In this document: one piece after another, positions 1 through 64,000 of the stretch
Position numbering within the stretch: the first letter of the stretch is position 1
Layout of the letters: each line of letters begins with the position of its first letter
Source: Phoebastria nigripes
Taxonomy: Eukaryota; Chordata; Aves; Procellariiformes; Diomedeidae
DNA: 64,000 nt
Reading direction: 5' to 3'
Assembly: GCA_035582835.1 (NCBI GenBank)
Contig: JAYKAV010003432.1
Location: 1,853,710-1,917,709 of the forward strand
Notes under the pieces: model-generated
The model's input: only the letters and a program-made list of their open reading frames with translations
What the model was told of the DNA's origin: nothing
Database searches by the model: none
Made by a program: the position numbers and the translations under genes

Positions 1-741
1 CAAGGTGGCCAACAGTTGCACAGTTCCTGTTTTCTCAGGATCCCATCTGGCAGGCTGTAGCCTGACCTTGAGCCACACACCAATGAAGGGGAAGAAAAAT
101 GCTAAACACTTTTGAAAAGGCAATTCAGATTAAAGACATCTTTATTTGGCTACCTAACAGAGGTAGAGCAAGGCAAAGTATTTCTACCAATCACTCCGCT
201 CCATAGGTTGGGAATGAAGCCCAGGAAAGTAAGGAGATGATTGAAAATATATCCGAGCATTTCACAGTGCAATAGTAAATAAGACCACAGAAATCGCACA
301 ATAAAATTAGTTGTTTGATCTTACGTTCAAGGGAACCTAATATTGGACAGCTACTGACTAAAGCTTCCTACGTAGCTGACCTCTAAGGGAACATGACAGA
401 TTTGTTCACCACGATATCAAAACCGCTCTGCAATTGTTGGAGATATCTTTCTTCAAAGATTTGTTTGCAAATACTCAAACACATGCTCTAAGATGTTCAA
501 AGATTCGGTAAAGAAATCACTACATGAATGGCATAATACAATACATTTTCATGCCTTCAAAGGAGTTCAGCATTCGGTATCTAATTTCTAAAATACACTT
601 TTTACACAATAGTACATATAGTTCATACCACCACACTAAATCACCAACAGCAATTGACACCAATAAACTGTAAAAGGTTAATTTCTAGATTGTTATTTAA
701 TCTTCTATTTATGGAAATATTTTGGATTTATTTATCAGAAT

Positions 742-885
742 CTATTTCTGTTTCCTAAACAACCTGATGAGCTCCTTTGCTGGGACAGAGGACTGATTCA
801 TTGTGCCCTTGTAAAATGAAGGCAGAGTTACCACTATGACTTCGTAATAATCATTATTATCATTCAGTACAGGGATGAATTCACC
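742..885 (-). other. Possible terminal coding exon, gene unknown
   Basis: On the minus strand a pyrimidine-rich tract ends in TTTATTTTCTTTATAG at 886. An open frame of 47 codons follows directly, reading GEFIPVLNDNNDYYEV and ending in KELIRLFRKQK before a TAG at 744-742. An AATAAA polyadenylation signal (732-727) starts ten bases after the stop. Acceptor, open frame, stop and poly(A) signal together look like a last exon. I do not recognise the peptide, and no upstream partner exon was found. It does not fit the phase of MBD2 exon 1: joined to that donor it stops within seven codons. An open frame of this length can arise by chance, so confidence is low. Confidence 0.25.
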
Positions 886-3514
886 CTATAAAGAAAATAA
901 ATTTATTTTACACACTAAGACCCTATTAGGCAGCCTGGTTCAACCAGCATTCCCGATGCTACCCCAAACTTAAGCATGGGAGATTGTTACCATGCAATTC
1001 AGAGATCAATGCAAGAAATTGAGCCATGGAAATATAAAATAACACCCATTCCACTTAAACTTCTTTTTTACATTCTCCTTCCAACAAGCAAAACAAAAGG
1101 CAGCCAAAATACTCAAACTAAAACCTAAAGATGATCAGAGAAAACCTACACAAGAAAATTTGAGCTGACTTGTTTGTTATTATCATTGGCCTTTTGTTGG
1201 TTTTCATCTAAGTTTAGAAAAGCAGTTATGAGCAGTGAAGGAGAAAAGATGCAGACTTTCAGAAGAGATGAGAAGAACAAGATGGCAACTGAAAATTCTC
1301 CTCAATGAAGGCCAGCCCCTGAAGTGGGTGCACTGCAGAAAAAAGATACAGTAGGAGCAGCACTAAGAAATTAACAGGCAGCTAATGGCAGCAATTTTTT
1401 TCTTGCACAGAAGGTGAAGTACATTCTCAAAATTTAGACCTCACTATTAGGACTTGTTCTATGCTCTAATTACCTTTGGAAACAAAAAATTAATAAGCCT
1501 ATGTACAACATAAGCACAACTGAGCATCACTCAGGAAGTCATGACTTGCTTGCTTTTAAAGATAAAGGTAAAGGTCTCCCTAAAAAAAAAAAGGCAAAAA
1601 AAGGCGCACAGAATTAAACAAATCATACTGTCACTGGAAACTCTCCGGCATTTATCCTACTGTCAAACCACAAAACAAACTTCAAAGGGATGTCTGTTTG
1701 CCCCGTGGGTACACCTATACTGGAAAAGCTTTTGTAGTTAAACTTAACAGCCCATTAGAATCCACTGAAAGCGGTGTCAACTACTTGGCTTTTTTAATCT
1801 CGACTAGAAAAAAGTAGAGTAGTTCTTGCTTGTTTTTTTCCCACGAAGAACAAATGCATCAAAACAGGATATTAACTTGCTGCTGCTATGAAAGAAGTAA
1901 TTTCATGCCAGAGTTTAAGAAACATTTTTCACCAGGTAAACGCTCTAGGGGGTTAGATACACTAAAGGGATTTTACTGACAAAAAGAAGGGGTAAAGAAA
2001 GCAGAAGCTGAGATACCCATGTTCAAAGTTCCCACTTTACTCAGACTTTTGCAGGACTTTGGAAGCATGACTGAGTCTTTTGACAGGACAGCAGCACCCT
2101 CTACCTCATAGTACACTGAATAAATAATACATAAAAAAAAAACCATGATGCCAATTTACTACAGGCCTTACATAAATTGGTTACTACTAGGAGAGTCACT
2201 TAAAAAATGTTCTTTGTGTAGGTACAGTTTCTCAGACAACTTTGATTACAGTAAGATAACAACAGTTACGGCAAATTGGAAGTATGGTTCATACAAGCAC
2301 AGCAGCTTGGTTTAAACGAAAAATCAGATGTATAGCCTTAAATGTAATATCCTGTCTGTAGACAAAGTGAAAGAATACTCTCAGATTATCATTCTGCAGA
2401 TATGGGGAGGACATTATAAAGGACTCTGTAGGAAAGACAGACAAGCCATTCAGAAAGAAGACTTATTCTTCGTGAGGATGAACAAAACTTACTTTCCAGC
2501 CTGCCTTTGCTGTAAGTTGAGCGTTCACTTTATAGTATGGACGAGACGGTCATTAAGAGAATTCCTACCTTCTTTAAACTAGAAAAGATCACATACATTC
2601 CTGGCAGTTGCTACGTATCTCAAACTGATTCAAAAAAACACTGTTTTGTCTCAGTACCATCGTAATCTTCTTCTTGACTTTAATCCATATCATCGTCACT
2701 GTGACTATTCCTTGCTCTTGAGACAGAACATCTGTATTCACTACAATACGCGCTCGAGCTACAGGCACCGCACACCAGACCTATTGCTTGTACAACCTTC
2801 CAGGAAGTTACCTGATGTGTGGATTAAAGTCTAAACCAAGTATTTATTCTGAGAATGCTGTGCTGGTTTTGCATTTGTCCTACATTCAGTATCATGATTT
2901 CTAATGCACCATTCCCTAGATCAAATAAGTTTATATTACTAAATATAGTAATCCTCTCCTCCCTCAAACTNGGCTCCAGAAGAACTAGATTTTTCTCTAT
3001 CACCATTAACAAGGATTCTGCAAGCCAAGCCAGGCCTCTGGCGTCACCTGTGCAAGCCTACTACCCTCAAATCAAGACACACATGGAAATCTATTTCTTC
3101 TGACCGTTTGTATAAAATTAAGCAATTGGAAGTTTAACTGATTTATTCTGAAGATGTACAAACTTAAAATGCAATGTACATTTTCATCATCGTCCTACAG
3201 TTGCCAGAAAAGTGTGGTATTGCTCTTTAAGTGGTCATGCCAAATCCTGACGACGCAGGCTTTTAGAGAATATTAGTCTGTATAAGGCACACAAACCAAA
3301 ACCCACTTTGTACCCAACTACATATTTTAACAACATAGCGTTTATTAACATTTTTTTTTTTCCTCTTTTTCTCCAACAGAGCTAGAGTGACATAACTCTT
3401 TTGAATGTATTTGGCCTGCTCTACTTACTGGATCAAAACAGATTTTCATTTGTTTTAAATATAGCAGTGCTGAAATCTGCCTCATAGCTATAACAGAATG
3501 AAAAATGGGGAGAA

Positions 3515-3581
3515 GAAAAAAAAAAAAAAAATCTCGGTGGTCGCCGTATCATTAAAAAAAAAAAAAAAAAAAAAAAAAAAC

Positions 3582-3610
<29 letters not shown>
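3515..3610. other. Illumina P5 adapter embedded in poly(A): assembly artefact
   Basis: Positions 3531-3553 are a perfect 23-base match to the reverse complement of the Illumina P5 flow-cell end; the forward strand begins ATCTCGGTGGTCGCCGTATC. It is flanked by A runs at 3515-3530 and 3554-3610, as expected when a read passes through the insert and adapter and then yields homopolymer calls. This is library sequence, not bird DNA. The long lysine and phenylalanine frames that cross it are meaningless. Confidence 0.95.
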
Positions 3611-3612
<2 letters not shown>

Positions 3613-6332
3613 AAGATAAATTTCCTATGCCAGTCCTGCCTGCAGCCATAAAAACATTTTTTATTTGTTTCACTTTGGTTGTGCAGAAGTAGTCCTGTTC
3701 CTGAACAGAAGTTATTTCTCTAGACATAAATGACTACTTATTTTTCCAAACCTGTAATCTGTAGTGAAATCAACAAACTCTAAGCTATGAGTTGCCTGGT
3801 AAGTTTTTAGTTTCAATTTTGCGGTTGTTTGGCAGAAGATCTGCATCACTGCTAACCATGCTGGAAGGCGTCCTAAAATTTGAAACATTTATTCCTACCA
3901 CTTTCCCACATTAAAAAGACAGAATTCTGGAGTCAGTGATGAGCAGATTACAGTCTTGCATCTTCAACAAAAATTGTGTTAAAGAGTTTCTTAACAGGGT
4001 TTTAGGCAACAGCAGCGGCAAAATCTGAAGGATGAAGGCTCAGATCATTACACAGAAGGGGCTAACCTCAAAAGCTGTGTTTTGATCTAGTTTAGTATTT
4101 GTGAAGTATTTCCACCACACCCCTCTTTTAATAGCTTTTTTAGGATAATCACAAAGGTCAGAAGACTCATGGATATATGTGAAGAGGGGCAAAAAACATC
4201 CTACCAGAAACTACTGGAAGTGTTTTACTTTACCTGAGCAACTGGTTCACATCTTCCTAAAGCGTGACATGTTAAAATACCATAAAGCAGTCCTGAAACA
4301 GGCAATTTTCAAAATGCAAATAAGGTAGATTGCAATATGTATTAATCTTGCAAGAGTTGTTCTTAATTACTATTATTATTTAGACCATCACAGTAAATGA
4401 AGCTTTGTTCAATCCCTTTTTGGTTTTTTTCTAGCCTTAAGAAATCATAAAAACATAAACCTCAGGTTTTTAGTCAGCTAACTAAGGTGCCTTAATGAGG
4501 TTACATATCATTCTTTGCAAAGCAAAAACTAAAACCTGGAAATACTCGAACTTACTGCATTTTTCCCATGTTTTCATAGTTTAATTAAGGATCTGTAATA
4601 CATAAAACACTGACACCCCTATATTCTGACGGGACAAACATGTGGCTAAACTCAAGTGTCTTTAAAACAGGTCATTCTGAGCAAACAGCTGAAGTTACTT
4701 GGGCTTTCTACATTAAACATATTCCAGCACAGTCAGCAGTGACTGTCTGGCTTGAGAAAAGTCTGGCATTTAATTCTGGAAAGAATAATCCTACGCAGAA
4801 AGTTCAGTTTAGCAATCTGCAGAAAACCAGGACCCATCCAGAAAACAGGATTCCAGTTGTAGACTCAAGCGCAATTGTTCAGACAGGCTTCACAAGGCAG
4901 CACCGCAGAAAGGAAAGGCAGATGCAAAGAGATAGACAGTGATGCCAGATGCTACCCAATCATCTGCTGCAATATTAGCATACGGTTGGGAGCGCAAGTT
5001 AGACAAAGGCGGTAAGACAAAACCAGAATTGTCTAAAAAAGTTTTCAATCGGATTCATTCAAAAAGCTCACGAAAAATCAACATTCCTCTTCCACATCTA
5101 GCGATCCTTTTGTCAGATGTTTAATTTTCTTCAGCAGCAACATGTGATGGGTCAAATGATGCCATATTCAACACTGGTAGAAGCTGACTTTTCCATTAGC
5201 TGGTATCTGAGAGGGAGCAAGCATGACTTCTCACTCCTCCAGCTGGGCAGCAGAAAGACTGAGTCCACTCATTGCAACAAAAGGAGACTGCTAGGCCTGC
5301 TCGGAAACAGCGATGTTAGGGAGAGGTTTCAGGTGTGGCTCATCAGATGCANATAGAGCTATAAATAGAGGTGCTGTGGGTAAGAGGTTAGCCGTTGCAG
5401 AAGACAGCTTCCTCTGCTGTGCAGCAGGCTGGACTTACAGAAGCATGGCCTAAGAGCAAGACTTCAGAATTTATTTGATTTCTGCCTTGAGAAAAGAACT
5501 ACCTTTTCAGTTTCTGAAAGCAAGCAGGAGGGTGAAACAAAATTAGGTTGCTGTTGCTTCTCTTGGTTTTACTATAACCTGCGCAGTAATAACGAGAACA
5601 TTTAGCAGTGGCAAGACTTCTCCAATTTTCACATGCTTTTAACTTTGCTAAAATTTCAACTTTTGTTACTAATGGTAAGCTTCCTAATTCAGTGTGGTGT
5701 GTGTGTCCCCCGCCAATGACCTAACTATTTTGGTAGGACGTCTTGGGTACAGATTATGGCAACTCTGACTTAGTTTAAATGCAGGGGAGCATTCTCTTTA
5801 GGCTGATCCTGCTCTACCAAAAAGCTAGGCTCGGGAGGGTTGTCACGGGCCAGCGTGCAGCAGCACTAGCACTCCTCTCCCAAGGGAAAACCGGGCTGAG
5901 GGGCTCCTCACAAGCCCTGCTAGCTCCCCGGCTGCCCAGCTGTCAGCCCTGCACTCAGCCAGCCCTGCGCTGGCAGTCGCCCGGTGGTGGCAGGGAACCA
6001 TGCAGCATCGCTACAGACAGCCGGCGGCTCCTCCCGGGCGAGGGGCACGGCTGGCTGCCCGGGGCTCCTGCACACGCGGCAGGAGGAGCTCCGGCGGGGG
6101 GGGCCTGGCCTCCAGCCCGCCCTGCGGGCGCCTCTCCCCCAGGCCCCCCACGCCGCCAGCCGCTGTCCTGCGCCCACGGCCCCCGCAGGCGGCGGCCAAC
6201 CGATCCCCACCGCCGCCCCCGGGGCTGGGCTGCCTCGGGGCGCTGCCCGAGAGACGCCCGTCCGCCCCCTCCTCTCCCGGCACCGGCGCTCTCCTCAGCG
6301 CGGCCGTGAGGGCCGCTCCAACCAACGGCCCC

Positions 6333-6790
6333 TGTCAGGCGGGCGGCGGCGGGAGGGGGCCGGCCCCGACCACCCAGCGGCCCCTGACAGGAGGCGGCGG
6401 GAGGGGACCGGCCTCTCCCCCTTGACGGGGGAGCCGTGGCGGGAGGGCACCGGCCTCACCCCCCTGACGGGCGGGCCGTGGCGGGAGGGCACCGGCCCTC
6501 TGACAGGCGGGCGGCGGCGTGCGGGGACCGGCCCCGTCCTCCCACCGGCCCCTGACAGGCGGGCGGCGGGAGCGGACCGAGCCCCTCAGCCGCCCCCTGG
6601 CAGGCGAACCGCGGCGGGAGGGGAGCGGCGCCTCCCTGACAGGCGGGCGACAGGAGGGGACCGGCCCTCTGACAGGCGGGCCGGCGGGAGGGGAGCGGGA
6701 CTCCCCGCGGCCCCTGACAGGCGGGCGGCGGGAGGGGAGCGGGACCGGCCCCGACCGTCCCCGCCGCCCCTGACAGGGGGGAGCTCGGGG
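6333..6790. repeat. GC-rich minisatellite in MBD2 intron 1
   Basis: About ten imperfect tandem copies of a roughly 30-60 base unit are built around CCCTGACAGGCGGGCGG followed by CGGGAGGGGACCGG. Unit length and sequence vary between copies (CTGACAGGCGGGC, TTGACGGGGGAGC and CTGACGGGCGGGC variants). The G-run strand could form G-quadruplexes. The array runs to within 30 bases of the assembly gap at 6819, so its true length is probably greater. Confidence 0.8.
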
Positions 6791-6818
6791 AGCAGGTGGC
6801 GGGACCGGGGCGCGGGGC

Positions 6819-6873
6819 NNNNNNNNNNNNNNNNNNNNNNNNNNNNNNNNNNNNNNNNNNNNNNNNNNNNNNN
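6819..6873. other. Assembly gap (55 Ns)
   Basis: A run of 55 Ns lies immediately after the minisatellite in very GC-rich sequence. The size is probably a placeholder, and the missing sequence is likely more of the GC-rich repeat or intron. Frames that read across it are not real. Confidence 0.98.
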
Positions 6874-6945
6874 CCCTGCCCGGGCCAGCCCCGTCCCGCC
6901 GGCGGAGCGGACTGTCACGGGCCGGGCGGCCCCGCCGGCACGTAC

Positions 6946-7058
6946 CTGAAGTAGTAGACATCGCTCTTGCCGGCGCTGAGGCCCGACTTGCGGATCACCT
7001 CTTCCTTCTTCCAGCCCGGGGGCAGCGCGGGGCAGTCCATCCTGCCCTGCTTCTCCAT
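6946..7058 (-). CDS. MBD2: Methyl-CpG-binding domain protein 2, coding exon 1 (5' part of gene)
   Basis: MBD2 binds methylated CpG and recruits the NuRD deacetylase-remodelling complex in the nucleus. The exon encodes 37 residues from ATG at 7058. They start MEKQGRMDCPALPPGWKK and end at the SDVYYF strand of the MBD fold, the diagnostic first half of the MBD2 domain; MBD3 differs at several of these positions. It ends in phase 2 at a clear donor (CAG|GTACGTG on the minus strand). The rest of the gene is beyond the left edge. The upstream frame has no ATG before an in-frame TAG at 7385-7383 and would read poly-Arg and poly-Leu, so this is the only sensible AUG start. The product would be like the short mammalian MBD2b form, without the long Gly/Arg-rich N terminus of MBD2a. 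Confidence 0.93.
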
Positions 7059-7094
7059 GCACTGGGCGCAGGGCCCGAGGCGGCGGCGGCGGCG

Positions 7095-7143
7095 GAGGAG
7101 GAGGAGGAGGAGGAGGAGAAGCAGGAGGAGGAGGAGGAGCAGG
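7095..7143. repeat. GGA/TCC microsatellite in MBD2 5' leader
   Basis: Nearly pure (GGA)n, interrupted by GAA and GCA triplets, follows a short (CGG)n run at 7080-7095. It lies just upstream of the MBD2 start codon on the minus strand, so the leader would be CCT-rich. Such purine/pyrimidine asymmetric tracts are common in promoter-proximal CpG islands. Confidence 0.85.
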
Positions 7144-8361
7144 AGGGACGAGCGGGGAAGGGGCTCGCCCGGCGCCCAGCCCCCGGCGCTCTCAACAAGA
7201 GCTTTATTGTTCCCGGACGCGGCCGGGGCCGGGACCCCCTGGCGATGGCGGCCGCGGCGCGCTGCTCGGCGCCAGGAGCGCGGGCTGCGCGCGCAGCCGG
7301 CGGAGCGCTCACCCGGCGCCCGCTTCCGCGGCCGAGCCCCGGAATCCGTGTCAGCGGCCCTCCGAGCGGGGCGCGGCGCGGCCTAGAGGGGCCAGAGCGG
7401 CCAACCCCGCCGACCATAGAGAGCGCCGTAGGCGGGACAGAGCGGCCGCGGCGGTGCCGGCGCCGGGGCGGGCAGGGGCACGGGCTGCCATCGCCGGCAT
7501 CTTCGGGCGCCTGAGGACGTCCGGCGGGAGGGAGCTGCAGCGGGAGGGCTCGGGCTCTCCGGCGGCGGAGGCTGGAGGAACCGCAGAGCCGGCGCTGGGG
7601 CAGGAGGAAACCGTCCGTCGCGTCCCGCTTGTCCCCCAGCGTGAGGGAGAGCGGTGCTCGGCGGCTGCGGGGGCTGGTGTGGGGACGTGCTGCGGCATTA
7701 GAGCCCAGCGGGGCAGGGACGGCAACAAACCTGCCCTACCATAAACCTGAATTCACCCATTTTCTCCTCCGCGGTGTCCACGAACAAAACGCTTCCCTGG
7801 ACCCCCCACGTTCAGTTTATTCGTGTTCCAACCACCGCGACGCCTTCCCCTCACCGGGCCGACCGCCCTCAGCGGGGGGGCCGCTGCCCTCCCGGGACCC
7901 GCGGGCTCTGCCGAGCTCCGGGCGCTCCGGGCGCTTTCCCGCAGCACGACGCTGACTTCCCGTCGGACACCCGGCAGTCCCGTCACGGAGCCGCCGCTTC
8001 TCGACGGCCCCGCCGCCACAGCGCAAAGCCCACATGGCACAACCGAAGGGCTGCGTCCCCACGTCTCTCCTCGGGAGGTCCCCGTGCCCCCGCTCTCCTG
8101 GCCCCGCGCCCCCCTCAGAGCCGGCCGCCCTCCCGCGGGGTCCCTCAGGGCGCCGGGGCCGGGCTCGGCGGCCTCGCAGCCTGCAGGCGTCCGGCGGAGG
8201 CCCCGGCCCTCACCCGCCGCCCCGGCCGCGGCGCTAGGACCTGCGCGGCGCGGCCCTTCGGCCGCCTCCTCCGCGGGGCGGGCGCAGCGCGAAGGGAGCC
8301 GCGGGAGCGCGGCCGTCCCCGCCGGCGGCGGCGGTTGGAGGGAGCGGCTCTGCGGCGGCGG

Positions 8362-8376
8362 ATGAGTCAGCCCTGA
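8362..8376 (+). promoter_or_regulatory. Short upstream ORF before the POLI start
   Basis: ATG AGT CAG CCC TGA encodes a four-residue peptide that ends six bases before the POLI ATG at 8383. If transcription starts upstream of 8362, ribosomes would meet it first, and the very short spacing would disfavour re-initiation at the main start. Transcript 5' ends are not visible in the sequence, so its use is unproven. Confidence 0.4.
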
Positions 8377-8382
8377 GGCGGC

Positions 8383-11300
8383 ATGGAGCCCTTCCCGCCG
8401 CCCACGGAGGAGGACGAGGAGGACTGGCTTCGCCCGCAGCCGGGCGGCGGGGCCGCTCCGCCCGCCCCGTGTGAGCGCGGGCCGCGGGCGGCGGCGGGGC
8501 GGGGCGGGAAGCAATGGCGCCGGCTGCTGAGGGGAGCGGCGGCAGCAGCCGCCGCGGACCGGAGCCCGCGTCCCGCGGCGACCCCGGCGGCTCGCCCGGG
8601 ACCGAGCGCGGCCCGCTCCGCGCTGAAGCGCTGCCTTCTTCCGCGGGCAGGGTCTCCGCGGCTCGGGCACACGCGTGGGGCCGGGAAGGCGGAGTTGCCC
8701 CGCCGGGATGAAAAGGCAGGAGCTGCGTGGGGGCGTCCGAGCCCGAGCCGCGTCCCTGCCCTCCGAGGAGAACAGATGCGAGCTCCTTGCGGGAGCCGTG
8801 AGGAGGGGAGGGCCTCTCCGCGGCAGCCATAACCCTGCCTTTTTTTTTTAATTATTTCTGTGATCCTGCCGGTAGCCGCTCTGCTTCTCCACTTAGAACG
8901 AGACCTCAGTAGACATTAAAAACACCCCCCCCACCGCCCCCAAAACAGCATACCAGGGTTTCATTTGGACTATACCAACTAATTGGGGTTATTTTCAGCT
9001 TAGAGAAATAAAAGCCTTTTTTTTTTTTTTTTTTTCTTTAACTTGGCGGGCTTGTTTTCATAGCAGCGTTTGCTGTTTGTTGGATGGCGATTTGCCATCC
9101 TCATTGGCCACCCCGGGAAAGGCGGATATCTGATAGAGCTATCTTAGCGGAGTTAAAGACAGATTATTTTACAGAAATATATTTAAAAGAATTTGAACAG
9201 TGTTCCACTGTGAAAGGATGTTGTATCAGTAAAGCGATGTTCTAAAATGGTTCAGTGAAAAACAAATACAACTGACCATCTGAAAACGGGAGTGTTTAGT
9301 AGTAAGCCGAGTTGCTATGGATGACTTACGCTCGTAAGTAATCCTAGAAATAATGCAGCACTAGAATTAGTATAAAACTTGTAAAGTTTATATTCTTCTT
9401 GTAATACCTGTTTATTAATATGGATTAATTTAAAAAAAATTGTTACATCACATGTAAGGTGGCTAGTAATTTTTAATCTGTTCATTTACTTTCCTTGCAG
9501 CAGGCCACAGCAACTCTGTATNGGCAAGAAGCGCAGCATGCAGAGTGATTGTGCACGTTGACTTGGACTGCTTTTATGCACAAGTAGAAATGATCCGTAA
9601 TCCTGAATTAAGAGACAAGCCTTTAGGTACGAGTTACTTTGCTGTTAATTTGGGGATTATGTGTATTCAGGCAGAAGAAACGAAGGACATGAATAAACTA
9701 AGGACATGCCTGCGTGGTGAGATACGGGCAGTCACACCGGAGCTGTAACCACATCCAGAGGGAGCAAGGTGCAGTCCAGACTCCGTGTAGCTGTGACTAC
9801 AAGATTAATAGATCCCCTTGAGCACAAGTACAGGCACTTGCCGACGTGTCTGAGCAGTTCTGGGGACTGAAGCTGGTTTATAACGTACATGGGCGTAGAG
9901 AGGGCTGAGCTCCACAGATGAGCCTGAGCCTTTTGACACAGTCATGCTTAAAGCATGCTTTATTCCATCCAGAAGTTGAGAATGAATGCGAGGCAGTCAG
10001 CAGTGTCTACAATCAGTGGAGAAAGTACATCCTAAAACGACTATTACATAAGAGCACTTTCATGGGTAAGATTGCCTGAAAAGGCCCAAAATTAAGAGCG
10101 ATATTACAATGGCAAAAAATATCTATAAGGTTTTACAATGTTCTTACCGCCCAGTAATCTAAATCAAGAGAGCTGTCCTTCTCATAGTTTTGTAAAATAA
10201 GACTGTTGTGTTGGTTTGTTTGTGCTATGGTGTTGCGTTCTGATCAAAGCATATGCTTCGCAGCCTTTGCAGTGGCATGAAAGTACTGTGGTCTTCTGTG
10301 AAGTACCAAGAAACCTAAACTTTAAAAAACATTTAACCTTTATTTTTAGGTGTACAACAGAAATACATCGTAGTTACCTGTAACTATGAAGCCAGAAAAC
10401 TTGGAGTTAAGAAACTGATGTCTGTCAAGGATGCTAAAGAGAAGTGTCCTCAGCTGATACTGGTTAATGGAGAAGATCTAACTCCATACAGGGAAATGTC
10501 GTACAAGGTTACAGGTACAAAATTAACAATTTTTCAGTAGAGGACAAACACTTTCTGTTAAACTCTGTGTGCACGTGCATATGTGTGCAATAGTATATGA
10601 CATTTTCCTGCTCTAAAAGTTCTTATTGGAATGAGCCTCATACCATGGCAATACTACTTACAGTTGTGCAATGTCAGTATTTCATCAAATAAGCTATTAG
10701 ACTTGGTTGCAATCTGGGTCAGGCACTATAAATGTACCATACTGATGTTATATGGGATCTGTATGCTGGGTTAGGATTATGCCCATGTAGTTCTTTAGGA
10801 ACAATTTTTCTTATTTAAATACTGACTGCAGTAATGTATTTCCAAATGTGAAGCAATGGAGGACAGAACGCTGAAGGCTTCAAGTGGGTGAACTTCTCCA
10901 GTATCTCTTAATTAAATTATATGCCAGCATTGTCATTGATTACTGCTTTTATCATTAGCAGTGTTAGCAGGTGAAATAGTTAATAACTTAAAAGTGAAAG
11001 CCCACCTAGCTGGGAAACAGATTTCCTTAGGAGAAAGTACTGCAGAAGTTAAGAACTAAAATTTCAAAAAGAAATGAGGAAAGAAAGAAGAGATTTGGGG
11101 AGAAGAAAAGCAGATGACGGAGGTAGTTGTGGGATGAAGAAATACTCCTCTTCTTCACCTTTGCTAAAATNAGTGCCTTACTATTTTTTCTGGAAGAGAA
11201 CACAGTTTCTCTTCATGCAATCATTCTACTTGATTCCGTGGGAAATCGGCTGTGGAGTGATGCAGACACGAAAACCTCACATTATTAGTTGTGTGCATAT

Positions 11301-14300
11301 TATCCTTGGGTATCTTTTCCTCCTAGAGTTCTTGGGGGAATTTTGTCCACTGGTGGAAAGGCTTGGGTTTGATGAAAATTTTGTGGATATCACAGAGATT
11401 GTAGAGAAGAGACTAAACCAGCTACAGCAAAGTGGATGTTCCAGAGTCTGTGTGTCTGGCCATGTGTACAACAACCAAGGTGACTTAAACGTTCTTCATG
11501 TTGAAAAATANGGTAAACATTTGTGAAGTTCAGTACAAAGTATTGTCCAGAGCTGAACAGCTGGAAACTTGTATTGCTCTGTGCTTGGTTTCTGTATTTG
11601 AGAGTACATGTATCACAGATGTTAATCATCGTTCCAATTAGATTGTACAAAAAATAAATCTCTGTGGTAGATAAGCATGTACAATAATTGGGGAGAACAG
11701 ATTTTCATTGTCCTTTTTTTTCTTTAAAGTAGTTTTACTGTGGTAAGACAGAATTTTGTTTCAGCTTGAATGTTACTGTCAATTGGCAAAATTGAATGAG
11801 TTTTTTAACAAATAAAAGACAAAAAACAGAGTGAAATTTTGCTATAGCCATTAGGTGAGGAATAGACTTACTGAGACTGAAGTAGCTAACTGAGCTGCTT
11901 CATACATCGTCAAATGTGAATGCAGTAGCTATGCCATGGTACTCATTTCATGCACTGGGAAGGAAAGCACTTGTTTTTTCCTGGACTTCGAGCTACTGCG
12001 ATGGCTTTGAATATGGTTTGGAGAGGAGGGAAATGCCTGAATAGTCCTTTTCCTCATTTGGCATTTGCATGTGAGTAATAAAGGCTTAGCTGCAAGACAG
12101 CCCTCTAAATTAAAAGATTTGTAAATCTCTACTTTCGTTACATGGGTACAAGAATCTGTGACACTTAACACTTTTCTTTGACATCTCTTAATATATTGTA
12201 TTTTATATTTAAAATACTCCCTAAATGTTATGCTTCCTGGACAGTATGCCCCTGGTTTTGGACAGCAGCAGTCTCCCTTTTACCAGGGTTTTTGGGAGAT
12301 AGGAGTGAGGTTAAACTTGGATACAGAAGCCATGGCAATACCACTTGACCTNTGAGACCATGCTTTCTTGTACTGCTTTAATGCAATGTAAAAAATACCT
12401 AAATCTAGAGAATTAGCTAACTAGGTGACTGTTTACATACTGAACACTGCTTTCTTTTTCTTTTGCAGCTATCAATTTGCATGATACAACGCATGTAAGG
12501 CTAGTTATTGGATCTCAGATTGCAGAAGAGTTCAGGGAAGCCATATATGCAAGACTGGGCCTCACAGGCTGTGCCGGAGTGGCCTCTAACAAATTACTGT
12601 CTAAACTAGTATCTGGGACCTTTAAACCAAATCAGCAAACAGTTCTTCTACCTGAAAGCTGTCAAGATCTAATACGCAGCCTTGATCACATCCAAAAAGT
12701 GCCTGGTAAGGATGGTGCTATGAGCATAGATGGAAATCATATTGACAACTCTTAAGATGATAAGAAAAAATACTGAAATAATTTAAAAATCTAGTCCTTG
12801 CAAGCAGGCAGCAGGGTGTGCAGGTGTGTGTTTAGGGTGCTTGCTTTTTTTTTCATAAGCTGTTTGAGTTTTGTTTAGCAGAAGGAATGAAAAGACTTCA
12901 GTTTTCTTAATTTTCAGTTGTGACATAAATGTGTTGCAGCACTTTACAAGATACCTTCAAAAATACTAAAATCTGTTTATTTTTATTGAAGCCCAAACAT
13001 TGTAGTTGATACTAGGTTTTAAATATAAACGTTTTTAAACTTGCTGACTGGAAACCTACTGACAGTTATTAGAACAGTCTATTGGAGCCTGATAGAATAC
13101 TCTGAGGAAGTACTTCTCCTAATTACTCTACACTGACACTGTGCTGTTGGCCAGGAAGCTGTGATGTAGGCTACAGACACAGGCAGGCCTTTGCTGTGTC
13201 CCAGTATGGCTTTTCTAATGGCAGATTCTAAAACTCAAATGGAAACTCACCAAAAATGTTGCTGAAAAGCTTGCATTGCAGTAGTGAAAATAATTGTCAG
13301 TACTATGTGGGTGGGCATTTTTTAATATATATGTATATATATTTTTTCACTTTTCTGTGTATTTTTAATGCACATTTTATTTAGGCATTGGCTACAAAAC
13401 TACCAAACGTCTTGAAACACTGGGTGTTAGGAACGTGTGTGATCTCCAAGTGTTTCCGTCTGCTGCGTTAGAGAAGGAACTAGGTGTTTCTATTGCTCAG
13501 CGTATCCAAAAACTCAGCTACGGAGAAGATGACTCCCCTGTGACTCCATCAGGCCCTCCTCAGGTACAACTATGGTTCTCAAGTACTTTATAAAGAGCAA
13601 AAAAATTGCTTTTAGTTTTATGCAGCTTTGCTGGACTAACCAAAATGATGCATTTTTGTATGTATTCTCTAGTACAACTCAAATTAACATATAATTCTCC
13701 TGAAATTCAGTTGAGGTCTGAGTGTCAAAGATATCTTGGTGTTAATTCTACACACTTAATTGTGATACTTTTTTTCCTCTTNAGAATTTTGAAGTAAATA
13801 TAANANTGAAAGGACTAATGTGTTTTTTTTAGTCCTTTAGTGATGAAGATTCCTTTAAAAAATGTTCATCAGAAGTGGAAGTTAAAGAGAAAATTGAAGA
13901 ACTGCTTCCTAACCTATTAGACAGGTGACTGTCTTCAGTAGCTCTTTTTGATGACTGAATTTGTGACCTGAAGGGACTTGGAGCGTATGTTAGGTTTGTC
14001 TCACACTCTACACTTCTTCTCTCAGCAAAATGCCATGTATAGGGACAGCACCTGCCTCTCCAACTTCCCCTTTGGTTTTTTTTTTTTTTTCTTTTTCTTT
14101 CTTCTTCAGTTCATGGATTGTCCTGCTGTATTGCCCCACTTTCCTCTTGCCCCCATCTTTTGTCTTGCCCCTAGGCTGGCTGCCAGCCCTTCCATTCCTA
14201 TGCAGCCTGTCTGATAAAGATCTTTGCATATTCCATTTGCTGATCCTTCTCTGTTACTTTGGTTGTGCATCGCAGTATTTAGTGCATCTTCACTAATCTC

Positions 14301-17300
14301 TGTGAAGGACCCTAGGTTTTCTTTCTCTTTGCGTAAGTGACTTTCTCCACTTTCAGACCCTTGGTTATCACCATTTGTGCTTGTCTCCTGTTCCACAGCT
14401 TCTTCTTCTGTCAGTCTGAAAGAACATTTTCATTTCTTCCTCCTTCCCTTGCCCTGTGAATCCAGGCAGCATACAAATCCAAGATACCTGACAAAAACAC
14501 CAGCATAGCAGGAGGATGCATTTACTCATGTCTTGACTACTGTGACTTTCCTAGCCTCCCTTTCTATCCTGTGACTCTCTTTTTTACATTTCTTTTAAGT
14601 AAAGGAGTAAATTCTAGCAGCACTGAACTGTTTCCTGTTCTGCCATGCTTCAACTTCTGATTTTTGAAACCCTCTCTGCGTCAGTCCTGAATAGCCTTTG
14701 TGTCCCCCATTAGTTTTTTTTTTTTTCCTCTAAATATTTTCATATTCTCTGCATGCTTCTTCAAGCCTTAAAATAATCTAAAAGTCTTAAAGGCTTTCTG
14801 TCCCCACATCTATGCAAGTCTCACAATAGATACACGCATTTTAGTTATATTAACATTGTGGGCAAGCAGTCTTTTACCTGCATCTCAGACATTGCTCAGT
14901 AATCACAAAATCTGAAGTGAGGCTGTTTGTCCTATCTTGTTTACAACATGGAGAATTGAGACTTTTTTTTTTTTTTTTTTTTTTGTAGGGAAAATACTCC
15001 CCATGCCTTTTGGAGGGGGAAAGAAACAATGACATACTTTGTTTCTTACCCTTCATCCAAAAGCCAGCTGCTAAAGTGGGGATGTTTCCTTGAAAAGCAA
15101 AAAGAAGAGCTAAAAGCTGAGAATTATACAGGGTAAAACTGCAAAGACTATACTACTTTCAGTGTATTAAATATTGAAACGTGGCAGTATTGCAGACTGA
15201 CCCACTTAATTTTCACATTCACTTCAGTTGAAGACAGTATTCACATTGTATTGAACTTCTAATTTATGGGTAATTAAGGGAACAGCTAGGACCCAAAGTT
15301 CCCCGTATAATCAGTGGAGTAAAGCCAGAAGTTGGGAGAGATCTGTGCTCAATTTAAGTGACTTTGTAACCTAGATGCTGTGAAAGTTTCCATAGACCCT
15401 CTGAAAAATACTTGTAGTAATGCTTATTGCTTTGTTAATGCTCCATAGAATATACAAAGATGGAAGACAACCCCACACAGTAAGATTGACCATACGCCAG
15501 TTCTCCTCAACCGATAAATGGTTTAATCGGGAAAGTCGTCAGTGCCCTATTCCACCTCATCTCATTCAGAAATTTGGAAGAGGTAAACTTAGAATTTTTG
15601 AAAGTATCAACTTCGTGCTGCTACCACCTAACTTATCTGTAAAATTCCATTACTTAATTTCATGATAATATTCCATACATTTAATATTTGGAAACTTGTC
15701 CATTACTTGTAATGGATGTATCTTGATGAGATATGCTAAAACCATATAGAACTTCACTGTAGGAATAACTTCTGTGTTAGTACCATGTTTTAACCCAGTC
15801 TGGCTGGATTGCTGGCTGTAAATTTCTTGGTGGGGTGGAAGACTGGGGGCTGCTTCCCAGATTAATAATCTGCTTTTCTCTGTTAGGGATTTGAATTATG
15901 TTCTCGGTTTTATTATGTAATAAAATGTCTTTCTGATGTACCTCTGAAAATTAATAACATAAAGGCTCTCATCCTTCTCAGACTTAAGCTTTCCAACCAG
16001 CAATTGCAATTCACTTGACACTTCATTCACATTGGAGTGAGGAAATAAATCTGAATCACTGCTGTGTCAGCACACAGAATCACTGTTCCCTGACTTCAGT
16101 TCCTAAATTACTTCTCACAGTCCTAGAGAAGCTATTGAAAGTCTGTGTAGCTTCTCACTTCAGAATTGCTACTGGACTTCTACATTGGAGGAGACTAACA
16201 ATTACTGTCAGCTCATATAGTAATGCAAACTCCAATAAACCATGTTGTTATTACCAGTGTTGGGGTAATGTTATATACCTACATGGCCCTGTAAAGGCCC
16301 TTTTTAGTAGAATTAGATCATTTCTTGTATCTGTTCAGCTTGGCTTGTATTCTGTAATTCTTCTTTTCTAACCTGAATACATACTATAAAGTAATCTTCA
16401 CAGGTGTGAAATGAAGCATTTTTACTGGATGGAAAAAAAAGTCTGTTACTCAGTTCAGGACATACCTGACAGGGCAGAGTGAACATCTTAACGACTATAT
16501 TGACAGATTATTTTGGAAGCCTTTAGCAACGTTTGCCTTTGTAGTTTGCTATTTAAATCAATCTTATTCAGTCAGTTAATCTTGATTATATACATTGCTT
16601 TTTTCCAACCTTTTTCCTTTTAGAAAGCAGCAACGTTATATCCCCATTGGTTGATATACTAATGAAACTCTTTCGAAAGATGATAGATGTAGATCTACCA
16701 TTTCATCTTACCCTTCTGAGTGTCTGCTTCTCCAACCTCAAAGATCTTCCTAGCAGCAAGAAAGGATCAATTGGTTTCTATCTAAAGCAGATGTCACCCC
16801 CATCAGGCTCTCGTAAACGTGTCCAAGTAAGCTGAAAGATACTGAAAACTATCGGCAGATAAGAAAGTTCTGAGATATTAAACCTTAACTGCTTTGGAAT
16901 TTTTAGGATCATAAGTTTCATTCTCCTGGTAAAAATGAAGATTTATTTGGAGTCTTCTGAGCAGGTGTTACTTGTTTGCTTTCTTCCATTAGATAGACTG
17001 CTTAAAAGAGATTTAATACTGTCTTGAATGGGACAGCTAGCTAGGTTATCAAGCCCCTTAACTGAAGAGAACAGAATTCACTAAGGGAGAAATCCAGACT
17101 TANGTCTTCTAAAAAATAATTGCCGAATTTGGCTGTTCATTCCAGTAAGATCTGCCCTTTATTTAGCATTTGTGAAAAAACAGGCCGCTTAATCATACAT
17201 TNTCATACTGAAGCATTTTTTACCTTAGACTAAAATCTCCTTAAAGTTGCTTATAATTTATCTTGTTGCTTTTATTAAGATACTTTCACAGTGATTATTT

Positions 17301-18723
17301 ACCCTCCTATGCGTTCTCAAGTCTCCCTGTTCAGACTAGAAATTAATCAAAGATTCAGTTCTGTATTGGCCACTAGCACTAGCTTCTGATCTAGTGAGCT
17401 TCTAATGCCTGCTCNGAATTGAACAAATCTCCTACCTCCCAATTGCATATGCTAGACAGAAGCTGTCTGTGGAAACGCTGCTAAGTACTTTCACAAGATG
17501 CTTTCAGTACATAACATAATTTTGAAGTTACTAAGTTTTTGTATTATGTAATGAATTTACTGTTTCTGTCTTGACATAGCAATTTTGCATATTGANAAAC
17601 TTGTCTGTTTCTCAGCTGCTCAGGAATATGAGGGATAACATCATACCGTGTATTCTAAAGCTCCACAGAGTTTTAAAGCAATAAAATGTAACTTCAAGGT
17701 ATTTGCTACTTTAAAATAAGAAAAGGATTCCTACATGTATGTACTTTAAGGTCTATGTTTGAAAATAAGATTTAAAAAAACACTACCGATCATAAGGAAA
17801 AAAAAATTACTGCCTGTTAAGGAATAATTTGAAGAACTTNCTGTTAGTGCTTGGTAACTAGTAGATTACACAGAACATACTTACGCTTTTACGTACATTT
17901 TTTGCCACAGGAAGTGGAAGATGTCTCACAAGGTGAGGGAAGTGCTTCTTGGAACCAGAACTGCAACAGAACTGGAACTACAAAAACTAGGAAACTTTCA
18001 GAGGCAAAGAAAAGCAATATAAAAAAAGCAGGAATTCCTGACTTCCTATTTCATTTGTCTCCTGGTGATATTGACCAGGAAGTCTTCAGGGAACTTCCGG
18101 AAGATATTCAAAAAGAAATAATTTCTGAAAAAACAGAAGCGATCCCTACTGAGAATGTTTCGGGTCAGCCATCAGTATGTTTTGCAGGAGAGGCATACAG
18201 CACTTCCCCAAATTCTAAGGGACTAAACAGTGATACGCACTCTGCAGGGTGCAGTATACATCTCATGTCTGCTCATGAATCTGCAACTGTTCTGGCACTC
18301 GGCTCACGGGCCAGTTTTTCTCCTGAGTGTCCCGGAAGTGCATTGACAACCAGCAGCATGGAAAAACAACCTACTGACTCTCCGAACTTCAGAGGGAGAG
18401 ATCTGTCTGGAGCCAGCCGAACTGTTCTGCGTGTCCCTGTCTTGGATAAAGATAAGCAGGCCTCTGAAACACCTTCTGAGGCTAAAACTTACAGCAGGCA
18501 AGCAGGAATTGTATTTCCTCCTAACGTTGACACAAAGACTTTTTATGAACTACCTGCAGATGTGCAGGAAGAACTACTAGCTGAATGGAAGAATCAGGAA
18601 CCTGTGTCCAAAACTTCTATGGATAAACCCCCTGAAAAGCCTAAAACAAATAAAGGAAGAAGGAATACAGCACCATGTTTATCACAGTCTAACAGTTTGC
18701 TGAGATATTTTAAACCACAGTGA
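8383..18723 (+). CDS. POLI: DNA polymerase iota (Y-family translesion polymerase)
   Basis: Pol iota inserts bases opposite damaged template during translesion synthesis in the nucleus. Coding exons: 8383-8470, 9501-9626, 10350-10514, 11327-11479, 12469-12705, 13385-13563, 13833-13924, 15449-15582, 16624-16826, 17911-18723. All junctions are GT-AG and stay in frame, giving 729 residues (human about 740). The catalytic core is intact: VIVHVDLDCFYAQVE holds metal ligand Asp50 and steric-gate Tyr55, and ERLGFDENFVD holds Asp142 and Glu143. Palm, fingers, thumb (LTGCAGVASNKLL) and little-finger segments follow in order. Two ubiquitin-binding UBM motifs with the Leu-Pro core lie at about 511-530 and 664-685 in the large last exon. 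The protein ends SNSLLRYFKPQ, a PCNA-binding-like tail. One N (9522) makes residue 37 undetermined (codon TNG). Large introns fill the rest and show no other genes. Confidence 0.95.
14963..14984. repeat. Poly(T) tract in a POLI intron
   Basis: An uninterrupted run of 22 T lies in the intron between POLI exons 7 and 8. No retroelement body was recognised next to it. Confidence 0.9.
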
Positions 18724-19888
18724 AACATTTTTCATAATAATGACACTATACGAATCACCACTTGAAGGCACTTTAGTTATGAAAAGTTTACTGTAAATTG
18801 TAAAGATGTGAATATTAAAAATGTATTTTGACAACTTTTGACATAAAGCCTACTGGTGACTCTGTTTAAGTAGTAATTAGTCTGTTTTATTTTTCTTTCT
18901 TATAAATTGACATTTATCTGATGAATCTTTACTTGTCCTAAAAATATTACAGTATGCAAGCATATTTCAGNATTTACTATCAATACCTTAACACACTGAC
19001 TAGTGGGAAGGAATTTTACTTTAATTTTCATTGAGTTATACTATGTATGCAGTTAATTTGTTTCTAACACCTTGGGAGGGGATTGAGCAGAGAAGATGAA
19101 AGCAATTTTCACACTATTCTTTCATTTGCACCACTGTTTCTGTGATCTGTAATGGAAATTGCTATTCACATGGCTATCACTATTTCCTGCAGTTAACGCG
19201 TAACTAGAGGTACTAGAAATACTAAGGGGTCATGGAAACATTATTTCCCAATGAATCATATCACCAGCTTGTTCCTCGAAATTAGCATATAAAAGTGTTT
19301 AGGTTTGGTGCTCAGGATTCAGAAAATGACAAACAACTGTGTATAAAGAGCAGCTTTTAATGAGATGCTATATACAAATTCATCAGGCTTTTCTTCAAAT
19401 ATTTAATTCCAAAACAGTGAAATAGTTGCTAATTATACTTGCACACTTACAGTTAATAAACATGTTTAAAGTCTCTAGTACACAAGATGTTTGCTTGTTT
19501 CAGTCAAGAGTACATAATTGAGGTAAGAATTTATCAAAGTGTGTTTAAAGCTATGGCAAAATATTTGACTACTGTATTTTAACATTGCTATAATTTGTAT
19601 CACCAGATTCTCGTGTATATATATATATTCTCTGCATATAAAGTGCAAAAATATTACAAAACATCACCTGATTACATTGAAAGCGACATCCTGTACTTTG
19701 AGGGCACTTCAGTGTAAATTCTTGCATCATTCCCAAGAACAGAGAAAAACAGCATTCACCATTTTTACAGTTAAGCTTTATACATTTCCACATAAACCAC
19801 AATTAAAATAAACTTCATCATCTACTTTAAAAATGAATCCAAGTAAAAGATGCATGTGACTTAAGTGCTTATTATTTTCCACTTACAT
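18724..19888. other. Convergent intergenic region: POLI and STARD6 3' ends
   Basis: POLI (plus) and STARD6 (minus) end tail to tail with 1.16 kb between stop codons. The POLI side has an ATTAAA polyadenylation signal at 18814-18819, about 90 bases past its stop. The rest is AT-rich with a short TA repeat at 19615-19630. It is presumably the two 3' untranslated regions and perhaps a small spacer. No other feature was seen. Confidence 0.75.
18814..18819 (+). terminator. Probable POLI polyadenylation signal
   Basis: ATTAAA, the commonest variant of the polyadenylation hexamer, lies 90 bases after the POLI stop and is followed within 30 bases by T/G-rich sequence (ATGTATTTTG). Further signals downstream cannot be excluded. 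Confidence 0.5.
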
Positions 19889-22800
19889 TTAATTATGGTC
19901 TTTCAAGCCTTTCAGTCCAGCTCTTGTTTCAGTGATTAAGTTTATGAGAGTAGTAGGTAATGCTGTCTCCACTACAGAACCTGGAAGCATTCCTCCTAGT
20001 TCTGGCTGAATAAATACAACTAGCTTAGAATGCGCTGGATTCCTGTGATGAAAGGAGCCAAAATCCTTCAGTTAACACTTGTTACACTTGCTCTGAAACT
20101 TACTGAGATGTACAGATGTTTATAGTTCATCTCTGTTGAAATTACTAATCCGGAAAAGTGGAGGATGTACAAAAGTTTCAATTGTTTCAAAAGATAGTCT
20201 GAGTCACCAAACTGATCTGCACAAAACTCTAAAGTTTCCCCAGAATAAAACTATTTAAATAAAATTTAAGAAAAAAGCTGTGTGGTTCGGTAAATTTTAA
20301 GCTTTCTATAGAGAAGACGACTCAGTAACCAGAGATGCTAACATAAGGGGGCTTTAAATACTTACTCAAGCAAAGGTGAACACACATATCCACAGGGATT
20401 GTTATAGCCTCGGACACAAGAGGGAGTTGGAGGGCAGTTGGAGTATTCCACACTGACAGCTGTAAGTTACCACACACAAAAAGCAAAATCAAATTAATTA
20501 TGTTTTTATATGTCTACCACACAACNCAAAAATACCTTTTAAAAACAAGAAACTACTCCAGCTACTAGTACAAGATCTTGCAATATGGTCACTGATGCGT
20601 TTTAGCAATTCCATTCTCTACACAAAACACCTAAAGAATATTGAATATTTGTGCAAGTAAAAGTACATGTGGAAATTTCTATAGATGTTTGGGCAGGTGT
20701 ACCCAAAAGTATTATCCTTGAGACATGATTACNCATACCTAAGTGTTGAGGCTTAGTTCTGGACAAAGAAGTCAGTTTGTCAGCAGATGTCATTAGTAAA
20801 CACCATTGCAGAGAAGATGAGGAAACTGCTGCACACGCACACAGTAATAGTTAAGAGGGGTTGTTTTGTTTAGTTATCCATTACTTTTGCATAATACAAG
20901 TGTTTTAAGAGTAGGGCTTGAAAAAAACTGATAGGTCAGTAAAGTTCCAAGATGAAAAATGTTGTTTTCTGCCATGTGCTAAGATCCACACAAAGGAAAA
21001 AGATTAGCACAGAAATGAAGTAGCAGTGGGATATTTTCCTGGCTGGCCATATAGTTGTAATATTAATCATTTTACATTTTGTATAAGTTTACAGAGCCAA
21101 ACTCAAAGAGAATCAAATACAGAGCAAATTAGCAAGTTCGCTCCGAGAACAGCATATTAGGCAAGTAGCATTTGATCAGGAAGCCATCTAAGTACAGAAA
21201 AGTGTTATTAAATAAACAATTTATATAGTAAAATAATAAATTCTAGCTTCCTCATACATTTTTTTTTCAATTGTTCAAATAGAGGCNTAATAGGAGACTA
21301 AACAAAGAACACAGTATTTTCACTGAAGATCAGTTTTGATAGTTTCAGTATTAAAAAAAAAGCTTTGTTTTGGGGATAAACAGGAGGGGACTGTTATCAG
21401 CAAGACCACACATGGAGCAAGGTACTCTATACCACGATTAGGCTGCAGAACTCACTCTACAGCCATTCACCTTAGGATTTCCAGAATGCAGCCAAAACAT
21501 GAAAACATGCAGTAGTTACATGCAACTTACAGTTAGTTGTAAGGATACCACCAGGATATGGCTTAACATGCAGCAGGTCAACAAAATCTCTTGATGAAAT
21601 TAGTCCCATACCATAACTGTGTGTTACACTGTGGTATATACCAGTGTCCTACAAGTAAGTAAAAGTAATTTTTTGAATTAATATGTAAGAAGCTAAGTTT
21701 TATTTAATTGGCAGAGCAGCATTACATGTTGAATAATGAGAATGTGGCAAAAATGGATTCCTATTTTTAGCGTAAGATTACAGTTCTCATATCTAGTTAG
21801 GGCTGAACTAACATGAGAGCCATGAAAGGGATCTTCCAGTAACACACGGTAGAGATTCACTGCCATTCCCTGTGGCCTAGATTTGAGGCAGGAGTATAGT
21901 TCTCTGTGGAAAAAATCAGAATGTGCACATTTAGTATCTACGTTTAGTGCAGCTAGAATGCCTATTTGCATTAAAATACACATGCTAGATTGCACATTGT
22001 GTTCTAGGACAAAGATGTATAATCTGTTAAACTAAATCAATTCCAAAAAAAGCAAAGATCTGGTTAGATGTACCACTACATCCTAACATCTGACCAACTC
22101 TAGCAGATTCAGGCAGAGAAAAGCGAGAGAGAGGTTCAGGGAAGACAAAAAGGGGAGGATATTTTTTTCCCCGGTTTAGGGAGTACTTTTACACACTTGA
22201 GTCATTCATACATGTGTAATATTTTCTGAGACCTCTCTCCATCATACACAGGGCCATCTCTCTCAAGTGGTTAGATCAAAGCCGGCTAACACAGAACTGA
22301 TATTCTTCATAGGAATTCAGAGTTCTGCGTTTCCAGAGTGCCTGAGACAAAGTCCCAAACAACTGGAATTCAGAACAGACAGTATTTCACAGCACTAGTA
22401 CAGCACCAATTCAATCTCCATGCTGCCCTTGACTTTGGCAATTTTTCTTCTAATTTGTGTAAACCATGCTCACCGTGAGAGAGGAGCTTTCCCTACATTT
22501 TGTTGTGATTGTGTCTCACCCTACTCTTGATGGAGACTTCTGTTGTTTCCCATGGACTGAATTCTTGGCATGCTTGAGGACATCTATTTCACAATAAATA
22601 CTTAACTCCTAAGGGGAGGGACACATCTCATACCCATTTCACATAAGCAGCAGGTTTAGAAGTTTTAACCAACCCAGAATGTATTTCGTATTGAGGGCTT
22701 TCTTTGTCCCAGTAGAGGTCTTTTTAGTCACCATAATTCATGCAGAAAGACCTAAAATAAAATCTTTGTATTAAATTATCGTATTACCTGGTCAATCCTT

Positions 22801-25800
22801 TCTAACAGCTTGTAAGATTGTAATGCTTTGTCCCATTTGTTTCGATATTCAGGAAGATACATAAAAGGAATAATTTTACTAGGGACTTCCTTAATTATCC
22901 CTTCTCCACGGTATCTAGATTGTGTAAAAAACAGATATTGAATTCACATTTATGAATTGGAAAAATAAGTTATACAATAATAAGCATCTAGCAGTTGGGG
23001 ATGCCGGACTATAATGAGGTAAAGCACACGAATGTGATTGCACTTGANGGACTGACTAAAATTCAAGTAGTAATAAAAATGATTATTCTGTAACCGATTT
23101 TTGAGACCATTACATTCTTGACACCATACATTTTAAGTGAATTATTTGTGAGCTATTCGATAGGAACCTGCTTTAAATATATGCAATTCATCTATTTATT
23201 TATTTTTTCTATATAGATACTTCCAATCCATTTTGACACTGATTGCAAATCTTCTCACTATTTATGAACTAGTACATTCCGGCACTTCTCCAACTTTTGT
23301 TCATAACCTTCTGAGGAGTTCAAGGGAAGGTTCACAGAGGGGAAGAGGGGCCTCTCACAAGGAAATAGGAGACTCCTTTAATGCTGGGAACTGCTCACTA
23401 ATACTGATAAGTTCTCACGCCTAGTTCCTGGAGAAACTGTGAATCACTACAGTAAGCACTCACAGACAGCAGTTAAATGCAAAGGTGAAGGACGCTGTGT
23501 GACAACAGATAAGCTCAAAGGAGACTATGCTTGCAAACAGTTTAAGAAACATNAAATCAGATTTACAGACCCTGATGATGCATAAGTCAGAAAGAGCAAA
23601 GATAGCCAAGTTCAAACCCAAACACAGAGGCCCTGTAAAATCATGGGTCTGTTTCTTCACTCTGCAACTCTTGTCACCACTTACTGCCTTGGTGGAGTGA
23701 GCGCAGTGTAGGTGTCTAAGACTACTCCAGAAACTCACTTCTCCGCTAACTACAGTGGGTCCGATGGTGATGGAAAACATTTTAATCCCTACTCAAAAAC
23801 AGCGAACGTAAGCTGTGGCAGGAGCAGTTAAAACCAGCGTATGAGTATTTGGATACACCCTTTACTTCCGTAACTCCCGTGAACTTATGTTTACCAATCT
23901 CCTAAGCAGCTCTCGCCTGCATCCTGTAATATCTTCTCTCCTAAACTCAGTGTAAGTTGTTAATCAGGAGGACTTCTTCTAGGCAAGGCTTCTGAAAGAC
24001 ACAGTTGCTAGAATAAAAGAAAGGGCACACTTGTGAAAAATCTCAGTTTCCAGTTTTTACAGTGGATTATTGAGAACACTGGAAAGAGAGGAAGTAAGCC
24101 TGGTAAAGACCATTTGGATCACCAAATCTACTCTATCTTAGACAAACTGAAATACATACCTCATTGTCTTTCTTGAGCTTAGGGGACGTAATTCCAAACG
24201 AAATCCTATTCAGCCTTGAACAATCACCCTAATGCTCCCCTGAACTTTGCTGAAAAATATTTCACCTGACTGAAGCAAGGATCTCTATTGCTTTTCACTA
24301 CCAGATCCCATACTGATTTCTTTTAGCAAGTAAAGCAAACTGTTAATACTCCTGCCTATTAAAAAAGAAACTGGCATTTGTGATACGCGGTTAATAAATA
24401 TTCTATGTCAAACTGAAAATGGGAACAGTTATACTTTTGCTCCTAGAAACAGCTAGTATTCCTTCACAAAAGACACACTAGGGACCAGTACTGCTTGTTA
24501 ACGTGACAGAGATTTGTACAAGAATAAATGAATGAAAGATTCTGGCTCCCTGTACCAAATGGCAGAAAGCACGATGCTGCTTCTCCTAACTGCAAAGGAC
24601 TTGCTATATACAGATCTGAGCACAACTGAAAATGGCTTCATGCCTGATTGAGACTATAGCATATCTTTTTTTCTCCACAGAAAAGAGTCAGGCACTTTCT
24701 TATGAATTCTAAGCAACCAGACTCTCACTCCTTCACATCCACCTGTATTGAAATAAGATCTGAAATACAGTAATAATGCCACATACAAAGTATGCAAATT
24801 CTTATTAAGATAACAGTACTTTTAACATATTCTAATGAAATATTACAGCTATTTTCCATTATAATTGAGTAATTATTCTGTAATACTAGTGATTTAGCAT
24901 TGTCTTCTGTAATTAATACCTTCTTTGCTCAAACCTTCAGAAATAATTAGAAAACCACGCAAGACTTTTGGATTTAGAACACCACTAATCACAAACATCT
25001 CATCATATTGAGAACAAAAAAGAATCAGATGCAAATTTTCTCTACTGCCTATCTGTCAAGAGTGACATTTAATATAATTTAATACCCATTAGGCATTTTA
25101 ATTAAAAAAAAAAAAAAAAAGAGAGAGAGAGAGGGGCTAAGGACATCTTGCAAGTGTCCTCTTTTCCTCCGCTTTTGCACACTTCTCTTCAGTGAGATTT
25201 TTTTTTCTTTCCCCTGGTTTAAGGAGCTGAATCAGCTTGGTAAACAATCAGCTGGGTGCCACAGCCACCATAGATAAGAAGCAGGATTGCAGAGCCAGGA
25301 GAGGGGTAGGGAAAAGGAGAGGAGGAATGTAAAGAGTAGAGCCAATTCTATCAGTGACAGGAAGCTGTGAGATCAGCTTAGTCTGCCTCGCCCAACTCCA
25401 CCCTTCGGGCCAAATCTAACTGCTTAACAACAGCACAAAATTCATCGCTCAAGAGAAGGAAGGACAGATGAAGTTGCTGCTCCAGAGATTATATGACCTT
25501 CTTATTCTCAGAACAGTTAATTCAATTTCGGGTACCAGAAAGAAAAAGGTACAAAGGACAGATAAGGTAGAGCGAGAGTGTAAGCACGTCTGCATGTGTA
25601 TCAGTCACTTCACGAGTATGAAGGGGTGAAAAGCAAAGCCCAGCTGGTAAGATGTAATGGCTTGAATAGAATATTCCACCAGGAAGAGTCACTGACTTCA
25701 AGTCAAAACTGTGACTCCATATCTACTTATTCCATATTAGTGTTATATAGTATTTAATTTTCATAGCATATTTGAAAATTGCTTGGGGAAATCCAACTCT

Positions 25801-26272
25801 TGTATTCCAGCCCTACTGCTGACCCAGTGTAGCTACAGCGCAAAATCTTCTCTACAGCTAACAAAACTAAACTTACCACTTTCATGAAGGACAGAACATG
25901 GTTTAACTTTTCCATTTCAATCTTGGGTGTCGCTGTTCAAAAAAGATGTTGTTATTCATTACAGTGACAAACAAAATGTAAATACTTACATATTTCCTGC
26001 ATACTCTTTCGAAGGCTTTGAAGAAACTGTAACATTTTTCTCCAAGTAGAAAAAGGAAAAATAAAAACTTAGCAGTTGATAAAGAGTTGTTAACTAATTT
26101 TTAAAGGAAAACAGTTTTAAATACTTTCTGGAAGAAAATATAAAAAGAACTTTATAAACAATATTAACTAATATTTTCTTACTGAAACTTTTATCACTCT
26201 CCATCCTGAAGTATCTTGACTGTATGATAAAATTTTTTCTGAGACTTCATCCACAATTTTCTTATAGTCCAT
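19889..26272 (-). CDS. STARD6: StAR-related lipid transfer domain protein 6
   Basis: STARD6 is a small soluble START-domain protein of the StarD4/5/6 group that binds sterol; in mammals it is expressed mainly in germ cells. Six minus-strand coding exons, all with GT-AG junctions in frame, give 210 residues (human 220): 26272-26183, 26039-25990, 22914-22788, 21648-21531, 20459-20366, 20042-19889. The start MDYKKIVDEV and the segment SQDTSGWRVIKVS match the family N terminus. VRGYNNPCGYVCSP and the final LPTTLINLITETRAGLKG helix are typical of the C-terminal START fold. The start follows an acceptor at 26277, so the 5' untranslated region is on at least one separate exon (27511 upward). Introns are AT-rich with simple repeats and no other genes. 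Confidence 0.95.
25104..25132. repeat. (A)n(GA)n simple repeat
   Basis: A run of 17 A is followed by six GA units, in a STARD6 intron. No adjoining transposon was recognised. Confidence 0.9.
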
Positions 26273-27510
26273 TTACCTGTAAAGATTTAAAAGCAATTTG
26301 CTAGTATATGACAAAAGCGCTCCTTAAAGAGCAAAAAACATAGGGCTCTTTCCTGTATTCTTTTCACAGGCTTTAGTATATGTTAACTGAGTACTTCTAT
26401 CAAATGAACTTTTTATTCATCATATTCAATTTCAGAAAAAGACAGTCTTTATTTAAACAAAATTCTATAATTGACTTCCAGTCTGGGCTACTGAGAAGTA
26501 GCCGTTGGTGTGGAACTTGAGAATGAATTACAGCATCTAGTGAGACACACTGTTCACTCCATATTAAATCCATCATTACTCCACATTAAAACTTCCCCTC
26601 CTCATACAGTTTATCACCTGAGATTCTGATTCTGCCATGATTTGCTAAAGTCATTAGACTAGCAGCCAACTTGTGTAGTTAAAACACATGAGGCTTAAAC
26701 AATTGAAGAGAGATTTTTCTTACATCAGAGCTTTATGCAACCATCACTAGAGGCTGTGCTATTGTGGAAACCCTTTGGCAAGCGAGAGGCCTGGCTCTAG
26801 CAATAGCGCAGCAGCAAGGTTGCAGAAGCCACCCTTACCGAGCCGCCCTCCACCCAGCCCTGCCCAACGCCGACATCTCCTGTGCGCTGGAGCTCCCTAC
26901 CTCTCCACCCTTTCTTCCCCCAACACGTGCAGGGAGCTCTCTCTCCTATCAACTGTGGTTCTCAGGCCAACAGCGTTGAACGCTTCGGGACCGGTCTCTC
27001 ACACAAAGTTAACTTCATACCTAAACCTTTATGGGGCTGTCCCGTGTAACGGGTTGTACAGACTTTTCCAGAGCTACCTCAGTGACATGCTGTGGAATTT
27101 AGCCAGGTGCTCAGTCTGCACCCCGAAGGAGAGGTGCCCGCCGAGGGCTTAGGGCGCAGCACATCACGCACCCTCCACCGGCCACGAATTCGTGGCGCCT
27201 CCGGTGAAGCGGTGGGCTGGCCGGGCCCACCAGCACACGCAGCCCCCGCACCCAGCTCGGGGAGCGCTGACAGGCGAAGCCGAGCGCTGAAAACGCGGCG
27301 GAGCCGAAGGCCTGGCCGGCGGGACCCCCGTCCTCTGCGGAGACGGCCCTGAGGCGCGGCGCCCACCCCCACGAGGGGCGGCGGACAGCCCACCCGGCAG
27401 CCCCCCTCCTCGCCGTCCCGCGGAGACGGCGGCCCAGGCAAAGCGGCTGCCCCACCAGCGGGGACTCAAGGCAGGAGGAAGGGGAGGCGACAGCGACGAC
27501 TCGCACTCAC

Positions 27511-27600
27511 CTCAGCCGCGCGGAAGGGAGCGGAAAGACCTGCACCCAGCCCCGCCCCGCCTTCCCGCCGCGCCGGCGCGGGACATGCCGGGAGATGTAG
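27511..27600 (-). other. STARD6: STARD6 noncoding 5' exon (start approximate)
   Basis: The minus strand reads CGGCTGAG|GTGAGTGCGAG, a strong donor with the exon ending at 27511. Splicing to the acceptor before the STARD6 ATG (exon from 26276) gives an untranslated leader. The transcription start is set only roughly by the ZNF143-type site at about 27600. Confidence 0.55.
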
Positions 27601-27603
27601 TCC
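27582..27603 (-). promoter_or_regulatory. ZNF143/THAP11-type promoter element 1
   Basis: The minus strand reads GGACTACATCTCCCGGCATG, close to the ACTACAATTCCC-GCATGC element bound by ZNF143 (Staf) in many vertebrate bidirectional promoters. It lies at the presumed STARD6 start side of the island. Confidence 0.7.
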
Positions 27604-27633
27604 CGGCTAGNGCGGCGCCGGCCACCCGGCTTC

Positions 27634-27658
27634 GACTACAACTCCCGCAGGGCAGCGC
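27634..27658 (+). promoter_or_regulatory. ZNF143/THAP11-type promoter element 2
   Basis: The plus strand reads GACTACAACTCCCGCAGGGC, a second copy of the ACTACAACTCCC core in the opposite orientation to the element at 27582-27603, about 30 bases away. An inverted pair fits a promoter that fires both ways. Confidence 0.7.
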
Positions 27659-27668
27659 GGCCGGCCCT

Positions 27669-27690
27669 GCGCCTGCGCGCCGCCATTTTG
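27669..27690 (+). promoter_or_regulatory. NRF1-type and YY1-type sites
   Basis: GCGCCTGCGCGC at 27669-27680 fits the NRF1 palindrome family. The overlapping GCCGCCATTTTG at 27679-27690 fits the YY1 site, which in TATA-less promoters often marks the first bases of the transcript. This suggests the C18orf54 start is close to 27680. Confidence 0.6.
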
Positions 27691-28986
27691 CAAAGGGGTG
27701 CGGTCCCTTCAAAACCGCTGCGCGGCAAAGCCTGGAGGAGCGGCCGTTGTGGGGTGGGGACGCCCGGGGCTCCCGGGCAGGGCTGGGGAGGGATGGGCGG
27801 GTGGCGCACGCTCACGGTGTTGTGGAGGGACTGTGCTGCTTTAGGCTCTTCTTTTCCCCGCGCTGACTGTTTCTTGTGAGGGGAAGGGGGTCGGGGGTGC
27901 CCGCCACGGCCGGGTCTTCCCGTGCGGGCCCGTCCTGCCTCTCCCGGGGGTGTTGTGCGGGGATGGGGTCCCGGGAGGTCTCTGCCGGCTGCTCGGCTTT
28001 CTGGGGAAAACCACGTCGGCCTTGGAAGAGCTGGTCCCCGCTGTGCCTTTTTCATATAAATCCTTATGCTGCTGTTGCATGATGATCCTTGTACGCATGC
28101 GATATTGGATGTAACAAAGTTATTTATCTTTGTTCCTTGTTACAGCACCTGTTTTCTTAACACCTTAACAGGCTTTTCAAATGGTTATTTTGCCTACAGG
28201 GATGAAATGAACTGTTAGGTTTCTTTCAGTGACCTTGACCATCCTGATTACAGCATTTGGAACAAGCCTGCACTTCCAACTCTTCAATTTACAGTTTGTG
28301 GGGTTACAGAGGCACCTTGGATTGGGTTGACTAAATTGCATAGACAGGATGATTCTAAGTGCTCCCACGTGGCTTGTAAAATTCTTTTACTCTGTGTACC
28401 CATTCTGGTTATATAAAAATACCTGCAAGGGTAATGGCTTCCTACTCTTGTTACATTGAGTTGTTTAGTTTTTTCATACTATCTAAACTACTTCTATGTC
28501 TGTTTTTTTGTCCATGAAAGGTACTCTTGTGCTGGTTCTGAAATCAAAAGTTACGATACTTCTGTGTGTCTGCTGAATTGTATGTTTGGTGACAAATGTC
28601 AGCAATTCTTATGTGGAATCCTGTTCTTGCAAAAGNAGGGTACTGAGGTTCCTCTAGAACTAGCGAGGAGCTAGATTTTTGTGCTCTCTTGTTACATATT
28701 TTTTCCACTACCACAGTTTTAATATACAAGAAGTTTTCCCTATTGCTATTTCTTTTTCCAGAGCCTTTATTTTCTGCCTTTTACTTTTCCAGGGATGGCG
28801 CATACATATGACAAACTTCTTTGAAAAGCAGCAAGTTGAATAGCTAAGTAGTAATGTTTAGGAAAATAGTAAAATTACATAACAAAAGTAAAAAATCCCA
28901 GATACGTTACAGTTTATGAGAAGACATTTCGGTGCAGATGATCACTTGCAGTTTTCTTTCTTTTTCCATTTAGATTGATTAAAAAG

Positions 28987-29064
28987 ATGAGTGAAGATTC
29001 TAATAGAAACCTGGATAAAAACCATGAAAAGCTCAATAAAAGAAAGCAGTATCTGCTCTCCTGA
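28987..29064 (+). promoter_or_regulatory. Overlapping upstream ORF at the C18orf54 start
   Basis: In the exon beginning at 28974 the first ATG (28987) has A at -3 and opens a 25-residue frame ([16 protein letters not shown]...) that stops at 29064. It overlaps the main coding frame, which starts at ATG 29024, in a different register. In the main frame a TGA sits at 28988-28990, so the coding frame cannot extend upstream within this exon. Either this is an inhibitory upstream ORF or a base is missing from the assembly between 28987 and 29064. Confidence 0.45.
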
Positions 29065-32000
29065 TTCAACAATATCTTCTCTTTTAACAAGTTATAGCAT
29101 TGACAGCAATAATCCATACTCAGACAGTTTGATTCACTACAAGGACAAGCTTTACAGCTCTGCATCTGAGGCTCTGGAGGCTTATATTGAAGATTTTAAT
29201 CTAAGTCTCACATCTTCAGAAATAAGCACTGGAAAAATCTGCATATGTCAAAGCACTCCCAAACAAGTTGAGTTTTCAAAGCATCGTGCCAAAGAAAAAC
29301 ATGGTATGTCTTCTGCAAATATGTCTTTTAATAAGTTTTGGTGTTTGTTATTTGTTTGTTCGTTGTTTTTTTTTTTTTTATTGCCAATGGTATTGCAACT
29401 CCTTGTCTCACACCAGGTGTGTTTTGTTGAAGCAATATTCCCTGCACAACTGCTTGCAAGTCTTTATGGCATAGTAAATGATGCTTGGTCACGGCTAGCA
29501 ATATTTGTCATTCTCTGTAATGCTTTTTTGTAAATGCTTGGTGGATTGGTGAGAATTCATGACCATGCTCGTAGATGCAATAATAAATTCCAGCATATGG
29601 AATAGAAAGTGTATTTTCTATATGTGAATATATGCTAAAGACAGTGTAAATCATTGCTTAAACCTGAGTCTTGAAAAAAATCTCAGTTTCCTTTCCAGAG
29701 TAAGTAACATCAGAATCTAATTAATTGAAGGAGTTCCCTTAAACACTGCTTTGTCTTAGAACAAAATTTGCCCCTTATCCATTGATTTTTATGGAATGTA
29801 CTTTTGGGTCTGAAGTCTAACCCAACAGGGTAACGTATATGGATTTGAANTGGCTTTTGTCATTATTAGTTAGCTTGAATAAATAAATACTTAATTGATT
29901 ATATGAACTTTTATGACAAGATCTAGAGTAGATAACCGTGCTTGAGCTAATTTATACTGCAAATGCTTTGTCCATTACATCTAAAATAACAAAGTCCTAA
30001 GTATAGGCAAACTTTGTACCTGAAAAAAGATGCTTGCCTGGGTTGCATTGGTATGGACAGTTATGGTAACATACTGTATTATTCAGGGCTTTTTTTTCTT
30101 CACCATAGCCTATAACCTTCCTCTAGCTTCACACCTTTCCTTTCTTTCTCTTATCAAGACAGCTGGTTTTTAGCTGTGTTTAGCTTATGGCTTATATTTT
30201 TCTAGTACAAACCATCTTCTACTTAAGTTTAACTGACTTCCCAAATAAAAATAAGCATTCTGATTATCACTAAAAATGAGAAAGTTTTCTATGAAAGATG
30301 TCATCTGCTCATATTTTACTCTGAAATTTCTCTGTTGCTGTTCTTTGCAGAAGTCTCATTAGCTCCATTCACATATTAGCTAGTCTGCATGTATGTTTTG
30401 TATGTTATAATAGTCTGTAATATACAGATTTCACTTACTGATATTATAGTGAAAGTGAGAAAAAATAACTTCCAGGTAGTAGCTGAGGAAAACCTATTTT
30501 TGTGAATCAAAGTGCTTCATAGTTTCAGTAAAAAAAAAAAAAAGGATTTAATGCTACAATTTTTCCCTGAAAAACTGCCAAGTCAAATCGTATGCAGTAT
30601 GTAAGTGTCTGTAGAATCATAAAATGGTCTATAGGCCCATTATCTGGCTACTTGCCTTGCAAGCTATTGCTTTTAGCCATCCTTTTCACTAGTAAATGTG
30701 CTCAACTTCAGTATGGGGGAAACCATCCCTAACATTACTGTGTGGAGGAAGTGTNGGTACTAGGACTGAAATACTAAGGACATATCTGCAAAATATACAA
30801 TTCTGAATGTGCAACTAAAAATGGACTGTAGAATGTTGAAATCTTGTTTCTCTTAAATAAAAAATTAAAGAAAATACTCAAAGCTGTAAATGTTGTGTAC
30901 TATGAAAGGAAGGGTAACTTTTGACTAGTAAGGTTTATATCAAGATTCTGATTAGAAACGGAACTGCTCTTGCAAGAACGGTAATTCAGGACGCCCTGGT
31001 AAAGAATATATTTCAGCTTTAAATTATTACTTCATGTTAGATATTTACAAATGTATCATTTTGGTATGCTTGAAGTTTAGCAATTAATGTAAAATATCTT
31101 TGTTTTTCAGCATTGGACGATTTTAATCAGCACATAGGACTGGGTTCTCTTGCTTCACCCTGTAGAAGGCAAACTGAGTGTGACCCAGACTTGATTAGTC
31201 TTGCGACGGATGATCTGTTAGCATTTCCAGCAGATGGATCACTGCCCTTTGTCCAGCATACTCCTTTTAAATCAAGGCATCAAAGTAGTGAGTGGAACAG
31301 GCGGTCACTTAAAACATCCTTCTGCCCTTACCAAACCTCATCCCTCGATACTGAAAGCGGTTTCAGTCTCCAGGAGAATGGGAAAGCTGTTGCTCACCAG
31401 AATCCACACACAGACTTCAGCAAAAAGAAATGCAATGTGTATACATCTGATAGGTATGATTCTGTCTCCTGTAAAGGAAGTTCGAGACNCTTGTCGTTTG
31501 AAGAGAACTCTAACACTTTTCCTGTTAAGAATTATCCAAGGTGGCTTACCAGTCAGAAGTCTGACTTAAGTGTATCAGGAATAAGTAGTATTCCCAATTT
31601 TCACTACCCAGTCTGGCTTAAGAGTTACAACCTTTTTTCTGATTCAACTGAAGAAAATGATGGTCAAAATTTTAATATACAAGGCAAAGCTTCCTCTTCA
31701 CAAACCTCTGAGATCCTGAAAAAAAGACACTCTGTAGATAAAGACAGTTCTAATTTTTTTGAACAAAACAGTTGCCTGGATCTGAGAGGTGATAACAAAG
31801 TAGAAGAAAGTTACAACTATGACAATCCAGATGCATGCTTCCAATTTGATAACTCATTTTCAAGACACACCAAAAAGCCATTCAGAGGTAACTATATTTC
31901 ATATAATTTGTTTTTTTAATTTTGGGGGTATGTGTATAAGGACATGTACATTTTTTAAACCAACACTCTAGCCGTGTTGGTCTGACTGCACTGTACAGTA

Positions 32001-35000
32001 GATTTATTCACGTCCATCTTTGACAAATGACTCAAAGCACTTACTAGTAGTTGACTAAGTTAAACGGCTTTTATACTGTAAGTTTTCATATATAAATCAA
32101 TATTTAAGCATTCCTTTTACAGCAAAGTATTTATTACAGTGGCATATTTAGTACCTTGCTGCAAGATAATGACAGTAATTCCATGAATATTTTAATAGAA
32201 TTTCAAGCATTAAATTAAATTACATGAAGTGTAACCTTGGGGGAGACAGATTCCTAAACATAGTGTAAATGAACCTGTCAAATTGGTAAGAAATACCATT
32301 TATCGTGAAGTCTTTTTCTCTACTTTACACAGGCCNCAGGAGATACTTGTAACCCACATACTTAGGCTATCCAGTGCCTTCAGTTTTGTAAAGACTTTCC
32401 CTAGGAATCTCATGTAGCTACTCTTTGCAGCAGGCCATCGCTCTTCAGAAGCAGGGAGGTCCTCCCATGGTGAAGCACCATCTTTGTATTATGAAATATC
32501 AGCAAGATTTGCTTTGATATGAGAGATTAACATTTCCAAATGTTAATTACCTTCAGTTCTGTCTAAGTTTATTCATTTAAAAAGAAAAATATTTTTTCTT
32601 TGTTATGCAAAGCATATATATTGATCTCTCCCTTTTTCCAAGAGGTTATATNAAAAAACGAAGTTAAAATGTTGTTTGTTGTGAATTCAAAGTGACAAAA
32701 TGCCATATATGCAAATGTCTGCAAATACCTTTCTAGTGTGTGTGCATGATGAACTTTAAATATAGGGTTATATCTTTTTTTACACACAAAATTTTACCAA
32801 TCACGAACAGGCTGGGTATAAAAAAATATATATGAGAATGTGTCTGTCATTTTGAGTGCTTATCTCAACCTATTTTTAAATGTGAGTCCTGTATGTGATT
32901 GTATATGTGATTTGCATGTATATGTTTGCATGATTTCTCTCCCAGGTGTCTGTAAAAGCAGCTATTAGAAAAACATGTACAAAATAATAAGAAAATTAAC
33001 CTAATAACTTACAATATTAATAAGTAATATGTAAAATTGTATTGTGAATTAATATTAATTATATTTCCTATAGCATGAAAGCAGATTAAAAACATTAAGT
33101 AATCTTGAATACTGCATATGATACTTGTTTTACCTAAATTAGGAAAAGAAATGCTTGATGACTATAAACTACTCTCCTGACTAGAACCTTGCAGATCCCA
33201 TTTGGTACTGATGATTTACATGCTATACTGCCATACCAAGATAACCAAAGGAGTTGTATTGGGGCTGTACTTTCTCCAAAATATTTCCAGTGCTAATTCA
33301 TCTGTAGTAATTTTCCTGGAGTATTACATAAAATTAAAAGTAATGTGGAAATAATGCCCTTGAAGAGGGTTGGACACATTGTGTCTTTGTTTTTTTTAGA
33401 AGACCAGCTTGAGCTACTTACCTTGAAGGCTGACAAAGGTCTAGAGAGTTCAGCTGAAGATTTGTCAAATACTCTGGAAAATGATGGCAGTCCTTCTACA
33501 ACAGATATACTAGGAGCAGAAAGATCATGGGAAAATGCTCCAGGTGCTTTGTAAGTAAACATATATTTTGGAATAATTTCTTCATGAAAATGCATAATGT
33601 ACTTAATTGCTTTTGTGTATAGATTATAAGTAAAGGTGATGTGGCATGTTACATAAAGAAAGGATTTACTATTAGATTTCTTGCTAGTGCTAAATGTTTG
33701 CTATTTCAAGGTCAGGATATTGGTGCACTGCTTTCCCTTTTTCATTGACTTGCAAAGAGTGCTATCAATATTACTCACTGTTGCCTTTTAATAATATCTT
33801 TGTATATCAATGATACATAAGAAATATTTATTTCAAGAGAAAAATCATTTAATGGAACTTAAATTGACATATTTACTAGTTTATGATTAATAGTTTATGA
33901 AAAACAAGTTAATAGTGTTTTAAATACTTGGGTTTTTTAACAAGTTAAAAAAAGTGGTGCGGCCTTGGGAAGTTTTGGAACAGTCTGAAAGTGAAATTTC
34001 AGTTGTTCAGGAACTGAAAGGTTATTTCACAGAATCAAAGAATAGTAAAAATCAATACTAGAACTTCCTATGGTTTCCTACAGTTTTTAAGAAGCTGCTA
34101 CGTGTATGTGGTTCTGGGTGTTGTCTTTACCCTAGAAGATTTTGAACTATTGGTTAATTTTGGCAATATTTAACAGGTGAGTAAAAGTCTCAAACTGCAC
34201 ATTCCTGCAGGTGATAATAGAAACAATACTATTCATGCTCCCATTGAGAGAGAGGCTAATAATCTAGTCTCCTGCTAGCCACCAGAATACCCACGTAGGA
34301 GAACATCCCTGGAAATCAGGCTTCATTAATACCTGTTTCTATGAGACTACTAGCTTTGAATTAAAATACCTTAGAGACAGTAGAAGAATTAGAGGTCAGT
34401 AAGCAGAAGGTAACTATTTTTCTTTAGGTGTTGAATACTAATGGAGGAGTACCAGGTGTAAGAAAAACACTCATGTGTAATAAATTATAGCTAAGAAGTC
34501 CTTACCTTGCCTTTTTTGTTTAGTTGATTTTTGTGGCTATTCAGGTTTTGGTTATACTGGCAAAACTGGAAAAAATAGTTGTGTGTTTCTCACGCATACA
34601 CCAAGGTGCTGACAGGACTACTCAGTGCCCCCTTGGTGTTGCATTGTTGCAATATATCTGGTTTCATTATAATGACTACATCCTAAAACAATTCTTTTAG
34701 TTTATAAACCTGTTGTTATTCTCCATTGCATGTTTAATGTTGGTTTAGCAAATCACCAGTGCCTGTGTGCTNTGAGGACATGGAGAATGCTCTACCATTC
34801 CCCAAGGCAGATATCATACATAAGTTCTTGGAAGACTGTTTAAATGACAAAAATAAGGTCAGTAAAACTGAGTATTTATTTCTGAGACTGCCCAAAATAT
34901 GTAAGGCTGGTAAATATTAGAATGGGGAATACCTGTAAACTGATTTTCCTTCTTCCATAATATATAAAGTAGAAAGTCATCATGCTCAAATATGACTAAA

Positions 35001-38000
35001 CTACTGCAGTTAGAATTCATACAGTTATTAAATCCTATAATCTAACCCTTGGTCACAATTATGATTAAGAAAGCATCTAACTATAAAATGCTTTGCTTAA
35101 TAATAGTTTGACTTTTACACTCATGTTTTGTTTAAATAATAATTTTCCTGCCTCGAGTAAAGGAAGACTTTTTTTTTTTTGCTACTGATGTATTAAATAC
35201 TACTAATTTCCTAGCCTGGCTGATGTACTGTTGGGTATGAATCAAGTTCAAGAGGTAAGTTAAGTAATACGTTTCTTATTATTTATGCTCTTGTACTAGA
35301 ATTGGATCACGGATTGAATTTACTCTTTTGATTATTCATTATTTTATTCTCATTCTTACATATTAATCACCTTCTTGGCAGTCTTAATATTGTTTAGTCT
35401 TTCATTTTGATCATATAAACCCTTTATCCTTTTCTCAGCTAGGGAGATGAGCACTGAGCCCAGTATTCTAGTTGAAAGGCATACTATTAATTTATGTACT
35501 GGTGTGTTTCCTTTACTTTCCCTATTGTCCTTGAATCTTAACTGCTCTGTTTTCCCATCTTGTAGTAAACAGAGCATTACCCTTTAAGTTTTTCCACTGT
35601 GACACATGCTTCTGTTTCCCTAAGGAGTTAATTGACACAGAACCTAACCATGTGCATGAGTAATTCAAATTATTCTGTCTGAATGGTGCTTCACTGTATT
35701 TCATCCTTCAGTCTTCCCGTTCTCTTGGTTCTGCTAGATCATCAGACATTTCTAGACATAAGTATTTCTAGATTATCCACAAATTTTTGTCACCTTGAGT
35801 TAATTTGCTTTTTTGATTATAGAATGAGCAGATATCATATAGATGCTAATTATATGAATGAATCTGTTTATCATTAAGGAATTTTACTTGCTCTGTCAGT
35901 TAGGAAATGCTGAAACATGTTCCAGCACTGCTGTCACAGCATTACAAGGACTGACTTAATATAGTTGAATTATGACTGTCTTAATATTCTTGAATTATTT
36001 TACACAAGCCAGGGCTGAGGCCTTTCTGTGTTGTTTCACGTCTTCCTAACAATGTGTGTATTTACAGTGATTTCACTGACCATACAGTGGCATAAATTAA
36101 GATGAACCAGTGTAGCATCATGCATGTACAATTTATAAACAGACCTTTAAAGAATAGGTAGAGGGAAACAGTCATACAAATCAGCCTTTAACTTGTTTCA
36201 GGGAAACTTCAAAAGTTGTTTGTTTTATGTGCACTGCAGTATACTGCAAGATCAACAAATTCTTTGGGTTTTGGTTTAGGAAAATATTCTTTCTGGAGGT
36301 AATCATCACAGGCCCCTTGAAGCTTTGAAGCTAATGTTGTTTAAACTTCAAGCAATTCAGGGAAGTTTGAGCGAGAATGAAACTGCTGAGCAAAAGGAAG
36401 AGTTTGAAGAAGTGAGTCAGTTTCCTTATGTTGTATCTTGTCAAAACCTATGTGCTGTGTCCATTTCTGAGAGAAGTTGTTAGTCCTTTTATAGACTTGG
36501 TTTCCAGTCATCTTAGAGCATTGCCAGCAGATTCAATCCAGTTTGCATCAGGAGCATATGCTCAAGACCGCTGTGCCTTAAATCCCTTGTGTCTTGTTGC
36601 TGCTGTTGCAAATTGGAGGCTGTGTGCTACGTTATACTGCAGCCTCTCCTGTTTGCAGGGGCACTGTGTGGCAGGTCAGTAACTCGACAGTGGCCTCAGC
36701 NGTGCTACAGAAAGCAGTACTTGTAAGCCAGGAGATGGCGACATTTCAGGCAATCCTGCCCGAAGAGAGCAGACNGTGCTCTCCTCTGCTGCTCTAGCAA
36801 TAGCTGTGTTCTGGAAAAGTGGTCTTCTGATAATATCCCCGTTAATTCTAGGCTTTCGGGAGCATGTACCAAATTTTTAAAAAGCCAGACATTCTGAAAT
36901 GCTCTATCCTTGTCTCCTTTGGCATCAGTGAATTGGCACTTTTGTTTCAAAATGATTTCATAGACTTATATTATCTCTTTTTACCTCTTTCATAATGTTG
37001 CTTGCATACAGTTCTTAAACTCTATGTCCTATACTCAGTAGTGAATGAAATGCTGCATATATACCTGGATCAGGCAGGCTGGGGGAATGGGCCAACAGGA
37101 ACCTCCTGAAATTCAACAGGGACAAATGCAAGGCCTTGCACCTGGGAAGGAAGAAACCCCTGCAGCCATACAGGCTAGGGACCGCCTGGCTAGGGAACTG
37201 CTCTGTTGAAAATGCCCAAGAGGTCTTGGTAGGTACAAGCTGAACATGAGTTGTGTGCCCTGGTAGGAAAGGAGGAACAGCAGGGTCTGGTGTATATGGA
37301 CAGAAGCACAGTCAATGGATCAAGAGAAATGATTGTCCCTCTTTATCCCCCAGCACTTATTAGACCACATCTATAATACCGCATCCAGGTTTAGGCCCCT
37401 CACTTCAGGAGAGACATCAATAAGCTGGTGGAGGGGCACCTAGGTGGTTGGGGGCTACAGCACTTGTTTATNGGGGGAGCTGACTGAACTGGGCTTGTTC
37501 AGGCTAGAGAAGAAGAAGTTTTGGGGGACCTAATAGAAGTCTTCCTGCACCTATGAGGAGGGTATCAAGAAGATGGAGCCAGGGTCTTCATAGTGGTACA
37601 TGGTAGAAGGATAAGAAACAGGCATAAATTGAAACAGGAGGTTCACACTGGACGTTGGGAGAAACTTTTTAACCCTGAAGGCAGCCAAGCACTGGAACAA
37701 GTTGTTCAAGAGAGGTTGTGCAGTCTCCATCCTTGGAGGTTTTCAGGATTTGACTGGATAAAGCCCTGAGCCTGCTGTAACCTTGTAGCTGCCTCTGCTT
37801 TGAGCAGGAGCCCACCTCCTGAGGTCCCTCCCAACCTGAATTACTTTATGATGCTATAAAGTTGCTGTCAATACTTTCCAATGCAGTGTGCTAGAAAAAT
37901 TCCATGTTTTCTGTCTTATTCAGCTACTTTTCCTTCCCTCAGTTAACAATTTTTTTTTTTAAGCTTTCTGAAAAAGCAGAGGCTGAATTAAAACTGTGTG

Positions 38001-39041
38001 ACAGTGAGATAATCCCTCTTACTGATTCTATTCAGAAGTAAGTGACNATAGATTTTCTGACTTTTCACTGCTTTCAGAAAGTGCAGAAAAGGAATGATAA
38101 ATTAGCTGGGAGTTGTCATGTGATCTGAAAACTTTGTTAAGAATAAGCCAGTAGTGAATAATTAAAAACATATCAGTTCATGGAGCAGAGAAATATCTAA
38201 TGAATGGTTGCTGAGATGTACTCTGTAAATAAACATTTGTATTCCATCTATATCAATAGATTAATTATTGCTACACATAGATGGACTTTAAAATAGTCAC
38301 ACTTGGAGAAGTTTGTAATATGGGACAAAATATTTTCTTTTTTTTCACTACAGTGGAGAAAATAATTGCTAGAAAACGTATTTCATTAATGAAATCAACA
38401 GAGTCCTACTGAACAGTTATAAGTGACTAAAGAAATAATAAGTTTGAGAAAAGGCAGAATGGAAAACAGGGGTTTATTATGTAGAACATTTGTTTGAACA
38501 AAACTCAGTGTTGCAGTATAGTTTTATACTGTAATATAAAATTAAAAGATTTTTTAATTTAAAAAAATACAGTACCTTTCAGTATTGATATGCTATTTTA
38601 TAACGTAATGCTTTGCAGTGTTTAACATCCTGTGTTAAACATCCATTCCATAATAATTTAATAGAAACTGTGTGTTTGTGTGAGCACCTGTATTTGAGAA
38701 GATGTATTTACAATTTCAGTTCCAAAAAGTCTTTTATCTTTTTAAAAAAACATCATAGTGTATTTTATAATCTCTAAAACAGAGTAAGTGGAACAGTTAG
38801 ACATAGAGATGTAAACTGTATATAGTACCATTCAAACTGTTAAGCTGTTTGTAAGAAATCAACATCATTTTGTGTTAAATGTAAACAGTAATTTATACAC
38901 TGTTAAAGTCTTCATTTTTCCTAATCTAGGGCTTTACACCATTTGGCACGTCTTAAAAGTCTTATTGAAGATAACAGTAACCAACAAGAGCAGACCGATG
39001 ATCATGAAGAAGATAAACAAGAAAAAAAGAATGATCTGTGA
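29024..39041 (+). CDS. C18orf54: C18orf54 / lung adenoma susceptibility 2 homologue
   Basis: A vertebrate protein of poorly known function, identified by sequence ([33 protein letters not shown]) and by position between STARD6 and the DYNAP site. Coding exons: 29024-29303 (exon from 28974), 31111-31887, 33400-33550, 34749-34857, 36280-36411, 37964-38037, 38930-39041. Joined this way they give 544 residues in frame. A further conserved-looking 40-base exon at 35215-35254 breaks the frame if included and is listed separately. No transmembrane segment or known catalytic motif is seen. The large second coding exon is Ser-rich and probably disordered; the C-terminal part is helical and charged, ending in a Glu/Lys-rich tail. 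The start ATG 29024 has ACC before it, a good context. Single Ns fall in codons at 31489 and 34772. One intron contains a CR1 insertion. Confidence 0.88.
35213..35254 (+). pseudogene. C18orf54: C18orf54 exon with a damaged splice acceptor
   Basis: AGC CTG GCT GAT GTA CTG and onward reads [14 protein letters not shown], followed by a good donor (GAG|GTAAGT). This fits the protein between the exons ending 34857 and starting 36280, both phase 0, and as 42 bases (35213-35254) it would keep the frame. But the only AG available as acceptor is the exon's own first two bases (TTTCCTAG|CCTGG). Splicing there leaves 40 bases, shifts the frame and gives an immediate stop (CCT GGC TGA). The ancestral intron-terminal AG appears to be missing. 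Skipping the exon restores the frame. Confidence 0.6.
37064..37865 (+). mobile_element. CR1 LINE, 3' fragment, plus strand
   Basis: Recognisable CR1 3' sequence: GGGCCAACAGGAACCTCCTG, CAAATGCAAGGCCTTGCACC, GAGCTGACTGAACTGGGC, AACAGGAGGTTCACACTGGA and CCTGAGGTCCCTCCCAACCT, ending in a degenerate ATGATGCTATAAAG tail near 37865. It is 5'-truncated, diverged and carries an N at 37472, and lies inside a C18orf54 intron in sense orientation. No open reading frame survives. Confidence 0.9.
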
Positions 39042-41364
39042 AGCTGATATCTAAGAATATTTTAATACTATGTAATTTAAATAATTTGTCAGCCTGACCA
39101 CTGGTCAAAATTTTTTTGAAAGCGGAACCAGTGCATGTTCTCAAAAATGTTGTATTCAGTATTTCTGTATATATTCATCCTTTTCATTAATTACTTCAAA
39201 GCTTAATTGAGTATTAGTGCTTCCAGTAGGATCTAACAAAATGTGGTGAGAGATACCACTTTTTAAAGAATATTTAATTAAAATAGTGTGAACATTTTCA
39301 TGGAAGAACCTCTCTGTGTTTATAAAAAATTTACAAAAAACTAAACTATTTGGCCAATTCTAGTCATCACTTCGTTACACGGCCTGTTAGAAACAGGGGG
39401 AGCTCAATATCGTGTAAAGTTAAGCAGTAAGGTTTAGCAATAATACGTAATATTTTCAGTGCTGTTCTTTCTAACAGGACTTGAGTTGATGCAATTGTAT
39501 GCTCCTTGTTCCCCCACCACAAATTTACCAAATATATTGTATCAAAAAGTGTCTGAAGTCTTTTTGAATTGTCCCCCTTTCTCATCCTAGTAAAGCCTGG
39601 TTCTTTGGGGAGAGAAGGCACCTGTGTAGAGGCATCCTGTTTAGGAGCACAGGANGTGTTTCAGCTGAACTGATCCAACAGCTGGTTGTCACTGTTATGG
39701 GGAGGTCCTAATCTCCCTTCCATTTTCCTTGGCTTTGTTCTTAGCTTTAGAGCATATAAAATCCTTCAGTGGGCCTAAACAGGCAGAGAAGTAATAGAAC
39801 ATTTTTTTTTTTTCAGCGTAATTGAATAAAATTAGCTCATGAAAGCCACTGATAGGCACTGGAACTTGTGCAGGGGAGAGAGGAGTAGGACTTATCCCAC
39901 TTGGCAGCAGCAAATTGAGAGACAGAGAAAAGCTGTAAGTAGTAATTTGAGTTGTGAGTTGAAATATTGACAGAACGTTTTGAAAGAAGCCTTTTGTACC
40001 TCTTCTGAGACTTATATAATATAGCCTAGCATTTTATGCTGTCAGTAAACAAAGTATGTATGGCAACATGCCTTTCTAGTGAACTGTTTCCTTTTAATCT
40101 GGATATTTATAGGTACACATGAGAAAGCAGGTACCTGAGCATGTACTGATTCTGAGAAATGAAATAAAACCAGGAGGAAAAGTAGAAGGAAGATTAGCTA
40201 TGTATTTCTCCCATCTTCCTCTTAAGGATTAGTAGTAGAGAGATAATAATAATAAATGACTTCATTTTATGACTCATGGCATCATGAGAACATAGGTAGA
40301 TCATAAGTAATATGTAATAATGTATTTCAGACAGATTTTACTGGTCTTTCTCAAATGCTGACAGTTGGATCTGAAATCAGAGTACAGAAAATGAAATTAC
40401 TCCTCTAGAAAACTTTCTTGTAGAAGCTTTTATAAAGCTTTGTCTCAGCAATGCAATGTACAAACCAACTGATACTGTGGGTGTAACTGTTGTCTGTATT
40501 AAGACAGTATCTGTTTGCCAGAGGTCATTTTATCAAAGGAATTCAGATGTGCCAGGAAAGATGAGGTTTTTTCCTGACATCACACATGTCTGAGTGTGGA
40601 TCACAATGATTTTGCTCTACTTCTGTGCTACTCTGGATGCTCTGTGTAGGTAGTTACGCGTAGTGTGTGTATGCTGCATTGTTTGAGCTAGTATACCTCA
40701 GACTCGACACAACTAGTGTGGCACTGCCTAAGCTATCATAGCTCTCCTGTTTCTGAAGGGGCTTGTGCTTATATAGCTCACAATAGAAAGGTAGATTTAT
40801 TCATCCAGGTGTACAGATACTCCTTGCGGTGCTGGTAGCAGATGCAAGGTGGACTCAAAGCAAGACTTGATGCCCTCAGAGTACTTAGAGGTTATACCAT
40901 GCTCCCCTTGTATCCTGCTTGCAGGGCTGCATAGGACAAATGTAAAGCACCCCCTGCTCCCTTAGAATTTCTCTTGATGTTAGGGCAGAGTTTGTTTGCT
41001 ATTTAGAAAGTCTTTTTCATTAATTCCCCCTTGGAGAATCCTCATACCTGTCCATATTTGTGAGATTCCTCATTCTTTGGAGTTTTTTTATTAGCCTCCA
41101 GATATTTCTCCTTTATCAGTTTAATGTACTTTGATGCAGAATTTCAGCACAACTTTTTTCANTTTTTATGGCACACAAATCTAGGTGACAACTAAAAGTA
41201 TTGTTGANGTTACTGAATATTCATATTTACTAACTTTATATTGGCCAGGTATGAAAGGCTTTGATCATGGATGAGGTCCACTGTGTGAGGTACTGTACTG
41301 CACAAGATAAAAGCACCTTAAGCATATGAAACTAAGCAACAAATGAGTGATGCTTTCTAGTTGT

Positions 41365-41428
41365 AAAAAAAAAAAAATAAAAAAAGAATAGAATTAAAAA
41401 AAAAAAAAAAAACAACAAACAATAAAAC
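41365..41428. repeat. A-rich simple tract
   Basis: Two long A runs separated by AGAATAGAATT, then AACAACAAACAATAAAAC. This is low-complexity sequence, possibly the tail of a decayed insertion, though no body was recognised. Confidence 0.85.
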
Positions 41429-44400
41429 ACTGTTAGTCAGTTAGTGGAGACAACTAGTTTCACATAAAAATAATTTTTTAAAATGCTATCAAGATTTTTA
41501 TGGCCATTAAAGAGTATTTTAAAGAGGGATTTGATCGCTTATATATCAATAGAAAAAAGTAACTTTTTGGTTGTATATACTGGTCAGTTCTTGCAATTAT
41601 AGCTGGAATTTAGTTTGCTTATAAATTAGAATAAAGAAGTTTGCCACTCAGGAAAAATAACGGAATGTGTAAATCAAGTACTAAACAAAAGTAATTGCCA
41701 TATCCCAGATGTCAGTGATGTTCTTGTCCTTGAGGCTAGATCAGAGAAAAGGAATCTTACTGAACTACAGTCTTCTGTAGTGACAGTGGGAAAAACAAAA
41801 AGGCAGGCAGAAAGACAGAGCCAGGATTTGGAGGAAATACTAAAATAAAATAGCAGGACTAGATAGAAGGAAAGTCACCGTTTCTCAGCAAGTTACATAA
41901 GGATGTACACAAGTATTTGTGTTCCTATGTATTTGCATATACAGGAAATCTTTTTTATGAGAAGGGCACTTCCTGAATTACAGTGTATATATATCAGTAA
42001 AACGGAGCTGAGGGAAGTAAAGGCTTTGAAGACAAGTGTTGTGCTCTTAAATCTTGTGAAGATCCTATCTGTGGTAAGACTGTGACTTGGCATGGTGGGA
42101 GGAAAATAGATGGGATTTTTGCCCTTTAAAGGCTTAATGAGAGAGTCCATTGTGATACTGGTCTTGAAATTGAATGACTGTATGCTGCAGTTATCTTTTC
42201 CTCTGCATTAGCAAGTCTCTCTGCGTCACTGTATTCACACTGATGCAAAAAGGTACTGATACAGGAAAACTGAATTTCAGGGTCCAGATATCATGAAGAC
42301 TAACAATGCTGCCAGCAGAAGGTTAATTTGGCTAGAGTTTATACCTGTTTTAGTCTGAAAAGGAGGATCTGAAAAACTGCAAACCCCATAGTCACTCACT
42401 ATCAACCTATTAATTCTTTTCCTATGTAACTCTGACGCTGCCAGAGCAGTGGTATTTGTTTTCCAAGAGATGCTTAGGGATTCACACATATATATAAGTA
42501 TCTGGAATTGTGAAGGCCTTGAAAATCATGATGTATATTTTCTTTCTTGTTGATCATAGATTCTGTGATCTACCATGGGTTTTAATTTTTGTGTCCTTAC
42601 TCAAAATATTTGGTCAACTTTACAGTTGGTAGGTCTCTCACTGTGCAGAGAGAGTTGCTGTTCAAAGGGAAATGAGAAAAACTTTTTATTAATTTTAATT
42701 GACCTGATCCTGCTGTTGCCAATTTGAATGGCTGAGCTTTCATAGCTCTTCAGAACAGAAAATAAAGGACTGCTGAGGAGAGATGGGCTCTATCCCATAA
42801 GGAAAAATAAGTGTTTCTTTAAGTTTAGGCTTACCAGCTTAGGAGGGAAGGCTTTAAACTGGAATTAATGGGGACTGATGACAAAAGAATGTAAGTGTTA
42901 TCAGTGGAAAGGTGACCAGAGGCATAGTAACCGTGGATATAGGGGTTTTATAAAAAGGATTGAAGCAATACGGAAAACAGGATAGTGAATATGTCTGCTT
43001 AACATGTAAGATGTCTATACTAGTGCAGGCTGTATGGAAACTAAATGGAAGAATGTACAAGGTTCTATACAAAGTTGTGATTTAGGCAACATAAATGTTT
43101 ACTTGGTGGGATATTTCATTTGTTAATGAATTAACACAGAAAAAAAGTGGAGGTGGCTCCTGAAGAAAAGGGGAGGGAAGATATGTTTCTCTATAAATAA
43201 TTACCTGTTGTATTGAAGTCTAGAATATAGAGGGAGATAATCTGTTAAACATATCTTTATGATAATAAAAGGAGAAAAAAGCCTGAGTGCTGTTATGTTG
43301 AGGACCTACCATTAAGACCACCAAAAATGAAGAAGGATAAGATCAAAAGAATATTTTTGTAATCAACTGACAGAATAATTTGCCTTGAGGAGATACTAGT
43401 TAACAAAATATTTGTTTGGAAAAATAAACTGAATACAGAGTATCCAGGGTATTTTTAGACTAGGATGATGTCAGGTTTTGATGCAGAAGGTGGAGGTTAA
43501 TACAAGAATTTTCTTACAAGGTTTTCAATATTTTTAGAATGTAAAAGAGAAAGAATAGAAAAAAGCAACTACAAGAAATTCAAAGATCTGTTTGCAAAAT
43601 CCTATGAAAAAAGTCTAGGAAAAAGGTGCTCAGGAGTTTGGCAGTTCATAAAAATATATGTATTTAAGATATAGTTGCAGGATATCCTAATATGGAACAG
43701 TGAAAATAGATATAATATGTCTTGTAGTCCTCAACGGTCCTCAAGAAGGAAGCATAATGAAATAGCTAGAATTGGCCCTAGAGGTGAGTCATCTTGGACT
43801 TTTGTGCTTTTTGGAAAGTCCAAAGCACAAAAATGAGAGATGAGGAGGAAGAGCTGTCAAAGATAATAAAATAACCCAAAAGTTCCTTATTGCTTATGAT
43901 AGTAAACAATAAGTGCCTTACTGATACAAGGGAGGACCAAGGAAAATCTTTGTCTGTGACCTCCCTGCAGAGAGTAATAAATGATGTCAATGAAGGTATA
44001 ACGTTTACTTAAAACATCAATGGCAACAAGCGGTGGATAAAGCTCAGATTACGACAGGGAAAACATGATTGATAGCTCTTACGCAAGGTACCTGTGTTCA
44101 GTGGACTACACCTACTGGCATTAACACTAAGCTCTTGGAGAAATGGCTGAAGCTATCTTCGAGTTATCACTAATGTTTGGAACTCAGTGCAGTCCCATAA
44201 GGGTCTAGAAATGGGACTAGCAAAGTAACTTCTAACAAAAAGTCAGCTAAGTGATACCAAAGAATTACAGGGCAATAAACTTAACCTCAGTTTCCTAGAA
44301 GTTCAGTATATAATCAAACATGGAATATATCAAGGAAATAAGGAGGGGGGAAAAAAAGAGAGATCATTGCAAACACTGTGTATTACACAAAACTAGTTTC

Positions 44401-44539
44401 CTTTTTATGACTGCATGGCAACATTTAACACTTGTGTGCCTCAAAACAAGGAATCATAGTCTATATTAAATTATTTTTAGGGAAGTGTAAAGATGGGTGG
44501 AAAACTACTTGGAGAGCAGTTAACAATGAAGTCTATTGC

Positions 44540-45062
44540 TATACTTTATTTTCATCATGTGGTGGAGTTAGAGAAGATTCAGAAGAGAGTGACTGAAACG
44601 GTCATGGAGATGGGAGAGCTGCCTAATAGGGAGAGACTAAAAAGACTGGGACCTTCAGCTTGGAGAGGGGAACGTGTTTGTTGTTGCTCAAATCCCACAA
44701 TATAGAAATGTAGGAGGCCTTAAAGGAGCTAGTAGGAGATCTTTTTAGGACTGAGAAGTGCTCTTTGTTTTAACCAGCAAGCAGTAAACATAGGAGGTTA
44801 GGGAGTATTAGCAGTTTCAGAAAAGACTTTTAGTCATGGAGTTCTTCATAGAATGAAATCTAAAGGGAAGAGGCTATTTGCTCTAGCATCTCTCATCCAA
44901 CAGTTATGTGTGCTTGTAATGTATGAAAGGTGTAACCTGGAAATAGTAGCCAGGCTATGCTCTCCCTTATCATTTCTTAAAGTCCTGTCGGAGAAAAAAC
45001 ACTGGGCTGGATGTACTGTTGGTCTCGCCTAGTAGGCATTTCCTGTGTAGTTAGGTCCATTG
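44540..45062 (+). mobile_element. Ancient CR1/L3-like LINE relic, plus strand
   Basis: Old CR1-group 3' sequence is recognisable by the order of its remnants: GAGAAGATTCAGAAGAGAGT, GGGAGAGACTAAAAAGACTG, TCAGCTTGGAGAGGGGAA, then a terminal ACTGGGCTGGATGTACTGTTGGTCT-like segment at about 45000-45030, which corresponds to the GGGCTAGATGGACCATTGGTC end of reptile and turtle CR1. It is heavily diverged with internal deletions. The element may extend left to about 44000. Confidence 0.65.
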
Positions 45063-45608
45063 TGGGAGGGTAAAATTTAACAGTTCTCTTGCAGCAAGAG
45101 TGATTTAGGCTTGTGAAAACCTTTTTAACGATAACAATATGTAAGCAGGGAAATGGGTTGCCAAAGAAGTTCTGGAACCTCAACTCTCTTTGTGGTTGTA
45201 AAAGTAGATTATGCAACCAGCCGAAACTGTAATTTAAATATATTAGGTCTTTAGCATAGGTAAAGGAACTAGATGACCTCTGCTTTTTTTTTCCCCCAAG
45301 TATTTGATGGTTCAGACTCTGTCTCATTGTCATGTTGTGTCTTAGGGTTCATGTGATACATGAATACTGTTAAATCTGAATATGGAAATTATCAGAGCTT
45401 TCTGTTGTAGTTTAGTGAAGAATTTTTTGTATTGCATCACATTTCTGCACAATGGTGCTGCACTAAATGGCATTAGTGTTACTATGCAGAAGATGATGAG
45501 TCACTTCCCTGGAATCTGTAACATAACCGAGCACGTATTGGAATTGACATTCTTTTGTTTCAATGTTTTTCTTGTCTTCTGTGGACTAATCTATTTCAGC
45601 TTTACTAA

Positions 45609-48600
45609 ATGGATAACCAGGCATTTGAAATGCATGGAGAGAGCATACAAAGTTCTTCAAAAGGAAAAGAGTGGCCAAAGAAAGAGGTACCAGTCATTTT
45701 CTTTTACAGCGCTATCAAAACATTATTAATAGTCAGTCTGAAGATTAAACCCTTATTTTGTAATATGACCTAATCCTATAGTATTAAGAAGGTCCTGAAG
45801 AAAATAAAAGCTCTAAAGGGCTTCAATTGGTAAGGTCCTAAAATACATAACGCCATGTGCACTAGCTAGGATTTGAACTGTGAGACATAATTCCCTGGCC
45901 CCACTTAAGTTAATTGCTAAATTCTTTATCCTCTAAATACTGGACAAAGTAATTATCTTTGGAGGATTCCCCATTGATTTTAACAGAAAGAGCTACTTAA
46001 AAGCTCATCTTGTGGTAATGTTTAGTATCTCTACCGAGTTACACATTAGANTACTGTTTTTATCTTTTCTTTTTTTTTTTCCCTTGAGAAAAGTAATTCT
46101 CTGTAATTTTCCCATTAAAGTTTTTGCTTCTTGGGATTTGAATTAACTTCATGCAGTCAGAGTTGGCATATCGCTCATAAGCCNTTACATTTGTTTGCAG
46201 TCAGCACAGTGCTGCTTCTTGGCTATAAATGTACCAAGGCTAGTGATTTCCTCACAACATAACTCACTCCACACAGTTGCGCTGAGGTTGAATGTTCTGT
46301 ATTAGTTATTATTATGTAATATGTACAGCATTCTTTTGACTTTAAAAATAATTATTGAATTGGTGCCACTGCTGTGAAAATGNTGTAAATTAAAGGTCCT
46401 TCAAATCTGGAAAACGGGGATTTCAAATGCATTTAACTATAAAGCCTTGTTCTCTGNTGAGACTCTGTGGTCTGAGTACTACTGTTGTGATATTTAATTG
46501 AACACAAGCTTTAAAAAGGGAGTCATTTAAACTGAAGAAAAGATTATTACTGAATAGAATAGGGTGATATTTTGAGAACTTTTCTGCTGGCAAGAGAAAT
46601 GTATTTGTAAAGAGCTTTTGTCAAATAGATTCATGAAAAAAGTCTTTTTGTTAAAATCAGCAAAAAATCTTCAATTTTTCATTTCTGATTGTCCAGCTTA
46701 AGAAATCAATATTCATAGCTCATTTTCAGGCACTCACCATCTGAAAAATCAGGCTTTTAAAGGTAGATCAAGCTGTGTACCCAGAATCAGTAGAGAGTTT
46801 TAAAATTTGGGCCAGAGAATGCAGTCTCTATTCATCTGAAGCTGCGACTTCAGCAGCAAAAATGATTAAGGGACAGGAAACACTGAATATCCTCACCAAG
46901 GTGATGCTTCATGGTGCCAGAAGTGCCTTGGCCTTCTATAAAGAACTTGTGTGCTTCTGCATGCCCAGCTGCTTCTCCCCTTCACCCTCCTCCAGAGGCC
47001 TGAATGTCCACAAAGGAAATTTTCAGTAAAGAAATGATGCCCAGAGCAGTTAGTACAGATGAAATTTCCCCATTCTGGCCTGTCTTCTCCACTGCCAGGG
47101 AGCTGGGCCATGTGTGATGTGACGTAAATTAGAGGCAGCATTTCTGCCCCAGAGATGAAGGTTTGCCATGAGTTGATGCTACAGGTCTTCAGTGTTTTGT
47201 GATATGGATTAGAAACAGCAATGAAAAAATCTTTAAGTGTTTGTAAGACCCCAGGATGATGAAGACGTGCTTTTACTTGATGAAATAATGAAAGGACAGC
47301 AACAATCTGATAACATGCTCTATAAGGTTTCCCTGTACTGGGCCCAGTAATTTGGCTATACCTGTGTTTCTGAAAGGCATACTGTTTTGATTACAAAAGA
47401 ACTATCACAAACTTTCTCCTGTGTGTTAGATCTAATAAAGCTTTCTTTTTTGTTTGGGGGGGGCTTTTTATTAATTTCAGGAAAGAAAGGGCAGCTGGTC
47501 CCTCATGAAAGTCTTTCTAGTTTGTCTATTGGCCTGTGTTATCACCACCGCAATAGGAGTGCTGGCCCTGTCCTTGGTCTATGTAAAGACCACTGCCTTT
47601 ATGAAAGAGATGGATATTAAAGACAATGGTGCATCTTCCCCAAAACCAGATGAAAAAAGTGTGGATATCAAATTCCAGTTCCTGAATCATCTGGGGAAAT
47701 CAAAGGTAAATTGTTCATCTTGTGCAATAATATTCTAGCATCATATATAGAAGTTTAATGAATTAATTTCACCTAACTCTTTTTTTAAGCATTAAGTGAT
47801 CAGTCTAAACCTGTTATCCAGGCTTCTTTTGTAATCCATGGGGAAAGACACAAACTTCCTGACAGCGTTTCACTCCAGTTCATAACCCATGTTGGAAGTG
47901 GTATGGATCTCTGGAGTGCCTCTTGGAGAGCTAAATAATTGCTCCAACAAATTAGGCTTGCAAGACAAGGCAACCATTTTATGTGTGATTCTGAAATTAC
48001 AGAGTATGAAATTCTGAAAAACAAAACCAGAAAGATCAAATTTTAATGTAAGCTGAGTAGCACAGTAACCTTTTTGTTCTTAGGACTGGATTCAAACAAA
48101 TTGTTATGTTGCAAGAAAAAATGAACTNCATGATCTTTGTTTCAGTGAGCTAAAATGAATTAATTGACAATGTAATGAAGCCCTAGGAATTATGTAGTTT
48201 TTGTTTAGGTGTATTTTGATACTTACAGAAACATATCCTTTGAGCAAACTCTGAAGACATACTCCATCTTCTAATTATATCTGTATATAAAAAAATAATT
48301 CCTGATTAATTTTTGCTTTTCGGCAAAAGAGGGAAAAGGATAGATTAGATGGTAGGGCACTTTAAACTGACAACAGCCATTCTGGTACTTTTTTATGTTA
48401 GATTTAACTATGTAATTAATTTTCAAACAAAAAATGTTTTTAAGAATGCAAACAAAAGTGTTTCAGAGGAGAGTAACCCTTTTAATATGCCCTTCCTCGG
48501 TGCAAGATGATTCTTTCAAGTACAAAACATGTTCTAGAGGCAGTACAAATATTGGGAAAGGAATAGTTTCAGGTGCAAATAGTTTGCAACCATAGAAATT

Positions 48601-51600
48601 CAGGAAAATGTCTTACTTGGGAAATGTTCTAAATGTTTTGAATCTAAAAGTTTAAGCATATATGTAACTGATTTCCCAAATCAAAGTCCAGAGTGACGTA
48701 AAAAGAGGAGGAGCAGATAATTTTGTTCTTGATATCACTATTTCTCTCGTTTGTAGAAACAATACTATTACATCACAACATGGGAAAGTATATAAATGAT
48801 TGTGAAAAGTGACTAAAATACATACAGAGAGAATCCTCACTGACAAAAGGAATAGGTCCCTTCAGTATTGCCCAGACCAAGAATTTTCTGAAGTATTTTT
48901 GGGTTGTTTGGTCACCACTGTCCACAATTAATACAATTCTCCACTCACTAACTTTACAGGTACATAACTACCCAGGTGGTGAAATTCAGTGGGCAAGGTT
49001 CAGGAAGGATGTGAATGAATATCAAAGTGATGAAGAAATGGAATTTGGAAAAAGTATCAATAACCATCGCTCCAAAATGACTTTTGGAACCTTGCGGATC
49101 AAAAGCAAAGGGCTTCGGGCTCCCCATTGGCATTTTAATGCCAATGAACACGGCTACCTGCTACAGGTATTATCTGATTATTTCAGCTTTCCCAATTGGT
49201 TTTGCAGTTTAAAGCATCACGTATATGTAGAAGATGTACATATGTAAAAAAAATTACATATACATTATATACAAATGTTAACAGGTTATAAAAGCAAAAT
49301 TACCATCGATCGATGTATGACATTAGTTTTCTTGCTTGAAATAACATTTTCAAATGGAGATGCTTGAAATAGGCTGTTTAGTGTTACTTGCAAGAGTACC
49401 AAACACCTGTAGCTTCCAATGAAGTATAAAAACTGAGGTCAGAGGAGACTTTGGATATCTGAAAGTTACAGAATTTTATGTACTTATCCAAGTGCTTACA
49501 ATGATTAAAGTAATTATATTAGAGAACCATCGCAGAATCACAGAGATGAAGGACTGTTAAGTTTTTCTTAAGAAAGCCTTTGGCTCCATCCCCTGTATTG
49601 ATGCAGGATAAGAACACCTAAAGCACATCTGACAGTTTTGTTCANTTTTTAAAAAATTTTCAACAAAGGAGCTATTACAAAATCAAAAAATAGTTGTCTC
49701 CCATGTTTCATCACACAAACCATTAGAATGTTTGTACTGGTACACAAACCACATTTTTGTTTATTGCAAAAAAAAAAAATCCTAATTTCTCCTTGTTTAG
49801 CTACATTGGCTGTGGAGACCCTCAGATCATCTTTCTTTCTCACAAGTTTTTACACATGGAAGACTGTTTTGTTCCCATACGGTCTTCTCTTTCCTAGACC
49901 AAATACACCTCCATTCCCCCCCCCCCCCCCCAAATCTTTGAAAAGGTTTGCCATATCTCACCTGAGTGTCAAATTTCAAATCTGTAAAAATAATGAAAAA
50001 GAGAGAAACAGAAACTCACTGTGAGGAATTCAAGATAGCATATTAATTTGAAAAAAAAAAAGATCTTTCTTTGGAAGCATAGGTACTTAGACATATCTCA
50101 ATTATTAATTAATTTCTAAGAATAATTATTCATATTTTGATCAGCTTAGAACTGAACAGCTCCAGCTGGATGGGGGATCCTCCTTGGAGTAAGGCATTCC
50201 GCAAATACCTGGTCCNCTCTCTAGCAGTTTTTGGTCAAAGATGACTCCTTTATAGCTGTTCACAGCCTCTTTAATAAGAAATGGTTTAAGTATGAGCAAT
50301 GTGTGTTTGTCATGTGTTCCTTAAACCTTTTGTCACTTAAAATGCTATTCTGGATTTAAGTTCACAAAGGCTTGTTCGAGAGCGCATCAGGATCTGTTTT
50401 TTTCCTAACAGCCTTCCGGTTATTTGAATTACTGATTTGCTGCATATGGATTAAATGAGAAAACTTTCATTATGATTGTCAAGTTCTGATTATGTTACAG
50501 GGCACTGCCTGGATTGGAGTAATCGGTGCAGATGACAGNGTGGTTACCACATACAATGTCACGGCTGGTCAAGTGATCTTCTTCCCTAGAAACACTGTGC
50601 ATTGGGTAAAGAATGTAGGATCAGAAGACTGTGTGTTCTTGCTGTTTTTTACAACACATGAAGAACTTCAGACCTTGGATGTAGATGATGCATTTTTCTC
50701 TACCCCAGAGGATATAGCAGCTAGAGCATTGAAGGTCTGTATGATAGGATAGCCAGCCTCTATCTAGTCTTCTACACATTAACATGGCAGTCCAGGCTCT
50801 TTCTATATTTCTTGGAGAGAATCCTCCCTACCTCAGCTGTTCTCTTTAGTCCCATCAATGCGGAAGGATGTACACATGTCCTTTGTGTAACACTGTGCCA
50901 CCCTGTGTGTTCCTTTATACACAAAGAGAAATAAATGATGATGCTCTCTCCAAGAAACTTTTTCTCCTCCACTCTTCACATTTCTCCCCAGTTCATGGAG
51001 GATCCTCCATATTTCCGAGGGTGGAAGGGAAAATAACGTAGTGAAGCCCAAAGCTAATTTCCCAATAGCCCCTTGATGAATTCTGTGGTATGAGAAGGTC
51101 TCATAGGAAACTATAGATAAGTCCATCTCCTTGTTAAAACAGATCTTATTTGAACTAACTAGTTGGCGATATCCCTTGAGCAAGAATACGGCCGCAGAGT
51201 TTCTGCTGAGTCTGAGGAATTTGCATGTTCAAACCACAGAATTGTGATAGACCTTCCCACCCTGAACCAGTTTGGTGGGAGACGGATCGAGTTTCCCTTC
51301 TGCTCCAAATCTCTGTGGTAACTGAGAAGTAAGGGCAGAGCAAAGGAGCAAAATAGAGTATTGACAGGGCTAGGCAGTTAAAGAGATGAGCTATGTCCAC
51401 AAGGCAGAATTCATCTACCACCAGGTACTAAGGTGGGATATTCAGTGAAGCAAATTTTTAATTCTGCAGTTTGCTGTGTGTATCTGTCAANTTAATATGC
51501 ATTGTGTGTCCCGCAGCCACAAAGTGGAGTTAACTTCATCAGAACATTCAAGAAACAAGTAGAAGATCAAGCAATTAACCTCCCACCAAACTTAGATGAG

Positions 51601-54600
51601 CTTGTACAAAATGCCACCTATGTGCAGTCTCCAGACAACCTTGTATGGCAGTACTTCTACAATCTCAAAGGTATACATCTAGGAACTTTGTATGTAAGAG
51701 CTCTCCGTGTTTCTAGAGGGGGAGAGGAGGGGATCTGTAATTGATTCACTGAAACAGGAGTTAAAAAGTATATAGAGAAATGATAAGAATTTAAGGAGAT
51801 AAAATGAAAAATATATTGGTAATACACCTAATTACTGCCCTTTGAAGATGTATAACCTGATTCTTATCTCAAAGTATTTTACCCTTTTGATTTTAATGTT
51901 TCTGTCTGCAACAGTAGATATGAGAGCAGAATGCCAGTAAGCAGCAGGGCATGAACTAAATACTTCCCAGCTCAAGGTTCTCTACTGATGTGTGTAACCA
52001 GGACTGGTGTGTTCTCTGCTACAGTTAAGCTAAGCAATAACCTAAACCTAAACTTTTCATTCACAAATTAAAATCTAATAGGCCAGGAAGCCCTGCAGCA
52101 GATTAGCTGGAGAGTGACTGGTGCTGAGCTTCTCAGAATATCTTGCGTTTGCATATGAAATGTCAATGAATAAACACCCTAACATATACCTAATTATGTC
52201 CTCCCTTTTCTTTTACAAATACAACTTCATAAACAGCATTGAACCATATTCACTGTTTGGTTTATCAACAATTGCATTAAGCAACCCTCTGTACAGCCTG
52301 GATCTAGTGATTATCAGTGAGCACCTAATAAACATAGATGGCAAAACTTAATTCCAAGTAGTATTGTCCATTCAAAAAGCTATAAAAAGCAAATACAGGT
52401 CCAGAGCTCCACACACAGCTGATGGAGGTCATGAGAAATAGATGCGTGACCAAAATCTCTGCACTTGGACCAAAATGTTCTTCTGCATTGGCAGTACTTT
52501 ACAAAATATTGTGACACACAATCAGTGCCATAAAGGTTAACATGAATTAATATACTGAAAGTTAGCATGTTCTTTAAGTGTATTGTTACTGATAGCAATT
52601 TGGGATGGAAAAAATCTAGTCAGAGTTTTTCATTATGATTATCATAGAAAAGTACAGTAAAGGAGATTGCATAGTGTCTAGTGCGTGAAGGATAGATAAG
52701 CTAAATGGGCTTTCTTTTTGGTTCCAGAGGCTTATAAATTCGAGGCCTCAAGTTTAGTATGTAGTAATGACTTGAAGTTGGCCAATACGCTAACAAGCAG
52801 TGTTAACCAAACCTTGTTGGAAATGCTCCATCAAAAAATGCTCCACCAAAAAAGCTGTCTTTGTTTTAGGGTCAGCAGAATATCCTTTTCCAGGAGGAAT
52901 CTTCCAGTGGGCTCGCTACCGCAGAAATGGCACTGGACTAAACGAAACAGAAAAAATTTTTAGTGAGTCACTGAACAAGGTACGTGCTTTCAATTGGATA
53001 CTGTAGCTATTTAAACATAAGGCATAGTATGCAATTTGTGTGGGTTCATCACTGCTTTGTCATGTATAACAGGGATATAACAAACTTGGATGGTTTTCTG
53101 AACATTTCTGTTCTGCTTTTCAGCATGAAAATACCCTTACCTTAGCAACTCTCAGGATATTCAGCAACGGACTGGGGCAGCCTCATTTCCACTTCAATGC
53201 TAATGAGATGGGTTATGTCATTAGCGGCTGTGGACAGGTAATTTGTTACATCGGTGAGGGATAAGTCAGTGGAGTTTTGGCTGTATAACATTTACAGCCC
53301 TAATAACCGATTCCCAGCCCTGATTAATAATACTACAATTAGTAGCATTACAAAACTTTCAGTGTCCACACTTTCCTTCTCCATACAAAATTTGGATCTG
53401 TTACATTTGTGGAAGCTTGTCTAGTCAAAGTGGAGTTAGACAAAGAGCAGAATTTGTCCATCTTGTGAAGTTGTTTAGCAAAATCACACATGCTTATTAC
53501 AGGAATCCCCACTCTCCTGAATGCTGGGAGTACAAAATAAAAAGGCAATACTTTTGATTTAGCGCCTCTGAGGAACAGATAAATAGAGAAAATTTAGCGA
53601 GTATTAAGATTTAGAGTATAGGATTTTATTATGTTTTTTACTCAATGCAAATTTGAAGTGCAAAAGTATTTGAGATGGAATGATGAGACTCCATAATGTG
53701 AAGGCTTACCACATTCTTACGCAGGAATTTGCCTAGGACCCCTCTACCTTTTTGGAGTCTCAGTGAAAGCACTGATGCTACACTAGCTGATTTCAGTGCG
53801 GTGCTGGTACCGTTACTGTGTATTTATCCAATAATAGCACACTGAAAATTGTTGTTGTTGCATATCGCTGCTTTACTTGTAATAGGTTGGAGTTATTCTC
53901 TCATCTGGAGTCACNGCCAACTTCAACATTGGCATTGGAGATGTCATATTTTTCCCTGTTGGAACCCAACATTATATCAAGAGCGTATGTGAAGAGGATT
54001 TGTTTTTGATTCTAGCCTACAGTACAGGGAACCAGGTGAGAATTCATATGGGCAAGGGGAGTAAAAAAATGTTCAACTGTACATAATCTTATGCTTTTCT
54101 CACGCACATAAGCTTTATGCTTTGGTGCACACCTTTCAAAAGAAATTCTAAGAATACGTCAAGTACATTGACACCAGAAGGGAATGTGCACTGTCAATGG
54201 TTGGCATGCAACACCTATTAAAACTCTGTACACAGAAACAGGAGGTGGGGAAGACAAAGAAAAGGTCTGTGGTAGGGTGTGACGTGCTCCTGTGTGTGTG
54301 CGCGCAAGAGAGATGGAATTCAGATTGTGTTTGCGCATGAGGTACTGCTGGTGTTTAAGAGACAGGGCTTGTCCTTGAGCAGACTGGAGAGGCTGCGGGT
54401 CTTTACAAGCTGAGCGTCCACACAAAGGAGAGGTAATGGCTTTAAACTCAAAGAGGGNAGATTTAGACTATATATAAGGAAGAAATGTTTCACGCTGAGG
54501 GTGGTGAAACACTGGCANAGGTTGCCCAGAGAGGTGGTAGATGCCCCATCCCTGGAAACATTCAAGGTCAGGTTGGACGGGGCTCTGAGCAACCTGATCT

Positions 54601-55060
54601 GGTTGAAGATGTCCCTGCCCACGGCAGGGGGGTTGGACTGGGTGGGCTTTAAAGGTCCCTTCTAACCCAAACTATTCTGTGATTCTATGATCTTCATAAG
54701 CCTTGAACAAGTCTATATCCTAGGAGCCAGAGCAAGGGTGTATTTATCTAAGGTTACACGTATCCAGTGACCTTGATAGCCCAGTGTAAGACTTGTCATT
54801 AGTTACATACTTTTATATTAATTCATTTTCATCTTGGATTTGAGGTGCACTTTAATATTCCATATTACTAATATTGTAAAAATGATCAGGTAGCTATGAT
54901 GATTCTTTTTAAAATATTGTCTTTTTCTTCATAGCTGGAAACTCTTCGTATGAATGACTACTTCCATGGAACAGCAGATCATATCCTTGCTCAGCTTTTT
55001 TTCAAGAAACAGGCTGAGTTTAAGAAGTTCCCGAAGGCTGCCAAAAAATTACGCAAATAA
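45609..55060 (+). CDS. Membrane-anchored bicupin (oxalate-decarboxylase/germin-like fold), at the DYNAP locus
   Basis: Nine coding exons, all GT-AG and in frame, give 465 residues: 45609-45686, 47481-47705, 48960-49166, 50501-50734, 51517-51670, 52870-52979, 53124-53237, 53886-54035, 54935-55060. Residues 1-35 are a short charged cytoplasmic tail and 36-60 a single transmembrane helix (KVFLVCLLACVITTAIGVL...). No cleavable signal is seen, so it is type II. Cupin 1 has RAPHWHFNANE (His157, His159, Glu164) and GQVIFFPRNTVHWVKN (His204). Cupin 2 has QPHFHFNANE (His357, His359, Glu364) and GDVIFFPVGTQHYIKS (His403). Each is a full three-His/one-Glu metal set. Sequons NVT (189), NAT (280) and NET (324) fit a lumenal or outer location. 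The tail is basic (KKFPKAAKKLRK). Enzyme activity is not shown by the sequence; a metal-binding oxidoreductase or decarboxylase, or a binding protein, are all possible. Exon 1 is the least certain part. Confidence 0.9.
49515..49960 (-). mobile_element. Ancient CR1/L3-like relic, minus strand, in a bicupin intron
   Basis: Reading the plus strand, CAGAATCACAGAGATGAAGG, CTCCATCCCCTGTATTGATG, CACATGGAAGACTGTTTTGT and GGTCTTCTCTTTCCTAGACC follow the order of an old CR1-group 3' region seen in antisense. It is strongly diverged. It sits between the exons of the first cupin domain and does not touch them. Confidence 0.5.
54395..54690 (+). mobile_element. CR1 LINE 3' end, plus strand
   Basis: A well-preserved CR1 3' end contains GAGGGTGGTGAAACACTGGC, GTTGCCCAGAGAGGTGGTAG, CATTCAAGGTCAGGTTGGAC and GGTTGGACTGGGTGGGCTTT, and finishes with the typical ATTCTGTGATTCTATGA repeats at 54674-54690. 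It is much younger than the relics at 44540 and 49515. It lies in the last intron of the bicupin gene, in sense orientation. The left boundary is approximate. Confidence 0.93.
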
Positions 55061-55258
55061 CCCCTCTTAGCAGTTAATGGCTCCAAGAATTTTTCATGAT
55101 CACCATGTTTCAGGCAGTATTTTTTGGTACGTTTCTCACTATTTATGCAGAGGAGATGTTCAGAAAAAAGAATAATTTGGGCTTATTAATTATAAAAAGT
55201 TATTTTCTTTTTTTATTTTATCATGTTTTATTTATAGTGCAATGTAATTTGATTGTAA

Positions 55259-55264
55259 ATTAAA
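55259..55264 (+). terminator. Probable bicupin polyadenylation signal
   Basis: ATTAAA lies about 200 bases after the stop codon, in T-rich sequence, and is followed by TTGCCTTTTGCTCTG. No canonical AATAAA lies between the stop and this point. Confidence 0.5.
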
Positions 55265-57769
55265 GTAATTTCTACCATTACAATTGCCTTTTGCTCTGTA
55301 TAACATCCATTATCCCACCGTATCTCTTCCCTCGCACTACTGAAGTTTACATTGATTTCCTGTCATGTAGACAGCGCGCTTATCTAGCAGCGCCTACACA
55401 CAAAGACAGCGTGTTTGCACAGCTCGGTCTATCCCCAAACCAGGTATTGTGTCAGAAGCCCTGCATCTAACAGTGATGGCAGGAATGAGCTCATCATACA
55501 TTCAGGTCATATTCACTCTCCCTCCCCTAACTGCAGTCCCCTCAGTGGGGCACTGCATTAGAATTTAAGACAGCTAACTCCTTTTCCTGACTTTGCCACC
55601 AAACTGATTTTGAAAGAAACATTTGAGGCTAGATTCTTAGCAGAGTAGACTCGGTAGCGGATAAGCTCTGGGTCAGGCACCTCTGCTTCCCATGCAAAAG
55701 GTGGGGAGAGATAAGCCCAAAAAAACTGGGCCAAAAAGAAGCAAAGATGATTTCCCAGACTGGCATCTATGCCATTTTTTTGTGACACTCAGGTTCCCGT
55801 TCCTCCCTGTTTAAATATCTAATTACAGCCAACAGGATGGCTGCAACAGGGACGCAAGGAGATCTTTCTCTGTTTCCCATGGGCTAGGGCATGGGGGTTT
55901 TTTTGTNGCAGGAAATACTTGCTTAGTTCATGGTGTTTAAATCAAATCAGGATCAAAGTGGTTTACTGATTTATTATCACATAATAAACAAGGATTCAGT
56001 GAAATATACAGTTGGGATTCAATTTCATTTCTTATCAAGGCTCTTGGTAATCCCCTGGCTACTCTTTAATCCGGCTGAAGGTCATCTTCCTCTTCAGCTT
56101 TATCCGTTTGGGGCAAATGTCCCATCAGCTTGGGCTACTCCACTTGCAGGTGCTGCCATGCTCCCCTTCCTCCCGCACCAGCCGGGGTTGCAGAGCAGAG
56201 GGAGCGGCTGTGTGGGTCCCGGCACAGCCCTCTTCCCAAATACGCACCCCAGCTGTCTCTGCTGCCTCTCCGCGAGGATTTTGTGAAGCTGCTTGGTAGC
56301 CGTGCTCAGGCTGGGCCTTGCAGACCAGGCAGGAGAGGGAATGCCCAGACTGCGGACCCCAACGGGGCTGAACTATTGACTTGTTCATTGCCTTGAAGAA
56401 AAGATATTGCATGCGTGTCCAGGAGGAGAGATTTCACTGTCACATAATTAACCTGCAGCCCAGTGTTGGTTTTAAAGGCCAGAAACAATGCCTAAGATAG
56501 GACTTGGATGTAAAAGGCTTGATATGACCTAGCTCAGGACACCACTCTCCTAGAGGGACCTGCCTCGTCCCCTGTCCCCCCAGAGCTCCCAGGAGCAGTA
56601 TTTCTTCTGTGCCACGTCCTCACTGGTCACCGCCTCGCCTGGCCATGACCCCAACCTCACAGACAGTACCAGGGCTGGATAAGCCCTCGAAGTCATGCTG
56701 CACCCCAAGGGCTGGAGACCTGGTTTCTCATTAGGTTATTAAGTGCTTTCAGGTGTTAGGAGAGAAACAGGCTGGTTTCTCAGGTGCTGGGAATCACTCA
56801 GCCCAAGGCTCTGATTTAAAACAATTCAGCTGGGACAAGGAAGGTTTAAATGCTGGGTTCTCAGTTGAGATGCTCCTTAGGAGATCCAGAAGCACCCACC
56901 AGGTAGGGGAGATGCTCTTCTTGGCAGATGGGAAAAGGCAGCTCACTGAGGAACAGGGAAGTGGGTTTTTTTCTGCTGTTGTCACGTTCCTTTGCTGTGC
57001 TGGAATGACAGACTGAAAGCTGTGGTCTCTTACCTCAGTGGCCGTGATGTCTCTTGCCCTCTGGAGCCCTGCAGTCCCAAGGCACGGTGATCAGAAGTTG
57101 CTTATAGGCACCCACCAAGTATTTCAGTGGCTGGTTTCAGCCAGCGTTCTCAGTTGTGTGCTCCTAGGGCTGGGTTTCACCTGTGACCCACCGATGGAGA
57201 GGTTTGGGTTACCTCTTGTGTTGCTCTTTTTTTTCTGGCGTGCTGCTTTTATTCTGTGTTGTATTCGACTGCAAGCTACTCTTTAAAACGTATCCTGATA
57301 GATTCAGGTCCTTTACCCAGGCGGATGCTATTATTACCAGTGTCGAGCAGGACAGTGACTGTCAGTAAAAGGGGGTGATTGTGCTGATTATAAAAGAAAT
57401 ATCTAAAAGTGTTAAAAGCCTGGAATTTCTAATTTGTATTTTGCCAGCTGATCTTTGTGAGAGGCCACAGAAGGGTGCGACTGGTGTGTGCTACATAAGC
57501 AAACCTGGGGAAATGTTTATATAGTACACTTCATCAATCTATTTAGCTCTACTAACTACTTCATTAAGACTCGCAAGCAGTGGGGTTCAGGTACCAGCAC
57601 TTCTGTAGGTATGTTTCCAGAGCCCTGAGGGAAATTCGGTTGTCTAGCCGTCTGTTCCTATTTGGGTATAAGCATCTTGGTCCACCTGCTTTACTCTGTG
57701 CCGGTCTGCTTAAAGCCCCATGAGCAGGGTGAATGCACCCTGGAGAACCTCTTGGAAGGACCATGAAGT

Positions 57770-57910
57770 GAGATGCGTCGCTGTCATTTATCACGCCGTA
57801 ATGAAATGATCATTGCCTCGCGCGTCCAAATCAATCAGGTTAACAGCCTGCGAAATGCGCTTTCCGAAAGCGATTACTGCCCCGTCGGCTGCTGCAGCCG
57901 TGCCCTCGTG
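57770..57910. promoter_or_regulatory. Candidate conserved noncoding element
   Basis: A compact block has several CpGs in otherwise CpG-poor flanks and clustered homeobox-like cores (TGTCATTTATCACGCC, GTAATGAAATGATCATT, CAAATCAATCAGG). It has no coding frame that makes sense. This texture is typical of developmental enhancers, but conservation cannot be judged from one sequence. Confidence 0.25.
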
Positions 57911-58800
57911 CTTCAAAAGCAGGCTCGTGTTTGTGAACACTTCATTTTTGTTTGTTTTTTACTAAATAGCTAGCATGTTTTTTCAGACTTTTTTTTTTTT
58001 TTTTTAAATTAAGTTTTGGTCTACTAATTGCAGACTGATCCTCCAACTGAGTGAAGTGCTTTTTGCTTAGCTGTAAGCATGTATCCAGGCGGACTGACTT
58101 CAGTATCTGTTTTACAGACACGCTGGTTTTAATTCTCCTTTAGCTTTTCCTAATGCTGATAACCCAGCTGTTCTCACCATAGCTTCTTTAGGTGTCAGTC
58201 AACCTTTGGGCTGGCATCAAATCTGCCTTCAGCTGACCACAGTGGGATTTAATACTGTGCTGAATCGCGTTTCTTGTCCTCCCTCCTGGATTCAGAATCC
58301 AAGCAAATGGTCAGAGCACAAGTGCCAGATCCCCAGTTTGTCTTAAGTTGCCTAAACCAGTGAACTTCCCTTAATGCTGAGCCCAGAACCTTGTCTAAAG
58401 ACCTGATAAAGATCCAGATACCCTCTGATTCAGTCCTGCTTTTAGGGCCTGAAACTGCTGCTTGTACCATATTTGAAATATAAGAGTAAGATGTGTTCTT
58501 AGGTGCTAGGAGCTACTGAGATACGAGGTTATAAGGAAGCTCTGTCTGACAGAATATATGGTTGTTGCTGTATGTTGTACAGCGCTGGACTGCTGCCAGC
58601 CCTATAACTCTTGGTGTTATTCCAGGCCATTAATATTACAGCTTTGCAAATAATGTTTGGCCCGTAAAAGCAATATATTGAGTGAGAGATGAAATACACT
58701 CTCCCCCTTTGCTTTCTCTTTGATTAGTAGATTAACTAGATTTTCCCCCCCCCCCCGCAGTACTACAGGTCCAAGATGAAAGGACTAAGCTGTTGTGAGG

Positions 58801-59375
58801 TGTCCTGGTTTCAGCTGGGATAGAGTTATTTTTTTTTTTCCTAGTAGTTGGTATAGTGCTATGTTTTGGATTTAGTATGAGAAGAATGTTGATAACACGC
58901 TGATGTTTTTAGTTGTTGCTAAGTAGCCTACTAGTCAAGGACTTTTCAGCTTCCCATGCTCTGCCAGGTGCACAAGAAGCTGGGGGGGAGCATAGTCAGG
59001 ACAGCTGACCCAACTGGCCAATGGGGTATTCCATACCATGTGACGTCATGCTCAGTATATAAAGCTGGGGGAAGAAGAAGGAAGGGGGGGACGTTCGGAG
59101 TGATGGTGTTTGTCTTCCCAAGTAACCGTTANGCGTGATGGAGCCCTGCTTTCCTGGCGATGGCCGAACACCTGCTGCCGATGGGAAGTCGTGAATGAAT
59201 TCCTTGTTTTGCTTTGCTTGCGTGCGCGGCTTTTGCTTTACCTATTAAACCGTCTTTATCTCAACCCATGAGTTTTCTCACTTTTACCCTTCTGATTCTC
59301 TCCCCCATCCCACCTGGGGGGAGTGAGCGAGCGGCTGCGTGGTGCTTAGTTGCTGGCTGGGGTTAAACCACGACA
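58801..59375 (+). mobile_element. Solo LTR of an avian endogenous retrovirus
   Basis: The element starts TGTCCTGGTTTCAGCTGGGA and ends GGGTTAAACCACGACA, with the TG...CA termini of an LTR, and is flanked by a 4-base duplication GAGG (58797-58800 and 59376-59379). The body matches a family I recall as common in neoavian genomes (CTTTTCAGCTTCCCATGCTC, AGGACAGCTGACCC). Promoter and polyadenylation motifs are on the plus strand. No internal retroviral gene is present on either side, so it is a recombined solo LTR. Its low decay suggests a fairly recent insertion. Confidence 0.93.
59041..59063 (+). promoter_or_regulatory. LTR promoter core: CRE and TATA box
   Basis: A perfect cAMP-response element TGACGTCA (59041-59048) lies seven bases before TATATAAA (59056-59063) inside the solo LTR. 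A matching ATTAAA polyadenylation hexamer lies at 59244-59249. The core promoter therefore looks intact. Confidence 0.8.
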
Positions 59376-62300
59376 GAGGTCTGGTTCCTAAAAAGATGAG
59401 ACTTGCCTCTAAAGTCTCCTTTATCTTTTCCAGGCCTTTTTCCTGTTTACCCAGAGGACAATTGGTCAGATTTTGTTCAAAAAGGTTTTCTAGTCATGAA
59501 GTTCTTGAATGGACATGGGCGAGATAGGCTTGAAATGCATCCGACCGTCTGTGCTGAACTTTGTCGAAAGAGATGAGGACCAAGCTTCTCAGCTCAGCTC
59601 TGAAGAACAAAAAGGTGGAAAGCGATAGGAATTGAGAAGTTCACAAGATCTGATAGAGGGAGCTTCTCACATTCAGTTCTGCTTTCCTCTTAACTCTAAC
59701 TCATGTTTAAGAGATTTGCTTTAAGTCAACAGAAAGAAATACAAGCAAATTGAGAGAATTCTGCTCGGTCTTTTAGTTTTGGTTGCTACCTTCAATTTGT
59801 GGTGCTGCTTTATTGCCTACCCATCAGGAGATGTTCTGCATGCTGGGAGCAATGGTTGGGTGACGGGGGCTGGAGTCATGCTCACCACAGACACAAAACA
59901 CAACGGCCTTGCTGCCAGCGCAGGCTAGCTAGCCTGGGGCCTCAAATGCAGATGTGCAGTGCACAGCTGTCTCCTAAATTCACCTGTATTGCAAGACCAA
60001 ACCCCAGGGAGGACCCTCATTTTGGTCANGGGAAGAATGGGGACCTGGCAGTTCTGGCTTTCTCAGGATATTCCTGCAGTAGTACAGGGTGATTCACCTG
60101 AAACCAGAGGTGCTCTTCCATGCAATAAGGCCGTCCCTGGATACGCTCTGAAAATAACAGGTAAAACATTGATTGAAACAGCAATACTTAAAGAATAAAA
60201 GCAGTGTTGCATTCCATGAGAAATATGAATTATGGCAGATCATATTTCTTGCCTTAGCAACTATATAGGTCTATCCAGTGGAATGGACCTCAGCATCTTT
60301 GGGTAATTATAATCAGAAGCAGTAATAAAATGGGTGGGACACTTACAATACCAAATGAAGTCATGAAATGCCTTGTGTGACGACTTAGCAGTGTACAGCT
60401 ACCTCAAGCGTTTGCACTACCCATTCAAGGGAAATGTGCAGTGTTTTCCAGTGGGTGAAATCAGCCTCATGTTGAGGAAGCGACAAGAGGTTGGAAATTT
60501 TAAAAGCCGTTTAAAGCATCTTTTTAGCCAAATCTGGAGATTCAAGGAGCCCACCAGCCCTGTGTGTGTGAGTGAAACTTGTTCAGAGTAAATTGTCCGA
60601 CTCGTTTAAGCGACAAACCCTGACGTGATCACGTGCGGTGAGCCCTAAGCAAGGAGAGTGAAGCTTTAAACCTGCTCGGAGGTGACAAAGCCGGTTCCCT
60701 GGCTCAGGGGATGGTTGGTGTTGGGGTCACCCAAGAGAAGCTTGAGGCTGACACGGGGACGGGGCTCATGGGTTTCCTCGGGCAGCCCGAGCCCTGACGG
60801 GCCGTCGGTTTTGGTCAGTTTGTCATCCNGGCTGCCCCTCGCCTCCCCCTTTGGGGAAATCCCCTTTCCTGCCCCATCTCCGTGCCAAGCCATCCCCGGA
60901 GGTGGCCGATGTCACGCTAAGCAGGTTTTATAGCAGAGGATGCAACAGGGTTTCTGTAACCTGCTGCCATAAACCAAAGGGTTCATGTACCCCATAAAAT
61001 TCTCTGCGGTGTTTTTTGCTTGGGAAGGTTTATCCTTTTCCAGGCCTGGCACCGCGCGTTGTCCTTAAAGGTGCACGTTTTACAGCCCGATGGAGTTTGA
61101 CCAGTTCCCTCACACAGAAAATTATTTGTAAAAATTTGATGATTAGCGTAGGACTATTTGGAGGCTTTTAAGCTCCTTGAATGCACCAACCGTTCGTGGC
61201 TCGGTGCCGTGGCTCGCTGCCCGCGCGGAGCACTCCTTGCCAGTCATGCAAGAGCTTCGTAAGGCTCACGGGTTGCATCTGCTTGGGTTCGCAGAGCTGC
61301 TGAATGGGGAGGTGCGCTGGCCGAAGAAGTCGCGTGGGCTGGAATGCTGCTCGGGGCGGACATCTCGACCCCAGGGGCTGTTCCCACCAGGGCTTGAGGA
61401 ACCTCCCCAAACCCCCATGTTGTCACTCTCAGCAGGTACAAGAGCTGGCAGCATGATGCCATGGAGGCAAAGTGTAAGAACACATTGCAACGTGGCTAAA
61501 AAAAAAAAAACCCCAAAGCAACAAAAACTCCCACACCCCAACTAATAAAAAAAACCCCTAAATNTATTGAAACATTTTACTAATTCTTAAAGAAGTATCA
61601 GAATTCACATGTATTCATGCAGCTGTGCTGTAGACCCTCTTTTTGTTTGTTTTCTGATGTTTAACAGATAAATAGTCTCATCTTACTAATATTGCCATTA
61701 TAATGAGTAATCCGTGCTGTTCTTCTGCACAGTGTTGGTCTTCTGAGCCTGGGTCTTGTTCTATGAACATGCACACACAAAAACATCTCCTACAACATTT
61801 TCTGTTGAGATCCCACCCAGTAAAAAGCCATGACAGAGCTCGGTAGGATCTCAAGAGGTCTTGATGCAGGATGATTTAATAATTAAGCCCAATCCGTACA
61901 TCTCAGTTCTGTACCTTCCTTCTCATGACAACGAGCCATTATGGACCAGGTGAGTTTTATAGATCCCGAAGGAATCTAAAAGGAAATTTCCTGCATTTTA
62001 TTGTATGTTCTGATCACAGCCAGGTTAGAAATACTGAGAAATCTTTATCTTTCTCTAGCAACGCAAACGCGGCCAAACGGAAAATCCAGCCCATGCCCCA
62101 ACCCCAGACAACCTGCGCGGTAATGAGTCATCTTAGAAGCGAAGGATCTTTTGAAGGCAAGCCGAGGGTTGTTAGATCCAAGTTAGTTTTTGATGGCTGC
62201 GTAGCTGGCAATAGCTTACCTTGTTTTATAGAATGATATTGCTAATTATAGGGGTGTCATCCCTTTATAGTCGAGGGTTATCCATTCCCCCAGCCAGGGA

Positions 62301-64000
62301 CTTCTCGGCACCCTCAAAGGTACCTGCCAAGTCCTTTGTGGGTTTATGGGCTGTCGTTAGCCTGGGCAAACAGGACTNGTTCCAGGTGAGCGCAGACAGC
62401 GCGTGGCAGCACCGCCGGCCGTCTCCAGCAGCTCCGCGGAGGAGACGGGCTTCCACGGATGGGTCAGTGCAGGTGGCTTTTAGGGTAGCGATGTCGGTGG
62501 GATGGGGGGGACCCTCTGTTTGAAGGGTACCAAAACGCACGCTGAAACGAAAAGAAAACCTTTCCATTAAATCGCCTGCCCCACAGGAGTCGGGGATGCT
62601 GCTTATTTCCCTCTTCAGTCAGGTGGGGATGTAACAAATCGAGTGGCAGCACAGATGTGGGCAAATATTGGATATTGTTATCAAACAGACTGGGCTTCTT
62701 TGTGAAGACGATGTGTGTTTTTCAGTGTGTTCATTTAGAAATAATACAGAACTTAACAAATGATAAACTGACTGTGCTTTACAGGAGCATCACCGGGACG
62801 GTGCTGAGCGCAGACCCACACGTGTGGGATGCTCGGGAGCTCCTGCAGCCCCTTGCCACCCCGGTTTGTCCCCCTGTGTCCCTGCGCTGGCCCAAATGGT
62901 GTTTCTCAGGAGTGCCAGATGTTCATAAACTCATCCTCCTTTTCACTAAAGTTTATCAACCAGCAGATGTTGCTTATTCTGCCAAAAACCCAAAGTCATT
63001 AGCAAAACCTTAATTTCTTTCTAGCTTCCTCAGCTGTGCTGACCTATGCTTATCACAGTGGGCACCCTGCAGAAACCCTCCGAATGGAGTGTTTTCCAGG
63101 ATATATGTGTGTGTGTGTATACACACACATATAAATTATAAATCAATAAATAGATGTATATAGAAAAAAAATCCAGCAGTTTTTAGTAGCTCAGAAATGT
63201 GCTGCAGTTGAAAGTTTATGGATGGAAAGAGGCTGTTCAAGTCTTCTTCCACCAAACGAACCTTGTGGTGAAGCTCTGTTAAAGAAGATGGAAGTTTGAT
63301 GCAGCGCCTGCCCGCAGATTGATAACGATCTCCTTAGTGTGCAAAGAGTAAGTTTGTTTTCTCCTGGAGGAATAGGTGGCAGTGCACAAGCAGAGCTCTT
63401 TGTCCAGGCCAGTGGCAGCAGTGGTGGGGTTAAGGGGAGAGACNGGCTGGGGGTTTAAATGGAGACATGAGGCTTTGCTTCTGCACGTGCGGAGTTTGCT
63501 GCTGGCCTCCGCCTGAAGCCTTGTGCGCGGGTGGGACCCTGGGACGATGTGCGTGGCCCCCTCTCTCCTAACCCCGGGGGGTCTGGGCCCTGCACAACAG
63601 TGCGTGCACTGCGAATTCACCTCCTCCCGTGCCTTACGATAACCTCTTTGGGTGTCTTATAAATGCACCAGTGCTTGCCGGTCCCCGTCCCTACAGCTTT
63701 GATTGCACTTTATTTCTTTACTCATTTTGCNCTTTGCTGGCTGACGGGACAGTCCCTCTGTTTGCTGGCAGTGAGCAGGCGATTGGTANGCTGCAGAAAA
63801 GAAAAGTTAACTTGCCACAATACGGGAAAAAGAAAGGGTGTCCCCCAAAGCAGCTCTGGCGGGAGGTCACCCCCAGTGGGAGATCCCACCGTGACGGTGA
63901 GGTCCATCCCTCTGAGAAACTTGTTTTCCTCTCTGACTTTAATTACAAAGAATAACATCTCTGTCGGGCAGACGGCAGCGTCGGTGCGTGCTGCCGGGCC
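59376..64000. other. Intergenic region to the right edge
   Basis: Unique sequence of mixed composition with scattered single Ns (60030, 60829, 61564, 62379, 63444, 63731 and 63789). It has short A runs (61500-61510) and a TG/CA palindrome (63101-63134). No coding exon, RNA gene or further transposon was recognised. It presumably belongs to the spacer or upstream region of the next gene, expected to be RAB27B. Confidence 0.5.
63101..63134. repeat. Palindromic TG/CA microsatellite
   Basis: ATATATGTGTGTGTGTGTAT is followed directly by ACACACACATATAAAT, so the (TG)n and (CA)n arms form an inverted repeat with almost no loop. It could extrude as a cruciform or alternate into Z-form DNA. It is most likely an ordinary compound microsatellite. 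Confidence 0.85.

Follow-up and report, generated by a model that had tools for sequence, protein, structure and literature searches.

The window that we analyzed is a 64-kb stretch of genomic DNA from the bird Phoebastria nigripes. At 45609–55060 on the plus strand, it contains a gene with nine coding exons, which together make 1398 nt and encode a protein of 465 amino acids followed by a TAA stop codon. There is also an in-frame TAA directly 5' of the start codon (ATG at 45609), and all eight introns are GT..AG, with phases 0, 0, 0, 0, 1, 0, 0, and 0. The initial annotation had proposed nine in-frame exons, and the open frame of 465 codons and the intron boundaries bear this out. Exon 1 (45609–45686) encodes the start codon and the cytoplasmic N-terminus (amino acids 1–26). 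Exon 2 (47481–47705; amino acids 27–101) encodes a transmembrane segment (amino acids 32–60), a stalk, and the first strand of cupin domain 1. The rest of domain 1 includes exon 3 (48960–49166), with the ligands in HWHFNANE and Arg154, and exon 4 (50501–50734), with the fourth ligand in GQVIFFPRNTVH and one ambiguous base (50539). Exon 5 (51517–51670) encodes the inter-domain linker and the first strand of cupin domain 2. This domain continues through exon 6 (52870–52979; its N-terminal part), exon 7 (53124–53237; the ligands in HFHFNANE, Gly354, and Phe358), and exon 8 (53886–54035; the fourth ligand in GDVIFFPVGTQH). Exon 9 (54935–55060) encodes the C-terminal end and the stop codon. (A tenth exon-like stretch, at 47790–47900, has a broken frame, and we left it out of the model.) We also noticed an ATTAAA at 55259, 3' of exon 9.

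The gene seems to be single-copy. When we compared the 465-amino-acid protein to the 1.2 Gb bird genome, all nine matches with E ≤ 0.01 were at this locus. In an exon-by-exon search for Cupin_1, this was the only locus found among the best candidates scored. And of 18 matches in the genome to CLLAC (the family of the transmembrane segment) with E ≤ 10, just one was over the cut-off (4e-13; the next best was 0.3). The description of an intact vertebrate gene holds, and this is the sole copy that we found in the genome.

The spliced protein has one hydrophobic stretch, which follows a basic N-terminus and matches CLLAC (PFam PF15675; 6.2e-15; 54.9 bits versus a cut-off of 25). Cupin_1 (PF00190) matches in two stretches (5.3e-34; 117.4 bits versus a cut-off of 22). 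The cupin part also matches Cupin_2 (1.2e-15) and Polysacc_synt_C (31.9 bits versus a cut-off of 28.7), but we read these as cross-matches of the cupin fold rather than as separate domains. For eight other PFam families, the scores of the 465-amino-acid protein were below or near noise. There are four N-glycosylation sequons (at amino acids 189, 280, 319, and 324), and all of them are C-terminal to the helix. Because basic residues precede the helix and the sequons follow it, the cupins are expected to be lumenal or extracellular. This supports the earlier view of a type II protein with one transmembrane helix.

The initial annotation was exact about the cupin motifs: both domains have HxHx4E and Gx5Px4H. 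In domain 1, these are HWHFNANE (amino acids 157–164) and GQVIFFPRNTVH; in domain 2, they are HFHFNANE (amino acids 357–364) and GDVIFFPVGTQH. Alignment to relatives shows that all eight metal ligands (three histidines and one glutamate per domain) are present. The comparison to oxalate decarboxylase (OxdC) that had been suggested found that OxdC chains are the best matches in PDB (6e-19 for the whole protein), and they are again the best matches if each cupin domain is searched alone. The similarity to 11S globulins is weaker. Also, a profile built from four bacterial bicupins aligns to amino acids 96–458 with 99.6% probability. The two cupin domains are similar to each other, with 62 of 158 positions identical (39%) and a score of 123 bits, while 100 shuffles peaked at 21.2 bits. 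We considered that the bird domains might be uniquely alike because of an internal duplication of their own. However, their similarity of 44.6% is not exceptional when compared to 81 prokaryotic relatives (median 37.0%, maximum 48.0%).

To name the gene, we used its neighbors and its helix. We take the human query sequences (DYNAP, MBD2, STARD6, C18orf54, and RAB27B) to represent the actual human proteins. The window contains an exon of MBD2 that encodes the start of the MBD domain (6948–7040, minus strand; MBD 9.9e-11; 31/31 identical to the human query). The C-terminal exon of POLI, with two UBM stretches (17848–18723, plus strand; UBM 1.3e-12), was named by its domain and the gene order, without an alignment to POLI. 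Six pieces of STARD6 (19907–26272, minus strand) match the human query (best 8.8e-10, weakest 0.34), as do five pieces of C18orf54, or LAS2 (29024–38987, plus strand; best 3.6e-15, weakest 0.059). The START profile missed the STARD6 exons in the window (13 matches, none of them on contig C1896), but pairwise tblastn with the human query succeeded. A PFam scan of the two large C18orf54 exons gave no match. Farther along the same contig, 52–61 kb beyond the end of the window, are five RAB27B-like exons. The first of these has 100% identity to the human RAB27B query along 52 residues, versus 87% over the same stretch for a second RAB27-like set on another contig (C152). The gene order is MBD2, POLI, STARD6, C18orf54, the bicupin gene, and RAB27B. 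The human order has been printed as DCC, MBD2, POLI, STARD6, C18orf54, C18orf26, RAB27B (PMC2967069), and C18orf26 is DYNAP, the dynactin-associated protein (PMC8329785). Since the bird gene order agrees with the printed human list, the bicupin gene occupies DYNAP's place.

The helix points the same way. The human DYNAP query fits the published figures (210 amino acids, 22.5 kDa, an MVA start, and 20 Ser/Thr in the last 38 residues) and itself matches CLLAC (1.8e-17). Its sole match to the window with E ≤ 1 was on exon 2 (47487–47597, 4.4e-9), where 21 of 28 residues of the helix are identical. Outside of the helix region, it had no match in the 64-kb window. As a control, we shuffled the five human queries; only shuffled DYNAP had any matches, and these were weak (two, with E = 0.29 and 0.38). 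Taken as one joint claim, it seems likely to us that the bicupin gene is DYNAP's orthologue in birds and encodes a type II protein with two metal sites.

Avian DYNAP is already in the literature. In 2017, two papers about how birds lost DCC listed it in this gene block, which they assigned to the bird Z chromosome (PMC5327406, PMC5327424). As reported in one of them, DYNAP is in the transcriptomes of all of the Galliformes examined and of some, but not all, Passeriformes (PMC5327406). In the other paper, tblastn gave no DYNAP for either of these two orders (PMC5327424), which runs against the first report for Galliformes. Also, the rate trees were rooted with an alligator orthologue (PMC5327406), which suggests that there is a crocodilian DYNAP as well. 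The avian DYNAP of these papers shares its name and its gene block with the bicupin gene and is almost surely the same gene. The papers' passages on avian DYNAP do not discuss protein architecture, and the words "cupin" and "dynactin" are absent from both main texts.

More broadly, "cupin" and "DYNAP" occur together as whole words in none of the open-access main texts searched. Similarly, none of the open-access papers with "dynactin-associated protein," "C18orf26," or "CLLAC" paired these terms with cupin. Nor did a vertebrate bicupin appear among the open-access papers listed for bicupins and vertebrates, for chicken oxalate, for CLLAC, or for cupins of zebrafish, metazoans, or Gallus. (A "cupin-like polypeptide" from oyster is reportedly named in one paper, PMC13129452.) Previously, no function was known to have been described for a vertebrate member of this family. 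The bicupin ectodomain does appear to be undescribed in the literature that we searched, but the gene already has a name, DYNAP, as well as printed avian transcripts and a human orthologue that has been studied.

Patterns derived from the bird protein alone found no relatives in GTDB or IMG/VR. An alignment-based search confirmed at least 563 prokaryotic relatives, and the best 80 of these, which are 22–28% identical to the bird protein, were kept. We compared residues across 81 relatives: 77 of the 80 kept loci (three short reading frames were dropped) and 4 of 55 plasmid records. The four aligned plasmid relatives are 22–25% identical to the bird protein. Seven of the eight metal ligand columns are conserved in 81/81 relatives, and the first histidine is conserved in 80/81. 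All 81 relatives also have an arginine ahead of the motif and a tryptophan inside HxH, in both domains, but these counts are biased, above all for domain 1, because the 77 loci were fetched by patterns that required the domain 1 Arg and Trp or allowed Arg or Gly and Trp or Phe in domain 2. The four plasmid loci were fetched otherwise, and they agree on Arg and Trp in both domains. At these positions, the bird protein has Arg154 and Trp158 in domain 1 and Gly354 and Phe358 in domain 2. The lid motif SE[DNG] is found in 40/81 relatives and is absent from the bird protein.

In a tree of full-length proteins, the bird protein is on a long branch (1.98), without a useful placement. We also built a tree of 86 domains, from 42 of the 81 relatives and the bird, which has a midpoint root and long branches. 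In this tree, both bird domains are in a group of 13 with a support of 82; besides them, it contains domain 1 from each of ten relatives and the two L035 entries. The members whose lid sequence was inspected lack the SE motif. This hints that the bird domains might belong with domain 1 of relatives that are not OxdC.

We propose that bird DYNAP would have about 33 basic cytoplasmic residues, followed by the CLLAC helix, a stalk, and an ectodomain of two cupins, located in the Golgi lumen or at the cell surface. Each cupin would bind one divalent metal ion via three histidines and one glutamate; it is likely that the ectodomain would bind two metals. Domain 1, with its substrate-type arginine, would be the likely working site, perhaps for an oxidoreductase reaction or for one that acts on a small carboxylate. 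Domain 2, where Gly and Phe replace Arg and Trp, would most likely be a structural or regulatory metal site. Our best reading of the sequence is that domain 1 is the only plausible catalytic site, as it is the sole site with catalytic equipment. But domain 1 lacks the lid glutamate of OxdC, so catalysis is not assured, and we consider the chance that the ectodomain is an enzyme to be about even. The initial annotation suggested a lumenal or cell-surface bicupin that could be a metalloenzyme; the type II bicupin with two full sets of ligands stands, and the likeness to oxalate decarboxylase is weakened.

We also considered that the same gene might encode an ectodomain that is not an enzyme but a metal-stabilized module for ligand binding or adhesion, like the seed-storage bicupins. 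(This is compatible with the gene being the orthologue of DYNAP and is not an alternative to it.) It would fit with a second domain that lacks the Arg and Trp found in all 81 prokaryotic relatives compared, with the missing lid glutamate, with the weaker similarity to 11S globulins, and with human DYNAP managing without cupins. However, a full set of eight ligands plus Arg154 exceeds what a pure binding fold would require. We take this possibility seriously but somewhat doubt it.

Human DYNAP is linked to tumors, binds dynactin, and has an effect on Akt Ser473. It is a type II protein found in the Golgi and at the plasma membrane, where its C-terminus faces outward; the helix and a Ser/Thr-rich tail are both encoded by its last exon, and the protein is reported from esophagus and spleen (PMC8329785). 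Based on the printed exon sizes and the query sequence, we calculate a phase-0 start for this exon, about 8 residues ahead of the transmembrane Trp. The bird transmembrane exon starts in phase 0 as well, 5 residues ahead of the Trp, and it ends at a splice donor (AAG/gtaaatt) and is followed by seven cupin exons. If this donor were unused, there would be ten further codons and then a stop at 47738. A PFam scan of the human DYNAP query found no cupin. Just 1 of the last 38 residues is Ser/Thr in the bird, where the C-terminus is cupin domain 2, versus 20 in human; we take the Ser/Thr-rich tail to be a derived human trait and not a criterion of orthology.

These comparisons indicate that mammals probably lost the cupins and kept the anchor, with the direction given by parsimony and one bird genome searched. 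The simplest path from the bird form to the human form would be that the splice of the transmembrane exon was lost in the mammalian line. Mammals would then keep the cytoplasmic part and the helix, and the ectodomain would be replaced by the Ser/Thr-rich tail. Alternatively, the cupins could have been gained in the sauropsid line, by fusion or transfer, which is also compatible with orthology to DYNAP. Relatives are plentiful in bacteria, and our comparison covers one vertebrate genome. But the best 80 of the at least 563 prokaryotic relatives are only 22–28% identical to the bird protein, and eight introns interrupt the gene, so a recent transfer can be dismissed; furthermore, losing exons is simpler than grafting on seven. 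A gain seems improbable.

Less probable still, and in our view very unlikely, is that the protein is a surface oxalate decarboxylase, as the initial annotation's analogy implied. OxdC does provide the best PDB matches, and the Mn-type ligands and Arg154 would suit this activity. But the bird protein scores 106.1 bits against the family model TIGR03404, far below the cut-off of 254.2. (Three of the four plasmid relatives pass, with 292, 365.5, and 554.5 bits, and L012 fails, with 140.6.) In OxdC, Glu162 of the lid acts as a proton donor, two arginines are important, and arginine is implicated in substrate binding (PMC3585803). The tryptophan pair is important as well: W96F and W274F retain 0.08 and 0.20 of the wild-type efficiency (PMC8254039). 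The roles of the lid glutamate, the arginines, and the tryptophans are documented for OxdC and a related fungal oxidase (PMC3585803, PMC8254039). The bird protein has no counterpart of the lid with Glu162: the SENS motif is absent, and the best PDB match of domain 2 is 2uya, which has 383 residues instead of the 385 in 1j58 and aligns with no need for a two-residue gap, unlike 6tzp. In place of Arg92 and Arg270, it has Arg154 and Gly354, so the second arginine is missing; and in place of Trp96 and Trp274, it has Trp158 and Phe358, so domain 2 has HFH, not HWH. The family score, the lid glutamate, the second-site arginine, and the tryptophan pair all fail, which weakens the analogy.

The idea that there are two genes, with a DYNAP-like transmembrane gene followed downstream by an independent cupin gene, might seem to follow from human DYNAP ending in its transmembrane exon and from the short reading frame, with its stop at 47738, that read-through of the exon 2 donor would give, but we consider it barely credible: the cupin repeat starts at amino acid 88, so the first 14 residues of the repeat belong to exon 2 (amino acids 27–101) and splitting the genes would cut a domain; the splice from exon 2 to exon 3 is in phase; and the open frame of exon 3 has no ATG ahead of the cupin.

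If bird DYNAP is a bicupin, then a poorly understood human protein gains an ancestry that is hidden in its own sequence, with a metal-binding bicupin ectodomain. DYNAP's physiological function would become testable, by asking which molecules the bird ectodomain binds or acts upon. Bird DYNAP would also be a vertebrate bicupin of the germin/OxdC type, and if the loss is true, it would illustrate clearly how a membrane protein of mammals arose by losing a catalytic-looking domain. We speculate, quite tentatively, that DYNAP began as a metalloenzyme of the cell surface or Golgi, in amniotes or still earlier, and that birds still run the reaction at domain 1. The human protein, which promotes Akt signaling and transformation, would be the left-over anchor and cytoplasmic tail, whose signaling was once coupled to a ligand or product of the ectodomain.

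Bird DYNAP has the CLLAC segment, the type II plan, the phase-0 transmembrane exon, and the gene neighbors in common with human DYNAP. They differ in size and in their ectodomains: human DYNAP has 210 amino acids, with a short Ser/Thr-rich ectodomain and about 108 residues N-terminal to the helix, while the bird protein has 465 amino acids, with about 33 in the cytoplasm and a bicupin ectodomain. Like Bacillus subtilis OxdC (1j58 and 1uw8), the bird protein is a bicupin with three histidines and one glutamate in both domains and an arginine in domain 1. Unlike OxdC, it lacks the lid glutamate, has Gly and Phe in domain 2, and has a membrane anchor. It also resembles prokaryotic bicupins that are not OxdC (L012, L033, L039, L071, and L088), whose inspected sequences have no SE-type lid. 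L012 and a 247-amino-acid piece of L033 are below the TIGR03404 cut-off, as is the bird protein, although these prokaryotic bicupins have Arg and Trp in both domains.

The gene block MBD2-POLI-STARD6-C18orf54-DYNAP-RAB27B is unbroken in this albatross (window positions 6948-38987, together with the part of contig C1896, which carries the window, that lies past it). Two 2017 papers on the loss of DCC in birds (PMC5327406, PMC5327424) report that the MBD2-to-RAB27B block is broken in one branch of the Galliformes and in Passeriformes, and that the block is Z-linked in birds. Because of the reported Z linkage, the window is probably Z chromosome sequence.

Isolated single Ns occur at 56 positions of the window, besides one run of 55 Ns at 6819; the single Ns may be masked heterozygous sites. 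Two of the 56 lie within coding exons of DYNAP (50539 in exon 4 and 53915 in exon 8): one gives an AGN codon, which is ambiguous between Ser and Arg, and the other gives ACN, which is silent. The last intron of the gene contains what we take to be the end of a CR1-like repeat (54478-54515, the single match in a search whose pattern was itself copied from the window and so was bound to match there).

Among the prokaryotic relatives, a bicupin from Chloroflexia (L035) carries LQWH in domain 1, where Gln replaces the first His ligand. This domain groups with the bird domains with a support of 100, in a midpoint-rooted tree of 86 domains that has long branches. Two bicupins from Chlamydiae bins (L033 and L039) lack the SE lid; the nearest solved structure to L039 is the SLL1358 protein (2vqa, 9e-39).

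Without use of the splice donor that follows the transmembrane exon, the reading frame would close ten codons later (47706-47738). As predicted from the sequence, such read-through would yield a short form without cupins, with a layout like that of human DYNAP.
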